A DNA stretch of 64,000 bases from Halobacillus amylolyticus (GTDB taxonomy: Bacteria > Bacillota > Bacilli > Bacillales > Halobacillaceae), in contig NZ_CP095075.1 of the NCBI RefSeq assembly GCF_022921115.1, forward strand, positions 2,926,001 through 2,990,000. The letters are read 5' to 3'. The translations under genes were made by a program, and so were the position numbers. Shown in pieces: positions 1 through 64,000 of the stretch. The notes under the pieces were generated by a model. The model searched no databases, had not been told where the DNA came from, and worked only from the letters and a program-made list of their open reading frames with translations. Every line of letters begins with the position of its first letter. The first letter of the stretch is position 1.

Positions 1-1681
1 TTACAACATTTTTAATAGTGAAGTTTTCGGGGTTTAAATGCTCGGTAACTTCATTCCAAAAGACAGGGGCAGCTACCGTTCCTTTCGAATTGGCCCGCGC
101 CGAGTAAGGTGAAACAATAGTTTTGCCCTCAGCATGCTGAATATAATCAAGATAAAGCCGTTGCCCTCGCTTCTTCTTTAATCGTTCAATTGTAAACAGG
201 TCTGGGCTTTCCTTTATAAGCAGGTCGACTAAACTCTTCGTAAACCCTCTTGTTTCATCATATGTCATGCTTCCTTCTTGAATTGGAATATGGATCTGCA
301 TGCCTTTGTTGCCAGAGGTTTTAACAAAGCAATGCACCTCAAGCTTGTCAAGTAAATGTTTCAATAGTTGTGCAGCTGTAACAGCAAGATAAAACTCTTC
401 ACGATCAGGCGGATCAAGGTCAAAGACAATCTCATCTGGATTATTTGCACCGGCCTTTTGGAAGGGTATATGAAATTCAAGTGCTCCTTGATTGCTTAGC
501 CAAACCAGGCTTGAGAGACCATTACTTATCATGAAGGTTTCGTCTTCTTCCTCCCAGCTTTCTACATAGTCAGGTGCATGGTCAGAGCGGTGTTTTTGAA
601 AAAAGGATTTATCCCCGACTCCATGAGGATAGCGGATTAATGTCAGCTTTTTCCCTTTTATAAACGGAATCATATAGGGTGCAACAGCCCTGATATACAT
701 AAGGTAATCACGCTTGCTAAACTGCATGTCAGGCCATAAGATTTTATCCGGGTGAGTAATCTCTACGTTGCTAGGAAACAAAAGCAGATCCCAGTCCCGA
801 TTAGCAACTGTACAATCACCAGGCTCTAAATCAAAGCGGAACCGATCAAATAGCGGCTCACGCATTTCACCATCTTTCGCCATTAGACAATGGATCGCTG
901 CACAAACACTGGGAGCAAGGTTCCAGTTCGTCCCCTTTTCTTTGAAAAAGTTCTGTAGCGTCTTCGCTTGGTCTGGTTTTAATCCATGCTTAAAGATGCC
1001 TAATGGGACCCGTTTACCCTCATGCCAGATTTCCACCTTGTAATATTCGTTTTGGGGGTCAAATGAGGTTAAAAAACCTGATACTGTGCGCCATTGTTTA
1101 TGCTTTAGCCATTGTCTCGTACGTCCAATTTGGTATGGGCTCTTCTTTTGTTTCGCAACAATTCCTTCACCTAAATGGAGATGAAGAAGTTGGCGAATCA
1201 CGGCTGCATCATCAAAGGTCTCTACAAATTGAATTCTTAGGAAATCAATGGTGTCGATGATTTTTTTTAGCTGTTGTTTTCGTTTGGTGTACGCAGAAGA
1301 AGTTAAAATTCCACCATGTTCTAGAAGGTCGAAAGCCATGAATGTAGCTGGCCGCTGTTCGGCACGGTGTTGAATGGTTGTTTTGTTACTCATGCGGCCT
1401 CTTTTCTGTAAAAGAGGGAAGTTTGCTTGATAGGGGGTATTAAGAATAACGATCTCCCCATCAAGAACAAGTGGAAATTGATCTGGTGAAGCGGCTTCTT
1501 GTTCCGCTTCAATGAGCTCTGGAAATCGATCAGATAAATCCTGTCCGTTTCTACTTATAAGCTTGATCCCTTTTTCGGTCCATTTAAGAAAAGCCCGATA
1601 ACCGTCATATTTCACTTCATATATCCATTCGTCACCCTCCGGTAAATCCTCAGACAATGTTGGAAGCATTGGTTTATCCAT
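1..1681 (-). CDS. ligD: DNA ligase D (LigD), C-terminus cut by window edge
   Basis: ATP-dependent ligase-polymerase of bacterial non-homologous end joining, which seals double-strand breaks bridged by Ku. At least 560 residues are present; Bacillus LigD is about 610, so roughly 50 C-terminal residues lie before base 1. The N-terminal part has the adenylation motif EVKYDGYR near residue 25 (Lys is the AMP acceptor) and a later LDGEIV motif. The C-terminal half is an archaeo-eukaryotic primase-type polymerase domain with FDLDPP and a SPYSARA segment near the end. The order ligase-then-polymerase, with no nuclease domain, is the Bacillus arrangement. Start is the ATG complementary to 1679-1681, preceded by AAGGTGAGAG. 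It is divergent from ku, which fits a shared role. Confidence 0.93.
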   Translation of the reverse strand, partial: MDKPMLPTLSEDLPEGDEWIYEVKYDGYRAFLKWTEKGIKLISRNGQDLSDRFPELIEAEQEAASPDQFPLVLDGEIVILNTPYQANFPLLQKRGRMSNKTTIQHRAEQRPATFMAFDLLEHGGILTSSAYTKRKQQLKKIIDTIDFLRIQFVETFDDAAVIRQLLHLHLGEGIVAKQKKSPYQIGRTRQWLKHKQWRTVSGFLTSFDPQNEYYKVEIWHEGKRVPLGIFKHGLKPDQAKTLQNFFKEKGTNWNLAPSVCAAIHCLMAKDGEMREPLFDRFRFDLEPGDCTVANRDWDLLLFPSNVEITHPDKILWPDMQFSKRDYLMYIRAVAPYMIPFIKGKKLTLIRYPHGVGDKSFFQKHRSDHAPDYVESWEEEDETFMISNGLSSLVWLSNQGALEFHIPFQKAGANNPDEIVFDLDPPDREEFYLAVTAAQLLKHLLDKLEVHCFVKTSGNKGMQIHIPIQEGSMTYDETRGFTKSLVDLLIKESPDLFTIERLKKKRGQRLYLDYIQHAEGKTIVSPYSARANSKGTVAAPVFWNEVTEHLNPENFTIKNVV

Positions 1682-1813
1682 ATCTCTCACCTTCTTTTCT
1701 ACCCATTATTTTAAGCAAGTGATTAGTTTTTAGTCATATTTTCAACACCGAAGTAAAAGCTAATAGCAAAAGAGCAAGCGTCTAGGCGCTAAGCTAGAAA
1801 AGAGGCGAACGAA

Positions 1814-2668
1814 ATGCATACAATGTGGAAGGGAACGATAAGTTTCGGGCTTGTAAATATTCCGATTAAATTGCATGCTGCAACGGAAAACAAAGACATT
1901 AAATTACGCCAGTTACATGAAAAATGTAAGTCCCCCATTGAATACAAGAAAAGGTGTCCTGTTTGTGAAGAAGAAGTCAACAATGAGGAGATAGTAAAGG
2001 CCTATGAATATGCTAAGAATAAATTTGTTGTGCTCGACCCAGAGGACTTAGAAAATTTAAAGAAGGAACAAGAGGACAAATCGGTTGAGATCCTTGATTT
2101 TGTTAAGCTCGAAGAAATCGATCCGATCTATTTTGAGAAGAGCTATTTTATGTCTCCAAACAGTGGAGGGACAAAAGCCTATAGTCTCCTCAGAAAAGCC
2201 CTCAAGGACACAGGAAAAATAGGTATTGCCAAAATCATCATCCGTTCCAAGGAGCAGTTGGCAATCGTAAGATTATATCAAGATACATTGATCATGGAGA
2301 CGATTCATTATCCAGATGAGGTAAGGAATGTTGCGGATGTGCCGAACGTTCCTGAGCAAACCGAACTAAGTAAAAAAGAAGTAGACACAGCCGTAGCCTT
2401 AATTGATCAGCTGACAGCTGAATTTGAGCCGGAAAAATATAATGATGAATATCGAACAGCCCTAATGGAGCTTATTGAGGCGAAACGAAATAATGAGGAA
2501 GTAACGACAGCTAAGGATAAAAAGCGTCCTGATAATGTAACAGATCTTATGGCAGCATTAGAGAAGTCACTAGATGAGTCAAAAAATAAAAAGAAGGTTG
2601 CGCCTAAAAAGGCAGAACCTAAAAAGAAGACGACGAAGAAATCAACCTCCAAGAAAAAGACCTCGTAA
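1814..2668 (+). CDS. ku: Ku-type DNA end-binding protein
   Basis: Homodimeric Ku ring that binds double-strand DNA ends and recruits LigD. The N-terminus (MHTMWKGTISFGLVNIPIKL) is the family signature; a CPVCEEEV segment near residue 48 is typical of bacterial Ku. The 284-residue length is normal. The last 30 residues are almost all Lys/Thr/Ser/Pro, a basic DNA-binding tail found in many Bacillus Ku proteins. The ATG at 1814 is chosen over the in-frame ATG at 1823 because the ribosome site (AAGAGGCG) fits it better. In Bacillus subtilis this pair is made in the forespore; I could not identify a sporulation promoter here. Confidence 0.95.
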   Translation: MHTMWKGTISFGLVNIPIKLHAATENKDIKLRQLHEKCKSPIEYKKRCPVCEEEVNNEEIVKAYEYAKNKFVVLDPEDLENLKKEQEDKSVEILDFVKLEEIDPIYFEKSYFMSPNSGGTKAYSLLRKALKDTGKIGIAKIIIRSKEQLAIVRLYQDTLIMETIHYPDEVRNVADVPNVPEQTELSKKEVDTAVALIDQLTAEFEPEKYNDEYRTALMELIEAKRNNEEVTTAKDKKRPDNVTDLMAALEKSLDESKNKKKVAPKKAEPKKKTTKKSTSKKKTS

Positions 2669-2765
2669 ACCTGTAATAGCCAGTTTTGTCGAACGTTTAG
2701 CTGTATTTTAACATCGTAATGTAGTATAATTATTTATAGAATCACAAAAGTCAGAGGGTGTTTGA

Positions 2766-2945
2766 ATGGGCGTTCGTTCCGAAGAAAAAGCAGAACATTT
2801 GATGCACTCCGCTAAAGCTTCCATGGCTATTGAAGGCTTAAGCTTAAATCAAGCGCAGGAAAACTTAGTGAAGAAATGTTTAACTGGTAGAATCTCACAC
2901 AACGAATTTCTAAAGCGGGCTCTGGAATTATCTCGCCATGCCTAA
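2766..2945 (+). CDS. VbhA-like antitoxin of Fic enzyme
   Basis: A 59-residue protein immediately upstream of and overlapping fic by 8 bases. It contains ASMAIEGLSLNQ at residues 19-30, matching the Fic-inhibitory helix pattern (S/T)xxxE(G/N) as in VbhA, where the Glu blocks ATP in the Fic active site. The rest (KCLTGRISHNEFLKRALE) resembles the C-terminal helix of that family. The ribosome site is weak (GAGGGTG about 7 bases upstream). A TATAAT at 2725-2730 may be the promoter -10. It is too short for many gene callers. Assignment rests on the motif plus position. Confidence 0.8.
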   Translation: MGVRSEEKAEHLMHSAKASMAIEGLSLNQAQENLVKKCLTGRISHNEFLKRALELSRHA

Positions 2946-3531
2946 CTCAAGGTATGGGAGTGGATCCTCCCGTTATTGTTATGTAGGGACATCTATCTTA
3001 ATTAATCATTATGATATTATGGATGACCGCCAGCTCGAAAGTATGGAAATGATGTTAGCAACAAAACGTTTGTCCGAATTGCAAGAATCCCCTATACTGG
3101 GGGAATTTGATTTGCGGCATCTGCAAAAAATACATGAATATATTTTTAAAGATTTGTATCCATTTGCCGGGGAGTTAAGAACGGAGAACATTACTAAAGA
3201 CGGCTTCTCCTTTGCTCAAGCCTCATTTATCCCGGAAGCGTCTGACGTTATTTTTACCGACTTGATGGCAGTTGACTGGGAACAGCCTGAAGGCAATCAG
3301 TTAGCTGAGCATCTTACTTATTTCATGGCTGAATTGAATGTGCTTCATCCTTTTCGCGAGGGTAATGGACGAAGCTTGCGAGAGTTTATTCGCTGTTTGG
3401 CTTTGGAAGCAGGATACAATTTGGACTGGGCAGTGATGCCGCGTGACCAAGTACTTCGTGCCAGCATTGAATCAGTTAATGATTTGCACCATTTACAAAA
3501 AGTTATAAACCATTCTTTAATTAAAAAATAA
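2938..3531 (+). CDS. fic: Fic-domain AMP-transferase (toxin)
   Basis: Fic enzymes transfer AMP (or another nucleotide moiety) onto hydroxyl groups of target proteins. The full catalytic loop HPFREGNGRSLR is at residues 137-148, matching HxFx(D/E)GNGRxxR, with the catalytic His at 137; a flap-like segment (GELRTENITKDGFSFA) precedes it. Every key residue is present, so the enzyme should be active. At 197 residues it is a compact stand-alone class I Fic, with inhibition supplied in trans by the overlapping antitoxin gene. The first 20 residues are poorly conserved-looking, and a later start is possible, but the ATGCC overlap with the antitoxin stop suggests coupling. Confidence 0.9.
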   Translation: MPNSRYGSGSSRYCYVGTSILINHYDIMDDRQLESMEMMLATKRLSELQESPILGEFDLRHLQKIHEYIFKDLYPFAGELRTENITKDGFSFAQASFIPEASDVIFTDLMAVDWEQPEGNQLAEHLTYFMAELNVLHPFREGNGRSLREFIRCLALEAGYNLDWAVMPRDQVLRASIESVNDLHHLQKVINHSLIKK

Positions 3532-3534
3532 CAG

Positions 3535-3570
3535 AGATCATCCATCATCATGGTATGATCTTTATTTTTA
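3535..3570 (+). terminator. Terminator after fic
   Basis: Hairpin with perfect arms AGATCAT (3535-3541) and ATGATCT (3555-3561) followed by TTATTTTTA, four bases after the fic stop. Confidence 0.7.
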
Positions 3571-3634
3571 TGGTACATTATCTGAAAAATCTGAACCATG
3601 TTTACATACATATAAATAAGAGGAGGGCTTCACC

Positions 3635-4603
3635 TTGAGCGAAAAGCTATCCCTGAGGAGTATCTGGAAGGCAAAGCAGCGCATCATTGGAATCGCTGCT
3701 CAAACACGATTGATTTACTCGGAAGCATTGTCAAAGAACACAGGAGATCACGTGTATCTGAAACTTGAAAATGAGCAGCCTACGGGGGCTTTTAAGCTAA
3801 GAGGAGCAGCTAACAAGATCCTTTCCCTCTCTTTAAAAGAGCAGCAAAAAGGAGTAGCCACATTTTCGACAGGAAATCATGGAATTGCTGTCGCCTATGT
3901 AGCAAAACAGCTTGGTATTCATTCAATCGTATGCATTTCATCCCGTGTGCCTAATGGTAAGGTGAATCGGCTAAAGCAGCTCGGAGCAGAAGTAATTGTC
4001 GTTGGAGACAATCAGGATGATGCCGAGGACTATTGCTATCAACTGGAAAGGGAAAAGGGTGTTTCTGTGATTAAGCCATTCGATGACCTTGATATCATTG
4101 CAGGCCAGGGAACGATTGGGCTTGAAGTTATGGATCAATGTCCTGATATAGACGAAGTGATCGTTCCGCTCTCAGGAGGGGGCTTGCTCTCTGGGGTTGC
4201 CTATACGTTGAAAGCTATTGAGCCTTCTATTCGTGTCACTGGCGTTACAATGGAGAACGCTGCCGTAATGCATGAAAGTCTTAAACAAGGATATCCAGTA
4301 AAAATGGCTGAGTCGCCTACAATAGCAGACAGTTTATTAGGTGGGATTGGACCGAATAACGAGCACACCTTTTCATTAACACAGCAGTATATGGATGAAA
4401 GTCTTCTTCTCTCTGAAAAGGCAATATCAGAAGGGGTATTGTTTATGATTGAGCATCATAAAATGGTGATAGAAGGTGCAGCAGGTGCAGGGGTTGGGCA
4501 GCTGCTTCTAAAAAAGAAGGGGAAAGAGCGTACAATTGTGGTGATTGTCAGTGGTAATAATGTAGACCATGAAACGGTGCGTGAGTTGCTTGAAACTAGA
4601 TAA
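3635..4603 (+). CDS. eutB: Hydroxyectoine utilization dehydratase EutB-like
   Basis: PLP-dependent enzyme of the threonine dehydratase fold. The Schiff-base Lys is in PTGAFKLRGA (Lys54) and the phosphate-binding loop is SGGGLLSG near 180. At 322 residues without an ACT regulatory domain it matches catabolic serine/threonine dehydratases and EutB, which removes the hydroxyl of the hydroxyectoine-derived intermediate before reduction by EutC. A TTG start is supported by GAGGAGGG seven bases upstream. EutB rather than plain threonine dehydratase is inferred from the PucR regulator next door and from eutC/doeA about 15 kb away; it is unusual that it is not in that operon. Alternative: catabolic threonine/serine dehydratase. 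Confidence 0.75.
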   Translation: MSEKLSLRSIWKAKQRIIGIAAQTRLIYSEALSKNTGDHVYLKLENEQPTGAFKLRGAANKILSLSLKEQQKGVATFSTGNHGIAVAYVAKQLGIHSIVCISSRVPNGKVNRLKQLGAEVIVVGDNQDDAEDYCYQLEREKGVSVIKPFDDLDIIAGQGTIGLEVMDQCPDIDEVIVPLSGGGLLSGVAYTLKAIEPSIRVTGVTMENAAVMHESLKQGYPVKMAESPTIADSLLGGIGPNNEHTFSLTQQYMDESLLLSEKAISEGVLFMIEHHKMVIEGAAGAGVGQLLLKKKGKERTIVVIVSGNNVDHETVRELLETR

Positions 4604-4621
4604 GCTTGCGGGGTGTGATGG

Positions 4622-6307
4622 ATGGGAATAACTGTGAAGGATGTCTTGCAATTACCTGTAATGAAGTCGGCAAAAGTCCATGTTGGGCAAGAGAGTGTAG
4701 AAACCAATTATGTAGAATGGATTTCAGTCATTGAAACACCTGTAGAGAATTTTGTTCGAAAAAACGAGTTTGTGCTCAGTACAGGGGTTGGTTGCGGGGA
4801 TGACCCTAATTGTTTAGAAACTTATGTCAAGGATGTTATGCAATCAGGGGCATCTGCCCTTGCTTTTGCTACAGGACGGCACATTTTCAAAATTCCTGAT
4901 CGCATCCAGCAGCTTGCCTTCGACGAGAACTTTATCATCATCGAAATTCCATGGGACGTCCGCTTCGGAGATATTTTGCAGGATGTATTAATTGAAATTA
5001 GCAAAGAGAAAGAAGTCGAACAAAGGCATGCCGAAGGAATCAGACAAGAGTTAATAAATTGTGTACTAAATGGAAAAGGCTTGCAAGAAATCATGACCAT
5101 TCTTTATCAACATTCAAGGATTCCTGTCGCGATCAGTGACCACAATAAAATTGTGCGTGCTAATTATGACTTTGACCAGAAAATGATCGATGTCTTGAAC
5201 GGCGTGACTGAAGGGGATTACGAACTGATTCCGGCAGAGGATACTCCATTTCGTGATCACCCTCTCTATCATTACATTGAAGAATATAAGATTGGTGTGC
5301 AATACTGCTATCAACTTACTATTCTGTCTAATCATAAAAAGCAAGGCTACCTTCTATTTCAACCAAAAGGTGATGAAGAACTAACATGGCCTGTCCTAAA
5401 CATTCTAGAGCATGCGCTAACCGCTTGTGCTCTATATTTTGTAAAAGAAGATGCCATTGAAATGACAGAAATCCGGCTTAGAGATCATTTCCTATTAGAC
5501 CTAGCCAAGAATGATATCAACTTAGATAAACAAATGCTGTCAAAAGCCCAATTGTTAGGCTATGACTTAACCCTTCCATACATTTGCCTTGTCGGTTCCA
5601 TCCGCTTCAAGAAAAAGGTAGATAACCTTATCGGGTCAACAGATCACAAAGTACAGTCCTCATCAATGCACAGCCGCAATTATTATATTCAAAAAGAGGT
5701 CACCCACGCCGGTGAGGTTCTGAAACGGCGAACGATGGCAACATTTGAGGACGGAGAAGTGATCGTCTACTTGGAAGCAGATAGCCATCCGTATGTCGAG
5801 ACAAGTAATCAATTTCTCGATCTCATTGAACGGAGATTAAACGAATTACTTGCTGGAATAAATATTTCCTGGGGAATATCTTTTCATAAAAGAGGAATTC
5901 TTTCTTTCCACCAAAGCTACGATGAAGCTGTAACTGCTTTAAATATTGGAAAACAACAGCACGAGGAAGGAAACCGCACCTTTTTTAGTGATACCCGAAT
6001 GAACAGGCTTCTTATGGCTCTTTCCCATGAAAAAGAAATTGAGAGCATTGTGAAAGATACACTGCAGCCTTTAATTGAATATGATCAGAAGCGGCAGACC
6101 GATCTCATTCAGACGTTTATTGTTTATAACAAATATAACAGTAATGTGAGTCAAACAGCGAGGGCCTTGACTTTGCATCGTCAGTCCTTACTTCATAGAT
6201 TACGTAACATTGAGCAATTAACGGGATTATCACTGTTAAATGCCGACGACTTGTTTTTGCTTGAGCTTAGTGTTAGGTTATGGATGTTGAAAAAAGTGGA
6301 AGAGTGA
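4622..6307 (+). CDS. PucR-family transcriptional regulator
   Basis: A 561-residue activator-type regulator. The N-terminal 125 residues are a PucR sensory domain (KDVLQLPVMKSAKV... and an NEFVLSTGVG segment). The C-terminal 60 residues are the PucR helix-turn-helix, seen as VSQTARALTLHRQSLLHRL. PucR proteins usually sense a purine or nitrogen-containing substrate and control adjacent catabolic genes. It starts 18 bases after eutB and is probably cotranscribed, so it may respond to ectoine or hydroxyectoine, or to a threonine-type substrate. The ribosome site is weak (GGGGTGTG). Confidence 0.85.
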   Translation: MGITVKDVLQLPVMKSAKVHVGQESVETNYVEWISVIETPVENFVRKNEFVLSTGVGCGDDPNCLETYVKDVMQSGASALAFATGRHIFKIPDRIQQLAFDENFIIIEIPWDVRFGDILQDVLIEISKEKEVEQRHAEGIRQELINCVLNGKGLQEIMTILYQHSRIPVAISDHNKIVRANYDFDQKMIDVLNGVTEGDYELIPAEDTPFRDHPLYHYIEEYKIGVQYCYQLTILSNHKKQGYLLFQPKGDEELTWPVLNILEHALTACALYFVKEDAIEMTEIRLRDHFLLDLAKNDINLDKQMLSKAQLLGYDLTLPYICLVGSIRFKKKVDNLIGSTDHKVQSSSMHSRNYYIQKEVTHAGEVLKRRTMATFEDGEVIVYLEADSHPYVETSNQFLDLIERRLNELLAGINISWGISFHKRGILSFHQSYDEAVTALNIGKQQHEEGNRTFFSDTRMNRLLMALSHEKEIESIVKDTLQPLIEYDQKRQTDLIQTFIVYNKYNSNVSQTARALTLHRQSLLHRLRNIEQLTGLSLLNADDLFLLELSVRLWMLKKVEE

Positions 6308-6367
6308 ACAGTGACAAACGAAAAATGCTTTGTTATGATGAAATCAACCAAGTGAATAGTTAGTAAA

Positions 6368-6464
6368 ACTACTAGGGGGGCCCGAGTGTGGGCTGAGAGG
6401 AAAGCAAGTAAGCTTTCCGACTCTTATGAACCTGATCTGGTTAACACCAGCGGAGGGAAGTAGT
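6368..6464 (+). ncRNA. TPP riboswitch upstream of thiW
   Basis: All hallmarks of the thi-box are visible: closing stem ACTACT (6368-6373) with AGTAGT (6459-6464), the CTGAGAGG segment, and GAACCTGATCTGG followed by ACACCAGCGGAGGGAAG. It binds thiamine pyrophosphate and would stop expression of the thiamine transport component downstream when the cofactor is plentiful. Confidence 0.95.
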
Positions 6465-6497
6465 CAGACGAAATGTCTTATGACTTTATCCATTCGA

Positions 6498-6528
6498 AGC
6501 CAGGTCCACTCTAGGATCTGGCTTTTTT
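6498..6528 (+). terminator. Riboswitch-controlled terminator
   Basis: Arms AGCCAGGTCC (6498-6507) and GGATCTGGCT (6514-6523) followed by TTTTTT, about 35 bases after the TPP aptamer and 70 bases before thiW. It is the expected expression platform for transcription attenuation. Confidence 0.85.
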
Positions 6529-6598
6529 AGTGTTCAATCGCTTCCCTCAATGTGTGTGAAGGTTTCTTGATCTACATTTAAAGAAAGGAGGAAACGAC

Positions 6599-7093
6599 GT
6601 GAATCGTACTCGACTATTAACGACGATGGCGATATTTGTGGCAATTGGAACGCTTGGGTCCCAGTTGCTTTGGTTTCCGGCCGGTATTGCTAAAGCTTAC
6701 CCTGTTCAGCATGCCGTCAATGTGATGGCAGCCATCACGCTTGGGCCGATCCCAGCGGTCGGAATCGCTTTTACGATCGGCTTGCTACGAAATCTGCTAG
6801 GACTCGGTACATTGCTTGCGTTTCCAGGAGGCATGATTGGAGCCCTGCTCGCGGGTTACTTTTACAAATGGTCTAAAAAACCCTGGATGGCAGCGTCAGG
6901 CGAAATGATTGGTTCTGGCATGATTGGTGCGCTGTTCTCTGTCCCCTATGCAAATGTTCTAATGGGCAGTTCGGCGGGAGCCTTAGCCTTTTTACCATCA
7001 TTTCTTATAAGCAGTACAACCGGTGCTTTACTTGGCTTGTTTGTCGTATCTAGATTGCGTCAATCGAACGCTATCCCACAACCAAATCTATGA
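6599..7093 (+). CDS. thiW: ThiW-type substrate-binding (S) component of an ECF vitamin transporter
   Basis: A small (164 residues) very hydrophobic protein with about five membrane segments. The N-terminal sequence (RTRLLTTMAIFVAIGTLGSQ, then FPAGIAKAYPVQHAVN) is characteristic of ThiW, the S component thought to capture the thiazole precursor of thiamine for the shared ECF energizing module. The A and T components are not nearby, as expected for group II ECF systems. GTG start with AAAGGAGG upstream. Its TPP riboswitch directly supports a thiamine role. Confidence 0.88.
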   Translation: MNRTRLLTTMAIFVAIGTLGSQLLWFPAGIAKAYPVQHAVNVMAAITLGPIPAVGIAFTIGLLRNLLGLGTLLAFPGGMIGALLAGYFYKWSKKPWMAASGEMIGSGMIGALFSVPYANVLMGSSAGALAFLPSFLISSTTGALLGLFVVSRLRQSNAIPQPNL

Positions 7094-7102
7094 CTTTCGG
7101 AA

Positions 7103-7190
7103 ACTACTAGGGGCGCGAGTGCGCTGAGATAAGGATTCTTCCTTAGTCCCTTGGAACCTGATCTGGGTAATACCAGCGAAAGGGAAGTAG
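7103..7190 (+). ncRNA. TPP riboswitch upstream of tenA operon
   Basis: Second thi-box: closing stem CTACT (7104-7108) with AGTAG (7186-7190), CGCTGAGATAAGG, and GGAACCTGATCTGGGTAATACC followed by AGCGAAAGGGAAG in broken form. It begins ten bases after the thiW stop. A hairpin-capable segment ending GTAGCTTCTTTTTT (to 7220) lies between it and the tenA ribosome site and may be the terminator. Confidence 0.95.
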
Positions 7191-7242
7191 CCTCACAAAA
7201 CCTCTTAGTAGCTTCTTTTTTAAAATTAAGGAGGCAAAATTT

Positions 7243-7932
7243 ATGACATTTACCGAAATAGTTAGAAAAGAAAATAATGAGTTATTTGAAGCAATTTTTA
7301 ACCACCCCTTTGTTGAGGGAATCGGGAAAGGTGAGGTTCCAGAACAAGCCTTAGCCCACTACATTAAAGCCGATTATGAATACTTAAACGCTTTTATGCA
7401 CGTGTATGGTGTCGCGATTTCGAAGTCAACCGAACGCCGCGACATGGGTTATTTTAGTGAACAAGTCGGTTTTGTATTAAATAGCGAAACACACCCACAC
7501 CACAACTTTTGCGATGTGATTGGGGCAGGTTATGACGAACTACAAGGCTATCCATTGCCGCCGACAGCTGATCACTACGTCAAACACATGATGTATCATG
7601 CGCAAATGGGCGGCCTCGGCGAAATTCTGGCCGCTTTGCTTCCATGTCCATGGACGTACGTTGAAATTGGCAACCACTTGATGAAAAAGTATCAGCCGAC
7701 ACCGAATCACACGTTCTATCCTTGGATAGAGTTCTACGCGAATGAGGATTTTGATACGCTATCAATGGCCATGTGTGAACGTCTTGATGAGCTCGCCGAA
7801 GAAGCGTCAGAGGTTGAGCTGCGTCGTATGAAAGATGCCTTTCGAAAGAGTTGCCAACTTGAATTGAATTTCTGGGAAATGGCGTACACTTGTGAAGAAT
7901 GGCCGACAGGGGAGGCGGTGAGTTCGAAATGA
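7243..7932 (+). CDS. tenA: Thiaminase II / aminopyrimidine aminohydrolase TenA
   Basis: TenA hydrolyses aminopyrimidine breakdown products of thiamine to HMP for salvage. The 229-residue protein has the family N-terminus with HPFVEGIGKGEVP and the conserved HYIKADYEYLNAF; the catalytic Cys is in LLPCPWTYVEIG (about residue 137) and the C-terminal FWEMAY carries the general-acid region. The ribosome site is AAGGAGGC. It is the first gene of a tightly packed operon (the ATGA overlap with thiD) controlled by the preceding riboswitch. Confidence 0.93.
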   Translation: MTFTEIVRKENNELFEAIFNHPFVEGIGKGEVPEQALAHYIKADYEYLNAFMHVYGVAISKSTERRDMGYFSEQVGFVLNSETHPHHNFCDVIGAGYDELQGYPLPPTADHYVKHMMYHAQMGGLGEILAALLPCPWTYVEIGNHLMKKYQPTPNHTFYPWIEFYANEDFDTLSMAMCERLDELAEEASEVELRRMKDAFRKSCQLELNFWEMAYTCEEWPTGEAVSSK

Positions 7933-8741
7933 AGCAAGCAGCCTGTGCGTTAACAATTGCTGGCACCGACCCGAGTGGTGGTGCCGGTATTCAAGCTGAC
8001 TTAAAGACGTTTCAAGAATTACAAAGCTACGGGATGAGTGTAATCACTTCCATCGTTGCTCAAAATACTACGGGGGTGAAGAGTGTTCATCATCTTCCCA
8101 TTGAGATGCTGAAAGATCAGCTTGAGGCGATTTCTTCTGACATGCCTGTCCATGCTTTCAAAACAGGGATGATCTCAAACGTCAGTATGATGAAGGCGGT
8201 TGCCGAGTGGGTTCCGCAGGTGTCAGCACCTTACGTGATGGACCCTGTCATGGTTGCCCAAAGCGGTGATCCTCTGATTGAAGAGGAGTCCCGCGTATGG
8301 CTCCGTGAGAATTTACTGCCGCTAACTTCGCTTGTGACACCGAATATCCCTGAGGCAGAGGATATTTTAGGGGAATCGATGGAGAGCAGTGAGGATATGA
8401 AAGAAGCAGCACAGCAAATGGTTACGAGATTTGGTGCTGGTGCTGCCTTAGTAAAAGGTGGTCATATGAAGGGAGAAGCGGTCGACTTTTTATATGACGG
8501 ATCTGAGATTCATACCTTTACAAGTGAACGAATTGATACAAAAAATACCCATGGAACTGGATGTACGTATTCAGCAGCGATAACGGCCTACTTAAGTCAA
8601 GGGTTGCCTTTGGTAGAAGCAGTCAAGCAAGCAAAGTATTTTGTAACCGAAGCCATTCGCCACTCATTCAATCTCGGCAATGGAAGTGGTCCGACTAATC
8701 ACTTTGCAACACGTGAGGAGGTTTTTAACAAATGGTTTTAG
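7929..8741 (+). CDS. thiD: Hydroxymethylpyrimidine/phosphomethylpyrimidine kinase ThiD
   Basis: Ribokinase-fold kinase making HMP-phosphate and HMP-diphosphate for thiamine synthesis. N-terminal ALTIAGTDPSGGAGIQADLK and the C-terminal anion-hole motif NTHGTGCTYS are diagnostic. The ATG at 7929 overlaps the tenA stop (ATGA) and has GGGGAGGCGG upstream; a longer reading from 7899 would add ten residues with no family counterpart. 270 residues, normal length. Confidence 0.94.
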   Translation: MKQAACALTIAGTDPSGGAGIQADLKTFQELQSYGMSVITSIVAQNTTGVKSVHHLPIEMLKDQLEAISSDMPVHAFKTGMISNVSMMKAVAEWVPQVSAPYVMDPVMVAQSGDPLIEEESRVWLRENLLPLTSLVTPNIPEAEDILGESMESSEDMKEAAQQMVTRFGAGAALVKGGHMKGEAVDFLYDGSEIHTFTSERIDTKNTHGTGCTYSAAITAYLSQGLPLVEAVKQAKYFVTEAIRHSFNLGNGSGPTNHFATREEVFNKWF

Positions 8742-9508
8742 ATATTATTTCCGAAGTGAGAGAGAAACAGCCGCTAATTCACAACTTAACGAACCAAGTT
8801 GTCATGAACTTTAGTGCCAATGGATTGTTGGCCTTTGGTGGCTCACCGATTATGGCGATGGCTAAGGAAGATGCAGCAGAGATAGCGAAATTGTCAGATG
8901 GTGTGTTGATAAATATCGGTACGTTAGCAGAGGCGCAGGTTCAATCAATGATTATAGCTGGGAAGGCAGCAAACGAGAAGGGGATTCCTGTCGTGATAGA
9001 CCCTGTTGGTGTGGCGGCAACAACACTTCGTACGAAAGCTTTTCAGCGGATCGCTGCAGAAGTGCAGCCTACAGCCATTAAAGGAAATGCAGGCGAGCTA
9101 GCCCATCTTGTAGGGATGTCTTTGGAAACAAAAGGCGTCGATTCCGTCGATACAGACAATGCCGATGAGATCACTCGGAAAGTTGCTAATAAATTTGACA
9201 CGCTAGCTATTGTGACGGGTAAAGTGGATGTGATTTCAGACGGGGAAGAGATGATCAGCAATCAAACAGGTCATGCCTGGCTGTCGCAAGTGACTGGGGC
9301 TGGTTGCTTACTCGGATCGATCTTGACAGCCTGCTTGTCAACGACAGGTACACCTCTGAAACAAGCTTATACAGCCGTTAAGTTTTATGGGCTAGCCGCA
9401 GAGCAGGCTGCCTCTCAACCTGAGGTAAATGGTCCAGGTACGTTTGCCGCTCATTTTATCGATGCGCTAGCTATGGATCTATCACAATTAGAGGGATCTT
9501 CTTCATGA
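8732..9508 (+). CDS. thiM: Hydroxyethylthiazole kinase ThiM
   Basis: Phosphorylates the thiazole alcohol (HET), the salvage route for the thiazole half of thiamine. Visible features are the N-terminal PLIHNLTNQVVMNFSANGLL, the VIDPVG segment and the C-terminal VTGAGCLLGS with the catalytic-site Cys. 258 residues, within family range. It overlaps the end of thiD by ten bases and thiE by four, so translation is probably coupled. Confidence 0.94.
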   Translation: MVLDIISEVREKQPLIHNLTNQVVMNFSANGLLAFGGSPIMAMAKEDAAEIAKLSDGVLINIGTLAEAQVQSMIIAGKAANEKGIPVVIDPVGVAATTLRTKAFQRIAAEVQPTAIKGNAGELAHLVGMSLETKGVDSVDTDNADEITRKVANKFDTLAIVTGKVDVISDGEEMISNQTGHAWLSQVTGAGCLLGSILTACLSTTGTPLKQAYTAVKFYGLAAEQAASQPEVNGPGTFAAHFIDALAMDLSQLEGSSS

Positions 9509-10122
9509 ATCTACAGGAGAGACTAAGGAAATACCTCATTATGGGCAGTCAAAATTGCCAGCGTGATTCTGTTGCGATTCTAGAAGAGGCGATTGCAGGT
9601 GGAATCACGGCCTTTCAATTTCGTGAAAAAGGGCCGAATGCGCTTGAGGGAGAGGAAAAGCTCGAACTTGGTTTGAAGTTACGCCAGCTTTGCCGGAAGC
9701 ATCATGTGTTGTTTATTGTAAATGATGATAGCGTTTTGGTGGAACCATTAGAAGCGGATGGTATTCATGTCGGGCAAGACGATATGGACGTTGAGGATTT
9801 ACGTTCGACTTTTCCTAATAAGATTATAGGATTATCGGTTTCTAGTGAAGCTGAGGTTAGGAATAGTGCAATAGATGTAGTAGATTATTTGGGAGCGGGT
9901 CCAGTATTCGGGACATCGACGAAGGTGGATGCCAAGGCGCCTGTTGGCGTGGAGTGGATTACGAGTGTGAAAGCGATGTTTCCCGATATGCCACTCGTTG
10001 GAATTGGCGGGATTACGGCCCAGAATTCTCGCTCTGTGTTGGTAGCGGGTGCTGATGGGGTATCTGTCATATCGGCGGTGACGCATGCTGATGATGTCCG
10101 CAGTGTAGTGGAGCAACTCTAG
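9505..10122 (+). CDS. thiE: Thiamine-phosphate synthase ThiE
   Basis: Joins HMP-diphosphate and thiazole phosphate to give thiamine phosphate. The TIM-barrel motifs are clear: QFREK near residue 30, FIVNDD near 70, DGIHVGQDD near 87, GPVFGTSTK near 133 and VGIGGI near 158. ATG overlaps the thiM stop. With TenA, ThiD, ThiM and ThiW this is a salvage set; no thiC or thiazole-synthesis genes are in the window. Confidence 0.95.
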   Translation: MNLQERLRKYLIMGSQNCQRDSVAILEEAIAGGITAFQFREKGPNALEGEEKLELGLKLRQLCRKHHVLFIVNDDSVLVEPLEADGIHVGQDDMDVEDLRSTFPNKIIGLSVSSEAEVRNSAIDVVDYLGAGPVFGTSTKVDAKAPVGVEWITSVKAMFPDMPLVGIGGITAQNSRSVLVAGADGVSVISAVTHADDVRSVVEQL

Positions 10123-10150
10123 GCGCTAGGCCGCCGTGTTATCGGCGGCC

Positions 10151-10339
10151 AGCGCCGATAAAAGTAAAGTGAGCGCCGATAAAAGTAAAGTGAGCGCCGA
10201 TAAAAGTAAAGTGAGCGCCGATAAAAGTAAAGTGAGCGCCGATAAAAGTAAAGTGAGCGCCGATAAAAGTAAAGTGAGCGCCGATAAAAGTAAAGTGAGC
10301 GCCGATAAAAGTAAAGTGAGCGCCGATAAAAGTAAAAGG
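10151..10339 (+). repeat. Perfect 21-bp tandem repeat, nine units
   Basis: The unit begins AGCGCCGATAAAAG and ends TAAAGTG. Eight copies are identical (10151-10318); the ninth matches in its first 18 bases. The array starts 28 bases after the thiE stop. It happens to be open in two frames (SADKSKV repeated on the plus strand), but there is no ribosome site or family resemblance, so I do not call a protein. The period equals two DNA helical turns. Confidence 0.98.
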
Positions 10340-10370
10340 AGCCAGGAGCAAAAATTTAGCCCCTGGCTCC
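10338..10370. terminator. Hairpin between convergent thiE and hydrolase genes
   Basis: Perfect 9-bp arms GGAGCCAGG (10338-10346) and CCTGGCTCC (10362-10370), abutting the last unit of the tandem array. The T content after it is modest (TTCTACTTTC), so it may work mainly as a 3'-end stabiliser or a weak bidirectional terminator. Confidence 0.55.
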
Positions 10371-10388
10371 TTCTACTTTCATCATTCT

Positions 10389-11195
10389 TCAGTCAATAGT
10401 TTGAATAAATGAATCTACTATATTGTTAAACCGCTCGGGCTCTTCTAAAAAGGGGCAGTGGCAGCTATTTTCAAAAAGTTCTAAGCGGGAATTTGCAATT
10501 TCTTTGTGCAAATGTTCCCCTGCAGCGACGGGAATAAGTTTCTCAGCTTTGCCGAAGCAAAGTAAAGTAGGTACCGTAATCGATGATAGGTATGGCCGGC
10601 AGTCGATTATTGATTGGTCAAATAGAATTGCACTTGCAATCGAAGCGGGAAGCCGCGTTGTTTCCTCGAGCATCCACTCCATCTCTTGTTTAGGTATGTC
10701 ATCCTTAAACATTAAGGGGATAAACCCAGATAATAATCCTCTTTGATCTGTTTGGATATCACGCATCATGCCAGTTAATGCAGGAAGGTCAAATGCACCA
10801 ATATCGAAGTCATCCCATTTAAAATCAGATGCCAATTCATCAACGATAACCGTCGCTTTGATATTTTTTTGCCCAAATTGATGAAGGTATTCCCAAATTA
10901 CAAAGGCGCCCATTGACCAGCCTAAAAGAGTTATATCCTTGAGTTTAAGCTTATCAACGAATTGCTTTACATCCCGAGCGTAAGTGGCTACTGTATGCCC
11001 AAAACTCACATGTGAGGATCGACCGTGCCCCCGCAGGTCTAAAGTTATCACCCGATAACTTTCACGAAAGTAGGGAAGTTGCTTTTGAAAAAAACGGCTA
11101 CTCATCCAAACTCCATGAAGGAATAATATTGGCTTTCCTTCTCCAACATCCTCATAATACAGCTCTGTACCATCATCAAGATGTATAGATGACAT
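10389..11195 (-). CDS. Alpha/beta-fold hydrolase
   Basis: A 268-residue cytosolic hydrolase of the alpha/beta superfamily. The oxyanion HG is at 27-28 (FLHGVW), the nucleophile elbow is GWSMG with Ser94, and the likely catalytic His is in SCHCPFLEEPERF near residue 246. The fold is that of esterases, lactonases and C-C hydrolases; the substrate cannot be told from sequence. A second, disrupted member of the same general type with a similar HYPFLEEP ending is at 27.3-28.2 kb. The ribosome site on the minus strand is GGGAGGCG. Confidence 0.85.
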   Translation of the reverse strand: MSSIHLDDGTELYYEDVGEGKPILFLHGVWMSSRFFQKQLPYFRESYRVITLDLRGHGRSSHVSFGHTVATYARDVKQFVDKLKLKDITLLGWSMGAFVIWEYLHQFGQKNIKATVIVDELASDFKWDDFDIGAFDLPALTGMMRDIQTDQRGLLSGFIPLMFKDDIPKQEMEWMLEETTRLPASIASAILFDQSIIDCRPYLSSITVPTLLCFGKAEKLIPVAAGEHLHKEIANSRLELFENSCHCPFLEEPERFNNIVDSFIQTID

Positions 11196-11501
11196 TACGA
11201 TCGCCTCCCTGTTTTATTTACTTATTACTATGTTTCAATTAAAAGTTTTATCTTCTAGAGCAGTGGGATCACCTCTAAACCCATTCCATTCTTTCATCTT
11301 AAATCCCTTCTAATTTTTAAAAAGTTCACTTAAAAGCACTTATCTAGAGGATGTTCATAGCCCATTCTCTCTTAAAATTAAATTTACAAAAAATCAAGAG
11401 AAAATTAGGAAGTTTATGTGTCATTTATGAGGATATTCTGTTACAATTATTATAATAAGAATACGCTTACAAGGAATCATTTAAATAAGGAGATGGATTC
11501 A
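11196..11501. other. Intergenic stretch with possible -10 for the 11.5-kb gene
   Basis: AT-rich DNA between divergent genes. TATAAT at 11451-11456 is a candidate -10 for the small membrane protein gene; I see no convincing -35. Nothing else is recognisable. Confidence 0.3.
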
Positions 11502-11774
11502 ATGGGTATTGTGCTAATGTTTCTATTAATTGCAACGGTTGCCCCATTTGTGTTTATTCATTTGAAAAAGACGAAGCTTGCTATTGTTCAAACGATTTTG
11601 CTCGTGGGGATGTGGCTGTATTTCTTTGAGGCGATGTTCATAGTAGCTCCTGCAGCCTTTTCTATTCCATGGGTCATGTTCTATTTGAGCCTCGTTGTTT
11701 CTGAAATAGCTTGGATCATGTTTGTAATACACGTTGCCAATTCACATGCAAAATATCAGGCGAGCTATCAGTAA
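11502..11774 (+). CDS. Small membrane protein of unknown function
   Basis: 90 residues with about three hydrophobic segments: residues 1-19, a central segment near 30-48 (AIVQTILLVGMWLYFF) and a C-terminal one near 55-78. I do not recognise the family. The ATG at 11502 follows AAGGAG by nine bases; the open frame extends further upstream without a ribosome site. It is convergent with the qox operon and shares a bidirectional terminator with it, and its size and topology are in the range of accessory oxidase proteins, but a link is only suggested by position. Confidence 0.65.
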   Translation: MGIVLMFLLIATVAPFVFIHLKKTKLAIVQTILLVGMWLYFFEAMFIVAPAAFSIPWVMFYLSLVVSEIAWIMFVIHVANSHAKYQASYQ

Positions 11775-11780
11775 AAAATA

Positions 11781-11820
11781 AAAGCCTCCTTTCCATTTTC
11801 AGGAAAGGAGGCTTTTTGTT
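11781..11820. terminator. Strong bidirectional terminator
   Basis: 14-bp perfect arms AAAGCCTCCTTTCC (11781-11794) and GGAAAGGAGGCTTT (11802-11815), flanked by T on one side and A on the other, between converging genes. Confidence 0.92.
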
Positions 11821-11827
11821 CTGTGCT

Positions 11828-12049
11828 CTATTGCCGAGCTTGAACATAAAATAACTGCAGCAATGCTTGTAAAAAAGCAATGACTGATATGACGAATAGC
11901 AGAGTCTTAAACGTATAATCCGAATAAAGTGCTCCCCAAAGTGTAAAAGATGCCAATATGATGCAAAGAACAAAGCTAATTATATTCTTCCAAGGCAATC
12001 CACCAGGCTCATGGCCGTATCCGCCGTATAGTTCTTTATTTTTTTCCAA
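11828..12049 (-). CDS. Small cytochrome oxidase subunit IV-like protein
   Basis: A 73-residue protein with two membrane segments (ISFVLCIILASFTLWGAL and TLLFVISVIAFLQALLQLF). The spacing and pattern parallel the first two helices of QoxD just upstream (VGFVLSIALTLLAVWAAL and WIIVSIMVLAVIQAGIQLF), so it looks like a shortened paralogue of the quinol-oxidase subunit IV. It follows qoxD by 81 bases on the same strand and ends at the shared terminator. The start is a TTG with a weak ribosome site. It may be an accessory subunit or assembly aid of the aa3 oxidase; that is inference. Confidence 0.72.
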   Translation of the reverse strand: MEKNKELYGGYGHEPGGLPWKNIISFVLCIILASFTLWGALYSDYTFKTLLFVISVIAFLQALLQLFYVQARQ

Positions 12050-12130
12050 ACCCTACACCACCCTGGAGAATTTTAAAGTGTTTTTCCTAAGATTGAATAA
12101 TTTCTGTGTTAGCATCTGCCAATACATATT

Positions 12131-12496
12131 TTAATGGCCGCTATGTTGCTCATGCTGTTCTAGTTGCTCTTGTTGATGATGCTCACCGCCATTATGGTCA
12201 TGGCCAAACGACATTGTAAATAGAGAACCAGCGACTACGATAGCCGCCAGAACAAAACCGTGAAACATCATGTTCCATGGTACATGACCGCTGCGGCTTT
12301 CGGATTCAGTCATATGCATGAACATGAACAACTGGATTCCAGCCTGAATGACTGCTAGAACCATGATCGAAACGATGATCCAAGTCGTTGACAAATTGGA
12401 TCCAAGTGCAGCCCAAACGGCAAGCAGCGTTAAGGCAATAGACAAGACGAAGCCAACAATGTGTTGAACAGGAATACGTTTTGTATGTTCTGCCAT
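12131..12496 (-). CDS. qoxD: Cytochrome aa3 quinol oxidase subunit IV
   Basis: 121 residues, three membrane segments, starting MAEHTKRIPVQHIVGFVLSI. The C-terminal 20 residues are rich in His, Gln and Glu, which may bind metal or be incidental. Subunit IV assists assembly of the heme-copper core. One base separates it from qoxC. Confidence 0.92.
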   Translation of the reverse strand: MAEHTKRIPVQHIVGFVLSIALTLLAVWAALGSNLSTTWIIVSIMVLAVIQAGIQLFMFMHMTESESRSGHVPWNMMFHGFVLAAIVVAGSLFTMSFGHDHNGGEHHQQEQLEQHEQHSGH

Positions 12497-12497
12497 G

Positions 12498-13103
12498 TTA
12501 AACCACCATCCCGATTAAATAAACGCTTGTAAAGATGAAGATCCAGACGACGTCAAGGAAGTGCCAATATAGGCTGATAATGAAGACTTTTCGACTGGTA
12601 ACAGGAGTCAGACCACGTTTCGCAAGTTGTAATAACAAAAGGATGGCCCAACCAATTCCGAGCGTCACGTGCAAGCCGTGTGTACCTGCCAGCACGAAGA
12701 AGCTTGACCAGAAGGCACTCGATTGTAATGTAGCCCCTTCATGGGCATAATGAATGAACTCATATATTTCAAAACCAAGGAACCCAAGGCCAAGGAGCAA
12801 TGTAATAATCAGCCAGGTTGTCAGTCCTTTTACGGAACCCCTTCGCATTTCATGAATAGCAATACCACATGTAAAGGAGCTTGTGAGCAACATAAACGTC
12901 ATAATGAGCACGATCCCTGGTTCAAACAGCTCCCCTGGTAATGGTGCATCAGCTGTCCGTCCGAACAAGACAGCATAGGTAGCAAAGAGTGTGGCAAACA
13001 GCACAATTTCTGCACCGAGGAAAATCCAAAAACCGAGAATGTTCATCTGCCCTTGTTCCGTGCGATATTCTAACGGACCGGATTTTAGTTCATGTGAACT
13101 CAT
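12498..13103 (-). CDS. qoxC: Cytochrome aa3 quinol oxidase subunit III
   Basis: 201-residue integral membrane protein with five predicted helices, beginning with a short soluble stretch (SGPLEYRTEQGQMNILGFWI) as in QoxC. It contains the family segment FVLAGTHGLHVTLGIGW and a terminal WHFLDVVWIFIFTSVY. One base separates its start from the qoxB stop. Confidence 0.95.
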   Translation of the reverse strand: MSSHELKSGPLEYRTEQGQMNILGFWIFLGAEIVLFATLFATYAVLFGRTADAPLPGELFEPGIVLIMTFMLLTSSFTCGIAIHEMRRGSVKGLTTWLIITLLLGLGFLGFEIYEFIHYAHEGATLQSSAFWSSFFVLAGTHGLHVTLGIGWAILLLLQLAKRGLTPVTSRKVFIISLYWHFLDVVWIFIFTSVYLIGMVV

Positions 13104-13104
13104 G

Positions 13105-15039
13105 TTATAACCCCCTTGCCGAGCGTTCAGTACGCTTAATTTCGTCTACTTCAACATGAAATCCATCATCATAATCAAATGACCGGATTCCCATCATTAT
13201 TAGAACACCGATTAGACCAGCGATAGCCATCCACAACCACTCGAAGACAAGACCAAAACTAGCGATAAACATGATACCCATCATGATGAACGGATGTCCT
13301 GTATTACTTGGCATATGAATCGGTTCAAGTTTATCCTCTTCAAACGTTGTTTTGCCTTTTTTCTTCATATCTAAAAAGGCGTCATGGTCCTCAATGTGTG
13401 GAACCGTCGCGAAGTTGTAAAAAGGTACTGGTGTTGGAGTGGCCCATTCAAGTGTTCTGCCATCCCAGGAATCGCCAGTTTGTTCACGTTCGCTGTAACG
13501 GAAACTGTAGTAAATGTTGTAAACGAAGATAACAAAGCCAATCCCCATGCCGAACGCACCTACAGTAGAAATGACGTTAAGCGGCATCCATTCTGGGATG
13601 ATTGTGAAAACCCGACGCGGCATACCATCTAAGCCCACGAAATATTGCGGGAAGAAGCAAACATGGAAGCCGATGAGAAAGAACCAGAAGCTTAATTTAC
13701 CGATCTTCTCATTGAGCTTGTGTCCAAACATCTTCGGGTACCAATAGACAAGGCCTGCAAAACAGGCAAATACTGTACCGGCAATAAGAACGTAATGGAA
13801 GTGAGCGACTAAGAAATAAGAATTGTGAAATTGATAGTCTGCTGCGGCCATGCCTAGCATGACACCAGTAACGCCGCCGATAACGAAACTCGGGATAAAG
13901 GCGAGTGCCCATAAATTCGCTACGGTAAATTGAATTTTAGATTTATATAATGTAGCTAACCAGTTGAATATTTTCACACCGGTTGGAACAGCAATTAGCA
14001 TAGTAGAAATAGAGAATACAGAGTTAACGAACGCTCCGGCACCCATTGTAAAGAAGTGGTGTACCCATACGAGAAAGCTTAATCCTGCAATCAAAATCAT
14101 TGACCACACCATAGCTTTATAACCGAACAGCTGTTTGCGGGCGAATGTGGCAATAATCTCTGAAAAGATACCAAATGCCGGTAGGATAACAATATATACT
14201 TCCGGGTGTCCCCACATCCAGAATAAGTTTGCCCACATCATCGGCAAGCCTTCCCCTGTCAAGGTGAAGAATTGGGAACCGAAAATTCTGTCGATCGTCA
14301 TCAATGCTAAAGCAACTGTCAAAATAGGGAAGGCAAAGACAATGATAAAGGACGTGACTAGGGTTGACCAAGTGAAAATCGGCATTCTAAACATTTTCAT
14401 GCCTGGAGCACGCATTTTAATAATCGTGACCATAAAGTTAACACCTGTAGCCAATGTTCCTATTCCTGAAAGTTGCAAACCTAGTAAATAAAAGTTCTGG
14501 CCAGGGCCGGGACTCATCGCGGCACCGGCGAGGGGTGTATAACTGGTCCAACCCGCATCAGGTGACCCGCCGATAACAAACGAAATATTAAATAACATGG
14601 CACCAAAAAGAAACGACCAGAAACTCAGTGCGTTTAAATATGGAAAAGCAACGTCTCGGGCACCAATTTGTAACGGTACGATCACGTTCATTAGCCCGAT
14701 TAAAAATGGCATGGCCATGAAGATGATCATAACGGTACCGTGGGTTGTGAAAATCTCATTATAGTGTTGTGAATTTAGAAAATTCATGTCTGGAAAAGCC
14801 AATTGTGTTCTCATCATCAGTGCATCTACACCACCACGGAACAGCATGGCAAGAGCACTCAGTAAATACATGATTCCAATTTTTTTATGGTCAACGGTGG
14901 TCAACCATTCACGCCACAGCCAACCCCACTTTTTAAAGTAGGTTAGGATAAAGATGGTAGCCGCTGTTACGAGCGCGATGGAAACCATCCCTGCATAAAT
15001 AAGCGGTTCACCTGTGACAAAAAACTCATCTAGTTGCAT
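13105..15039 (-). CDS. qoxB: Cytochrome aa3 quinol oxidase subunit I
   Basis: 644-residue catalytic subunit. The CuB/heme site is visible: [15 protein letters not shown] (His and the cross-linked Tyr), WVHHFFTMG (two CuB His), and HFHYVLIAG (heme ligand His pair). An added N-terminal helix precedes the TTVDHKKIG core start, as in Bacillus QoxB. It reduces oxygen to water and pumps protons using menaquinol. It is the third-largest gene of the window and central to aerobic respiration. Confidence 0.97.
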
Positions 15040-15062
15040 TATGTTTCACCTGCTTTCTTTGA

Positions 15063-15998
15063 TCACTCTTCATGCGTATCTTCTTCCTCGCCATTTTTCA
15101 AATGCAGTGTTTTTCCGTAGGCCTCGCGATGTCGCTTAATAGCATAATCCATCCCAGGAAGCGTACCATGTTTAACCCACTGCAAATGAGTTGATGAGAA
15201 AGCCATTTCATCTAACAATCCTGGCTTAAGTAAGGCATTATATTGATCTTGCGTCAGTTTTGGCGCTTCGCTTTGTGTTTCTTCTACCCAATTAGCGAAT
15301 TCCTCGTCACTTTCGGCATAGACCTCAAATGTCTGTCTAGTAAAGCCCTCTCCATTAAAGTTGGAATTACGGCCATCATAGACTCCAGGTTCATCGGCCT
15401 GCAGATAGAGGGTGTTTTGCATCCCGGCCATATTGTACTTTTGGCCACCAAGAGCTGGGATCCAAAGTGCTGCCATCGAATCAGCTGACGATAAACGGAA
15501 TTCAATCGCTCGGTCAGTCGGAATGTGCAAATAATTCACTGTTTCGATCCCTTGTTCTGGATAGCTGAAGAACCATTTCCAATCTGCAGATGTTGCGTAA
15601 ATGACAAGCGGTTCTTCATCACTCGTCGAGGCTGGTGGTTTTTCCAATTCATATATGGTTTGCACTGTCGGTACAGATAGAGCAGTGACAATGATAATTG
15701 GAATTACTGTCCAAACAATCTCTATAGGGGTGTTCCCGTGAATGTCAGGGGCATAGTCCTTGTTCCCTCGTCCCGGCCGGTCCCGGAATCTTACGACCAT
15801 GTACGTGAATAAGACAAAGACAACCAAAACAATGACCAGCATGAACACGATAGAATAGATGATTAGTTCTTTCTGACTTTCGGCGACAGGGCCTTTCGGA
15901 TCAAGTACGGTGATTTCACCACAGCCGCTTAACAATAAAACAAGGCTGAGCGGCAACAATGTCAGCCATTTCTTCATATGTCGTTTCCTGTGTTCCAC
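15063..15998 (-). CDS. qoxA: Cytochrome aa3 quinol oxidase subunit II (lipoprotein)
   Basis: A 311-residue protein with a lipoprotein signal (LVLLLSGC) and two transmembrane helices followed by a COX2-type cupredoxin domain. The CuA ligand pattern CxxxC is absent, which marks a quinol rather than a cytochrome c oxidase. WKWFFSYPEQGIETVN is the typical QoxA segment. Start is uncertain: GTG at 15998 with AGAAGGAG upstream, or ATG at 15977 (MKKWLTLL), which gives a standard signal peptide. First gene of qoxABCD. Confidence 0.95.
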   Translation of the reverse strand: MEHRKRHMKKWLTLLPLSLVLLLSGCGEITVLDPKGPVAESQKELIIYSIVFMLVIVLVVFVLFTYMVVRFRDRPGRGNKDYAPDIHGNTPIEIVWTVIPIIIVTALSVPTVQTIYELEKPPASTSDEEPLVIYATSADWKWFFSYPEQGIETVNYLHIPTDRAIEFRLSSADSMAALWIPALGGQKYNMAGMQNTLYLQADEPGVYDGRNSNFNGEGFTRQTFEVYAESDEEFANWVEETQSEAPKLTQDQYNALLKPGLLDEMAFSSTHLQWVKHGTLPGMDYAIKRHREAYGKTLHLKNGEEEDTHEE

Positions 15999-16531
15999 TT
16001 GGGCAATACACTCCTTCTCACATCTTATTTTTAAAGAGTTTTATGTTTTGTTCATAAATGACTAGGGGTAGTATAGCAAATAAACTTGAAACCTAGACAT
16101 TCTTGAATGAATTGTCATATAAAAATCACTTTTTTTATAAAATCTTGACACAAATTATTCAAACTTTAGAAACACTTTGAGTATCGGTTGTCTGTTTAGA
16201 CCTTTTATTCGGATTTAATATGTTACTTGAAGGGTTGACTGTAAAGCCTTATGTTATTCAGTGTCTGCTTCGCTTGCACCTTTAGGTTTGCATCAGCGTT
16301 TAATTTTTAAATGTTTCGGTGTGTATGTATAGATCTATTGATTTTATTGCTTCTTGTAAAATAAAGAAGACACTTCCTCCCATAATAGAAGAGTGTCTAT
16401 TGGTGAAATGAATTCTTTGTACATTGTGCTTCCTAATGTTATTTCATTTTTCTAATCCATCCACAATTTTAATTCTAGTTAAAATGGTTTCTCCACAATT
16501 TAAGCAAGAGTATAGATTGAAACTGATCACT
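15999..16531. other. qox upstream region, no gene
   Basis: AT-rich DNA between qoxA and the IS element. It holds a candidate qox promoter (see 16070) and a hairpin with arms AGACACT/AGTGTCT at about 16368-16400, without a T run. No protein-coding potential seen. Confidence 0.4.
16070..16078 (-). promoter_or_regulatory. Candidate extended -10 for qoxA
   Basis: On the minus strand TGCTATACT forms an extended -10 about 80 bases upstream of the qoxA start. No clear -35 is seen. Confidence 0.35.
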
Positions 16532-17876
16532 GGGACTGTCAATAATTTTGTGTAAATAACCATATACCTCTTCTTGTAGCTGCTGTTACTCGTTAAACAT
16601 TTCTGCTATTTCAGACCTTGCTTGATCAAAACCAATGTGGCAACGTGTTGCGAAACGCTGGTTGTATTCTTCGAACTGAGTGACGAGAAATCGGTCCAGT
16701 GATTCTTCATTGGGGAACTGCTCTTTGCGCTTGCTGTATTTCTTGATCTTCTTAGTGAAGGACTCGATTAAATTGGTGGAGTAGATACTCTTTCGAATGG
16801 ACTTGGGGAAGTCATAAAACGTGAAAAGATCCTGGTTATCGCTAAGGGATTGAGTGACCTTCGCATATGATTTCTTCCACTTCTCTATAAATGCTTCCAT
16901 CGCTTCCTCAGCTTTCTCTTTATTATCCGCACGGTAAAGGGTCTTCAGGTCTTCACATATTTCTTTTCGATCTGAAACACGGACTTTATGGGCGATATTA
17001 CGGGAAACATGGACGAAACAGGTTTGGTACTTGGCCTTGGGGAACACCGAATAAATGCTTTCTTTGATCCCTTTTAATCCATCCGAAATAAAAAGGAGCA
17101 CCTCCTCAACACCACGAGCTTGAATATCCTCAATTAACTCTTTCCAAACGTACGCAGATTCGGTTGGAGCAATCGTGTAAGCGAGCACCTCTTTAGATCC
17201 GTCTTCCCGAATTCCAACGGCAATATAGACAGCTTCCTTGGATACGGTATCTCGCTTGACGGGAAGAAAGGTCGCATCTAAATAAACGCATACGTAACGC
17301 TTGGATAAAGTTCGTTGGCGAAATGCTTCTACTTCTTCGCCGATCGCTTTGGTCATGTTTGAAATCGTTTGGGGCGTATAATGGTGGCCATACATTCGTT
17401 CAATCAAATTGGATACTTCGGACATGGTGACACCCTTTTGGAACATATGTATGACGAAGGACTCCAGGGTATCGTTGGTGCGCTTATAAGGAGCCACTGT
17501 TTGTTGTTTGAACTCTCGATTTCGATCACGAGGGATGGAGATCTCAAGCTCACCATACTCGGTTTTTAAGGTACGGGAATAAGAGCCGTTGCGAGAGTTT
17601 CCGGTATGAAAGCCTAGACGATCATACTTTTCGTAGTCTAAGAAGGCTGTCAATTCCGTTTGAAGCAGCGTATTCACCGCGCTTTCCAGGTGGCTGCGAA
17701 AGATTTCCGAAATATCCTCTTTTTTCACTAGAGCTTGTATAATATCTGATGTAAAATGATCCATAAGGGAAGACCTCTTTTCTTTGGATTGGTTGTGGTG
17801 ACTTAATTCTACAAGAAAAGGTCTTCCTTTTTCTATTTGGAAAGAATTCTATTTACACAAAATATTTTACACTCTC
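16532..17876. mobile_element. Complete IS256-family insertion sequence
   Basis: 1,345-bp element bounded by 27-bp imperfect inverted repeats (16532-16558 and 17850-17876; 22 of 27 positions match, the inner 14 being identical, ATTTTGTGTAAATA). Flanked by an 8-bp direct repeat TGATCACT at 16524-16531 and 17877-17884, the target-site duplication. It carries a single intact transposase. Intact ends, target duplication and open transposase point to a recent insertion. Confidence 0.95.
16586..17764 (-). CDS. IS256-family (mutator type) transposase
   Basis: 392-residue transposase. The DDE residues can be placed at Asp163 (YLDATF), Asp228 (ISDGL) and Glu334 (NLIESF), with the family segment CFVHVSRNIAHKV at 249-261 between the last two. 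Length is normal and no frameshift is seen. It lies on the minus strand inside the element; the ribosome site is AGAGG before the ATG. Gene calls around the element are not interrupted, so no gene appears to have been broken by it. Confidence 0.96.
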   Translation of the reverse strand: MDHFTSDIIQALVKKEDISEIFRSHLESAVNTLLQTELTAFLDYEKYDRLGFHTGNSRNGSYSRTLKTEYGELEISIPRDRNREFKQQTVAPYKRTNDTLESFVIHMFQKGVTMSEVSNLIERMYGHHYTPQTISNMTKAIGEEVEAFRQRTLSKRYVCVYLDATFLPVKRDTVSKEAVYIAVGIREDGSKEVLAYTIAPTESAYVWKELIEDIQARGVEEVLLFISDGLKGIKESIYSVFPKAKYQTCFVHVSRNIAHKVRVSDRKEICEDLKTLYRADNKEKAEEAMEAFIEKWKKSYAKVTQSLSDNQDLFTFYDFPKSIRKSIYSTNLIESFTKKIKKYSKRKEQFPNEESLDRFLVTQFEEYNQRFATRCHIGFDQARSEIAEMFNE

Positions 17877-17884
17877 TGATCACT

Positions 17885-18367
17885 TCCTATTTACTAGTCT
17901 TATTTTATACCATTATCTCAACAAACTCATAACCTTCCCATTTTTCCCCGCAATGACTGCTCCAAATTTAATGCCTCGCCAAATAATTCTTCACACGCAA
18001 GCTTCTATATATCAACATGGTCAAACGTTGTATGCCATGCCCTAGATTGTATTCAATCAGTGATAATGTTACCTCTTTAGATTACTTCCAGTTCACAAAC
18101 CGCCAAAGCATGTGAATCATACGGGCAAAAATACCTGCTCCATTTAAACTCGTTTCATTCTCTCTTCTGATAATCTTTCTTTTGCCGAATCATACAATTT
18201 TTTTATGAAAACTGTACAATCACACCATCACCAGAGCCGGATTCCTAAATTGTACAAAATTTATCTTTAAAACTTCATACATTTTTTACATTACATTAAA
18301 AGAGTCTAGTGAATACAATGGATGTAATAGTAATTTAACTATTCAGATAATGACGGGAGGGAAAAAT
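17885..18367. other. Ectoine-operon upstream region with decayed sequence
   Basis: From 17885 to about 18180 there are short open fragments on the minus strand with stops in all frames, possibly an old gene that I cannot identify. From 18190 onward the DNA is AT-rich and holds the inverted repeat described at 18213. Confidence 0.35.
18213..18256 (+). promoter_or_regulatory. Inverted repeat upstream of doeA, possible operator
   Basis: TGTACAAT (18213-18220) and its exact complement ATTGTACA (18249-18256), 36 bases centre to centre, about 110 bases before the doeA start. A related ATACAAT occurs at 18192. The arrangement resembles a looped or paired regulator site; the regulator is not known. 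Confidence 0.4.
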
Positions 18368-19579
18368 ATGGTGCTTCCATTTGATATTTTAGAGTATCAA
18401 AGTCGTCTGAAGAAGACGAAGGAACGTATGGCTGATAAGGGAATTGAAGTGTTATTAATTACGGATCCTGCAAATATGAATTATTTATCCGGTTATGATG
18501 CGTGGTCATTTTACGTGCATCAGATGCTTGTGATTATGATTGATGAACCGCAGCCGATATGGATTGGGCGCTTTCAAGATGCAAATGGTGCCAGGGTTAA
18601 GACGTGGATCTATGATGAGAACATTATTTCTTATCCTGATTACTATGTGCACTCAAGTGTCTATCACCCAATGGACTTTATTTCTGAAATTTTGACGCAA
18701 ATTGGTCAGGGCACTCGTGACATCGGTGTTGAGATGGATCATTATTATTTCACAGCAATGGCTCTTGATCGCCTGAAACGGGGAATGCCTAACGCAAAGT
18801 TTCATGATGCTTCAGTACTTGTCAATGGGGTTCGGATTGTTAAATCGGATCAAGAAATTGAATATATGAAGCGGGCCGCTACAATTGCAGACTTGGCAAT
18901 GACCAAAGGGGCTGAGAGTATCCGTGCAGGTGGCCGGGAATGTGATACGGCCGCAGAGATCTACTACCACATGGTTCGCGGTACCTCGGAATTCGGTGGT
19001 GATTATCCAGCCATTGTACCACTACTGCCGACAGGGGAGAATACATCGATTCCCCATCTCACATGGACAGATAGACCGTTCGTTGAAGGCAGTGCTGTCA
19101 TTGTAGAGCTGGCAGGTTGTTATAAACGATATCATGTTCCGCTGGCACGAACCGTTTCAATAGGTCAACCGAGTGAAAGACTCAACAACCTCTCCTCCGT
19201 AGTCACGGAAGGCATTCAAAATGTGCTTCAAGCCGCAAAGCCGGGTGTGACTTGTAGTGATTTAGAAGAAGTATGGAGTAAAAGTATTCAAAAGTACGGT
19301 TTTGAGAAGGAATCTCGCCTTGGTTATTCGGTGGGGTTGAATTACCCTCCAGATTGGGGAGAGCATACAGCAAGCATTCGTAAAGGTGACACAACTGTTC
19401 TACAGCCAAATATGACTTTTCATTTGATACCAGCTCTTTGGTTCGATTCCGATGGCATTGAAATTAGCGAAACATTCCGGGTGACAGAGACAGGAAGTGA
19501 ACGGTTTACGACCTATCCGCAGGAATTGATTGTTAGAAACGACCCATTCAACATTAGCTCAAACGGTCAAATCAGCTAG
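18368..19579 (+). CDS. doeA: Ectoine hydrolase DoeA/EutD
   Basis: Opens the ectoine ring to N-acetyl-2,4-diaminobutyrate. It is an M24 peptidase-fold protein with an N-terminal creatinase-like domain (residues 1-150, including ITDPANMNYLSGYDAWSFY) and a C-terminal pita-bread domain. In the latter the usual metal-binding Asp positions look substituted (IVELAGCYKRYHVPLART), as expected for this specialised branch rather than aminopeptidase P. 403 residues. The ATG at 18368 follows GGGAGG by six bases; an upstream ATG at 18350 overlaps that ribosome site region. First gene of the ectoine operon. Confidence 0.9.
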   Translation: MVLPFDILEYQSRLKKTKERMADKGIEVLLITDPANMNYLSGYDAWSFYVHQMLVIMIDEPQPIWIGRFQDANGARVKTWIYDENIISYPDYYVHSSVYHPMDFISEILTQIGQGTRDIGVEMDHYYFTAMALDRLKRGMPNAKFHDASVLVNGVRIVKSDQEIEYMKRAATIADLAMTKGAESIRAGGRECDTAAEIYYHMVRGTSEFGGDYPAIVPLLPTGENTSIPHLTWTDRPFVEGSAVIVELAGCYKRYHVPLARTVSIGQPSERLNNLSSVVTEGIQNVLQAAKPGVTCSDLEEVWSKSIQKYGFEKESRLGYSVGLNYPPDWGEHTASIRKGDTTVLQPNMTFHLIPALWFDSDGIEISETFRVTETGSERFTTYPQELIVRNDPFNISSNGQIS

Positions 19580-19593
19580 GAGGTGTGGGAAGC

Positions 19594-20562
19594 ATGCGTC
19601 TCTATACAAAAGATGAAATTCAACACGCAGTCCGATTAAACACTACTGTCATCGATAGCATTGAAAGCGCATTCACATCACTTGAAACAAAAAAGGTTAC
19701 GATGCCACCGATTATGCGGATTGACATCCCTGCTAACAATGGCGAAGTTGATATTAAATCTGCCTATATTGAAGGGTATGACAGTTTTGCCGTTAAACTT
19801 TCGTCTGGATTTTTCAACAATGCAAAACTAGGGCTTCCCAGTGGAAATGGCATGATGATCCTCATTAGTACAACGACCGGCGAACCGCAAGCTATCCTCG
19901 CAGACAACGGATTGCTCACAGATATTCGCACAGCTGCCGCAGGGGCCGTAGCTGCTAAGCATCTCAGTCGGGAAGACAGCCGGACAGTTGGCATCATCGG
20001 GACAGGATCACAATCCAGATATCAACTACAAGCCCTTACACACGTCCGGCCCATTGAGCAAGTTCAAGTATACGGACGAAGTCGTGAAAAAGCAGAACAA
20101 TATAAATCATTTATTGAAAAGTCGTTAAACGTGAGCGTTGACATTAAAGGTACGCCGTACGAAGCCGTCTGCAACAGCGACATTATTATTACAGCCACCC
20201 CGGCAACAGAGCCGGTCCTTATGGCTGAGTGGCTCAGCGAAGGCCAGCATATTACCGCCATGGGTTCAGATGCGGAGCACAAGCAGGAGCTTGAAACTAA
20301 TGTACTCGAAAAGGCGGACTTAGTCGTTTGTGATGTAAAGGAGCAGTCGCTCATACTTGGCGAGCTAAGATCGTGTTTAAACAGTGAAATAATTAATCAA
20401 GTACATGAATTAGGAGAAATAACGAGCGGTCAAAAGCCTGGGAGAACAGGTTATAACCAAATCACTGTTTGCGATCTGACAGGAACAGGGGTGCAAGACA
20501 CGCAAATCGCTCGCTATGCCTATCAACAATTAAACTTTAAGGAGGATGATGATAATGAGTGA
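19594..20562 (+). CDS. eutC: Ectoine utilization protein EutC (ornithine cyclodeaminase/mu-crystallin family)
   Basis: NAD(P)-dependent reductase-like protein of 322 residues. The Rossmann motif is VGIIGTGSQSRYQLQAL near residue 131, and the N-terminal domain has the family's LPSGNGMMILISTTTGEP. EutC works with EutB to convert the hydroxyectoine intermediate to the ectoine one. The ATG at 19594 with AGGAGGTG eight bases upstream is preferred over a GTG at 19585 that lies inside the ribosome site. 14 bases after doeA. Confidence 0.88.
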   Translation: MRLYTKDEIQHAVRLNTTVIDSIESAFTSLETKKVTMPPIMRIDIPANNGEVDIKSAYIEGYDSFAVKLSSGFFNNAKLGLPSGNGMMILISTTTGEPQAILADNGLLTDIRTAAAGAVAAKHLSREDSRTVGIIGTGSQSRYQLQALTHVRPIEQVQVYGRSREKAEQYKSFIEKSLNVSVDIKGTPYEAVCNSDIIITATPATEPVLMAEWLSEGQHITAMGSDAEHKQELETNVLEKADLVVCDVKEQSLILGELRSCLNSEIINQVHELGEITSGQKPGRTGYNQITVCDLTGTGVQDTQIARYAYQQLNFKEDDDNE

Positions 20563-21754
20563 AGCTAAATTTAGCACAAAATCAATCTGGGCTGGGGAGA
20601 GAGACTCACTTGCCTTTGGCGCTACGCAAGTTCCAGTCGTTCATAGTGTATCGTTTGGTTATGACGATATGGATGAATGGTACGAAGTGGCAATTGGCAA
20701 CAAGCCAGGCCACATATATGGACGTAATACGAACCCAACTGTTCAAGCTTTTGAAGAGAAGATCCGCATCCTGGAAGGAGCAGAGGCAGCAACAAGCTTC
20801 TCGACAGGCATGGCTGCAATCAGTAACACCCTTGGGACCTTGCTATTTCCAGGCGACCGCATCGTATCAATTAAAGATACGTATGGCGGGACAAATAAAA
20901 TTTTCACGGAATTTCTTCCCAAACAGCAAGTAGATGTCGTGCTTTGCGATACAGGTGACCATGAGGCGATTGAACAAGAAATTGAGAGAGGTTGTAAAGT
21001 GCTTTATTTGGAAAGTCCAACAAACCCAACCGTAAAAATAACCGATATTAAGCGAATGGCTAAGGCTGGGAAAGCTGCCGGAGCTATCGTAGTCGTTGAT
21101 AATACGTTTGCCACTCCTGTCAACCAGAACCCACTTGAACTTGGTGCCGATTTAGTAATTCATAGTGCCACGAAGTTCCTTGGTGGCCATGCTGATGCAC
21201 TTGGCGGGTCTGTTTGTGGAAGCAAAGAACTTGTTGAAGCGATCTATCACTATCGTGAAATTAATGGTGCCACCCTTGATCCGATGGCAGCTTACTTGCT
21301 TCTTCGCGGCATGAAAACACTGAAGCTGCGCATCGATCAGCAAAATAAAAATGCCCAGGAAATTGCAGAGTTTCTCCAAGGAATAGAACTTGTTGATGAC
21401 GTATTTTACCCTGGACTTGAGAGTCATCCAAACCATGATATTGCTAAAGAACAAATGAAAGGCTTTGGTGGGATGCTTAGCTTTTCTGTTAAAGGTGGTG
21501 TGGAAACCGTTCGTCAGCTGCTGCCAAAACTGCAGTATGCCAATCGGGCGGCGAATCTAGGTTCAGTGGAAACGGTAGTTGGACCATCCAGAACGACGAG
21601 TCATGTGGAATGTACTCCTGAAGAACGTGCAGCAATGGGAATTCCTGAAGGTTTGATTCGTTATTCAGCTGGGATAGAAGATATTGACGACTTGAGGAAG
21701 GACTTGGAGCAAGCTTTTAAAGCACTGCCAGCTGATCTTTTGATCAAGAACTAA
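20555..21754 (+). CDS. Cystathionine gamma-synthase-family PLP enzyme in ectoine operon
   Basis: A 399-residue fold-type I PLP enzyme of the Cys/Met metabolism family. The cofactor Lys is Lys207 in HSATKFLGGHAD; GRNTNPT at 57-63, SFSTGMAAIS at 81-90 and VDNTFATP at 181-188 are family landmarks. Members do gamma- or beta-replacement or elimination on homoserine- and cysteine-type substrates. It overlaps the end of eutC by eight bases (ATG at 20555, GGAGG nine bases upstream), so it is translated within the ectoine operon. No sulfur genes are adjacent. Its role here is unknown; 2,4-diaminobutyrate or a homoserine derivative are candidate substrates by context only. Confidence 0.85.
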   Translation: MSEAKFSTKSIWAGERDSLAFGATQVPVVHSVSFGYDDMDEWYEVAIGNKPGHIYGRNTNPTVQAFEEKIRILEGAEAATSFSTGMAAISNTLGTLLFPGDRIVSIKDTYGGTNKIFTEFLPKQQVDVVLCDTGDHEAIEQEIERGCKVLYLESPTNPTVKITDIKRMAKAGKAAGAIVVVDNTFATPVNQNPLELGADLVIHSATKFLGGHADALGGSVCGSKELVEAIYHYREINGATLDPMAAYLLLRGMKTLKLRIDQQNKNAQEIAEFLQGIELVDDVFYPGLESHPNHDIAKEQMKGFGGMLSFSVKGGVETVRQLLPKLQYANRAANLGSVETVVGPSRTTSHVECTPEERAAMGIPEGLIRYSAGIEDIDDLRKDLEQAFKALPADLLIKN

Positions 21755-21770
21755 GGGAGGGGGGTTTCCT

Positions 21771-22951
21771 GTGACAACCAAAACTACGGACTTAGTTGAA
21801 CGTTCTGTAGAAATACTTCCAGAAATCATTAAATGGAGACGGCATTTCCACCAATTCCCTGAACTTAGTTTTCAGGAAAAGGCAACGAGTGAGACCATTG
21901 TGCAAATCCTCCGTTCGTTTGATGTTTATACGATCGAGACAAAAGTTGGAGGATATGGTGTTGTGGCTACTCTTACGTCAGGGGAAGAAAGACCTGTGAT
22001 TGGTCTGCGGGCCGATATGGATGCTCTGCCGATTTATGAGCAGACGGAACTCTCGTACAGCTCCAAACATCCTGGGGTGATGCATGCTTGTGGACACGAC
22101 GCCCACATCGCTATTCTTTTGGGTGCAGCAAAGCTGCTGGCTGAAGATGCGAAGAATGGACTCTTTAAAGGAACAGTGAAGTTAATCTTTCAGCCGGCTG
22201 AAGAAAATTGTGATGTGCTTGGGGAGACGGGAGCAATGAAGATGCTCGAATCTGGTGCCCTTGACGACGTCGAAGCGGTATTTGCATTGCATGTGTGTCC
22301 TTGGCTTAAGTCAGGCGAAATTCAGGTTAATGATGGACCAAGTATGGCTAATAATGATGATTTTCATTTGATTATAAAAGGCAACGGCGGACATGGAGGT
22401 TACCCACATCATACAAATGATCCGGTATGGATGTCCACGTATCTATTGCAGGCGTTGTATAGCTTAAATGGACGCAGGGTAGATCCTCTTGAGGTTGGCA
22501 CGATTAGTGTCGGGCAAATTCATGCTGGAGAAGCGAATAATGTCATTCCGGGTTTAGTTGAGATTCAAGGAACCGTTCGATCATACAAGAATGAAGTTCG
22601 AGAACTTCTCATTAAAGAGATTGGGGGGCCGCTCGAGTCGTTACGGCTTTAGGTGGGGACTTTGAGTTAACAGTAAATCACGGGGAACCAGCCCTTCTGA
22701 ACGACCCTGCAGTCAATAACGTAATTCGGAGTGCAGCTGCCGGAATGAAGATTATTAATGAACCTTTCGGGATGGGCAGTGAAGATTTCAGCCATATGAC
22801 AGCCCGCATCCCTGGAGCGATGTTTTTCCTAGGGTGCGGGCTTGAGGAGGAACGAAGCTTGCACCACCCTCTTTTTGATATTGATGAAAAGGCTCTGTCA
22901 GATGGAGTAGCGATTTTTATAAAAAGTGTGTATCAGCTTCTGGAAGTGTAA
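21771..22951 (+). pseudogene. doeB: M20-family deacetylase (DoeB-like), frameshifted
   Basis: Metal-dependent amidohydrolase expected to remove acetate from N-acetyl-2,4-diaminobutyrate. The first 293 residues contain HACGHDAHIA, FQPAEE and the dimerisation lid GNGGHGGYPHH. The frame breaks at a run of six G (22623-22628): in the original frame it stops at 22652, while a -1 shifted frame continues as AARVVTALGGDFEL through EPFGMGSEDFS (last metal ligand) to 22951. The rejoined protein would be about 390 residues, normal for the family. GTG start with GGGAGGGGGG. It could be a real mutation, a sequencing error or a slippage site. Confidence 0.85.
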
Positions 22952-22966
22952 AGGAGGGAAAGCATA

Positions 22967-24016
22967 ATGGTAAATATAGCATTTGTTGGATTTGGGGGCG
23001 TCGGGCAGGCTCTTGCTGAAATTTTGCTTCAGCGAAAAGATAGCTTGAATGATTCGTACGGCCTTGATGCAAAAGTTGTAGCTGTTGCTGATATGATGAA
23101 AGGTTCGGTATATGATCCAGATGGGTTGGATGTGGAAAAATTGCTTGAAGCGGTTCGTGAAGATGGATCAGTTGAGAACCTTTCAGGAGGATCACGGATG
23201 AAAAGAGGGTGGAACAGCTTGGATACGATTGCCCATTCCAATGCAGATGTGATTGTTGAGGTAACCTTTACGGATGTAAATACAGGGGAACCGGCGATTA
23301 CACATTGTCGGACTGCTTTTGAAAATAAAAAAAGTGTAGTGACAACGAATAAAGGACCAGTCGCTTTAGCCTATCGTGAACTAGCTGAGTTGGCGAAAAG
23401 TCAAGGAGTTTTCTTTGGATTTGAAGGAACGGTAATGAGCGGTACCCCTGCCCTAAGGATGCCTGTTGAAACACTTGCAGGCAATCAAATTAAAGAGATA
23501 AAGGGGATTCTTAATGGAACAACGAATTACATTTTGACAGAAATGGAGAAAGGGTATTCCTACCAAGATTCTCTAGAAAAGGCACAGAAGCTTGGCTACG
23601 CTGAGGCAGATCCTACTAGTGATGTTGAAGGATATGATGCTCGGTACAAAGCAGCAATTTTAGCTAACTATTTAATGGGGGAACCTCTTTCTCATACCGA
23701 GATTGAGTGTGAAGGGATCAGTGAAGTGACGTCTGAACAAGTGCAAGAGGCCCTGCTTGATGGTAAGAAATTACGCTTACTTGCTCGCGTTAAAAATGAA
23801 CAAGGAATAATTAAGGCAAGTGTGAAGCCGGAGCGAATTGATGCAGATGATCCGCTTGCAGGAGTTATGGGAGCCACAAACGCAATCGTCTATGAATGTG
23901 ATCTTGCTGGGCCAATTATGCTGACTGGAGCAGGTGCAGGGTTAAAAGAAACTGGCTTTTCACTGCTGATTGACCTCATTCATTATCAGAAGGAGAAACA
24001 GCTGGCTAAAATATAA
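22967..24016 (+). CDS. Homoserine dehydrogenase-like oxidoreductase
   Basis: 349 residues, NAD(P)-binding GFGGVG at 8-13, TTNKGPVA near 126, then NGTTNYILTEM and EADPTSDVEGYDARYKAAIL, which hold the catalytic Asp and Lys of homoserine dehydrogenase. There is no ACT domain, so no threonine feedback is expected. In this operon it could reduce aspartate semialdehyde from ectoine breakdown to homoserine, or it may act on another amino aldehyde or on diaminobutyrate. It starts 15 bases after doeB with AAAGGAGGG upstream. Confidence 0.85.
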   Translation: MVNIAFVGFGGVGQALAEILLQRKDSLNDSYGLDAKVVAVADMMKGSVYDPDGLDVEKLLEAVREDGSVENLSGGSRMKRGWNSLDTIAHSNADVIVEVTFTDVNTGEPAITHCRTAFENKKSVVTTNKGPVALAYRELAELAKSQGVFFGFEGTVMSGTPALRMPVETLAGNQIKEIKGILNGTTNYILTEMEKGYSYQDSLEKAQKLGYAEADPTSDVEGYDARYKAAILANYLMGEPLSHTEIECEGISEVTSEQVQEALLDGKKLRLLARVKNEQGIIKASVKPERIDADDPLAGVMGATNAIVYECDLAGPIMLTGAGAGLKETGFSLLIDLIHYQKEKQLAKI

Positions 24017-24030
24017 AGGAGGGGACCCCA

Positions 24031-25479
24031 GTGCATACAAAAATAAAGGCGATGAAGATGTTGATTGGCGGAAAGTGGGTTAGTGCCGAAGAAACGTTCG
24101 AAGTGCGCGACCCTCAAGATAATGAAGTGATCGCCCGCGTTCCTCTCGCATCAAAACAAGATATGACATTCGCGATTGAAGAGGCTGAACGAACGTACAG
24201 GAACACCCAAGTATGGCCAACGCATGAGCGAATTGCGATTTTGAACAGAGTCGCAAATTATATAAAGGAACATGCTGAGGAATTTGCTCAATTAATAGCT
24301 TCTGAAGGAAGTAAAACCATTAATGAGGCACGGGGTGAAGTAAAGCGGACCACACAAACGATTCAAATCAGTGCTGAAGAAGCACGGAGAATGAATGGTG
24401 AAACTATAAATTTTGACCAAAGTGAAGGAAGCGAAAATCGTATTGGCTATCAGTATCGTTTCCCTGTTGGTGTGATTGGGGCGATCACACCATTTAATGA
24501 TCCCTTGAATCTTGTGGCACACAAAATCGGACCTGCAATTGCCTCGGGTAATGCCATTGTTGTCAAACCGGCTTCCGTTACACCGCTAAGTGCCCTGAAA
24601 TTGGCAGAGGCTTTTGTAGAATCAGGGCTTCCGGAAGGGTTTTTATCGGTAGTCACAGGATCGGGGCGTGAGCTTGGGGATACACTCGTCACACATTCAT
24701 CTGTAAAAATGATTTCTTTTACTGGCGGGCCAAACGCTGGAGAGAAAATCACTCAAAAAGCCGGTGCGAAAAAAATCAGCATGGAGCTTGGTTCCAATTC
24801 CCCGGTTATTGTCTTGAAGGATGCTGATCTTCACGATGCCGTCCAGTCCTCAGTATCTGGGGCATTTTCGGCAGTTGGCCAAAATTGTATTGGAGTACAG
24901 CGAATTTATGTGGAAAGAGAGATCTATTCTACATTTCTGGACACGTTCGTTAATCGAACCGCTGAACTAATAGTTGGAGACAAAATGGATGAACTGACAG
25001 ATGTCGGCCCAATGATCGAGCAACGTGAAGCTGAGCGTGTGGAAGCATGGGTGAACGAAGCAGTCACTGACGGAGCTAAAATTGAGGTAGGCGGTAAACG
25101 GCAAGGTGTTTATTACTATCCAACTGTTTTAACAAATGTCCCCGCGACAGCTAAAATCGCGAAAGAAGAAATTTTCGGTCCTGTTGTATTGATTCAACCT
25201 GTTGAGGATTTGAGTCAAGCTGTCGAGCAGGCAAACGATGTGGACTACGGTTTGCAAGCGGGTATTTTCACAAGCAACATTCATCATGCTTTTTACACAA
25301 TAAAACATATGAATGTTGGCGGCGTTATGATTAATGACAGCAGTGATTACCGAATTGATGCCATGCCATTCGGCGGGACCAAAGGCTCGGGAGTCGGTCG
25401 TGAAGGAGTTCGTTATGCGATGGAGTCGATGACTGAATCTAAAGTTGTTTGCTTCCGGCTGCAAGAGAATATGCTTTAG
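24031..25479 (+). CDS. doeC: Aldehyde dehydrogenase, probable aspartate-semialdehyde dehydrogenase DoeC
   Basis: 482-residue NAD(P)-dependent aldehyde dehydrogenase. The catalytic Cys286 is in VGQNCIGVQ and the general-base Glu252 is in MELGSNSP; the coenzyme motif FTGGPNAGEKI is at 230-240. As the last gene of the operon it probably oxidises aspartate semialdehyde to aspartate, the final step of ectoine use. GTG start with AAAGGAGGGG. Homologues oxidise succinate semialdehyde or methylmalonate semialdehyde, so the substrate is assigned by context. Confidence 0.85.
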   Translation: MHTKIKAMKMLIGGKWVSAEETFEVRDPQDNEVIARVPLASKQDMTFAIEEAERTYRNTQVWPTHERIAILNRVANYIKEHAEEFAQLIASEGSKTINEARGEVKRTTQTIQISAEEARRMNGETINFDQSEGSENRIGYQYRFPVGVIGAITPFNDPLNLVAHKIGPAIASGNAIVVKPASVTPLSALKLAEAFVESGLPEGFLSVVTGSGRELGDTLVTHSSVKMISFTGGPNAGEKITQKAGAKKISMELGSNSPVIVLKDADLHDAVQSSVSGAFSAVGQNCIGVQRIYVEREIYSTFLDTFVNRTAELIVGDKMDELTDVGPMIEQREAERVEAWVNEAVTDGAKIEVGGKRQGVYYYPTVLTNVPATAKIAKEEIFGPVVLIQPVEDLSQAVEQANDVDYGLQAGIFTSNIHHAFYTIKHMNVGGVMINDSSDYRIDAMPFGGTKGSGVGREGVRYAMESMTESKVVCFRLQENML

Positions 25480-25489
25480 TATTTGTAAA

Positions 25490-25526
25490 CCCTGATGCGA
25501 TCATGCATCAGGGATTCAATTATTTT
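25490..25526 (+). terminator. Terminator of ectoine operon
   Basis: Perfect 9-bp arms CCCTGATGC (25490-25498) and GCATCAGGG (25505-25513), followed by an AT-rich tail with TTATTTTA. Confidence 0.75.
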
Positions 25527-25659
25527 AGGATCATTTTAAAGTGACTGGTATTTACTATTTCATTTCAGTAAGAGTACTGTGATCCTCCCCATGTTTCAAG
25601 GATAAATTTTTCATCGTTGCAAATAGTAATGATGATCAATTCCTTAAGGAGGATACAAG

Positions 25660-26340
25660 ATGAAAAAGGATTTATTATTAGTATTTTTCACAGTACTTAT
25701 GACTGTCGTTCTGACAGCATGTGGGGGAAATGATAAAGAAGCTGTTGAGCGAGAATCGTATAACTACAATCTTGTAGATTACGGACCAGAACAACGAGAG
25801 GAAATAGGAGTGGGACCAGGACAGAATCGGTTTGAAGCCAACATTCCTTCAGAAGGGAGAAATCCTCACGTTCCTATGGAGGATCCCGAAGCGCGAAATC
25901 AAGATCTTTTTGAAGCAGACGGGGATCATTTAGGTACAAACCGTCAGCGGGTCGATGAAGTGACAGGTGCGTTTCGCGAACAAGTTGTCCAATTAACGAA
26001 CCAGGCCCGTAAAAAAGAAGGACTTGAACCGCTTGAAATAAACGGTGAGCTAGTCAAAGTCGCTCAAGCTAAATCAAGGGACATGGCCAAGAAGGATTAC
26101 TTTTCGCATACTTCACCAACATACGGAAGTCCTTTCCAAATGCTCAAACAGTTCGGGATTGAATACAAAACAGCTGCTGAAAATATTGCAGTGGGTCAAC
26201 AAACTCCAGACGAAGTTGTAAAAGGTTGGTTGGAAAGTCCTAGCCATCGTAAAAACATTATGAAAGAGAGTGTAACAGAAATAGGTGTTGGTTACACAGA
26301 AGACGGACAATATTGGACACAACTATTTATTGGTAAATAA
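25660..26340 (+). CDS. CAP/SCP-domain lipoprotein (YkwD-like)
   Basis: 226-residue exported protein. Lipobox VLTAC at residues 17-21 predicts a lipid-anchored product; an acidic, unstructured linker follows (about 22-100), then a CAP domain from about 104 to the end with VQLTNQARKKEGL, YFSHTSP, AENIAVGQ and HRKNIM landmarks. Related Bacillus proteins (YkwD, SafA-associated types) are found at the cell envelope or spore; the biochemical role is unknown. Ribosome site AAGGAGG, and a strong terminator follows. Confidence 0.88.
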   Translation: MKKDLLLVFFTVLMTVVLTACGGNDKEAVERESYNYNLVDYGPEQREEIGVGPGQNRFEANIPSEGRNPHVPMEDPEARNQDLFEADGDHLGTNRQRVDEVTGAFREQVVQLTNQARKKEGLEPLEINGELVKVAQAKSRDMAKKDYFSHTSPTYGSPFQMLKQFGIEYKTAAENIAVGQQTPDEVVKGWLESPSHRKNIMKESVTEIGVGYTEDGQYWTQLFIGK

Positions 26341-26342
26341 GC

Positions 26343-26379
26343 AACAAGGCGCCTGCTTACTGGCGTCTTGTTTTTTTTC
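26343..26379 (+). terminator. Terminator after CAP lipoprotein
   Basis: Arms AACAAGGCGCC and GGCGTCTTGTT with one mismatch, followed by a run of seven T. Confidence 0.88.
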
Positions 26380-26502
26380 GGATGTAAAAGAAAATATAGG
26401 ATGGTCTTTACATGACTGAATTTCTCGTTTTTCTGGAATACTTAGCAGTAAGCGGGTTAATAACAGAACTCTTTTTACCCGTGAAGAAAGGGTGACTGTT
26501 TT

Positions 26503-27213
26503 TTGAGAATAATTACTACCCTTTTGTGCGTTAGCCTATTCTTTATAGGAAGTTTGCTTGCCCCACAGCCAATTCATGCGCGCGAGTCAGAGCAGCTTGT
26601 AGCGATAGGTGATTCAATTCCTTATGGTTATAATTTAACAAAAGATAACACTCTTCCCTCAGGGGGAGCATTTCCTTACATCATAGGTAATGAAGCCGAT
26701 TTAGAGGTAACGAACCTAGGTGTACCAGGACTGACTTCCGCGGAACTACTTGCGGCCGTTCGCTCCAACGACAAGTTTCGCAGTACGCTTAAAGATGCGG
26801 ATTATGTTGTTGTTAATATAGGTGGGAATGACCTATTGAACCTCCTGAAAGAAAATAAAGGTCTTAAAGGCATTAACATGGAAGAAGTCGCTCTTGTTGT
26901 CCGTGATCTAATTTTTAATGTGTATTCGACCATAATCGAGCTCGAACGTCTGACTCAGGGGGAAATACTTGTGTATAACATATACAATCCCTATCCCGAA
27001 GCTGGTGACAAATTAGACACCCCACTGAGTTACATTAACACGCAGTATAGCTCACTTATTGAACTTTTAAGTCACTTTACTAATGTAAAGCTTGTGAACG
27101 CTTATCAGTCATTTAGGGGTCACCCTGAATATATTATTAAAGGTGATGTTCACCCCACCAGACAAGGACAAAACGTATTAGCTAGATTAGGGTTAAAGCA
27201 TATAAAGGATTAA
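26503..27213 (+). CDS. Secreted SGNH/GDSL-type hydrolase
   Basis: 236 residues with a signal peptide (about residues 1-27, ending near IHA). SGNH blocks: nucleophile Ser38 in AIGDSIPYG, the block III VNIGGNDLL near 105, and the block V DVHPTRQGQ near the C-terminus. Probably an extracellular esterase, lipase or carbohydrate deacetylase. TTG start, with AAGAAAGGG upstream. It is preceded by a 27-codon open frame (26412-26495) that ends at its ribosome site. Confidence 0.85.
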   Translation: MRIITTLLCVSLFFIGSLLAPQPIHARESEQLVAIGDSIPYGYNLTKDNTLPSGGAFPYIIGNEADLEVTNLGVPGLTSAELLAAVRSNDKFRSTLKDADYVVVNIGGNDLLNLLKENKGLKGINMEEVALVVRDLIFNVYSTIIELERLTQGEILVYNIYNPYPEAGDKLDTPLSYINTQYSSLIELLSHFTNVKLVNAYQSFRGHPEYIIKGDVHPTRQGQNVLARLGLKHIKD

Positions 27214-27214
27214 G

Positions 27215-27241
27215 AGCCTGCACAGAAGGTGTAGGCTTTTA
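27215..27241 (+). terminator. Terminator after SGNH hydrolase
   Basis: Arms AGCCTGCAC (27215-27223) and GTGTAGGCT (27229-27237) followed by TTTT. Confidence 0.65.
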
Positions 27242-27318
27242 ATGTGCGAAGAAGGTTTTTAACTGAAAAGATCGAAATAAGATAGTGAAGATCTTTTTTG
27301 CGAAAAGGGGGTATTAAC

Positions 27319-28187
27319 ATGAATGGGTGGGAGGAAAGCTTAGTTGAAACGTCCCGTGGAACGTTTGAAGTGTTTATGAAAGGGAAGGGACAGCCTCTTT
27401 GTGTCACACATCTCTACTCAGAGTTTAATGATTCAGGCGACTATTTTGCCGAGGTATTTACAGATCACCATCGTGTTTGCTTAGTTAATTTACGAGAAAC
27501 AGGCCGCTCGGCAAAAGCAGCAGAACCCCATCACTTAAGTATGTTTGAATCTGTTTTAGACTTAGAAGCTATTCGGGACATGCTCGGTTATAAAAAATGG
27601 GGGGTTGCCGGACATTCTACCGGGGGATGCTTGGCGTTCTATATAGCATTTACTTTTCCGAACACTTATACTTTCAGTTAATTGTAGGGGCGGCTGCAAG
27701 AGAGTACATGACCTTTTCGGACCAATGCATTTATAATGAGAATCATCCAAACTTCGCTTTCATGCAAAGCCTTATAGAAAAATTAAAGCACAGCGATTTA
27801 TCCGAGAACAGACGAAAGGAATTGACCATCGAACGAACGAAGTTATCACTACATAGGCCCGAACTGTATGAAGAACTATTTAATGGACGTTCCCATAAGA
27901 CAATGTCTGCTGTCCGCATGAATTATTTTGTAAGGGAGCTGCCTATATTTGATGTGACCCGCAAATTGCAATTGGTTGATACACCGACTTTAATTTTATG
28001 TGGAAAACATGATGTCCAGTGTCCATTAGAATATTCCCTGGAAATGAATGAGCACATACCCGGTTCTAGGCTTGTCGTGTTTGAAGATAGTAATCATTAC
28101 CCATTTTTAGAGGAACCAACGAAATTTAAACAGGCTGTCAATCAATTTGCCACTGAGATAAGGAAGGCAGATGATGCGAAAAATTGA
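27319..28187 (+). pseudogene. Alpha/beta hydrolase, frameshifted
   Basis: Proline-iminopeptidase-like or esterase-like hydrolase. The first part reads to 27681 and includes the nucleophile elbow GHSTGG (Ser near residue 98); the reading then continues only in a frame shifted by -1, as FSEHLYFQLIVGAAAREY, to 28187, ending with HYPFLEEPTKF where the catalytic His lies. The break is near the TTTTCC at 27654-27659. Rejoined length would be about 289 residues, normal. One small change accounts for it, so a sequencing error is possible. Start ATG 27319 with AAAGGGGG. Confidence 0.8.
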
Positions 28188-28689
28188 AGTCATTCCTTAT
28201 AAGGCGCAGTGGGCCTCTGAGTTTAAGCAAGAAGCTGCCCTTCTAAATCAAGTCCTTAGTCGGGAAATTGTCTGTATCCATCATATTGGAAGCACGGCTG
28301 TTGAAGGATTAAAAGCCAAGCCTGTCATTGATATCATGCCGGTGTGTAAAGATATTTATAGCATTGATGCTTACAACCAAGCTATGGCGGAAATTGGTTA
28401 TGTAGCAAAAGGAGAGAATGGACTTTCTGGGCGAAGGTATTTTGAAAAGGGTGGTCATCAGCGAACGCACCATGTACATATTTATCAGGAAGGTAATCCT
28501 GAGGCAGACCGGCATTTAGCTTTTCGTGATTATTTGAGAACCCACCCTAAAGAAGCTGCGCGATATGGCGGTATTAAAGAAGATTTGGCTCGGCTTTTTC
28601 CGTATGATATACAATCCTACATAATGAGGAAGCATATAATTGTGAACGAGATCGAACGTAAAGCACTTGTATGGTACGGCAAATCGTGA
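28171..28689 (+). CDS. GrpB family protein (UPF0157)
   Basis: 172 residues of the GrpB family, a nucleotidyltransferase-fold group. Landmarks: VIPYKAQWASEF at the N-terminus, HHIGSTAVEGLKAKPVIDI near residue 38 and HVHIYQEGNPEADRHLAFRD near 104 (in part). It overlaps the end of the preceding hydrolase by 17 bases, so the two were once cotranslated. Its function is not established; related domains occur fused to dephospho-CoA kinase. Confidence 0.88.
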   Translation: MMRKIEVIPYKAQWASEFKQEAALLNQVLSREIVCIHHIGSTAVEGLKAKPVIDIMPVCKDIYSIDAYNQAMAEIGYVAKGENGLSGRRYFEKGGHQRTHHVHIYQEGNPEADRHLAFRDYLRTHPKEAARYGGIKEDLARLFPYDIQSYIMRKHIIVNEIERKALVWYGKS

Positions 28690-28705
28690 TTAGAGGAGAG
28701 AAGTG

Positions 28706-28897
28706 ATGACTAAAATTAAATCCATTACCTTTATCTTAATCACCCTCACAGCCCTCTCCTTGACCGTTTCCTTTAATTGCCGGTTCCTCGAACAGGCAGT
28801 CAACCAGTGTTTGAATAATAGTGGGACTCCTGCAGTTGAACGGGATTTATTGGCGGTTAATTGGACAGTAGCATGCGAGATAGATAAAAAAAGATGA
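28706..28897 (+). CDS. Small secreted or membrane-anchored protein, unknown
   Basis: 63 residues with a hydrophobic N-terminal segment (ITFILITLTALSLTVSF) that could be a signal peptide or anchor, then a short domain with Cys at about positions 25, 34 and 56. I do not recognise it. The ATG at 28706 follows GAGGAGAG by five bases. It lies between grpB and the oxidoreductase in the same direction. Confidence 0.6.
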   Translation: MTKIKSITFILITLTALSLTVSFNCRFLEQAVNQCLNNSGTPAVERDLLAVNWTVACEIDKKR

Positions 28898-28951
28898 GGG
28901 CCTGATTGATTGATATACTATAGTAAGAAACGAAAAGGGGCGAAAGAACGT

Positions 28952-29938
28952 ATGATTCGATTCGGCATAATTGGAACCAATTCTATAACAAAGTTAATGA
29001 TTGAGGCGGGACAGTATGTGACAGACTTTGAGCTGAAGGCCGTCTATTCCAGAACTGAAGCAAAGGCGAAACAGTTTGCTAAGGAGTATGGAGCAGACCT
29101 AACCTTTACATCAGTTGAAGAAATGGCCCAGTGTGAAGAAGTGGATGCCATTTATATTGCCAGTCCTAATTCCTTTCACGCTGAACAGGCTATTACAGTA
29201 ATGAAACACGGCAAGCATGTGTTGTGTGAAAAACCGATGGCGTCCAACCAGCGTGAAGCAGCCCGAATGGTGGACGCAGCCAAAGAGAATAACGTCCTGC
29301 TTATGGAGGCTGTTAAGTCAACATTGATGCCGGCTTTTGCAAGCATCCAAGAACACCTGCATAAAATCGGCAAGGTGCGCCGCTATGTGGGGAACTTTTG
29401 TAAGTATTCCTCTCGTTATGATGCATACCGAGAGGGCACAGTACTCAATGCATTTAATCCTGCTTTCTCCAATGGATCGTTAATGGATCTAGGTGTGTAT
29501 GGGGTGTATCCGATGGTTGTACTTTTCGGAAATCCTAGGTCATTGAAAGCGAATGGTGTTCCACTTGCATCAGGTGTGGATGGACAAGGCAGCATTCTTG
29601 CTAAGTATGAAGGGATGGAGGCTGTGGTGACTCATTCGAAGACTAATCACTCTTATGCCCCTTCGGAAATCCAAGGAGAAGAAGGTGTCATGATCATCCC
29701 AAACATTTCAGAACCAAAACATGTTGAGATTCGATTTAATAATGGCACCGCTGAAATCCTAGCTAATCAGGGAGAGCTCCCACCAATGTATTATGAGCTA
29801 CAAGAATTTATTGCCCTTGCTAAAGAAGGCAAGACTCAGTCCGCTGTTAATTCTCATGAAAACACGTTGATTACCGCCCAAATTTTGCAGGAAGCGCGCA
29901 GGCAAATGGGGATTAGTTATCCCGCCGATCAGAACTAG
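28952..29938 (+). CDS. Gfo/Idh/MocA-family oxidoreductase
   Basis: 328-residue NAD(P)-dependent oxidoreductase. Rossmann start IRFGIIGTNSITK, the conserved CEKPMASN (Lys of the EKP motif, about residue 94) and a C-terminal beta-sheet domain. These enzymes act on sugars, inositols or their derivatives; the substrate is not evident. Preferred ATG at 28952 gives the Rossmann fold at residue 2; the frame is open 14 codons further upstream without a good ribosome site. Confidence 0.87.
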   Translation: MIRFGIIGTNSITKLMIEAGQYVTDFELKAVYSRTEAKAKQFAKEYGADLTFTSVEEMAQCEEVDAIYIASPNSFHAEQAITVMKHGKHVLCEKPMASNQREAARMVDAAKENNVLLMEAVKSTLMPAFASIQEHLHKIGKVRRYVGNFCKYSSRYDAYREGTVLNAFNPAFSNGSLMDLGVYGVYPMVVLFGNPRSLKANGVPLASGVDGQGSILAKYEGMEAVVTHSKTNHSYAPSEIQGEEGVMIIPNISEPKHVEIRFNNGTAEILANQGELPPMYYELQEFIALAKEGKTQSAVNSHENTLITAQILQEARRQMGISYPADQN

Positions 29939-29948
29939 AATAGATGTA

Positions 29949-29980
29949 AACGAACATTCCTATATAAAAGGACGTTCGTT
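29949..29980. terminator. Bidirectional terminator between convergent genes
   Basis: Hairpin AACGAACATTCCT / AGGACGTTCGTT with one bulge, between the oxidoreductase and the HxlR gene. Confidence 0.65.
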
Positions 29981-29989
29981 CACGTATAA

Positions 29990-30328
29990 CTAAACCTTTT
30001 GTTCCACTTCCTCCTCATTGATTATATCTGCCATCTCGCTTTTTTTCATAATTTCTAGGAATGAAGCGGTGGTTTGGCCGTATGGAGTAATCTGATATTC
30101 TACCTTAGGGGGCATTGTTTCGTAATCAATGCGTTCGATCAGCCCATCTTCAATAAGCTTGTGGAGCTCTCTTGATAGGATGCGTGAGGAAATATCCCCA
30201 TCAATGGAGCGGCGTAATTCATTAAAGCGAACGGCCTCTTCATGAAGCAGCTTCCATAATATGAGGCCTTTCCATTTTCCGCAAACAACTTCCAGCGTAA
30301 TATCAATTCCTGTTTCTACTTCTTTCAC
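29990..30328 (-). CDS. HxlR-family transcriptional regulator
   Basis: 112-residue winged-helix repressor. The family signature CGKWKGLILWKLLHE and FNELRRSI...ISSRILSRELHKLIEDGLI (shown in part) are clear. Many HxlR proteins sense electrophiles through an N-terminal Cys; here Cys16 is in that position. The likely target is unknown; the small gene just upstream (30351-30533) is on the same strand. Confidence 0.92.
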   Translation of the reverse strand: MKEVETGIDITLEVVCGKWKGLILWKLLHEEAVRFNELRRSIDGDISSRILSRELHKLIEDGLIERIDYETMPPKVEYQITPYGQTTASFLEIMKKSEMADIINEEEVEQKV

Positions 30329-30350
30329 CTAATTCACCCGATCTCACTCT

Positions 30351-30533
30351 CTATTTTCTTCTCTTCACCGCTTTTTGATAACCTTCTGTGACTCCTTGGG
30401 CATAGACCCGGTTTAACACTGTCATTATCTGAGGAATGACTAGGTTGTCAGTGGAACCAGAGTGTTGGCTTAGCAAGTCTACTAATTCCAGAAATTCGTC
30501 TGTCACTGGAAAAATGGGCTTAACATTATTCAT
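30351..30533 (-). CDS. Hypothetical 60-residue protein
   Basis: Soluble, no membrane segment: begins MNNVKPIFPVTDEFLELVDL and ends with basic KAVKRRK. I do not recognise it. The ATG complementary to 30531-30533 follows GAGGAAGGTG by eight bases, a good site, so it is preferred over a longer reading from 30590 that would run into the neighbouring repeat element. 22 bases upstream of the HxlR gene. Confidence 0.6.
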   Translation of the reverse strand: MNNVKPIFPVTDEFLELVDLLSQHSGSTDNLVIPQIMTVLNRVYAQGVTEGYQKAVKRRK

Positions 30534-30580
30534 TTGTGGTTCACCTTCCTCATGATATAGGAAAACATTACTATTATAGA

Positions 30581-30945
30581 GGGAGCTCAAAAAGTCACCA
30601 AATGAAAGAGGCGAGTCTCTACGTTGGCTTGCTTTTGAAGAGCATGAGCACCTGCGTCTACCTACGCCTATTCAAGAAGTAAATTCCTTGGTGCAAGGCA
30701 GCGAAGAAGAATATTTTCTGAAGTTGCCTCGCTACTCACATATCATTAAGATTAAGCAGCAGTGGAACTTCTACTAAAACCGTGCACGTCCGTTCATTGG
30801 AAAAGAAGGACACTTTTCCTTTGTGCGAGGTCGATTCGGAGAAAGTTTCCTTGATGCTCAAAACTATGCCGCCTCGATCTTCTTGCGATGCATAGGACGT
30901 GGCGATCTTGTCGACCTTCTAATTTGGCAACTTTTTGAACACTCC
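30581..30945. mobile_element. MITE-like noncoding element, about 365 bp
   Basis: Ends are imperfect inverted repeats: left GGGAGCTCAAAAAGTCACC then AAAT, right (complement) GGAGTGTTCAAAAAGTTGCC then AAAT. The interior has no intact open frame. Stop codons occur in all frames and base composition differs from the neighbours (patches such as CACCTGCGTCTACCTACGCC). It fits a non-autonomous transposon or decayed insertion sequence. No clear target duplication is seen. Confidence 0.65.
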
Positions 30946-31129
30946 TTATAATTTTATGTCGTTTTCCATATCACCACAAGTACTTACAATATTGTAACTG
31001 CCCAACTATTTACTTGTTCAACCCTATGGATAGAATATTTGTTGGGGATAGTTACCCGTAAACAATTTCTCAGTTTTCTCTCTATCCTGTATAATAATAG
31101 GAACTTTCAGACATATCGGAGGACATCTT

Positions 31130-32839
31130 ATGCAAAAGGTTTTTTCGTATGCATCTACATATAAAAGGTCCGCAATCATTGCCATCTTTTTAATGCTTAT
31201 TGAATTGGTTGTTGAACTCGTGCAGCCCTTAGTAATGGCAAAAATCATAGATGAGGGAATTTTACAGGAGAATTATACGGTTGTCTCGATTTGGGGAGGC
31301 CTACTTGTTGGATTCTCTTTACTTGCCTTTGCTGCAGGCGTGATCAACTCATTTTTTGCTGCTAGAGTCAGTCAAGGTGTTGGATATGATATAAGGCGTG
31401 ATATTTTTAAAAAAGTACAGGAGTTTACAACGACTAACTTTCAAGTTCATTCTACGCCCGGTCTTGTCACGCGAATGACGAGCGATGTGCTTCAAATTCA
31501 AAATTTGGTCCACGTGATGATGAGGATTGCGTTGCGAGCACCGTTATTTATCATCTTTGCCCTGGTGATGGCTTTTACGATTCATTTTGAATTAGCTTTA
31601 ATTCTAGTTGTAACTGTCCCACTGCTCGGTGCTTTTTTATTTTGGGTGTTGACGAAAGGGGTTAAGCTGTTCAGGCTTGTGCAAAACAAACTTGATAGCG
31701 TCAATACAGTGATCCGTGAGAATTTAACGGGGATCCGTTTAATCAAAGGCTTTAATCGCGGTGAATACGAGGAGGATCGCTTTCACAAGGTCAATCATTC
31801 TTTAATGGGGGAAAATAAACGCGCGCTTTGGCTGATGGAGTTAGCCATGCCTGTTGTTATGCTAGGGATGAATATCATCATTCTCATCGTTCTATGGGTG
31901 GGGGCTACCCAACTTAACTTTGGAAATGCTCAGGCAGGGGAAATTGTAGCAATTATTAATTATGCGACTAGAATTATGTTCACCTTTTCTGTCTTTTCCT
32001 TTTTAATTATGGTTTTTTCAAGAGGAAGTGCCTCGGCTAATCGGATTACAGAGGTCCTTGATGAAGAGACACCTGATTTTCTCCATGTTATCAATGGTGT
32101 AAAACCTGAGCTTAAGGGTCACATTCACTTTCAAAATGTTTCTTTTTCACGTGATGGGCGTGAGACACTTGAGGATATTAGTTTTCAAGCCAGAGCAGGG
32201 GAAACGATTGGTATTTTAGGAGAGACGGGGTCAGGTAAAACGAGCTTGCTTCAGCTTATTCCAAGGCTATTTGACAAATCGTCCGGTCAGATTTTCCTTG
32301 ATAACATTGATATAAGCGAGTTTGATGTGAAACATCTGCGCAGGCAGATTAGTCTTGTGCCGCAGGAAATCCATTTGTTCTCAGGGAGTATTGCAGAAAA
32401 TATCGCCTGGGGCAAAGAGGATGCGACTATGAGAGAAATTACAGAAGCAGCCAAACAAGCTCAAATTCACTCCTTTGTGGCCCAACTGCCAAATGGTTAT
32501 GATACCCGCCTTGGGCAGAAGGGCATTACGTTCTCAGGTGGACAAAAGCAGCGGTTATCGATTGCAAGGGCACTAGTCCGAAATCCGAAGATCCTCATTT
32601 TGGACGACAGCACAAGTGCACTTGATGCCCATACGGAGGCGCGCCTCATGCACTCAGTAAATCAGCAAGATTGCACCGTTCTCATGGTAGCTCAGAAAAT
32701 TAGCTCACTTAAAGCAGCAGATAAGATTTTGCTGCTTCATGATGGGAAACTGATCGCTGAAGGCAGTCACTCGACATTGTTACACGAAAGCCCTTATTAC
32801 GAACAAGTATATCAATCTCAACAGGAGGAAGTGATGTAA
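31130..32839 (+). CDS. ABC exporter half-transporter, degenerate-site subunit
   Basis: 569 residues: six-helix exporter membrane domain (about 1-300) and nucleotide-binding domain (about 330-569). Walker A GETGSGKTS, signature SGGQKQRLSIARAL (canonical), Walker B ILILDDSTSALD, where the usual catalytic Glu is Asp. It pairs with the next gene (overlap TAATG) as a heterodimer like YfiB/YfiC or BmrC/BmrD. Substrate may be a drug or lipid; not deducible. The start ATG follows ATCGGAGGA. Confidence 0.92.
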   Translation: MQKVFSYASTYKRSAIIAIFLMLIELVVELVQPLVMAKIIDEGILQENYTVVSIWGGLLVGFSLLAFAAGVINSFFAARVSQGVGYDIRRDIFKKVQEFTTTNFQVHSTPGLVTRMTSDVLQIQNLVHVMMRIALRAPLFIIFALVMAFTIHFELALILVVTVPLLGAFLFWVLTKGVKLFRLVQNKLDSVNTVIRENLTGIRLIKGFNRGEYEEDRFHKVNHSLMGENKRALWLMELAMPVVMLGMNIIILIVLWVGATQLNFGNAQAGEIVAIINYATRIMFTFSVFSFLIMVFSRGSASANRITEVLDEETPDFLHVINGVKPELKGHIHFQNVSFSRDGRETLEDISFQARAGETIGILGETGSGKTSLLQLIPRLFDKSSGQIFLDNIDISEFDVKHLRRQISLVPQEIHLFSGSIAENIAWGKEDATMREITEAAKQAQIHSFVAQLPNGYDTRLGQKGITFSGGQKQRLSIARALVRNPKILILDDSTSALDAHTEARLMHSVNQQDCTVLMVAQKISSLKAADKILLLHDGKLIAEGSHSTLLHESPYYEQVYQSQQEEVM

Positions 32840-34659
32840 TGGCTGGTCCTGATAAACAAGGGCGCACACCCGTTCAACGCCACCAGGGCATCGGTACTGC
32901 GCCTCCTAAAGTAGATGAGATGAAAGCGACCCTAAAGCGGATTTTTGGCTATATGGTCCGTGAGAAAAAGCTTTTCATGCTTGTGCTGGGGATTATTTTC
33001 GTAAGCTCAGCCCTTTCATTGCTCGGCCCCTTTTTACTTGGTGTAGCCGTCGATCGTGTCATAGCTAGTCCGACCACGGACACATTAATAGTTATGCTTG
33101 TTTTGTTGTTAGGTGTTTATTCATTTCACTCGCTGTTTTTATGGTTGCAAAATTACTGGATGATCGGCATTGCCCAACATACGGTCTATGCCATGAGAAA
33201 GCATTTATTCTCCCATTTGCAGCGACTGCCGATCTTATTTTTTCAAGAACGTCAACAAGGTGAATTGATGAGCCGGTTAACAAATGACATGGAAAATGTC
33301 AGCCGTACATTGAATGTGGCTGTCATTCAATTTGTTACGAGCATCCTTACCATTTCAGGAACAATTGTGATTATGTTCTGGCTCAGCCCCTTGCTTGCGT
33401 TGCTGACACTTACGATTGTTCCTGTCATGTACTTTGGAATGAAATGGATTACAAAGAGGACGGGGCAGTTTTTCAAGGACCAACAGAAGCATCTTGGGGA
33501 CATGAATGGCTATGTAGAGGAGATGTTTTCAGGTCAAAAAATTATCGCGATGTTTTCACGTGAAGACCATGTGATTGCTGATTTTAAGGAGAAAAATGAA
33601 GCCTTGAGACGGTCAGGTTATTGGGCCCAAACCTACTCTGGTTTTATCCCTAAGTTGATGAATATGCTGAACAATGTCAGCTTTGCGATTATTGTTGGAG
33701 CGGGAGGACTGCTTGCCTTAAGCGAAGCAATTTCAATAGGTGTCATCGTAACATTTACAACCTATTCCCGACAGTTTACTCGCCCGCTGAATGATCTGGC
33801 CAACCAGTATAATATGATTCTATCAGCAGTGGCCGGGGCAGAACGTGTTTTCCAAATAATCGATGAAGCGGAAGAAAAGCAAGATGAGGAGGAAGCGGAT
33901 GATATAGCTTCGATGACTGGAGAAATCGAATTTCGCTCAGTTGATTTTTCCTATGGTGACGAACAAGATACGCTGACCAACATTAATTTTCATGCCAATC
34001 CAGGCGAAACCGTAGCCTTAGTCGGTCCAACAGGTGCAGGTAAGACAACGATCATCTCACTCCTTTCGCGCTTTTATGAAACAAAAGGCGGACAGATTTT
34101 AATTGATGGAAAAGATCTGAAGACGATCAGCCGTGACAGTTTACGTCGCCAAATGGGAGTGGTGCTTCAAGATTCCACCATGTTTCACACAACCATTCGC
34201 GAAAATCTACGCTATGGCCGTTTGGATGCTACAGATTCCGAAGTCGAACAGGCAACAAAAGCTGCTCACGCTCATGAGTTTATCGTAAAGCTTCCCCAAG
34301 GTTATGACACCGTACTCGATTCAGATGGAAAAGGTGTCAGTCATGGTCAGCTTCAATTACTTTCGATTGCTCGTGCCATGCTCGCTGACCCAGCATTGTT
34401 GATTTTGGACGAGGCTACAAGCAGCATCGACACAGTGACTGAAATGAAAATTAATGATGCTTTGACTAAGTTAATGAAGGGGCGCACCAGTTTCGTCATC
34501 GCACACCGGCTGAACACGGTTCGATCAGCTGACTTGATCGTAGTGTTGCAGCACGGTGAAATTGTTGAACAAGGTAGTCACCGTGAGCTTTTGGGGCAAG
34601 AGGGTTTTTATGCAGAGTTGGTAGAGGCACAGCAAATGGAGAGACGGGGGTTGATGTAA
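32839..34659 (+). CDS. ABC exporter half-transporter, canonical Walker B subunit
   Basis: 606 residues, same architecture, with an extra 45-residue soluble N-terminus. Walker A GPTGAGKTT and Walker B LLILDEATSSID are canonical, but the signature is VSHGQ in place of LSGGQ. Combined with the Asp in its partner, one composite ATP site is degenerate and the other intact, as in TM287/288 and BmrCD. Start overlaps the upstream stop, so equal synthesis is likely. Confidence 0.92.
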   Translation: MAGPDKQGRTPVQRHQGIGTAPPKVDEMKATLKRIFGYMVREKKLFMLVLGIIFVSSALSLLGPFLLGVAVDRVIASPTTDTLIVMLVLLLGVYSFHSLFLWLQNYWMIGIAQHTVYAMRKHLFSHLQRLPILFFQERQQGELMSRLTNDMENVSRTLNVAVIQFVTSILTISGTIVIMFWLSPLLALLTLTIVPVMYFGMKWITKRTGQFFKDQQKHLGDMNGYVEEMFSGQKIIAMFSREDHVIADFKEKNEALRRSGYWAQTYSGFIPKLMNMLNNVSFAIIVGAGGLLALSEAISIGVIVTFTTYSRQFTRPLNDLANQYNMILSAVAGAERVFQIIDEAEEKQDEEEADDIASMTGEIEFRSVDFSYGDEQDTLTNINFHANPGETVALVGPTGAGKTTIISLLSRFYETKGGQILIDGKDLKTISRDSLRRQMGVVLQDSTMFHTTIRENLRYGRLDATDSEVEQATKAAHAHEFIVKLPQGYDTVLDSDGKGVSHGQLQLLSIARAMLADPALLILDEATSSIDTVTEMKINDALTKLMKGRTSFVIAHRLNTVRSADLIVVLQHGEIVEQGSHRELLGQEGFYAELVEAQQMERRGLM

Positions 34660-34700
34660 CCCGCCCGTTTGCAGAATTCGCAGCTATTTTTTGATTTTCA

Positions 34701-34800
34701 CGGACAAATCGAGAAAATAGCGGCTAAATTCAATTTTTAGCGGCCAATTTGGAAATATCGCGGCTAAGTTAGGTTTTGTACGGGTGAAAAGTTGAGAGGG
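34701..34800 (+). repeat. Degenerate 20-nt periodic array
   Basis: CGG recurs exactly every 20 bases at 34701, 34721, 34741, 34761 and 34781, each followed by an AT-rich stretch; three units start CGGCTAA or CGGCCAA. It lies just downstream of the ABC exporter and runs up to the next gene's ribosome site. Confidence 0.65.
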
Positions 34801-34809
34801 AGAATCAAT

Positions 34810-35306
34810 ATGATTATTCGACGAGCTAATCATGGAGATGAAAGAGGGATTGCCCAAGCCTGCATTGCAGGGGACGAGTTTACTTACCCGCGATATCATT
34901 CCTTCAAGTTATGTAGATCAATACTTAGAAGAGGTGATTGGTAAATGGTACACAGAAGAGAGAATTGCTAAAGGAATTGTTGACGTGGGCCGTGAGTGGA
35001 ACGGTTGGTTTGTTGCTCAACAAGGTGGGGAAATGTTGGGATCTATTGGTGGGGGGATGCACGATGAGATCACTTCAGAGGTGTACGTCCTATACCTCCA
35101 TCCAGGGAAAAGAAATGGTGGAATTGGAACAAAGCTTCTAGAAATACTAACTGAGGTTCAGCGAGGATACGGTGCTACAGAACAATGGGTTTCGGTGCTA
35201 AAGGGAAATCATTATGGCTTTCCTTTTTATGAAGCAAGCGGGTTTCCTTTTTAAAGGGAAGAGCTATCAAATGATACCGATCCTAATCAAGAGTTATATT
35301 CTTTGA
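34810..35306 (+). pseudogene. GNAT acetyltransferase, two frameshifts
   Basis: The N-terminus reads MIIRRANHGDERGIAQACIAG from 34810, then the frame changes by +1 at a G4 run (34870-34873) and continues as TSLLTRDIIPSSYV, with the acetyl-CoA motif region YLHPGKRNGGIGTKLLEIL. A second +1 shift at a T5 run (35248-35252) would restore a tail, FKGKSYQMIP, ending at 35306. Either a decayed gene or homopolymer errors. Ribosome site GAGAGGG. Confidence 0.75.
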
Positions 35307-35492
35307 GATTGAGCGGGAAATTTAGGGAGCGTTTTCTTTTTATTGAATAGAATAAATTGTATGAGCATAACAGGGTAAAAGGGTCGGTATAATGTGTTAT
35401 ATTCAATATAGATACTCTAATATAAAAACGATTTCTTACTCTCAACACCAAAGAGAATGACTCGAAGCTCAATCAGAAAGGAGTCTGATCCC

Positions 35493-36437
35493 ATGAGTAA
35501 AATTTATGTTTTACACGAAAATGACGAATGGACAAATCATTTAACAAAACGTCTACAGGAACTAAAGCTGCCATTTGAGGTATGGCACTTGGATCAAGGA
35601 AACATCGACTTAACTAGTGAGCCTCCAGAAGGCATTTTTTATAATCGTATAAGTGCCTCTTCACACACAAGAGATCACCGTTTTGCCCCAGAATTTACAG
35701 AAGCCGTGCTTGCTTGGCTTGAGCGACACGGACGTACGGTTGTAAACGGAAGCCGTGCGCTTCGGCTAGAAGTAAGTAAAGTGAATCAATATATGGCCCT
35801 AAATGAGACCGGCATTACGCCACCGAAAACGATCGCATCTGTTGGCAAAGATCAGATTATTAGCGCTGCCAAAAAGCTGGACTTAGTTCCCTTCATTACT
35901 AAACATAATCGTGCAGGGAAAGGGCAAGGTGTTCAATTGTTCCATTCCATCGAAGCACTGAAAGAGTATGTATATGGGGATTCATTTGACGAACCCGTCG
36001 ATGGGATTACACTTGTTCAGCAGTACATCGAAGCACCAGAGCCTTATATTGTACGTCATGAATTTGTCGGCGGAGAATTTTTATATGCTGTAAAAGTAGA
36101 TACATCTGAAGGCTTCGAATTATGCCCGGCTGATGCATGCACCATCGATGACATTTATTGCCCAACAGGTGAAGAAGAAACAGGTGGGGCTAAATTTGAA
36201 ATTTTAGATAACTACCACCCTCCGATCCTTGAACAATATGAGAAGTTCTTGCAGGAAAACAATATTCAAGTTGCTGGTATTGAAGCGATTCAGGATCAAG
36301 ACGGACAACTTTATACGTATGATGTGAATACGAACACGAATTATAACTCTGATGCTGAGGCTAGAGCAGATGTTTATGGTATGCTTGCTCTTGCCAAATA
36401 TTTAGGGCAGCAGTTGTCTTCTCTTCAAAAAGTGTAA
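35493..36437 (+). CDS. RimK-like ATP-grasp ligase
   Basis: 314 residues. ATP-grasp core: ITKHNRAGKGQGVQLF near 140-155 (ATP-binding Lys and Gly loop), QYIEAPEPYIVRHEFVGGEF near 185-205, and a metal-binding DVNTNTNYN near 280. Family members ligate amino acids to a carboxylate (RimK adds Glu to ribosomal protein S6; others make peptide-like products). Substrate unknown. ATG at 35493 with AAAGGAG nine bases upstream; the open frame extends 12 codons more. Confidence 0.82.
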   Translation: MSKIYVLHENDEWTNHLTKRLQELKLPFEVWHLDQGNIDLTSEPPEGIFYNRISASSHTRDHRFAPEFTEAVLAWLERHGRTVVNGSRALRLEVSKVNQYMALNETGITPPKTIASVGKDQIISAAKKLDLVPFITKHNRAGKGQGVQLFHSIEALKEYVYGDSFDEPVDGITLVQQYIEAPEPYIVRHEFVGGEFLYAVKVDTSEGFELCPADACTIDDIYCPTGEEETGGAKFEILDNYHPPILEQYEKFLQENNIQVAGIEAIQDQDGQLYTYDVNTNTNYNSDAEARADVYGMLALAKYLGQQLSSLQKV

Positions 36438-36493
36438 TTTTCTGCTTATAAGGAATGTGGACTAAATGTTAGATCCACAGATTTGTTTAGAGA

Positions 36494-36534
36494 AAGCAAT
36501 GGCCCGACTCATTATGTCGGGCCATTGCTTTTTT
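36494..36534 (+). terminator. Strong terminator after ATP-grasp gene
   Basis: 15-bp perfect arms AAGCAATGGCCCGAC (36494-36508) and GTCGGGCCATTGCTT (36516-36530), then TTTT. Confidence 0.93.
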
Positions 36535-36586
36535 CGACAGAATGAATATATTGATAGTATCAAGCCTGGTCAAGGCAGGAAAGTTA

Positions 36587-37600
36587 ATGAAGAACACATA
36601 TGAGGTACCCGCACCTATCCTCAAAAATTTCTTTGAATACTTAAGTTATTTGGAAACGAACCAAGTTAAATTAACGAAAGCCAGACAGCATCTCCCCCGA
36701 AAAGGACCTGCTTGCGATGTATGCCGATCTAACTGATGTGGACGATGAGATTCCGAAAAATCCAACCCAAATAGATATTCCAATTTTACATTTTTTATAC
36801 CACCTTTTAAAAGAGCTTGTTCCTAAAAACAGGCAGAAAGCGCCAAAGGATATTGACTTCTTATTTGATATTCTTGAAGTCTATCCGGCCAATCATCCAA
36901 TTAAAGTTAGTCAAACGGATAGACTAGAAGATCTTTTGAAAGACTATGCTTACTTCTTACACTATTTTACTTATTTTGGGCTGTGGACGTTTGAAATTGA
37001 CAAGTTTTAAACCGAGCAACTACATAGCGCCTCTTTTGTTAAAGAGCTAAAACTATCTGATTTGTTTAAACAGGCAGCTTCAAGACTCATTGATGGAAAC
37101 GTGGAAAGAACCTGTTAACACGACTTTCGGAGCTGCAGCACATTTGTTTCATTAATGGGTCTCCCTGGGGAGGACGATAACCAGGTGGGGGATGAAATAG
37201 AAAGACTCTTTCCATTATTAAAGAGAATGTATCCATCATGGGAGCTAAACAAAACTTTATTAAGGAAGAGGGACGAGTTTATTGACGGAACATTTGTTTT
37301 CAAAGTTCAATCCTACCCTTCCCTCCTCATACATTGGAGCTATTAGGTACGCAGACTCTTTTGGAACTCCATCACGCTATTCAGCAAATCTTTGATATGA
37401 GCGACGACCACCTATACGCTTTTTATATGGATGGCAAGAAATTCGGTGAACAAAGGTTATCACTCCCATAGTGAAAGTAGAGGACCTTTTGTGAACGATA
37501 AAAAGATAGGTGATTTAGGTTTGTATGAGGGAGGGAATTTCTTTACTTGTATGATTTCGGAGCTAAATGGGAATTCAATGTTGAAGTTATAAGGATTTAG
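36587..37600 (+). pseudogene. Plasmid pRiA4b ORF-3-like protein, heavily disrupted
   Basis: Fragments in different frames align end to end: MKNTYEVPAPILKNFFEYL, then LLAMYADLTDVDDEIPKN and FTYFGLWTFEIDKF, then a region with MGLPGEDDNQVGDEIERL, then LLELHHAIQQIFDMSDDHLY with AFYMDGKKFGE, then GPFVNDKKIGDLGLYEG, and finally YLYDFGAKWEFNVEV to the TAG at 37598. The last three blocks are the signature of the pRiA4b ORF-3 (TnpR-like) fold. At least four frame changes and several stops make it a true pseudogene. Confidence 0.75.
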
Positions 37601-37632
37601 GAATTAAAGTGAGCATTGAAAATAGTCACATT

Positions 37633-37674
37633 CGCGGCTAAATCCTGTGTTTCCGTGGCTATTTCGAAAGTATC
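37633..37674 (+). repeat. Two-unit 21-nt periodic motif
   Basis: CGCGGCTA at 37633 and CGTGGCTA at 37654 are 21 bases apart, in AT-rich context like the array at 34.7 kb. Confidence 0.4.
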
Positions 37675-37772
37675 TGAGGGAAATCGGCTTTTTCATAAAT
37701 AAAAAAATAATAGACAAGTTCCTATGGTTTGGTTGCATAAGCATAAGTAAACAAGCCATGGGAGGGGTCACA

Positions 37773-38231
37773 TTGAAAGTATTATTTCTTACAAAGCGGA
37801 AAATTGGATTTTTTCTCGGTGTTCTAGTGCTTGGAGCTGCTGCATTTTTTATAGGAAATTCATTATGGTGGAATGACACAACACCTACACTATCGGAGTC
37901 AGTAAATGCAGAAACGCGAGTGATTAATCTAGTTACAGGAGAATTCAAATCCAAAACAGCTGACGGAAAAGAACTAGAAGCCTACCGCTGGGATCCAGGA
38001 ACAATTTATGTTGAAAAAGGTGAGCAGTTTAGGTTAAGTATCTATGGAGTGAATGGCAAGGAGCATCCGTTTACAATTGAGGGAACAGACGTGAAGGGCG
38101 TGGTCAAAAAGGGCGAAGAAACAATCGTCGATCTTAAGTTTGATGAAGAAGGTGTATATCGACTCATTTGTCAAACACATGCCGACATTCAATCCAATGG
38201 TCCAATGATTGCTTATATCGTTGTTGACTAA
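37773..38231 (+). CDS. Membrane-anchored cupredoxin-domain protein
   Basis: 152 residues. An N-terminal membrane anchor (IGFFLGVLVLGAAAFFIG) precedes an extracellular cupredoxin domain. Candidate type I copper ligands are His in KEHPFTI, Cys and His in ICQTHADI and Met in GPMIAYI. Probably an electron-transfer or copper-handling protein. TTG start with GGGAGGGG five bases away; the frame is open another 42 codons upstream, but through a 21-nt periodic repeat with no ribosome site. Confidence 0.82.
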   Translation: MKVLFLTKRKIGFFLGVLVLGAAAFFIGNSLWWNDTTPTLSESVNAETRVINLVTGEFKSKTADGKELEAYRWDPGTIYVEKGEQFRLSIYGVNGKEHPFTIEGTDVKGVVKKGEETIVDLKFDEEGVYRLICQTHADIQSNGPMIAYIVVD

Positions 38232-38330
38232 TGTAGATTGTAGATTGCGAGTCTCCTAGCATTAAAGAACGACAGAATGTGAATCTAATTTTATGGTATT
38301 ATTAATTATAGATGATTACAGAATGGATCT

Positions 38331-38378
38331 AGACCTCACCCATTGAACCAGCAGGCCAATAGGGAGGTCTATTTTATT
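38331..38378 (+). terminator. Hairpin between cupredoxin and alkA
   Basis: Arms AGACCTC (38331-38337) and GAGGTCT (38364-38370), loop of 26 bases, then ATTTTATTAT. It could be a terminator or a leader structure of alkA. Confidence 0.45.
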
Positions 38379-38443
38379 ATCCATTTTTGAGGAATAAAGT
38401 GAGCAGCCACGTGCATGTGAATGCAAAGATTAGGGGGCAAGAG

Positions 38444-39343
38444 ATGATGACCAACGATAATTATATGATCATTCCCACACCATCGGATTTTAACTTTGAA
38501 GAATGTTTAGTGTATTTAAACAGATCTAATCAAGAAGTACTTCATCAAGTTGAAGGAAAGAAGCTAACCAAGCCCCTCAAAATAAATGAATCTCTTATTC
38601 TGCTTAAGATGACAAGCGGAGATGATGCTTTAACCGTTGAGTTTCCTTTTGATAAACCAAGTCTAGAAAAGTGTGTAGCTGTAGAGTCTTACATATGTAA
38701 CTGGTTTGACCTAGGAAGAAATCTAGAGAGTTTTTATAAAATGGCACACGAGGACTCTATCCTAAACAACCTCGTCCTAAAACACTCTGGATTACGCATC
38801 GTTGGAATTCCAGATTTGTTTGAGGCTCTGACTTGGGCTGTCATCGGACAGCAAATCAACCTCACCTTCGCCTACACACTTAAGAAGAGGTTTGTTGAGT
38901 TTTTTGGTGAAAGGGCCGAGCATCAGGGCGAGGAATATTGGCTTTATCCTAAAAGTGAAACCATCGGATCCCTCACAGTTAATGATTTAAAAGAGCTGCA
39001 ATTTACAACTAGAAAAGCAGAGTATGTAATAGGGATCGCCAAAGCAATAGTTTCCCGGGAAATAACGAAGGAGGAGCTTTTGCAAATGGATTATTCCGAT
39101 ATGAAAAAGAGATTAATGATGCTGAGAGGCGTAGGGGAATGGACGGCAGACTACGTCATGATGCGATGTCTCAACCAAACCTCGGCCTTCCCAGCAGCCG
39201 ATATTGGCCTACACCATGCGTTAAGAAAACAACTCGGATTAGATCGTAAACCTTCGACGGAATATGTTGAAAAACTATCAAGGAATTGGGGGGATTGGCG
39301 AGCATATGCAGCCTTTTATTTGTGGAGGTCTCAATATGGATAA
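38444..39343 (+). CDS. alkA: DNA-3-methyladenine glycosylase II (AlkA-type)
   Basis: 299-residue base-excision repair glycosylase removing alkylated purines. The helix-hairpin-helix is LRGVGEWTADYVMMR (about 222-236) and the catalytic Asp follows in FPAADIGLHHAL (about 249). Two consecutive ATGs (38444, 38447) follow AGGGGGC. Its stop overlaps the start of a 21-codon frame that looks like the beginning of an alkyltransferase gene. Confidence 0.92.
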   Translation: MMTNDNYMIIPTPSDFNFEECLVYLNRSNQEVLHQVEGKKLTKPLKINESLILLKMTSGDDALTVEFPFDKPSLEKCVAVESYICNWFDLGRNLESFYKMAHEDSILNNLVLKHSGLRIVGIPDLFEALTWAVIGQQINLTFAYTLKKRFVEFFGERAEHQGEEYWLYPKSETIGSLTVNDLKELQFTTRKAEYVIGIAKAIVSREITKEELLQMDYSDMKKRLMMLRGVGEWTADYVMMRCLNQTSAFPAADIGLHHALRKQLGLDRKPSTEYVEKLSRNWGDWRAYAAFYLWRSQYG

Positions 39344-39401
39344 ACCAAGTACACTGGATCCCCTTCCTACAGAGGTTGGGATTTTGGAAATCCAAAGGTA
39401 G
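39336..39401 (+). pseudogene. Possible truncated methylguanine-DNA methyltransferase start
   Basis: A 21-codon frame (MDKPSTLDPLPTEVGILEIQ...) overlapping the alkA stop by eight bases with GGAGG upstream. TEVGILEIQ resembles the N-terminus of Ogt-type methyltransferases, which often follow alkA. Everything after codon 21 is missing, so this would be a remnant. Low certainty because so little remains. Confidence 0.3.
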
Positions 39402-39555
39402 AATGTAGTCCTAAAAAGTAAATTATAGGGTTATGCAGTTAATCTTTCGGGAAAAGATGGTTGTTGAAGTATGCAAAGTCTATGAAATGAGAAAATATAA
39501 AATATATTATTTAATCTTAAAGAGAACAAGAACTGCAAAGGGGATGTTTCAGACT

Positions 39556-39954
39556 ATGGACGGAAAAGAAAAACGTTGGAAAGAGAGGTTTGAGAATTTC
39601 AAACGGTGTTATAAACTTTTGGATAAATAATCCAATAAAAATATTAAAACAGAATTGGAGAGAGCAGGAGTCATTCGATTTTTTGAAGTGACGATTGAAT
39701 TGGCGTGGAAGGTGCAAAAAGACTATCTGGAATCAGAAGGGCATCTCGTTAGAAGTCCAAGAGCAACGATCAAACAATCCTATCAAGATGGTTTGATTGA
39801 AGATGGTCACACTTGGATGGATGCATTAGATAAAAGAAATTCAACAACACATACGTATGATGAGGTGTTGGCTGAGAAACTAGTTAATGAAATCATACAA
39901 AGGTTTCTCCCCGCCTTTAAACAATTATATATAACTCTGCGGGAGAAACTTTAG
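39556..39954 (+). pseudogene. HI0074-type nucleotidyltransferase partner with internal stop
   Basis: One continuous frame apart from a TAA at 39628-39630. It reads MDGKEKRWKERFENFKRCYK up to LLDK, the stop, then NIKTELERAGVIRFFEVTIE and the typical LAWKVQKDYLES, GHLVRSPRATIKQ and LDKRNSTTHTYDE. This is the HI0074 substrate-binding/HEPN-like family that pairs with minimal nucleotidyltransferases. A single substitution would restore about 132 residues. AAAGGGG precedes the ATG. A restart at TTG 39655 is possible. Confidence 0.78.
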
Positions 39955-39956
39955 TT

Positions 39957-40262
39957 ATGTATGGGTTACTGGAAAGAGACCTGGATTATATGATGCAAGC
40001 TTTTAAAAGTCTTACGGAAATTGAGACGGTTCGTTTATTTGGAAGTCGGGCCATGGGAAATTACAAAAAGGGATCAGATATAGATCTAGCTGTTTTTTGG
40101 GCCCATGTAACCAGTCGTACTATTTTTAAGCTGACTGAGTTATTAGAAGAAGTGTATCCTCTCCCTTATTTTTTTGATATTGTTCATTATGAATCGATAA
40201 CAAATGCAAAGTTTAAGGAGTGTATAGATCAACAAGGGGTAGATCTATTCAAACGTGTATAA
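39957..40262 (+). CDS. Minimal nucleotidyltransferase (MNT, HI0073-like)
   Basis: 101-residue nucleotidyltransferase-fold protein. The signature GSRAMGNYKKGSDIDLAVF (residues 24-42) carries both metal-binding Asp; a third acidic residue is in YFFDIVHYE. Such proteins pair with HEPN-type partners and act as antitoxins by AMPylating the partner in several systems. It begins three bases after the partner's stop. Confidence 0.88.
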   Translation: MYGLLERDLDYMMQAFKSLTEIETVRLFGSRAMGNYKKGSDIDLAVFWAHVTSRTIFKLTELLEEVYPLPYFFDIVHYESITNAKFKECIDQQGVDLFKRV

Positions 40263-40323
40263 TAAACTCACCCCACTGGTGTATAGTAATAACTTCCACA
40301 TAGGAATAAAAGTCATGATTGAA

Positions 40324-40347
40324 ACTATACCGTCTGGATAGTATAGT
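40324..40347. promoter_or_regulatory. Palindromic operator upstream of tetR
   Basis: 24-bp palindrome with outer arms ACTATAC and GTATAGT and core CCGTCTGGAT, about 40 bases before tetR. The same core occurs twice before the carnitine operon. Confidence 0.8.
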
Positions 40348-40388
40348 CATAGTCATAGTCGTAAATCTTTTATTAAAAGGAGATTAGT

Positions 40389-40928
40389 ATGGGCAGAAAT
40401 TCTAGGAAAGTAGAAATTCTTCATGCTGCATCTAAAATTGTTAGTGATAAGGGTATTTTTAATTTAACCTTAGAAGCGGTAGCCGAACAGGCGGGAATTA
40501 GTAAAGGCGGCTTGCTCTATCATTTTCCATCGAAGGAAGCGTTAGTTAAGGGAATGGTGGAACATTTAGCTAGTAATTATCAAGAGAAGATCAGTCATAA
40601 TGCTGAATTAGATCCAATTGAAAAAGGAAAATGGACACGCTCCTTTTTGAATGTAACGTTTAATCAAAGTTATGAAAATAAGGATATGAACGCTGGGTTA
40701 CTTGCTGCTAAAGCGGTAAACTCGGATTTGCTTCATCCAATTCGTGAGGCCTATTCGAATTGGCAGCATGAAATTGAGAATGACGGATTAGACCCCATTA
40801 AAGCAACGATTATTCGTTTAGCCATTGACGGGATTTGGCTATCTGAACTGTTTGATATTTATCAGATTGAAGAGGATAAGAAAGATGAAGTGTACAGAAG
40901 ATTGAAATCATGGGCAGAAGAGGAATGA
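40389..40928 (+). CDS. TetR-family repressor of carnitine operon
   Basis: 179 residues. N-terminal helix-turn-helix at about 26-52 (LEAVAEQAGISKGGLLYHF) and a TetR C-terminal ligand domain. It is transcribed toward the carnitine operon and separated from it by a terminator. The shared palindromes upstream of both suggest that it controls itself and the operon and is released by carnitine or a breakdown product; the ligand is inferred. AAAGGAGA precedes the start. Confidence 0.88.
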   Translation: MGRNSRKVEILHAASKIVSDKGIFNLTLEAVAEQAGISKGGLLYHFPSKEALVKGMVEHLASNYQEKISHNAELDPIEKGKWTRSFLNVTFNQSYENKDMNAGLLAAKAVNSDLLHPIREAYSNWQHEIENDGLDPIKATIIRLAIDGIWLSELFDIYQIEEDKKDEVYRRLKSWAEEE

Positions 40929-40957
40929 GCTCCATCCATTAGGGTGGAGCTTTTTTT
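40928..40957 (+). terminator. Terminator of tetR
   Basis: Arms AGCTCCATCC/GGGTGGAGCT (one mismatch) and seven T. Confidence 0.9.
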
Positions 40958-40974
40958 GTTGCTTAAAAAGGTTA

Positions 40975-41095
40975 GCGCTTCGGATATTTTGGTGAACGCT
41001 CACAAATAGGTGCCAAGCGCTCGGAAAATAGCTTTAGGCGCTCACAAAAGTGACTAACCGATCACTTTTTCTTTCTAAACGCTCATCGCTTGAAA
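40975..41095 (+). repeat. Degenerate 21-nt periodic array
   Basis: GCGCT-like cores at 40975, 40996, 41017, 41038, 41058 (CCGAT) and 41079, i.e. steps of 21, 21, 21, 20 and 21. Only the core is conserved. It directly follows the tetR terminator. Confidence 0.65.
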
Positions 41096-41261
41096 CTTTA
41101 ACAAGAAAACAAAACATTTAATTAAATTTTTTAAATAAAATATTCAACTTGTTTAGTTTTTTCTGTACAGATGTGAAGCGCTGATATGAAAGGGTATATA
41201 GAATTTTTATTGTATTGTAATAATGCTCAGGAACGTTTATAGACGTGAATAATCACTTGAA

Positions 41262-41285
41262 ACGTAACCGTCTGGATGGTACAGT
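41262..41285. promoter_or_regulatory. Operator copy 1 of carnitine operon
   Basis: Core AACCGTCTGGATGGTAC, matching the tetR-upstream palindrome (pattern ACCnTCnnGAnGGT). Confidence 0.78.
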
Positions 41286-41297
41286 TTTATTTGTATT

Positions 41298-41321
41298 TAG
41301 AAACCGTCTGGATGGTATAGT
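41298..41321. promoter_or_regulatory. Operator copy 2 of carnitine operon
   Basis: Core AACCGTCTGGATGGTATAG, 36 bases centre to centre from copy 1 and about 47 bases before the first gene. Confidence 0.78.
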
Positions 41322-41367
41322 AATTAACTTTTATAAATATAGACAAACATTTTAGGAGGAAAACACG

Positions 41368-42260
41368 ATGAATAATAAAGTGTTATTAACAGCAGCTGTT
41401 ACAGGTGCAGGTGATACAACGCAAAAAAACCCTCATGTCCCGGTAACACCGAAAGAAATTGCTGATTCGGCGATCGAGTCTGCTAAAGCTGGGGCTACGG
41501 TAGCGCATGTCCATGCTCGTGACCCGCAAACGGGTGGGATTAGCCATAACGTTGATCATTATCGTGAAATTGTCGATCGCATTCGCGAATCGGATACAGA
41601 TGTCGTTATTAATATTACATCAGGTGGCGGCGGTGATTTTATTCCGAGTCTAGCCACGCCAGCTGCTGGCGGTGATGGTACGGATATGCAGACACCGGAA
41701 GAACGTCATGCACCTGTGGGGCAATTGCTTCCTGAAATGTGTACGCTTGACTGCGGCAGTACGAACTTTGGAAATATGATTTATCTAAGTCCGACAGATT
41801 GGCTTCGTGAGCAAGCGAAGCTCGTTCAAGCAAGCGGTGTAAAGCCAGAGCTTGAATGCTTTGACACTGGTCATGTGCGTTTTGCTAAGCAATTAATTAA
41901 TGAAGGTCTTGTTGATGGAGATCCGATGTTCCAATTTTGTCTCGGCATTCCTTGGGGGCAGAGGCAGACGCAGAAACGATGCTTTATATGAAGAATCGGT
42001 TACCTGAAAATGCTCACTGGTCCGCGTTTGGTATCGGACGCATGCAAATGCCGATAGCGGCACAGGCAGCTATGTTAGGCGGCAATGTTCGGGTTGGTTT
42101 AGAAGACAATATTTATTTGAAAAAAGGTGTTATGGCACGAAATGACCAACTTGTTGATAAAGCAGTCGATATGCTGCACGGAAATGGTATAGAGATTATG
42201 ACACCACAAGAAGCTCGCGAACAATTTAATCTGCGTAACCCTCATGAAGGAGGAAAATAA
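41368..42260 (+). pseudogene. 3-dehydrocarnitine cleavage enzyme (BKACE family), frameshifted
   Basis: Beta-keto acid cleavage enzyme expected to convert 3-dehydrocarnitine plus acetyl-CoA to acetoacetate plus betainyl-CoA. N-terminal LLTAAVTGAGDT, the zinc-site HVHARDP near 49 and ELECFDTGHV near 167 are present. At a G5 run (41954-41958) the frame ends 11 codons later (41991), while the -1 frame continues from GAEADAETMLYMKNRLP to the true C-terminus at 42260. The rejoined protein is about 297 residues. AGGAGG start site. Confidence 0.87.
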
Positions 42261-42262
42261 CT

Positions 42263-43228
42263 ATGGCTATGAACAGAACAATTAATAATATTACAGTAGT
42301 TGGAACAGGAGTCATCGGGAATGGCTGGATCGCTCGCTTTCTAGCTCAAGGCTATGATGTCGTTGCCTTTGACCCAGCTGTTGGTGCTGAAGAGCGCACT
42401 CGTAAAGCAATTGACCATGCCTGGACATCATTGGAACAGAGAGGACTTGCTCTAGGAGCTTCAAAAGATCGTTTGCGTTTTATCAATACCATGGAAGAAG
42501 CGGTAGCTGAGGCTGATTTCATTCAGGAAAATGTTCCTGAACGTGAAGATCTGAAGAAAAGTGTTCTGGGAAACATTGATCGCTATGCAAAACCCGAAGC
42601 CATTATTGCATCAAGTACTTCTGGAATTATTCCGACTACATTGCAATCGAATTTACAATATCCAGAGCGGTTCATCGTAGCTCATCCATTTAATCCTGTT
42701 TATTTACTTCCTTTAGTAGAGGTTGTAGGCGGAGAATCTACTGATGCAGCTATTATTAAAGAGGCGTGTGGACTTTTTGAAAAAGTTGCCATGAAGCCGC
42801 TTGTTATTCACAAAGAAATCGATGGTCACGTTGCTGACCGTTTAATGGAAGCTCTTTGGCGTGAAGCACTGCACTTAGTCAATGATGGTGTGGCAACGAC
42901 GGAGGAAGTTGATACAGCAATCATTTATGGTGCTGGTTTGCGCTGGGCGCAAATGGGTCCGTTCTTAACATTCCACTTGGCCGGGGGTGAACAAGGGATG
43001 CGCCATATGCTTGAGCAATTCGGCCCAGCCCTTAAACTCCCATGGACGAAGCTCAAGGCTCCAGAGCTTACAGATGCCTTAAAAGAACGAGTCATTGAAG
43101 GGTGTGAAAGTTACGCAGGTAATCAGTCTGTTGCGGATCTTGAACACAAACGAAATGAGTTTCTAGTTAAACTGCTAGATTTAGTTGAAGAGTATTGGCC
43201 TGAGTCCAAAAGTCTTGTGAAAGAATAA
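42263..43228 (+). CDS. L-carnitine dehydrogenase
   Basis: 321-residue NAD-dependent dehydrogenase of the 3-hydroxyacyl-CoA dehydrogenase fold, oxidising carnitine to 3-dehydrocarnitine. VVGTGVIGNGWIARFLAQG is the Rossmann start; VAHPFNPVYLLPLVEVV and the C-terminal GAGLRWAQMGPFLTFHL are typical of carnitine dehydrogenases. It begins two bases after the BKACE gene with GGAGGAAAA upstream. The equivalent in Pseudomonas is CdhA. Confidence 0.92.
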   Translation: MAMNRTINNITVVGTGVIGNGWIARFLAQGYDVVAFDPAVGAEERTRKAIDHAWTSLEQRGLALGASKDRLRFINTMEEAVAEADFIQENVPEREDLKKSVLGNIDRYAKPEAIIASSTSGIIPTTLQSNLQYPERFIVAHPFNPVYLLPLVEVVGGESTDAAIIKEACGLFEKVAMKPLVIHKEIDGHVADRLMEALWREALHLVNDGVATTEEVDTAIIYGAGLRWAQMGPFLTFHLAGGEQGMRHMLEQFGPALKLPWTKLKAPELTDALKERVIEGCESYAGNQSVADLEHKRNEFLVKLLDLVEEYWPESKSLVKE

Positions 43229-43253
43229 AAAACTCATAGATGGAGTGATGAAT

Positions 43254-43724
43254 ATGCCAGAGTCAGCGTTTAATTATCAGGATCATGTGCATAAGGAATG
43301 GGTGGATTACAACGGTCATATGAATGATGCCGCATATGCAGCTATTTTCAGTCACGCGGTGGATTATTTCATGGATTACATCGGTTTAGATGAAAAAGCT
43401 CGTGAATCGTTTGCTTATACTATTTTCACATTAGAGACACATCTTTGCTATTTGAAAGAAGCCCATGAAAATGAAAAGATTCACGTTTCTGTTCAATTAA
43501 TAGACGATGATGCAAAGCGTCTTCACATCTTTTTTGTAATGAAAAATAATCACGGGGACACGCTGGCTACAAGTGAGCAGATGCTAATGGGAATGAGTAC
43601 GGCTGAAGGGAGGCCCGCTTCGTTTCCTGAATCAGTCTCTCAAATGATTAAGCAAATACGACAAGCACATGAACATTTAGAAACGCCTAAACAAGTGGGC
43701 AGACAGATTGGTATTAAGCGATAA
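43254..43724 (+). CDS. Betainyl-CoA thioesterase (hotdog fold)
   Basis: 156 residues, acyl-CoA thioesterase of the 4HBT type with VHKEWVDYNGHMNDAAYAA (catalytic Asp/Asn region) at about 11-29. In the carnitine pathway it releases glycine betaine from betainyl-CoA (CdhB role). ATG at 43254 with GGAG eight bases upstream; two in-frame starts lie just before it. A slightly divergent residue set is normal for this family. Confidence 0.85.
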   Translation: MPESAFNYQDHVHKEWVDYNGHMNDAAYAAIFSHAVDYFMDYIGLDEKARESFAYTIFTLETHLCYLKEAHENEKIHVSVQLIDDDAKRLHIFFVMKNNHGDTLATSEQMLMGMSTAEGRPASFPESVSQMIKQIRQAHEHLETPKQVGRQIGIKR

Positions 43725-43760
43725 GTCATCACTTGATCGGGATAAAAGAGGAGAATGTTT

Positions 43761-44960
43761 ATGAATAAGATCGAAGTCAAAAATATGACGAAAATCTTTG
43801 GTTCTCATCCTAAACAAGGCTTGAAACGTTTAGATAATGGGGAACAGAAGGATCAAATTTTAGAAGAAACAGGTTTGACGGTTGGAGTGAACCAAGCTTC
43901 ATTTGACGTTAAGCCTGGAGAATTCTTTGTGATTATGGGGCTGTCAGGAAGTGGGAAATCAACATTGATTCGCCTGGTGAATCGCCTGATTGAGCCAACA
44001 GCTGGTGAAGTCTATATTGACGGAGACGATATTACAAAAATGAACCAGGCCTCCTTGATCGAAACACGACGCAAGAAATTAGGGATGGTTTTTCAAAAGT
44101 TTGGTTTATTCCCCCATCGCACAGTATTAGCTAACGTAAGTTATGGACTAGAAATACAAGGAATGAAAAAAGAGGAACGAGAAGAAAAGGCGCAGAAGTC
44201 GATTGAGGATGTTGGCTTGAAAGGGTATGAAAATAGCTATCCTGATCAATTGAGTGGCGGGATGCAGCAGCGTGTAGGCCTTGCTCGTGCCCTTGCCAAT
44301 GATACTGACATCCTGTTGATGGACGAAGCTTTTAGTGCCCTTGATCCTCTCATCCGTAAAGAAATGCAAGATGAGTTGCTTCATTTACAGAAAAAGTTGG
44401 GCAAAACGATTTTATTTATTACCCATGACCTGGATGAAGCATTAAAACTTGGTGATCGTGTCGCCATTATGAAAGATGGACGCATCGTACAAGTAGGTAC
44501 TTCTGAAGAAATCCTAGAGAATCCAGCGAACAAGTATGTATCTAATTTTGTGAAAGACGTAGATCGCTCCAAAGTACTGGAAGCTCATCATGTCATGCAG
44601 AAGCCTGAAGTGTTAACAACGTATAAAGATGGTCCACGTGTGGCTGTCCGCAAGATGGAAGAGGCGGGTGCTTCCAGCATTTTCGTTGTCGATAAAGAGG
44701 ATAACTTCAAAGGCTTGTTAACAATTGATGATGCTATTGAAGCGTACAACAAAGATATTCCTTTAGAAAAAGTCCTAAAAGAAGATGTACATGCGACCTT
44801 ACCCGAGACACCACTTAATGAGCTGCTCGGGATTGCAGCAGAGACGAAGTATCCAATTGTTGTACAAAATGAAGGCAAGCTAGTTGGGATTATCTCACGT
44901 GTTTCTATTCTTTCAGGACTTGTGCTTGGAAAAGAAAAAGATGAGGTGAATGAATCATGA
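43761..44960 (+). CDS. Glycine betaine/carnitine ABC transporter ATPase with CBS pair
   Basis: 399 residues of the OpuAA/ProV type. Walker A GLSGSGKST, signature LSGGMQQRVGLARAL, Walker B ILLMDEAFSALD, H-loop ITHDLDEAL; then two CBS domains (about 275-395) that in OpuA sense ionic strength. The adjacent carnitine enzymes suggest carnitine as substrate; betaine is an alternative. ATG at 43761 with AGAGGAG. Confidence 0.92.
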   Translation: MNKIEVKNMTKIFGSHPKQGLKRLDNGEQKDQILEETGLTVGVNQASFDVKPGEFFVIMGLSGSGKSTLIRLVNRLIEPTAGEVYIDGDDITKMNQASLIETRRKKLGMVFQKFGLFPHRTVLANVSYGLEIQGMKKEEREEKAQKSIEDVGLKGYENSYPDQLSGGMQQRVGLARALANDTDILLMDEAFSALDPLIRKEMQDELLHLQKKLGKTILFITHDLDEALKLGDRVAIMKDGRIVQVGTSEEILENPANKYVSNFVKDVDRSKVLEAHHVMQKPEVLTTYKDGPRVAVRKMEEAGASSIFVVDKEDNFKGLLTIDDAIEAYNKDIPLEKVLKEDVHATLPETPLNELLGIAAETKYPIVVQNEGKLVGIISRVSILSGLVLGKEKDEVNES

Positions 44961-45787
44961 ATTATTTCTACTTGCCTTTAGAAGAGTGGACGAATTCTTT
45001 TGTGAATAATTGGCTGCTCCCTGTGTTGGGTGGATTTTTCAATCAAATTAGTAAAGGCCTTGGAGCATTTATTACGGGTGTGACCGATTTACTCATTGCC
45101 GTTCCCCCAGAGATTATTGCCATTGTACTGATTTTACTAGCTTGGAGGACTGCTGGTAAGGGCATAGCATTATTTACGCTGATCGGTTGTATTTATTTAG
45201 GCTCTGTCAATCTATGGGATGGTGCGATGCAGACAGTTGCCGTCGTGATTGTCTCGACATTACTATCAATCATTGTCGGTGTACCTGTGGGGATAGTAAG
45301 TGCAACCAATTCAATAGTCGATAAGATCACCCGTCCGATTCTCGACTTTATGCAGACATTGCCTAGTTTCGTTTATTTAATTCCAGCAATATTACTATTT
45401 GGACTTGGCGGTGTCCCGGCGGTGATTTCAACATTTGTATTTGCTACCCCGCCAGCGGTTCGTATGACGAGTTTAGGAATAAAACAAGTTCCTGCCGATG
45501 TGGTTGAGGCCTCAAAGGCTTTCGGTTCTACACCAAAGCAGTTGCTTTTCAAAGTACAACTGCCTATGGCTGTACCAACGATTATGGCGGGAATCAACCA
45601 GACGATCATGTTAGCCCTGTCGATGGCGGTTATTGCCTCAATGATCGGTGCGCCAGGACTTGGATCAACTGTTCTATCAGGGATATCAACAGTTAACGTC
45701 GGACTTGGCTTAACAGGTGGTTTAGGCATTGTTGTGTTAGCGATTGTTCTTGACCGAATTACTCAAGGATTAGGTCAAAAAGTATAA
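44957..45787 (+). CDS. Glycine betaine/carnitine ABC transporter permease
   Basis: 276 residues, ProW/OpuAB-like, with about seven membrane segments. The EAA loop is VVEASKAFGSTPKQLLFKVQLP near 180 (in part), and TLPSFVYLIPAILLFG is a family segment. Overlaps the ATPase gene by four bases. Confidence 0.92.
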   Translation: MNYFYLPLEEWTNSFVNNWLLPVLGGFFNQISKGLGAFITGVTDLLIAVPPEIIAIVLILLAWRTAGKGIALFTLIGCIYLGSVNLWDGAMQTVAVVIVSTLLSIIVGVPVGIVSATNSIVDKITRPILDFMQTLPSFVYLIPAILLFGLGGVPAVISTFVFATPPAVRMTSLGIKQVPADVVEASKAFGSTPKQLLFKVQLPMAVPTIMAGINQTIMLALSMAVIASMIGAPGLGSTVLSGISTVNVGLGLTGGLGIVVLAIVLDRITQGLGQKV

Positions 45788-45808
45788 ATCAAAAGGAGAA
45801 GGTTACTA

Positions 45809-46690
45809 ATGAAAAAGATTTTATTAGGTATTACGACAACACTACTACTAGCATTTATCGTCGGCTGTTCAGCTGAAAAAGAAGCAAGCAGCAGTGAAGC
45901 TTCAGATGAGAATGGCAAAGATAAGACGATTACTTTTGGTGTGACACCGTGGACAAGTACTGTCCCTCCAACTAAAATCGCCGGACTGATTTTAGAAGAT
46001 ATGGGTTATACAGTTGAGGAAACAAAGGCAAACGTTGGCGGTGTATTCATGGGATTATCCCGTGGAGATCTTGATGTGTTCATGGATGCATGGCTTCCTA
46101 TGCACCAGGTGCACTTGGATAAATTCGGAGATAAACTAGATGACACAGCTGTAAGTTATCCGAAAGCAGAAACTGGCTGGGTCGTACCGACGTATATGAA
46201 AGATATTAATTCGATTTCCGACTTAAAAGGAAAAGAAGACCTGTTTAATAACAAAATGTATGGAATTGAAGAAGGGGCAAGTGCAACGAAAGAGTCTAAC
46301 GAGATCATTAAGGCTTACGGGTTAGATATGAAACAAGTGAACTCTTCTGAAGGTGGTATGATCGCACAGGCGTCCCGTATGATGGCCCAAGAAAAGCCAG
46401 TCGTATTTTATGGTTGGCGGCCACACACGATGTTTAACAAATTTGATTTGAAAGTACTCAGCAATGACCAAGGATTCTTTGGTTCTTCTTCTGTTCACGT
46501 CATTACTAACAATAAACTGAAGGAAAAAGCACCAGATGCCTATGAATTCCTAAGCAACTGGAGTATTTCTATTGACGAAGTTGAGGCAATGATTGTGGAA
46601 ATTGAAGAAAACGGCAAGGATGCTGAAAAAGTCGCTCGCGAATGGATTAACAACAACCAGGACAAAGTCAACAAAATGTTGGGTAAATAA
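45809..46690 (+). CDS. Glycine betaine/carnitine-binding lipoprotein
   Basis: 293 residues. Lipobox FIVGCS (Cys20) then the OpuAC/ProX binding fold with FGVTPWTSTVPPTKIAG, DVFMDAWLPMHQVH and VFYGWRPHTMF; Trp residues in these segments are candidates for the aromatic cage that holds the trimethylammonium head. Last gene of the carnitine operon, followed by a strong terminator. Confidence 0.92.
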   Translation: MKKILLGITTTLLLAFIVGCSAEKEASSSEASDENGKDKTITFGVTPWTSTVPPTKIAGLILEDMGYTVEETKANVGGVFMGLSRGDLDVFMDAWLPMHQVHLDKFGDKLDDTAVSYPKAETGWVVPTYMKDINSISDLKGKEDLFNNKMYGIEEGASATKESNEIIKAYGLDMKQVNSSEGGMIAQASRMMAQEKPVVFYGWRPHTMFNKFDLKVLSNDQGFFGSSSVHVITNNKLKEKAPDAYEFLSNWSISIDEVEAMIVEIEENGKDAEKVAREWINNNQDKVNKMLGK

Positions 46691-46698
46691 TGGTTTAT

Positions 46699-46733
46699 GA
46701 GAGGTCTGTAGTCAACTGCAGGCCTCTCTTTTA
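46699..46733 (+). terminator. Terminator of carnitine operon
   Basis: 14-bp arms GAGAGGTCTGTAGT / ACTGCAGGCCTCTC (two wobble or mismatched positions) and TTTTA. Confidence 0.92.
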
Positions 46734-46755
46734 CATAAGAAAGGATGACTATTCG

Positions 46756-47154
46756 ATGCAAGAAAACGAGCGAATCATTGTACAAAAAGATGTTTCATGT
46801 ACTTTGAGAGATGGCACGATATTATATGCGAATATTTATCGTCCTAGTGTAAGGGGGTCTTACTCAGTTTTACTGACAAGACATCCTTATAACAAAAACC
46901 TTCCTGATTTCTCTCATCGTTATGTTGACCCATTTAGGTTGGTGGAAGCGGGGTTTATTGTCATCATTCAAGATGTACGTGGGCGCTTTGCGTCTGAAGG
47001 TTACGATATCGTCGAGTGGGCTTCCTCAACTGCCCTATAGTAATGGGAAAGTAGGAATGTTTGGCTTGTCTTACTATGGATTTACACAGTTGTACGCTGC
47101 TGTTGAACACCCTCCTGCGTTAAAAGCAATCTTTCCTGCAATGACGGGATATTG
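46756..47154 (+). pseudogene. CocE/NonD-type hydrolase remnant
   Basis: N-terminus of an X-Pro dipeptidyl-peptidase/CocE hydrolase: TLRDGTILYANIYRP, LLTRHPYNK, QDVRGRFASEG. Then a short internal deletion (a dozen residues expected before GYDIVEW), a +1 insertion after WASS, and the nucleophile region GMFGLSYYGFTQL. A stop ends it at 47154. Only about 130 of some 550 residues remain. GAAAGGATG precedes the ATG. Confidence 0.8.
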
Positions 47155-47317
47155 AACTTCCCATTATTCCTATAAGGTAATGTCTCATTTTGAGAGATAT
47201 TGACATTGTTTGTAGAAGATGTTGATTTATTTTAAATAAGTAATCATAATAATACCGTTGTGTTTTGAGACTAACGATCTAGGTTAACCAATTAAATCCA
47301 TGGGAGGAAGAAAATAG

Positions 47318-47506
47318 ATGACTAAAGTCATAGAACCTGTCCGATATGATTTAGCAACAGCGATTTCAGTTAAAAAGAAAAAGATGATTGAACTAGGTAT
47401 GAGGTATGGATTGGCAGATAAAAGAACAATAAAATGCAGTCAGCAACTTGATGATCTTTTAAATAGATATACAAATGTAAAACATCAGTCATATGAAATT
47501 ATTTAA
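47318..47506 (+). CDS. Spo0E-like aspartyl-phosphate phosphatase
   Basis: 62-residue helical-hairpin protein. SQQLDDLLNRY at residues 43-53 matches the Spo0E signature SQxLDxLxxxY, and the N-terminal half (KKKMIELGMRYGLADKRTI) supplies the first helix. Such proteins dephosphorylate Spo0A-P and delay sporulation. GGGAGGAAG gives a good ribosome site. It is one of the few clearly functional genes in a decayed stretch. Confidence 0.82.
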   Translation: MTKVIEPVRYDLATAISVKKKKMIELGMRYGLADKRTIKCSQQLDDLLNRYTNVKHQSYEII

Positions 47507-47624
47507 GATAGAAGCTTTTATTGAGTATAAGCTGCAAGGCCGTAATATTATTATGTACAGTAGAGTAAACACCTTGGCTTGAAGTCCTCACGTGAAGAAT
47601 GGCGCCGATTATCAATTGACATAC

Positions 47625-47920
47625 TTAAATTAGAAGGATTGTCAGCAACACCATTGAATAAACCCCAAAGATACTTAAGGTTAATTTCATCATCACACTC
47701 CTATGTTGGAGAATGCTACCCAACACTACACCTACGATAATGCGTTGAGAATTTTGGTACGTAGTCTTCCCTTCAACCTCATGAATTTTTGCAAAAGAGG
47801 ATGGCTTGCCTAAGAAAAGAGCCCAAGTAATAAGTTAAGAAACAGGTTTAGTTGGTAACAGACGAATTTTCCTTCTATTACGGTTTCAGGTTGACCTCGT
47901 CCTTCTAAGTCAGCTTCTGC
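47625..47920 (-). pseudogene. Decayed membrane protein, family unknown
   Basis: Two minus-strand frames join after one shift: EADLEGRGQPETVIEGKF, then LNLFLNLLLGLF, then KPSSFAKIHEVEGKTTYQN and a terminal hydrophobic LTLSIFGVYSMVLLTILLI. There are stops upstream and no start. The amino-acid pattern looks coding, but I do not recognise the family. Confidence 0.4.
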
Positions 47921-47958
47921 TTACAACTTCTAAATTTCTTCTTTTATGTTTAATGGAT

Positions 47959-48637
47959 AATGGAATCAATTTCATAATTTAGGTCCCATTGCCCAAGGGA
48001 TTCAAAACGTAAAAAGAAGCCCCTCAAGTTTAGTCAAATTTTTTAAATCATTTTTATTAGGTTAAGGGCAGTAATCCGGAAGACTCCATCTCGAGATAGG
48101 TTTCCGTTGCCTTGGATGGAGAAGGAGGTCCAGGAAATCACACGCTTTCCGTAGGCATGCGCTGAGTCTCCTCGGACTCCGTCGAGGCCACTGAAAAAGT
48201 CTATTTAAAGAAAAAATACTATATATTGGTGGTTACCTCCTTTTAATTTTCTGTATGTTGATTGATTTCATTGTTACTTTCTGAAAAAATCAGTTCTTCA
48301 GTGGCCTCACTCCGTCCTCCGGGGTCTCACCTGTCATGTTCATCCCCAGGGAGTCTCGCCATTTCCCCGCCATTTCCCGGACCTCCTTGTGTTTGTGAGA
48401 AAAACGGAAACACTTCAGGTTCACAAGTCACCCAAACGACAGAAGAACTTCTTATCAGAGAGAGGATAATCTTCTTGTGATGCAGTTATTATGCCATATC
48501 ATGGTGGATGAAACCCTCTGAACATGGGAGACTCATTCGGACTACGAATGGCTCCGTTCATCACTTTTCGGAAAAGAGCCTTCTATTCTGCCAGTCTTTG
48601 GTGTTTTAAAAAGAGCAATTATGAAATTGATTATATA
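47959..48637. repeat. Repeat element, long copy
   Basis: Left end GAATCAATTTCATAATTTAG and right end AATTATGAAATTGATT are partial inverted repeats. Both ends closely match those of the shorter element at 52195-52443, but the interiors differ. The middle (about 48090-48420) is GC-rich with inverted GAGGCCACT (48184) and AGTGGCCTC (48299) and TCTCCTCGG/GGGGTCTCACC flanks. Confidence 0.6.
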
Positions 48638-48751
48638 AATATTTGGCTACTCAACAAAAAGTACCTGGTAGGTAAGGGGGATTTTAAGTAAATGGAAGAT
48701 ATTCCAAAGTCTATGTGTTATATTTTGTAAAACTAAAATAACCTAATGCGT

Positions 48752-48783
48752 ACTAAAAGGAGCCTATTATGGCTCCTTTTAGT
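48752..48783. terminator. Palindromic terminator-like hairpin
   Basis: 13-bp perfect arms ACTAAAAGGAGCC and GGCTCCTTTTAGT with a 6-base loop. It spans a possible ATG at 48769, which argues against that start for the permease. Confidence 0.7.
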
Positions 48784-48885
48784 ATGTTGAGGGGGCTTCA
48801 CTTTTTTGAAAAGTTAATATACTATAGTTATATTCCAAAAAAATCCTTTTGGTCTTATAGAGATCTTATGAAAAGGAGAGATGGT

Positions 48886-49737
48886 GTGAGATATGTTGTT
48901 CGCTTTTTTATCATCATTACTACTATTCTTATCATCGGTGGCATCACTAGTTTATTTCAAAACGGTATTAATATCGATATAACTACATTTTTTTCAAATA
49001 TGAAAACACTCATTTCTCTGATATTCAACCCCTTAGATCTAACTTTTCGGACCACCTCATCTATTCATGCCACCGAATACCCTGTCTTTCCTCAATTTTT
49101 TGAGTACTATGGTTATTCGTTGTTTATGCTGTTTTGCGGTCTCTTATTATCTTTGATCCTCTCCCTGCTATTAACGGTCCTTACACTCCATCTTTCCATT
49201 AAGAAACGTGAATTCGTTTTGTGGGTATCAAATTTATTTGAGTCTCTTCCTGACATTTTTGTTATTGTCATTGCTCAAGTCACGTTTGTTGCTATTTATA
49301 GAGAAACGGGTCTTTTAGTATTTCAGGTGGCAGGAGCATCCGACAGGCCCTTCATGCTCCCACTGCTCACGTATTCGATCTTACCTACGATCTTTCTTTT
49401 CCGCACGTTGATCATGATCTTTGAGGAGGAATTAAAACGACCTTACGTCGAATTGGCTAAAGGGAAAGGAATGACACGCACATACATACTGTTGCGCCAC
49501 GTTTTTCGTAATGGGGTTACAAGTCTAGTTAATCATTCCAAAATGGTCATAGCTTTCATGATTTCTAACCTAATTATGCTTGAAATTCTATTTAATTCTT
49601 ATGGTATGACATGGTTTGTTATCAATCATCCAACATTTGAAATAGCAACCATCAGTATGATCCTCTTATTTATCCCTATTTATATTGTAGAGTGCATCGT
49701 CCAACAGGTTAGAAGAAGGTCGATAGGGGAGGGGTGA
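48886..49737 (+). CDS. Peptide/nickel-type ABC permease, first subunit (OppB/DppB-like)
   Basis: 283 residues with about six membrane segments; the EAA loop is YVELAKGKGMTRTYILLRHV. The preferred start is GTG at 48886, seven bases after AAGGAG; the open frame continues 39 codons upstream but through the palindrome at 48752. The large loop after the first helix is shorter than in classical OppB. No ATPase or binding-protein gene is adjacent. Confidence 0.75.
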   Translation: MRYVVRFFIIITTILIIGGITSLFQNGINIDITTFFSNMKTLISLIFNPLDLTFRTTSSIHATEYPVFPQFFEYYGYSLFMLFCGLLLSLILSLLLTVLTLHLSIKKREFVLWVSNLFESLPDIFVIVIAQVTFVAIYRETGLLVFQVAGASDRPFMLPLLTYSILPTIFLFRTLIMIFEEELKRPYVELAKGKGMTRTYILLRHVFRNGVTSLVNHSKMVIAFMISNLIMLEILFNSYGMTWFVINHPTFEIATISMILLFIPIYIVECIVQQVRRRSIGEG

Positions 49738-49742
49738 AGTCG

Positions 49743-50753
49743 ATGAAGTTGTTAAAAAATAAGTCGTTTATGGTTGGATTCTTATTTATTTTCTTAATGG
49801 TGTTAGGAAGCCTGATGTATGGTTGGTTATTTGATAATGCTATTCCGACGGCAGAACTTCGCTATACAGAGGATGGGGTAAAACGGCCGCCATATTCTCC
49901 TGCTGAATATCCGCCATTTGGAACAAATAATATGGCGCAAAGTCTATTTCATATCATTTTGATTGGTGCGAAATATACACTTGGGATCGCTTTTGGAATC
50001 GCTATTCTAAGGTTTACTTTTGCCACGATGATTGGTACGTTATCTGAGGTTTACTTACCAAGACTAACTGCAAAGCTACAACATTTTTTAGAAGGATTTT
50101 ATTACTTTCCCGTCACACTCATTTCTTTTCTCGTTCTAGAGTGGATTTTATTCCAGGATGGATTTGACGGTCCCAATAGGGATTTCACTTATAGTTTCGA
50201 AACCAGAATTATTTTCGAGTTGGTTGTATTAGTGATTGTGGCGCTTCCGATTACGTCAACGTTAATCGCCAAAGAAGTGAAGCAAATCAGGCAAATGGAG
50301 TTCATGGACAGTGTCCAAATACTAGGTGGCAGCCGCTTCCATATTATAAAAAAACACATCTATCCCTTTCTTAAACCACAGCTTGTGGTGATCTTACTTA
50401 GAGAGGTCATCCAAGTACTAATCCTATTGGCGCACCTTGGTATCCTGGGGATCTTTTTTGGAGGGGGGCAAATGGCGGTTGATATCTTTGATAATTCTAT
50501 ATTTGTATCGCTTTCTAATGAATGGTCAGGATTAATTGGAGAAAATTACACCTTTTTATTTACTCCTTTTTGGTGGATCGCCCTCGTTCCGATTATTATG
50601 CTTACACTTGCGGTACTAGCGGTAAAACTGATGCTCGAAGGTTATCAAAGAGTAATAAATAGTAAGGAAAAGAGGGAAACGAAGAAGCAGAGTGAACAAG
50701 AAATAAATGTTACAGATGAAACGTTGTTTAAGCGTGTGTCGAATAATAGATAA
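49743..50753 (+). CDS. Peptide/nickel-type ABC permease, second subunit (OppC/DppC-like)
   Basis: 336 residues. FGTNNMAQSLFHIILIGAKY corresponds to the GTDxxGRD-type region of DppC in altered form, and MDSVQILGGSRFHIIKKHIY is the EAA loop. The C-terminal 35 residues are charged and probably cytoplasmic. ATG at 49743 with GGAGGGGTG; only five bases from the first permease. Substrate unknown. Confidence 0.78.
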   Translation: MKLLKNKSFMVGFLFIFLMVLGSLMYGWLFDNAIPTAELRYTEDGVKRPPYSPAEYPPFGTNNMAQSLFHIILIGAKYTLGIAFGIAILRFTFATMIGTLSEVYLPRLTAKLQHFLEGFYYFPVTLISFLVLEWILFQDGFDGPNRDFTYSFETRIIFELVVLVIVALPITSTLIAKEVKQIRQMEFMDSVQILGGSRFHIIKKHIYPFLKPQLVVILLREVIQVLILLAHLGILGIFFGGGQMAVDIFDNSIFVSLSNEWSGLIGENYTFLFTPFWWIALVPIIMLTLAVLAVKLMLEGYQRVINSKEKRETKKQSEQEINVTDETLFKRVSNNR

Positions 50754-50776
50754 AATCATCCGAGGGGGATTTTTAG

Positions 50777-51025
50777 ATGAAAATTAAAGCACGACTTCCT
50801 CTAATCATCATGACATTTGGCATTGTTGCTGCTATTGTAGAAAGTGGATCATATCCATTTCTAATGAATAGCATATACATATTCAAAGGGTTGGTAATTT
50901 TAATAGTCACGGGGGCTATTTGCTATAGCTTTGAAAAATTGAAAATGAATGATGTCGAGATTCATTTACTCACAGCTGTCTTAATTGTGATGGGAGGAAT
51001 AATGGTCGATTCTACTATCTTCTAG
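50777..51025 (+). CDS. Small membrane protein of unknown function
   Basis: 82 residues with three hydrophobic segments (LPLIIMTFGIVAAIVE, FKGLVILIVTGAICYS, LLTAVLIVMGGIMV). Unrecognised. 23 bases after the permease pair with GAGGGGG upstream, so probably in the same operon. Confidence 0.65.
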   Translation: MKIKARLPLIIMTFGIVAAIVESGSYPFLMNSIYIFKGLVILIVTGAICYSFEKLKMNDVEIHLLTAVLIVMGGIMVDSTIF

Positions 51026-51060
51026 CCAGAGGAAATAATAAAGAAAAAGCCCACAGCGTA

Positions 51061-51522
51061 TTAAGTGAGCCTTTTCCTAAACCGGATCATATCTAATGCC
51101 TGAATTCCGTCCTCATAAATAGGTTCAGGATAGCTGGTGAAAAAGTCCTTGTAAATAGCATCGATTCGAAAGCCGGCTTTTTGATAAAAAGCCATATTGG
51201 CTATACTTGAGTTAGCAGTCCCGACAACCATGTCATGAACCCCTTTATCTTTGTACAGCTTGAAAGCTTTTTTTACTACAAGTTTTCCTAAGCCCCTTCC
51301 CTGATAACTGGAATCGATAGCAAAGTTCTTCAGCTCAACGCTTAAAGGAGAAGAGAAAGTAAACAGACAAACTCCGATAGTTTTGTCATTATACTCAATG
51401 GAGTACATCTCTCCTTCATTGATGTATTCTTTAATGATGTCTTCCGTTTCATCTGCCAGAAGAAGATACGGTAAATAATCGTTTCTGTTCTGAACAGGAG
51501 TTAACTTAATTGAATCAGCCAT
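51061..51522 (-). CDS. GNAT-family N-acetyltransferase
   Basis: 153 residues. Acetyl-CoA motif DSSYQGRGLGKLVV at about 69-82 and the C-terminal AFYQKAGFRI. Likely acetylates a small amine or a protein; the target is unknown. Minus strand, convergent with the small membrane protein; ribosome site GAGGAG. Confidence 0.88.
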   Translation of the reverse strand: MADSIKLTPVQNRNDYLPYLLLADETEDIIKEYINEGEMYSIEYNDKTIGVCLFTFSSPLSVELKNFAIDSSYQGRGLGKLVVKKAFKLYKDKGVHDMVVGTANSSIANMAFYQKAGFRIDAIYKDFFTSYPEPIYEDGIQALDMIRFRKRLT

Positions 51523-51727
51523 ATGGCATACTCCTCACTGGATAGTTCCTCTTTTAGTCGAATAAAATCTTGATCGCTTAGTTCGAGTCAGTTCACTTTA
51601 GCCTTCTTCTCGTTAACATCATTACGAATGAAGAAAAAATTTGTTTCAAACGTGTTAAAATAAAAGAAATGGGGAAGGTATTTGATACAAATTATCATAG
51701 CAATACGTAAGGGGAGGTGTAAGAGTA

Positions 51728-51874
51728 ATGCAAAAGAAAGTTTCGCTTGCAGGCTGGCTGTTGTTCGTAATTGGTGTCGGCTTTTGGGTTTCTGATATAC
51801 AAACCCCACTTTTTGACATAGACTCCGTTTTTGTAGGCATTGGAGCTGTATTGCTGCTAATCTCTGGGTTATGA
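51728..51874 (+). CDS. 48-residue small membrane protein
   Basis: Two short hydrophobic segments: AGWLLFVIGVGFWVSD and VFVGIGAVLLLISGL, joined by a polar turn (IQTPLFDIDS). The strong ribosome site AAGGGGAGGTG eight bases before the ATG supports expression. It is shorter than many gene-calling limits. Function unknown. Confidence 0.6.
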   Translation: MQKKVSLAGWLLFVIGVGFWVSDIQTPLFDIDSVFVGIGAVLLLISGL

Positions 51875-51919
51875 AGATAAAAAACCAACAAAATGAATGA
51901 CCTTTCTTAACTATTATCC

Positions 51920-52167
51920 CTACCTTTCCTCTCTTAATAAATCCAGCGTTGGCCACCAGGTGGATGGTTCAGTTGACTGAAACCTCAAACCCTTCAACTT
52001 TAATAAGAACAAGCCCTGTTGTACTGTTATGGAAATAATGGCCAGCCCCTGATCAACCCCTTCATACCATTTATCCACTTTTCTTACACCCAAATTCACT
52101 TCGTACCATTTCTTCAACCGTTCTAAGTTCGTTGCGGGATAAATATACTGCCAATTTGAAATATAAT
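51920..52167 (-). pseudogene. VOC (glyoxalase-like) protein remnant
   Basis: Minus-strand reading: an initial IFQIGSIFIP in one frame, starting at ATT where an ATG is expected after AAAAGGAGTG, then a shift into ATNLERLKKWYEVNLGVRK, the typical VOC start, to WWPTLDLLREER and stop. The second half of the domain is missing. A lost start, one frameshift and truncation make it a pseudogene. Confidence 0.5.
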
Positions 52168-52194
52168 GATCACTCCTTTTTTCTTCTTACCTTG

Positions 52195-52443
52195 AATAAA
52201 TTTCATAATTTAAGACCCTTGTGCCCCTCAAAATTAGCTGCAGACCGTATCAATGCACACTGATATGAACAACAGGCTGGATTAATTTCCTTAGACTCTA
52301 GTTTGGCGTAACAGTGACTCCACTGCGGCATCACGAACACCTTCATAACAATAACCTTTACGAATAGAGTATTTTAAAAAACAAGAACTCAACATTCGGC
52401 TCGTCTTTGTATTTTTTAAAAGCGCAATAATGAAATTGATTCA
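52195..52443. repeat. Repeat element, short copy
   Basis: Begins AATTTCATAATTTAAGACCC and ends GCGCAATAATGAAATTGATT; both ends match those of the 47959-48637 element. The matching right ends extend at least 35 bases (from TCTTTG). Interior is about 250 bp, noncoding. Confidence 0.55.
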
Positions 52444-52549
52444 CCTTATTAACGATTCTAACGAAATTTAAGTTTCAGGAAGGAAAAAAGATTTTTAAGA
52501 AGAAAGTCTAAACTAATGAGGGAAAATGAGTAAAAAAGGATTGGTGTAC

Positions 52550-53076
52550 ATGAAAATAAAACCGTTTACTAATACGGATAAGGATCTAGAAGCGATTGTG
52601 GAAATTTACTGCTAGTCCTTTCAAGAGGAAAACGCAGAAATAGTCCTGCAAACAATAATCAAGCATTCTACATATGAAGGAATCTCAGGGATAAAATATG
52701 TAAATGAGAGTAGAAAAGTATTAGGTTTTGCTTATGGATATTCCTCTCTGCCAGGTCAATTTTACCGAGAAAAATTACAATCGCAGTTGAATGCAGAGGA
52801 ACGAATTCATTGGCTGGACAACTGTTTGAATTTGTAGAACTGGCTGTGGCCCCTGGCCGTAGAAAGAAGGGCATTGGACGTATGCTTCATGATGAATTAT
52901 TAAAGACCACAAATCACGCCACTTCCATCTTGACTACATCTACTGATAATCTCCCAGCGATCCAATTGTATAAGCAGTGCTCCTGGCAAGTTGTGAAAGA
53001 CTGTGCAGCCGTCATTCCTAATCTTCCTCCCTTAGTGATCATGGGAAAAGAACTGTGGAAAGAGGAAGTTAAATGA
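52550..53076 (+). pseudogene. GNAT acetyltransferase with stop and frameshift
   Basis: MKIKPFTNTDKDLEAIVEIY is followed by a TAG (52613) in frame, then the frame stays readable to 52836, shifting near 52810 into FEFVELAVAPGRRKKGIGRM with the acetyl-CoA loop, through to 53076. Two independent lesions. The full protein would be about 175 residues. Confidence 0.7.
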
Positions 53077-53102
53077 ATGATGTGCGTAAGTAGTTCACGG
53101 CT

Positions 53103-53465
53103 ATGCATAATCAATTTTTGATAGAGTGGTCTAAAGCCTTGGAAAACGGAGATACTTCTACCATCGAGAGAATGTCACCAGACTACTATGTTACCTTCTT
53201 CTCTGAAAATCAGCTTCCTGAGTATTTTGATGGCAAGGAAGCTGTAGAAGGGATGCGTGCTTCTGTAGCATCCGCTCGTGGCTTTACAAAGGCATATGAT
53301 AACAGAACTATCCGAATGAGAAATAAAGATAATGTCGTGGGATTCTATGAACAAGTACTTCTTAACAGGGAACAGGAAGAGGTCAGCCGACTGTTTACGA
53401 TAGAAAACTGGTGCAAAGCGGACGAACAGTGGATTTTAGTAAGAGAGGTAGAAGAGAAAATATAA
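53103..53465 (+). CDS. NTF2-like (SnoaL/DUF4440-type) protein
   Basis: 120 residues: FLIEWSKALENGDTSTIERM at the N-terminus and a cone-shaped beta-sheet pattern after it, as in the NTF2-like fold. Used for small-molecule binding or as an isomerase-type enzyme; no specific role visible. No strong ribosome site precedes the ATG, so the start is uncertain. Confidence 0.65.
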   Translation: MHNQFLIEWSKALENGDTSTIERMSPDYYVTFFSENQLPEYFDGKEAVEGMRASVASARGFTKAYDNRTIRMRNKDNVVGFYEQVLLNREQEEVSRLFTIENWCKADEQWILVREVEEKI

Positions 53466-53485
53466 ACCATACTTTAAATAGCCGC

Positions 53486-53532
53486 CTCCCTAGGCTTGTT
53501 ACCGCCTTCTTAGGAATATGGTAACATGGGAG
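53486..53532. other. Hairpin upstream of N-hydroxylase
   Basis: Arms CTCCC plus TGTTACC (53486-53503) can pair with GGTAACA plus GGGAG (53520-53532). It may be a terminator of the preceding gene or a leader element; there is no T run. Confidence 0.35.
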
Positions 53533-53577
53533 TAGTGTTCTGAAACGGAGCTTTTCAGAAAAAGGAGTAGTGTAATT

Positions 53578-54888
53578 ATGGAACAACAAGACAAAATGTA
53601 CGACTTAATCGGGGTGGGAGTAGGCCCCTTTAACTTGAGTCTGGCCGCACTCTTAGATGACATAGACAGTGTCGATAATCTTTTTTTCGAACAAAAAGAC
53701 ACCTTCGATTGGCACCCAGGTATGCTTATAGAAGGCACGAAAATGCAAGTCCCCTTCATTGCAGACCTCGTAACCATGGCCGACCCAACCAATAAACACA
53801 GCTTTCTCAACTACATTAACGAAAACGAACGCATGTACCAATTCTATTTCTTACAGCGACTTGACATCCCACGACGTGAATATAATGAATATTGCCAATG
53901 GGTCACCCGCAGGCTCCCTAGCTGCAAGTTCGGCCAACGCGTCACCGGCGTACACCACATCAATGACAATGAAGAATACTTCAAAGTAGAAGTACTCAAC
54001 CTCGCTACCAACCAAACAAGCGAATTTAAGTCACGGCACCTCGTTATGGGCACAGGCTCCGTTCCTGTTATGCCAAAGTCGTTTAAGGACCTCCCTGCTG
54101 AAGACGTGTTCCACACAGCAGATTTCCTCCCTAACCGAGAACGTTGCCGAAACGCTAAGTCAATTACCGTCGTTGGCTCCGGTCAGAGCGCCGCCGAAAC
54201 CTTCCGCGAGCTATTGAAAGAACAGCAGGATTACGGTTACAGGCTCGACTGGATTACCCGCTCATCAGGCTTCGCTTCGATGGAAGAGTCCAAGCTGAGC
54301 CTCGAGCACTTTTCACCAGATTATGTGAATTACTTTTACCAATTGCCGCAAAAGCAAAAAGACGAGATTTTTGCTACACAAGGGTTATATTATAAGGGAA
54401 TCAGTAATCACACGATTAATGACATTTACAATCTCTTATATGAATACTCTGTAGGCTGTGACGAGCTTGATGTCGGACTTCAGGTGCTAAGCGAAGTGAA
54501 GAATATTAAGCCTAGACAAGACAGCAATGGCTATGAAATTACCTGTTATCACACGCAAAAAAAGCAAGAATTTACACACGAAAGTGATGTTGTGATTACG
54601 GCAACCGGCTACAAGCCTAATGTGCCAGACTTCGTTCATTATTTAGGCGACTTTCTCGAATGGGATGAAGAAGGACGTTATAGGGTTGAAGCGGACTATC
54701 GACTGAAGAAAACAGATGACTCAACAAATGAAATCTATGTTCACAGCGGGATTTCTCATACGCACGGTGTTGGTTCAACCAATCTTGGTTTGTCGGTTCA
54801 CCGAAATAAAGTAATCATTAATCATTTGATGGATCGTGAAGTGTATTCGATCCCGCAAAAAAACATCTTCCAAAACTTTGGACTATAA
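53578..54888 (+). CDS. L-lysine/L-ornithine N-hydroxylase (siderophore monooxygenase)
   Basis: 436-residue flavin-dependent N-hydroxylating monooxygenase of the IucD/SidA family. FAD site GVGVGPFNLSLAALL (12-26), NADPH site VVGSGQSAAE (about 198-207) and the C-terminal ATGYKPNVPDF. It makes the hydroxamate precursor of siderophores. No NIS synthetase, acetyltransferase or uptake genes are adjacent, so it stands alone. AAAAGGAG start site. Confidence 0.9.
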   Translation: MEQQDKMYDLIGVGVGPFNLSLAALLDDIDSVDNLFFEQKDTFDWHPGMLIEGTKMQVPFIADLVTMADPTNKHSFLNYINENERMYQFYFLQRLDIPRREYNEYCQWVTRRLPSCKFGQRVTGVHHINDNEEYFKVEVLNLATNQTSEFKSRHLVMGTGSVPVMPKSFKDLPAEDVFHTADFLPNRERCRNAKSITVVGSGQSAAETFRELLKEQQDYGYRLDWITRSSGFASMEESKLSLEHFSPDYVNYFYQLPQKQKDEIFATQGLYYKGISNHTINDIYNLLYEYSVGCDELDVGLQVLSEVKNIKPRQDSNGYEITCYHTQKKQEFTHESDVVITATGYKPNVPDFVHYLGDFLEWDEEGRYRVEADYRLKKTDDSTNEIYVHSGISHTHGVGSTNLGLSVHRNKVIINHLMDREVYSIPQKNIFQNFGL

Positions 54889-54900
54889 ATAATGGAGAAA

Positions 54901-54927
54901 AAGGTCAGCTTCGGCTGGCCTTTTTTT
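54901..54927 (+). terminator. Terminator after N-hydroxylase
   Basis: Arms AAGGTCAGC/GCTGGCCTT around a TTCG loop with seven T. Confidence 0.92.
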
Positions 54928-54978
54928 ATGTCAGTAAACGCTTATGGGGTGTCTGAGGTTATAAAAGCAGTAATACAA

Positions 54979-55041
54979 TTGCACGAAATTGGTGGGGAAT
55001 TGCACGAAATAGAGCCATAATTGCATATATCCAAAAAAAGA
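54979..55041 (+). repeat. Degenerate 21-nt periodic array
   Basis: TTGCACGAAAT at 54979 and 55000 and TTGCATATAT at 55021: steps of exactly 21 bases. Lies between a terminator and the arginine promoter. Confidence 0.6.
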
Positions 55042-55125
55042 AGGCCCATTTGCGCACAATCCCGATTTCATGCTCAGTCTTCCCCCCTTAAAGCCGAGAA
55101 AATTCAGAAACTTTCTCATAACCTA

Positions 55126-55166
55126 TTGACATTTTGCACGTAAAAAGGAATAATAGCATAATTATA
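55126..55166 (+). promoter_or_regulatory. Arginine operon promoter with possible ArgR site
   Basis: -35 TTGACA (55126-55131), -10 near AATAAT (55149-55154), spacer 17. The -10 lies in an AT-rich near-palindrome (AATAATAGCATAATTATA, 55149-55166) resembling an ARG box, where ArgR/AhrC with arginine would block transcription. Promoter is convincing; the ARG box is weaker. Confidence 0.5.
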
Positions 55167-55213
55167 CGGTGTTATTAATAAATATACATTTATATACGAA
55201 AGGAGCCGGCAGA

Positions 55214-56248
55214 TTGAAAATAGGAATCGTTGGAGCCACTGGATATGGCGGAGTAGAGCTTTTTAGATTGTTATCCTCACATCCTTCTATTCAGTCCATT
55301 ACTTTATATTCTTCCTCGCAAGCAGGGGAGAACGTGAACGAGATATACAGCCATTTGAATACGATACAAGATCAACTGCAGCCATTAGAGCCAGAACATA
55401 TGAAGGAAGAACTGGATGTCATTTTTCTAGCTACACCTGCTGGCGTGTCAAGCGAGCTAACCCCAGACCTTATTGGAAAAAAAGCGAAAGTGATCGACTT
55501 ATCCGGAGACCTTCGCCTCCTAAGCCAGGATTCTTATAAACAATGGTACAAGAAAGAGGCAGCTCCTGATTCAGTGGTTCAACAAGCGGTTTATGGTTTG
55601 CCGGAATGGAACAGGTCAGCGATTAAATCAGCGAAAGTCATTGCAAATCCCGGATGTTTTCCAACTGCTGCCTTGCTGGGACTTGGCCCTTTGATAAATG
55701 AGAGGCTGTTAGATCCAAGCCGAATCATCATTGATGCGAAGACGGGAGTGTCTGGTGCGGGGAAAAATCCAAGCGCGATTACTCATTTTGCTCATACACA
55801 GGAAAATTTGCAAATTTACAAGGTCAATCAGCATCAGCACATTCCAGAAATTGAGCAACAGCTTACGATTTGGAATGAAGCAGTATCGCCTGTCACCTTT
55901 TCCACTCATTTGATCCCGATGACGAGAGGAATTATGGCAACGATGTACGGAGAGCTGACAAAGGATGTATCCGCTCAACAGCTGCATGATTGTTACCAAG
56001 CCTATTATGGCGAACATCCTTTTATTAGAGTTAGGAAACAAGGGCAATATCCTTCCACAAAGGATGTTTATGCGTCGAATTATTGCGATATGGCTATAGC
56101 CGTTGATGAGCGTACACAGCGAGTAACGATTGTTTCTGTAATTGACAACTTAATGAAAGGGGCGGCGAGCCAGGCTGTCCAAAATATGAATCTAGTAATG
56201 GGGATAGAGGAAACGACAGGGCTCCTTCATGTTCCTGTTTATCCATAA
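55214..56248 (+). CDS. argC: N-acetyl-gamma-glutamyl-phosphate reductase
   Basis: Third step of arginine synthesis. 344 residues; NADP motif GIVGATGYGGVELFRLL at the start, active-site Cys in IANPGCFPTAALLGL (about 148). TTG at 55214 with AAAGGAGCC upstream is preferred; a reading from 55169 would add 15 residues with no family match. First gene of the arg operon. Confidence 0.94.
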   Translation: MKIGIVGATGYGGVELFRLLSSHPSIQSITLYSSSQAGENVNEIYSHLNTIQDQLQPLEPEHMKEELDVIFLATPAGVSSELTPDLIGKKAKVIDLSGDLRLLSQDSYKQWYKKEAAPDSVVQQAVYGLPEWNRSAIKSAKVIANPGCFPTAALLGLGPLINERLLDPSRIIIDAKTGVSGAGKNPSAITHFAHTQENLQIYKVNQHQHIPEIEQQLTIWNEAVSPVTFSTHLIPMTRGIMATMYGELTKDVSAQQLHDCYQAYYGEHPFIRVRKQGQYPSTKDVYASNYCDMAIAVDERTQRVTIVSVIDNLMKGAASQAVQNMNLVMGIEETTGLLHVPVYP

Positions 56249-56272
56249 TTATCGAAAGGGAGAGATCGATTG

Positions 56273-57496
56273 ATGCAAGCAACGGAGGCATACACGATTG
56301 AAAAGGTGGAAGAAGGAACGATTGTAACGCCTGTAGGGTTTACGGCGGGTGGCCTGCATAGTGGCCTTAGGCGTGTGAAAAAAGATTTCGGCTTACTTAT
56401 GAGCGATCAGCCTGCCTCCGTCGCAGCTGTTTATACGCAAAGTCATTTTCAGGCACCTCCCCTTAAAGTAACGCAAGAGAGCATCGCCGCTTCAGGTAAA
56501 CTGCAGGCTGTTGCCATTAATAGTGCCATAGCGAACGCCTGTACAGGTGAACAGGGCCTTGCAAATGCCTATAAAATGAGAGAACTGATCGCTGATCGCT
56601 TCTCTATTCGAAAATCATACGTGGCTGTCACCTCAACGGGTGTAATAGGGGAACAGCTCCCGATGGATAAAATCACTTATGGGGCTCAGAACGTGTATGC
56701 AACAAAGGATGGGGCCAACGATTTTCAACAAGCGATTTTGACAACAGATACAAAAGAGAAGAAGACTTGTTATCAGCTGATTATCGATGGTGAAACAGTG
56801 ACGATCGCAGGGGCAGCGAAAGGGTCTGGAATGATTCACCCTAATATGGCTACGATGCTCGGGTTTATTACGACAGATGCAACGGTTGAATCTGAATACT
56901 TACAAACTGCTCTAAGTCATTCGATTGAAAAATCCTTTAATCAAATTACGGTCGATGGGGAGACGTCCACTAACGACATGGTGCTTGCTCTTGCGAATGG
57001 CAGCATCGCAAATAATTCCCTTACACCACAGCACCCGGATTGGCCAGCTTTTCAACAGGCGCTTCAGCTTGTTTGCGAGGATTTGGCAAAGCAAATTGCA
57101 AAGGATGGCGAAGGGGCAACGAAATTAATTGAAGTCAACGTAACAGGTGCCGCTTCAAATGAGGAAGCAAGAATTATCGCCAAGAATGTTGTCGGCTCGA
57201 ACTTAGTGAAGACGGCCGTGTATGGAATGGATGCCAACTGGGGGCGGATCGTCGGTGCCATTGGCTATAGCGAGGCCAAGGTTGATGCTGATCGATGCAG
57301 CATTTCCATTGAAGATCAGCTTGTTTTCAGTCAAGGCACCCCGTGTCCTTTTTCAGAAGAGCAAGCGAAACAAGATATGAGTAAGGAAAAAGTGACGATT
57401 GCGATAGGACTCAATGAAGGTGATGGATTGGGAACGGCTTGGGGGTGCGATTTGACGTATGATTATGTCAAAATCAACGCTAGCTACCGAACGTAA
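56273..57496 (+). CDS. argJ: Bifunctional ornithine acetyltransferase/N-acetylglutamate synthase
   Basis: 407 residues. Self-cleaving: the precursor is cut before Thr in MATMLGF within SGMIHPNMATMLGF (about 189), giving alpha and beta chains. It transfers acetyl from acetylornithine to glutamate, closing the cyclic pathway, so no separate argA or argE is needed. ATG at 56273; AAAGGGAGAG upstream. Confidence 0.94.
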   Translation: MQATEAYTIEKVEEGTIVTPVGFTAGGLHSGLRRVKKDFGLLMSDQPASVAAVYTQSHFQAPPLKVTQESIAASGKLQAVAINSAIANACTGEQGLANAYKMRELIADRFSIRKSYVAVTSTGVIGEQLPMDKITYGAQNVYATKDGANDFQQAILTTDTKEKKTCYQLIIDGETVTIAGAAKGSGMIHPNMATMLGFITTDATVESEYLQTALSHSIEKSFNQITVDGETSTNDMVLALANGSIANNSLTPQHPDWPAFQQALQLVCEDLAKQIAKDGEGATKLIEVNVTGAASNEEARIIAKNVVGSNLVKTAVYGMDANWGRIVGAIGYSEAKVDADRCSISIEDQLVFSQGTPCPFSEEQAKQDMSKEKVTIAIGLNEGDGLGTAWGCDLTYDYVKINASYRT

Positions 57497-58274
57497 TCAG
57501 AAGCCTGTTGTGGTGGTGAAACTTGGTGGGAGTATGCTTGATCGATTGTCGAAAGACTTTTACCAAAGCTTTATGGAGCTGCGCAAACATTATCACTGTG
57601 TCATTGTTCATGGCGGGGGCCCGGCGATCACGTCGATGCTTGACCGGCTGAAAATTGAATCCGAGTTCCATGAGGGTTCTAGAAAGAGTACGAAAGAGAT
57701 CCTTGAAGTGGTTGAGATGACGATGGGTGGAAAGGTGAACGCGCAAATCACTTCGAAGCTTGGGCGCCAGTCGATTCGGGCAATTGGTATAAAGGGATCG
57801 GATGCATCGTTGTTAACGGCTCGCTTGATTGATCAGGAGAAATGGGGATATGTCGGAGAGGTGGAACAGGTAGAAACAGATCTGCTGCTCCGCTTACTTG
57901 AAGCAGATTACCTGCCTGTCCTTGCCCCACTTGGAAAAACCCAAGACGGGCAAACCGTTAATATTAATGCAGATCTTGCAGCGGCAGCTGTAGCCAAGGC
58001 TATGAATGCTGAGAAATTATTGTTTGTAACAGATGTTCTTGGAATAATGCGTCAAGGTGCTGTCATGGAGGAAACTACGCCAGAAGAGATCACTTCACTG
58101 ATTGAAAATGGCTGGATATACGGCGGAATGATTCCGAAGGTGCAGTCAGCTGTAGATGCGCTGTCTGATCAGCTTGAGGAAGTGATGATTGTCAGTGGAG
58201 AACAGCCACTGATTCAGAAGAACCAAATGGTCGGGACGAAGATTCGATCAAAGCGAAAGGAGGGGATCGAATGA
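57465..58274 (+). CDS. argB: Acetylglutamate kinase
   Basis: 269 residues, amino-acid kinase fold: [21 protein letters not shown] and [10 protein letters not shown] are present. The ATG at 57465 ([14 protein letters not shown]) overlaps the argJ end by 32 bases; another ATG lies at 57459. No clear ribosome site, which suggests coupling to argJ. Confidence 0.92.
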
Positions 58275-59455
58275 GTTTATTTCCAACCTATAATCGATTT
58301 CCACTGACACTCGTGTCGGGGAATGGAACAACAGTCATGGATGATCAAGGGAAAGAATACTTGGATTTTGTTTCAGGTATTGCCGTGTGCAACCTGGGCC
58401 ACCGACCTCCAGCCGTTCAACAAGCTATGGAGGAGCAGCTTAATAAATTGTGGCACGTATCGAATTTGTATGAGATCCCTCTACAACAGCAAGCAGCAGA
58501 GCTCCTAACGAACGTGACAAATTTAGATTATGTGTTCTTTTGTAATAGTGGAGCAGAGGCGAATGAAGCAGCGATCAAGCTGGCACGAAAACATACAGGC
58601 AAAGAGAAGATCATCACCTTTAAGCACTCCTTTCATGGCCGAACTTTCGCCACGATGAGTGCAACAGGGCAAGATAAAGTTCATAAAGGCTTCGGAGCAT
58701 TGCTGCCGACGTTTGAATACTTGCCATATAACGACGTGGAAGCACTAAAATATCTCCAAGCTGATGATGCAGCGGCCATTATGGTTGAGGTCATTCAAGG
58801 AGAAGGAGGCGTCGTAGCAGGAACCACTGCTTTTCTTGACGCCGTTCAGAAAAAATGTCAGGAGATCGGTGCTTTGCTCATTATTGACGAAGTACAAACA
58901 GGAATCGGCCGTACAGGCGCACCTTTTGCGTATCAGCATGCGGAACTAGATCCTGATATTGTAACCTCCGCAAAAGGCCTTGGGAGCGGCTTTCCCGTTG
59001 GAGCAATGATCGGAAAGGAACCACTAGCTAACTCCTTTAATCCAGGTTCACACGGTTCAACATTTGGAGGAAACCCACTCGGTATGGCTGCCGTGAAAGC
59101 GACGCTTGACACGATCTTTAATTATCATTTCCTAAAGGAAGTGGAGGAACGAGGAACCTTTTTTCAAAAGGAATTGCAAACGCGGCTGCTTCCTTTGGCA
59201 CCTGTTCGTGAAATACGCGGCCAAGGATTAATGATTGGTATCGAAGTGAACGTACCAGTTCCGGCCATCATTGAGGAGCTGAGGGAGCAAGGCTTACTAG
59301 CCGTCCCTGCAGGAGCTCAAGTCGTACGCCTATTGCCACCTTTAAATGTGTCCTATGAGGAACTCCAAACAGCAGTCCAGCAACTTGAATTCGTACTCAA
59401 ACAAAGCAAGTACACAACTCAAGCGAAAGCTAATGTTGAAAATACAACCCATTAA
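58271..59455 (+). CDS. argD: Acetylornithine aminotransferase
   Basis: 394-residue class III PLP aminotransferase. [10 protein letters not shown] near 35, [17 protein letters not shown] near 90, and the cofactor Lys in [15 protein letters not shown] (about 240). Overlaps argB by four bases (ATGA). The Lys tail after residue 380 is slightly longer than usual. Confidence 0.94.
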
Positions 59456-59519
59456 TATAACAAAACAGAGCGGTGAGCCCGCAACCCATAAATAATAACG
59501 TACAGCGAGGTGTTTAGCT

Positions 59520-60587
59520 ATGCAAAAAGGATATCTTACCTTACAAGACGGTCAACAGTTTCAGGGCGAAGCATCTGAAGATTGGGCTGACCCCATTGAA
59601 GGAGAAATCGTCTTTTTCACCGGTATGACTGGATATCAAGAGGTGTTGACAGATCCATCCTATCAAGACCAAATCGTCGTCTTCACCTACCCGCTAATCG
59701 GGAATTACGGCATCAATGAAGATGATTTCGAAAGCAGCAAACCACAAGTGAAAGGTGTTGTCATGCTTCAATGCGCTGATACAGCGTCACATTACAAAGC
59801 GACGACTTCACTCAAAAAATATCTTCAAAAAGCAAGTGTCCCTTTTTTAACAGCCGTCGATACTCGTGAAGTTACAAAAGCGATCCGCACAGGAGGGACC
59901 CGCCAAGCAGCACTGGCAACGACACCAGCCAAGCCTGAAGGTCTTCCTGGCAAAAAGCAGATTTACCAGGCTAAAGGCGAGAAAATAAACACCTACGGCC
60001 AAGGGACCGAACACATCGTGTTAATCGACTTTGGCTTCAAACATTCGATTTTAACCCGTCTTTTAGAAAAAGGTGCTCGCGTGACGGTTGTTCCATTCAC
60101 TGAAATCCATGCGATAGATGAACTCAATCCAGATGGTGTCGTTCTCTCAAACGGTCCAGGAGATCCAAAGGACACCGCACCCTTTTTGCCAAAACTGAAG
60201 ACCGTACTTGAATCTTATCCGACACTAGGCATTTGCCTCGGTCACCAAGTGATTGCCCTCACATTTGGGGGGGATACGAAAAAGCTTTCCTTCGGTCATC
60301 GTGGAGCCAATCATCCTGTGAAAGATCTCGAAACAGGGAGAGTGTTTCTAACCTCACAAAACCATAATTACGTTGTGGATGAAGACAGCCTGGAAAATAT
60401 AGCACTCCACCCCTGTTTTACCCATGTCAATGATCAGTCAGTAGAAGGGCTGAAACATGAAAGTTTGCCGATTTTATCTGCACAGTTTCACCCGGAAGCG
60501 AAGCCAGGACCTGAGGATGCACTATGGTTATTCGATGACTTTTTCGAGCTAGTAACAACAACGAAAGGGGAGAAAGCCTATGTCTAA
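59520..60587 (+). CDS. carA: Carbamoyl-phosphate synthase small subunit, arginine-linked
   Basis: 355 residues. N-terminal CarA domain (YLTLQDGQQFQGEA, FFTGMTGYQEVLTDPSY) and class I glutamine amidotransferase with Cys in LGICLGHQ and His/Glu in FHPEAKPG. Placed between argD and carB rather than in a pyr operon, so it serves arginine. GCGAGGTG ribosome site; no terminator after argD. Confidence 0.94.
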   Translation: MQKGYLTLQDGQQFQGEASEDWADPIEGEIVFFTGMTGYQEVLTDPSYQDQIVVFTYPLIGNYGINEDDFESSKPQVKGVVMLQCADTASHYKATTSLKKYLQKASVPFLTAVDTREVTKAIRTGGTRQAALATTPAKPEGLPGKKQIYQAKGEKINTYGQGTEHIVLIDFGFKHSILTRLLEKGARVTVVPFTEIHAIDELNPDGVVLSNGPGDPKDTAPFLPKLKTVLESYPTLGICLGHQVIALTFGGDTKKLSFGHRGANHPVKDLETGRVFLTSQNHNYVVDEDSLENIALHPCFTHVNDQSVEGLKHESLPILSAQFHPEAKPGPEDALWLFDDFFELVTTTKGEKAYV

Positions 60588-63500
60588 GAAGATTCTTGTG
60601 ATCGGATCAGGGCCGATTGTGATCGGGCAGGCGGCAGAGTTTGATTACTCTGGAACCCAAGGTTGTCTCGCCCTCAAAGAAGAAGGATACAATGTTGTAC
60701 TTGTTAACAATAATCCGGCAACGATTATGACGGATAAAAAGATGGCAGATGCCGTTTATTGTGAACCACTTACGGTGAACAGTATCGAAGCCATTATAAA
60801 AGAAGAAAAACCAGATGCCTTACTTGCAGGACTTGGAGGACAAACGGCCTTAAACTTGGCGGTCGAGCTTGATAAGCACGGTATTTTAGCAGCTCACCAA
60901 GTGGAGCTCTTAGGTACGAGTGTACCCTCGATCCAGCAAGGAGAAGACCGTGAATTATTTCGTGAGCTGATGAGCGAACTTAACCAGCCTGTTCCCGAAA
61001 GTGAAGTAATTGTAAGCGTGGATCAAGCTGAAGACTTTGCTAAACGTGTAGGATATCCCGTCATTAGTCGCCCGGCTTATACCCTTGGCGGACGCGGAGG
61101 CGGGATTACCGATAACGAAGTGGAGTTAAAAGACCTGATTCAAAATGGCCTGAAAGCGAGCCCCATCGGTCAGATTATTATCGAGAAAAGCATCGCCGGA
61201 TTTAAAGAAGTTGAATATGAAGTGATGCGCGATAAGAATGGCACATGTATTTCTGTGTGTAACATGGAAAACTTTGATCCCGTTGGTGTCCATACAGGTG
61301 ATTCCATCGTAGTGGCCCCATCACAAACACTAACAGATCAAGAATATCAAATGCTCAGAACAGCGGCGTTTGAAATTATTTCTGAACTTGAGGTGATTGG
61401 CGGCTGCAACGTACAGTTCGCTCTTGATCCAAACAGTCAGCAATATTATGTTATCGAAGTCAATCCAAGGGTAAGTCGTTCCTCTGCACTTGCATCCAAA
61501 GCGACCGGCTATCCGATCGCTAAAATGGCAACAAAAATAGCTCTTGGCTATACCCTGGATGAGTTGAAAAACCCGCTGACTGGAACAACATACGCAAGCT
61601 TTGAGCCAACACTCGATTACGTTGTCGTTAAATTCCCAAGATGGCCGTTCGATAAGTTTCCTCAAGCTGACCGTAAGCTTGGTACGAAAATGAAGGCAAC
61701 GGGTGAAGTGATGGCGATTGATCGTACACTCGAAGGCGCTTTTCAAAAGGCTGTTGAATCACTTGATCAGTCGATTCCAGCACTTGACCCTAACAACCTG
61801 ATGACACACTTGAAACAGCCAACAGATCTGCGCTATTTCGCCATTTTAGAACTGCTTCGTCAAGGGAATACGGTGGAACATATCCACAACGAAACAGCGA
61901 TCGATCTATTTTTCTTAAACATTCTGAAAAACCTTGTGCACATGGAGCAATCGATTCAAACGTACACGAGTGAAACCTTGCCAGCGGAACTTTTGCAACA
62001 GGCAAAAACCTATGGATTTACTGATCAGTCGATCGCCAAGCTGATCAAAGCGAACGAAGAAACCATCACACAACTAAGGCAAAATTACAATCTTTATCCG
62101 AGTTACAAGATGGTCGACACCTGTGCCGCTGAATTTGAAGCGGCCACCAATTATGCCTATGCTACCTATTCAGGCATAAACGAAATCGAGCCGCTCAAAT
62201 CCGACAAAAAAGCACTCATCATCGGCTCTGGACCGATCCGGATCGGCCAAGGAGTCGAATTTGACTACAGTGCCGTCAAAGCCATCGAAACACTGCGAGA
62301 GCTTGGCTGGACGACGATCATGATTAACAACAATCCAGAAACCGTCAGCACCGATTACGAAACTGCCGACCGTCTCTATTTTGAACCAATCAATAAAGAA
62401 GTCATTGAAGGGATCGTCGCACACGAACAAATCGATCACATCTACACCCAATTCGGCGGCCAAACCGCGATCAACATTGCAGCCCAACTTGAAGAAGCCG
62501 GACTGCCACTTGCCGGTGTCACGGTGGATACGATCGCCCAACTTGAAGACCGTGATCAATTTTATTCACTATTAAAAAGTCTTGATATTCCGCACATTCC
62601 CGGGGCGATGTGCCACACGATAGAGGAGGCCTTGCACGCAGCAAGCTCCTATACGTATCCACTCCTGTGCCGCCCATCCTACGTCATCGGCGGCCAAGGC
62701 ATGGTGAAAGTTAACAGCGAACATGAACTAAAGGCGGCTCTTGCGGAAACAGAAGCCCGTCACTATCCAATCGTGCTTGATCAATTTTTAACAGGTCAAG
62801 AAGTGGAGGTGGACTTGGCGGCTGATGGAGAGCACATTTTCATTCCGGAAGTGATGGAGCACGTTGAGCCATCAGGGATTCACTCAGGCGATAGTATGGC
62901 TATTTTTCCATCAACCATCAATGAAAACGTGAAGGAAACGATCAAAGAATATGCTCGTAGAATGGTACAGCATGTCTCGTACAAAGGCATCATGAATATT
63001 CAGTTTCTCTTAACTGGAGACACGGTTTATGTGCTCGAAGTAAATCCGCGTGCCAGCCGTACGGTGCCGATCGTTAGTAAAGTCTCAAATATTTCCTTGA
63101 TCGATCTTGTGACACGCATTCTTGCCGGCGATGATTCCCTTCAAATAAGTAAACTACCACAGCCGGAATTTCAGCATGTGGCAATCAAATATCCACTATT
63201 CTCTGATCATGCTTTACCAGAGCTTGATCACAAACTGAATGCTAATATGAAGTCAACCGGTGAAGGCATGTGCCTTGGGCAGACAGTCCAGGAAGCATTG
63301 GCGAAAGTGTTCGAGCATCTGCCACACTTTTATAAGAAAAATGTTTGCTTTATGGAAACCACCTTTGCACATGAAGGGCTACCGAATGAGCTCAATTTCT
63401 CAGAATGGATCCAGACAAAAGACGCGAGTATATATGTAAATGATCAGCAAACAGTGGAAGCGAAGGAAAGAAGAATCCAAGCATTGAAATACGGGATTAC

Positions 63501-63612
63501 CGTTTTCAGTCAAAAGGAAACTTTTGAAGCTTATATAACTTCACTGCATTCAAATCCGTATAGACCAACCCCATTACCCGGGGTTTCACGAGAAGGAGTG
63601 CAACTAGGATGA
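60580..63612 (+). CDS. carB: Carbamoyl-phosphate synthase large subunit, arginine-linked
   Basis: 1010 residues, two ATP-grasp halves: [19 protein letters not shown] and [19 protein letters not shown] mark the two domain starts (about 6 and 547), with [10 protein letters not shown] in the second. Slightly shorter than the 1,060-1,070 residues of the pyrimidine enzyme, with a shortened C-terminal allosteric domain, as in arginine-specific forms. Overlaps carA by eight bases. Confidence 0.95.
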
Positions 63613-64000
63613 ATTTAATGTATGAAATGATGAACCACACTTACTCATTAAAGGGCAAAAACGTCAATACATGGCTCGACTTTTCCCAATCCGATATATC
63701 TGGGCTGCTCGCGCAAGCGCAGCATTTAAAGGAGAATCCCCATAACAACATCTTAGCAGGAAAAACGCTAGGCATGATTTTTGAAAAGTCGTCCACGCGT
63801 ACCCGTGTCTCCTTTGAAGTGGGCATGTTTCAAATGGGCGGCCATGCCCTTTACTTGAACTCCCGGGACATTCAAATCGGTCGTGGCGAAACGATTTCGG
63901 ATACAGCGAAAGTCTTATCAGGCTATGTCGATGCCATCATGTATCGCACGACATCACATGAAAAACTGCAGGAGCTTGCTGAGCATGCTACCATCCCTGT
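63609..64000 (+). CDS. argF: Ornithine carbamoyltransferase, 3' end outside window
   Basis: The first 130 residues are present. The carbamoyl-phosphate motif [17 protein letters not shown] is at about 62-78. ATG overlaps the carB stop (ATGA) with GGAGTG upstream; two further ATGs nearby (63618, 63627) give a slight start ambiguity. Completes arginine synthesis up to citrulline. Confidence 0.93.

Follow-up and report, generated by a model that had tools for sequence, protein, structure and literature searches.

A candidate route of ectoine degradation through homoserine in an operon of Halobacillus amylolyticus and related Bacillota

Described systems of ectoine degradation

Ectoine is degraded in Halomonas, Ruegeria and Sinorhizobium through the doeABCD or eutDE-ssd-atf genes, in a sequence that, as outlined in PMC5924519, starts with a hydrolase, continues with deacetylation of N-acetyl-2,4-diaminobutyrate (N-acetyl-DABA), and ends with aspartate semialdehyde and its dehydrogenase. 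Degradation by Gram-positive bacteria is little known. A survey of April 2026 (Boas Lichty et al., 2026; PMC13188858) describes a putative Gram-positive cluster, eutD-eutC-atf plus abgB-thrA-adh, and calls such clusters tentative. In a 2023 study of Aquibacillus, doeA was the sole degradation gene in all genomes, with doeB in two strains, and ectoine was concluded to serve mainly as an osmolyte in the new isolates; the same study cites one Sinobaca strain as both maker and consumer of ectoine (PMC10203224).

The operon of Halobacillus amylolyticus

The window analyzed here, a stretch of 64,000 nucleotides from contig NZ_CP095075.1 of H. amylolyticus, carries six plus-strand genes in succession (18350/18368-25479), identified from open reading frame calls and NCBIfam/Pfam profile matches. 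The first (18350..19579) codes for a DoeA/EutD-like ectoine hydrolase with Creatinase_N and peptidase M24 domains, for which TIGR02993 (ectoine hydrolase) is by far the best family, at 483 bits and below the cut-off of 613; its start is probably the ATG at 18368, preceded by gggaggg. It is followed by an EutC-like reductase of the ornithine cyclodeaminase/mu-crystallin family (19585..20562), which passes the cut-off of NF006141 (448 bits against 408) and stays under that of TIGR02992 EutC (397 against 472), and by a PLP enzyme of the cystathionine gamma-synthase family (hereafter CGS; 20546..21754), which scores 738 bits with NF006097 (cut-off 600) and may start at the ATG at 20555. Next come a split M20-family deacetylase-like gene (21771..22951; TIGR01891, 310 bits, cut-off passed), a homoserine dehydrogenase with no ACT domain listed (HSD; 22967..24016; NF004912, 439 bits against 373), and an aldehyde dehydrogenase (ALDH; 24031..25479; PF00171). 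ALDH stayed below cut-off with each of the 25 NCBIfam models listed for it, and we propose it as a putative aspartate-semialdehyde dehydrogenase in the DoeC/Ssd role. These matches bear out the gene content given in the original prediction, and the tight packing claimed there holds as well, with successive gaps of 5 bases, an overlap, and 16, 15 and 14 bases when the deacetylase end is set at 22951.

Upstream lies a transposase gene on the minus strand (PF00872), and downstream, judged by eye, are genes of other kinds. Neither pucR nor eutB flanks the window operon, and no EnuR was seen near it; in many relatives pucR and eutB both flank the operon.

The reading frame of the deacetylase ends at 22652 after 293 aa, and a different frame carries the C-terminal portion on to 22951, the switch occurring close to six consecutive G residues around 22,620-22,635. 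The gene is unbroken, at 390-403 aa, in all 10 relatives inspected. Since at least two further genes of the window are broken up in the same manner, assembly indel errors are a likely cause. No EutE/DoeB-type N-acetyl-DABA deacetylase was matched in the operon by profile search, the M20 family taking that place, and the DoeB2 model NF038260 gives 228 bits (cut-off 550), matching the 5' portion of the split gene only. The doeB-like deacetylase first described is present as an M20 deacetylase-like gene, but neither as an intact frame nor at the score of a DoeB2.

A class III aminotransferase (PF00202) such as DoeD/Atf is likewise missing from the operon, which has CGS and HSD instead. The statement that there is no DoeD stands for the operon but not for the genome, where a profile search finds six class III aminotransferases over cut-off. 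Two of these are DABA transaminases, namely EctB in ectABC, by which the genome encodes ectoine synthesis, and a Dat-type enzyme beside a DABA-decarboxylase-like gene, and both belong to other clusters; the remaining four are RocD, ArgD and two HemL. Of the co-regulated doeD gene elsewhere that the original prediction named as evidence against it, one half is seen: such transaminases exist, but in clusters of their own.

In gene set and order (eutD-eutC-PLP gene, then abgB-thrA-adh) the window operon fits the Gram-positive cluster reported in PMC13188858. The two accounts differ in how it is read: in the survey the PLP gene is labeled atf and thr is given the role of forming homoserine by reduction of the semialdehyde, whereas we assign the PLP gene to CGS and propose an oxidative HSD. 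The survey gives no CGS assignment, as "cystathionine" does not occur in its main text ("homoserine" occurs once), and no route through homoserine was found in the parts of it examined. Nor did the matches listed by full-text literature searches, together with passages of selected papers, contain a proposal of DABA conversion to homoserine, in a collection with few subscription papers and no preprints.

A proposed route through homoserine

We propose, with somewhat more confidence than doubt, that ectoine is degraded here via homoserine, CGS and an oxidative HSD jointly taking the place of the aminotransferase DoeD. We infer every substrate and every product of this scheme, and also the direction of HSD, which is opposite to that of the original prediction. 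DoeA would open the ectoine ring to give N-acetyl-DABA, and the M20 enzyme would remove the acetyl group to yield L-2,4-diaminobutyrate (DABA). CGS would then bind the alpha-amino group of DABA and let the gamma-amino group leave as ammonia via a beta,gamma-unsaturated intermediate, as is usual in the CGS family, and addition of water to this intermediate would give L-homoserine. HSD would oxidize L-homoserine to L-aspartate semialdehyde, and ALDH would convert the latter to L-aspartate, pulling the pathway on. Together CGS and HSD would do the job of DoeD in Proteobacteria, and an oxidative HSD placed between CGS and ALDH would account for all three genes. A parallel in function is offered by the catabolic homoserine dehydrogenases of Arthrobacter and Rhizobium cited in PMC10228743, which also turn homoserine into aspartate semialdehyde for catabolism; there, the homoserine comes from the environment.

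The sequence of CGS is consistent with such a role. It belongs to PF01053, whose enzymes react at the gamma or beta carbon of a substrate bound through its alpha-amino group, and like methionine gamma-lyase and cystathionine gamma-synthase it is a fold-type I PLP enzyme with the catalytic residues of the family: Lys210, Tyr113, Tyr58, Arg60, Asp185 and Arg372 are kept in an alignment with methionine gamma-lyases, which are also its nearest solved structures. It differs from the latter in passing NF006097 and missing TIGR01328 (methionine gamma-lyase; 378 bits, cut-off 550), in a signature of its own, His235-x-Arg237-Glu238-Ile239-Asn240, and in having Gly115 (28 of 28 aligned) where methionine gamma-lyases have a Cys that matters for the lyase. 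We propose CGS as a putative DABA gamma-substituting, homoserine-forming enzyme.

As for HSD, it keeps Lys122, Lys129, Glu213, Asp219, Asp224 and Lys228, among which we presume the catalytic residues to lie, in at least 98% of 149 sequences, some of them near-identical; together with the NF004912 score this agrees with the intact catalytic Asp/Lys first noted. About 99% of the same 149 sequences have Asp42 at the end of beta-2, where an Asp is usual for NAD(H), and the other, longer HSD of the genome (431 aa) reads V-H-N by eye at this position. HSD is proposed as a putatively oxidative, NAD+-linked enzyme.

Distribution of the gene set and alternative readings

What this analysis observed is the gene content, the conservation of catalytic residues, and the patterns of co-occurrence and replacement. 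The sample comprised 397 genomes of the order, 119 with DoeA and 278 without. Of the 119 DoeA genomes, 113 have a gene of the CGS clade, against 6 of the 278 others; along with its absence at aminotransferase loci (see below), this supports the earlier suggestion that the PLP enzyme is part of the pathway and takes DoeD's place. DoeA occurs at 138 places, and 134 regions were analyzed after setting aside the window itself and three places already covered by another region; genes were labeled by phmmer score thresholds set in this analysis, and eight regions shorter than 15 kb (contig ends) make gene absences weaker there. The pairing of PLP enzyme and HSD singled out originally does recur in ectoine operons: CGS, HSD and ALDH are found together in 92 of the 134 regions, a class III gene being absent from 90 of these, and since the arrangement extends over 47 genera the operon is not a chance assembly. 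The contiguous order, eutD-eutC-PLP gene then abgB-thrA-adh, is seen in 28 regions, and variants of it in some others. DapA, beside many clusters, was discarded as a pathway gene (opposite strand, outside the operon).

HSD is always accompanied by ALDH (93/93 regions), and on the DoeA tree, which like our other trees is a quick one with no bootstrap, 9-10 of 11 independent pairs change together and none oppositely (p 0.002-0.004). ALDH without HSD occurs in four regions, three of which have an aminotransferase, and a single region (L168) has HSD and ALDH without CGS. When relatedness is allowed for, the linkage of CGS and HSD is not significant (average 2.7 informative pairs, p 0.25), because CGS hardly varies. 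Region L168, this p value and the two other DABA transaminases of the genome weigh against the main reading, as do, from the results below, the replacement statistics, the regions with DoeA and CGS but no HSD and ALDH, the missing M20 genes, the sub-cut-off permease scores and the CGS genes away from DoeA.

In three regions (L100, L107 and L110) CGS and HSD are both absent and the order is DoeA-(EutC)-M20-ALDH-class III aminotransferase; two more (L134 and L147) likewise combine class III genes with a lack of CGS and HSD, but are laid out differently. On the DoeA tree these five loci require two changes or more, and the replacement, when set against CGS alone, is not significant (2 pairs, p 1). 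The clean form of the replacement amounts to three loci. L101 and L126, which also contain class III genes, were rejected as exceptions to the replacement, the genes concerned being HemL-like and, at the edge of the region, ArgD.

DoeA and CGS without HSD and ALDH are found in 22 of the 134 regions, and at our phmmer threshold HSD of this type is absent from all 22 genomes. Here homoserine would have to feed ordinary threonine/methionine synthesis, and 2-oxobutyrate as the product fits these loci equally well. They suggest, together with the kinship to methionine gamma-lyases, that CGS might be a DABA gamma-lyase releasing 2-oxobutyrate and two ammonia, HSD and ALDH serving something else. We regard this as unlikely, as it leaves unexplained the HSD-ALDH pair, the joint absence of CGS and HSD at aminotransferase loci, and the CGS-HSD-ALDH-permease operons described below.

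Lower still do we rate the possibility that the PLP enzyme is a DABA aminotransferase making aspartate semialdehyde, part of which HSD diverts to homoserine. Its position in the operon would suit this role, and PMC13188858 names the corresponding gene atf and has the semialdehyde reduced by thr, but the score with the CGS-family model and the PF01053 membership argue otherwise, and a side branch would not have to be missing whenever the PLP gene is, or to be found with ALDH every time. The original prediction had also envisaged HSD as such a branch; we dropped this, as every HSD in the regions read is accompanied by ALDH, as HSD and CGS are jointly absent from the aminotransferase loci, and as HSD has the Asp at the beta-2 end.

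The M20 gene is missing from 41 of the 114 CGS regions, so deacetylation is not tied to CGS. It is conceivable, at a similarly low probability, that CGS acts on N-gamma-acetyl-DABA, forming homoserine with release of acetamide and needing no deacetylase, the more so as H. elongata DoeA is reported to yield both N-acetyl isomers, 2:1 (PMC5924519); yet M20 is kept directly after CGS in the other 73 regions, and acetamide is a poor leaving group. Most improbable is a paralogous DoeA acting on a different ring compound, one related to ectoine: its score is below cut-off, and the Gram-positive clusters are tentative and lack biochemical confirmation according to PMC13188858, but the DoeA family is its best match by far, the EutC-type cyclodeaminase here and EutB in L100 each pass an NCBIfam cut-off, and the same genome encodes ectoine synthesis.

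CGS outside ectoine operons

The CGS-HSD-ALDH trio is found at loci lacking DoeA as well, next to S-methylmethionine-permease-like genes; among NCBIfam models these score best with S-methylmethionine permease, at 664-675 bits and under the curated cut-off of 716. Part of these loci have a homocysteine S-methyltransferase. The wider locus sample consists of the best 80 of at least 589 and gives no basis for frequencies. A Brevibacillus locus (L229) was rejected as an S-methylmethionine operon, its permease scoring 647 bits with PRK10836 (amino acid permease) against 407 with the S-methylmethionine model, and one tree's S-methylmethionine group still included it. S-methylmethionine and DABA share a 2-aminobutyrate skeleton with a gamma leaving group.

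Among 147 sampled genomes of Desulfobacterota, five have both DoeA and CGS, and in each of the five a second PanB lies some 2.2 kb away from DoeA; in the one locus read, this paralogue adjoins a class I aminotransferase. Conversion of homoserine to 4-hydroxy-2-oxobutanoate and on to pyruvate and a C1 unit would fit these loci. Eight of the 13 CGS-bearing Desulfobacterota genomes have no DoeA, and CGS genes of other phyla are often solitary.

These settings lead us to a more tentative proposal, which we hold as possible rather than probable: a new class of PLP enzymes that would remove gamma substituents from 2-aminobutyrates hydrolytically to give homoserine, combined in Bacillota with an HSD and ALDH module leading to aspartate. 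DABA would lose ammonia and, by extension, S-methylmethionine would lose dimethyl sulfide. Perhaps, and less surely than the enzyme class and the HSD and ALDH module, Desulfobacterota have a branch in which an aminotransferase and a reversed PanB would yield pyruvate and a methylene-tetrahydrofolate unit.

Implications

The genomes of Aquibacillus albus, A. kalidii and A. saliphilus contain DoeA-CGS-M20-HSD-ALDH, so a complete pathway can escape a search that looks for homologues of DoeB, C and D. Should CGS indeed form homoserine, a function could be given to a widespread, so far unassigned branch of the Cys/Met PLP family, and the ectoine, S-methylmethionine-like and PanB-linked operon types become testable by one enzyme assay. 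If the new PLP class is true, Bacillota would degrade ectoine mainly by the route described here, and the class would possibly be a bacterial source of dimethyl sulfide so far unrecognized.

A CGS-family enzyme in a putative ectoine-degradation operon

The genome (4.30 Mb) consists of two contigs, of which the main one (C1, 4.15 Mb) carries the operon. This comprises six near-touching genes, all on the + strand (window 18350/18368-25479), in the order doeA-like, eutC-like, a PLP gene of the cystathionine-gamma-synthase family (CGS), an M20 deacetylase-like gene (M20), homoserine dehydrogenase (HSD) and aldehyde dehydrogenase (ALDH). The original prediction had listed these genes correctly, but its observation holds only in part, as the deacetylase is split as assembled: its frame ends at 22652, the C-terminal part lies in another frame (to 22951), and the frame change is placed near a run of six G at about 22620-22635. 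The gene is unbroken (390-403 aa) in all ten same-family relatives inspected. Since two other window genes, encoding an alpha/beta hydrolase (27298-28187) and BKACE (41368-42260), are likewise split between two frames, indel errors in the assembly are a likely cause. Many relatives have PucR and EutB genes next to the operon; in the window neither adjoins it, so EutC is not accompanied by EutB.

Two further features of the window may be mentioned. A Mutator/IS256-type transposase gene (PF00872, 389 bits; 16586-17764, - strand) lies 0.6 kb upstream of the operon, and genes for BKACE (PF05853), a 3-hydroxyacyl-CoA dehydrogenase-type protein (PF02737), a thioesterase (PF13279) and an OpuAC-type transporter follow in a row (41368-46690) that looks like carnitine degradation and uptake.

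The genome has L-2,4-diaminobutyrate (DABA) TRANSAMINASES, and DoeD, the class III DABA aminotransferase of the described route (outlined in PMC7192451 and PMC5924519), is absent from the operon. Six class III matches elsewhere exceed the cut-off and one more is weak. By their NCBIfam names the six comprise an ornithine and an acetylornithine transaminase (the latter at window 58271-59455), a DABA transaminase of the Dat type (793 bits, cut-off 671), two HemL, and EctB, which is located with EctA and EctC. The gene after Dat is DABA-decarboxylase-like (399 bits, below the cut-off of 900) and that two genes further on is N-monooxygenase-like (363 bits, below 700), a neighbourhood that we take for a siderophore cluster. 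The earlier statement that DoeD is lacking is thus right for the operon, to which none is linked, but the presence of EctB and Dat in other clusters makes the DoeD reaction available in the cell. Two more HSD-like genes occur elsewhere in the genome (38% and 32% identity).

Distribution across the order

DoeA (E <=1e-70) is encoded in 119 of 397 genomes sampled from the order, and in 62 of 135 genera. The CGS clade (E <=1e-140) also occurs in 119 genomes, namely 113 of the 119 with DoeA and six of the 278 without it, and HSD of this kind (E <=1e-75) in 95, all but one of which (94/95) also have CGS. In 134 DoeA regions, each at most 20 kb long, we labelled the genes and counted content on the same strand. 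The original prediction had called for a survey of whether CGS and HSD stay in ectoine operons, and in most regions they do: CGS, HSD and ALDH occur together without a class III gene in 90/134 regions from 47 genera. The remainder have CGS without HSD and ALDH (22), none of the three and no class III gene (13), ALDH with class III (3), all three with class III (2), class III alone (2), ALDH alone (1), or HSD with ALDH (1). Of the 13 empty regions, 11 are second DoeA loci, the genome carrying a CGS locus elsewhere, and the class III gene of the two mixed regions is HemL-like or ArgD, so that these are not exceptions to the replacement described below. M20 is missing from 41 of 114 CGS regions.

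In the 22 regions with CGS but neither HSD nor ALDH, the following genes are unlike the pathway references, save for M20 in some. These regions, like the 41 without M20, weigh against the linear route proposed below. A CGS acting as a gamma-lyase that makes 2-oxobutyrate would fit these regions too; alternatively, homoserine formed there could pass into threonine and methionine synthesis.

Replacement: CGS with HSD, or an aminotransferase

Three loci from three genera (L100, L107, L110) show the order DoeA-(EutC)-M20-ALDH-class III aminotransferase, retaining DoeA, M20 and ALDH and lacking both CGS and HSD. Neither CGS nor HSD of these kinds occurs anywhere in the genomes of L100 and L110; in G381, the genome of L107, another DoeA locus (L098) comes with CGS, HSD and ALDH. 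PRK07480 is the best-scoring NCBIfam model for the class III enzyme in L100 and L110 (457 and 415 bits, cut-off 510). Two other loci, L134 and L147, have class III genes and no CGS or HSD in a differing layout, the enzyme of L134 being GabT-like. Downstream of DoeA they carry GabT-like, ALDH, RidA-like (by eye), M20 and EutB-like genes (L134:13906-19571; L147:12509-18166). The state of these five loci requires at least two changes on the DoeA tree, and the clean form of the replacement is limited to the first three.

In the regions read, HSD is accompanied by ALDH in 93/93 cases; among 11 independent pairs on well-supported branches the two change the same way in 9-10 and the opposite way in none (p 0.002-0.004). 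Because CGS is nearly always present, few pairs are available for testing HSD (a mean of only 2.7 informative pairs, p 0.25) or the replacement (only 2, p 1) against it. The simplest reading is that CGS plus HSD and the class III aminotransferase are alternative ways to the substrate of ALDH.

Conserved residues of CGS and HSD

Aligned with solved methionine gamma-lyases, CGS keeps Lys210, the PLP lysine, and further catalytic residues of the family (Tyr113, Tyr58, Arg60, Asp185 and Arg372), and has Gly115 at the methionine gamma-lyase Cys position. Five residues, His235, Arg237, Glu238, Ile239 and Asn240, do not vary among 28 aligned members, and in a set of 123 each is conserved to at least 98.5%. 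CGS is more conserved than DoeA: across the DoeA genomes, best identities to the window protein go down to 69% for CGS and to 50% for DoeA. The second strand of HSD ends in Asp42 in ~99% of 149 sequences, of which some are near-identical, and the 431-aa HSD of the genome has Val-His-Asn at this position (by eye). An acidic residue there usually indicates NAD(H).

The CGS-HSD-ALDH trio without DoeA

In L183-L185 (genomes G185, G278 and G360), an amino acid permease comes after CGS-HSD-ALDH, and a GntR-type gene lies opposite (family scan of L183 and L190). Four named loci share this layout (Ectobacillus L242, Peribacillus L255, Paenibacillus L248 and L269; alignment search, best 80 of at least 589 loci), and L190 has CGS, permease and homocysteine S-methyltransferase and lacks HSD and ALDH. 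For the permeases of L183, L190, L242, L248, L255 and L269 the best NCBIfam model is S-methylmethionine permease (664-675 bits, below the curated cut-off of 716), the next-best reaching 402-422 bits; homocysteine S-methyltransferase is over its cut-off in L190, L248 and L269. In the CGS tree, a starred group made up of eight permease-linked genes and the lone gene L186 is nested among CGS genes of ectoine operons. Both S-methylmethionine and DABA are 2-aminobutyrates with a leaving group at the gamma carbon, and water at this carbon would give homoserine from both, for use by HSD and ALDH.

The tree also labelled Brevibacillus L229 as an S-methylmethionine operon, which we reject as its permease is of another kind. 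In this stretch of Brevibacillus fluminis (L229:8971-14500), where DoeA was not found, PucR lies opposite CGS-HSD-ALDH and the permease matches PRK10836; the operon might serve imported DABA. The CGS clade also occurs as a lone gene, near an acetoin/2-oxoacid dehydrogenase-like cluster (by eye), in large genomes of the order (L186-L189).

PanB-linked loci in other phyla

Members of the CGS clade with ~68-73% identity (best 80 of at least 589 loci) lie on contigs named Chloroflexota/Anaerolineae, Desulfobacterota and others, many of them metagenome bins, often as a lone gene. A Desulfotignum bin has PanB (292 bits, cut-off 208), a 315-aa protein unmatched in Pfam and NCBIfam, and a class I aminotransferase between M20 and DoeA; the row from this PanB paralogue to DoeA spans L267:4349-10886. 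Among 147 genomes sampled from its class, 13 have the CGS clade (57-70% identity), five of these also DoeA. All five carry PanB ~2.2 kb from DoeA, 86-100% identical to that of Desulfotignum, and four have CGS on the same contig as both. CGS, PanB and a class I aminotransferase follow one another in an Anaerolineales bin (L257), which has no DoeA at the threshold used. All 17 genomes searched have at least one PanB, so its mere presence is hardly informative; what matters is the additional copy next to DoeA. Judging from gene content, the aminotransferase and a reversed PanB could convert homoserine via 4-hydroxy-2-oxobutanoate to pyruvate and a C1 unit, and L267 is a possible anaerobic ectoine route with this ending.

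A proposed linear route through homoserine

Boas Lichty et al. (AEM, April 2026; PMC13188858) present eutD-eutC-atf plus abgB-thrA-adh of Bacillaceae as a putative ectoine catabolism cluster, in which they assign to thr the reduction of aspartate semialdehyde to homoserine; their assignments are called tentative. The cluster is therefore not new, and judging by its place there 'atf' probably corresponds to the PLP gene of the window. Beyond that report, this gene is identified as a CGS-family enzyme and not a class III aminotransferase, the trio occurs in other operons, and the simplest reading is a two-for-one replacement, CGS and HSD against one aminotransferase. We also infer a linear route in which CGS would convert DABA to homoserine and HSD, working oxidatively, would supply ALDH; precedent for oxidation-directed HSDs is cited in PMC10228743. 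The original prediction, in which the PLP enzyme replaces DoeD and/or HSD opens a branch to homoserine, is supported in part, HSD being read here as an oxidative step. This ectoine degradation variant with a CGS-family enzyme would be new, and the enzymatic claim is specific and cheaply testable.
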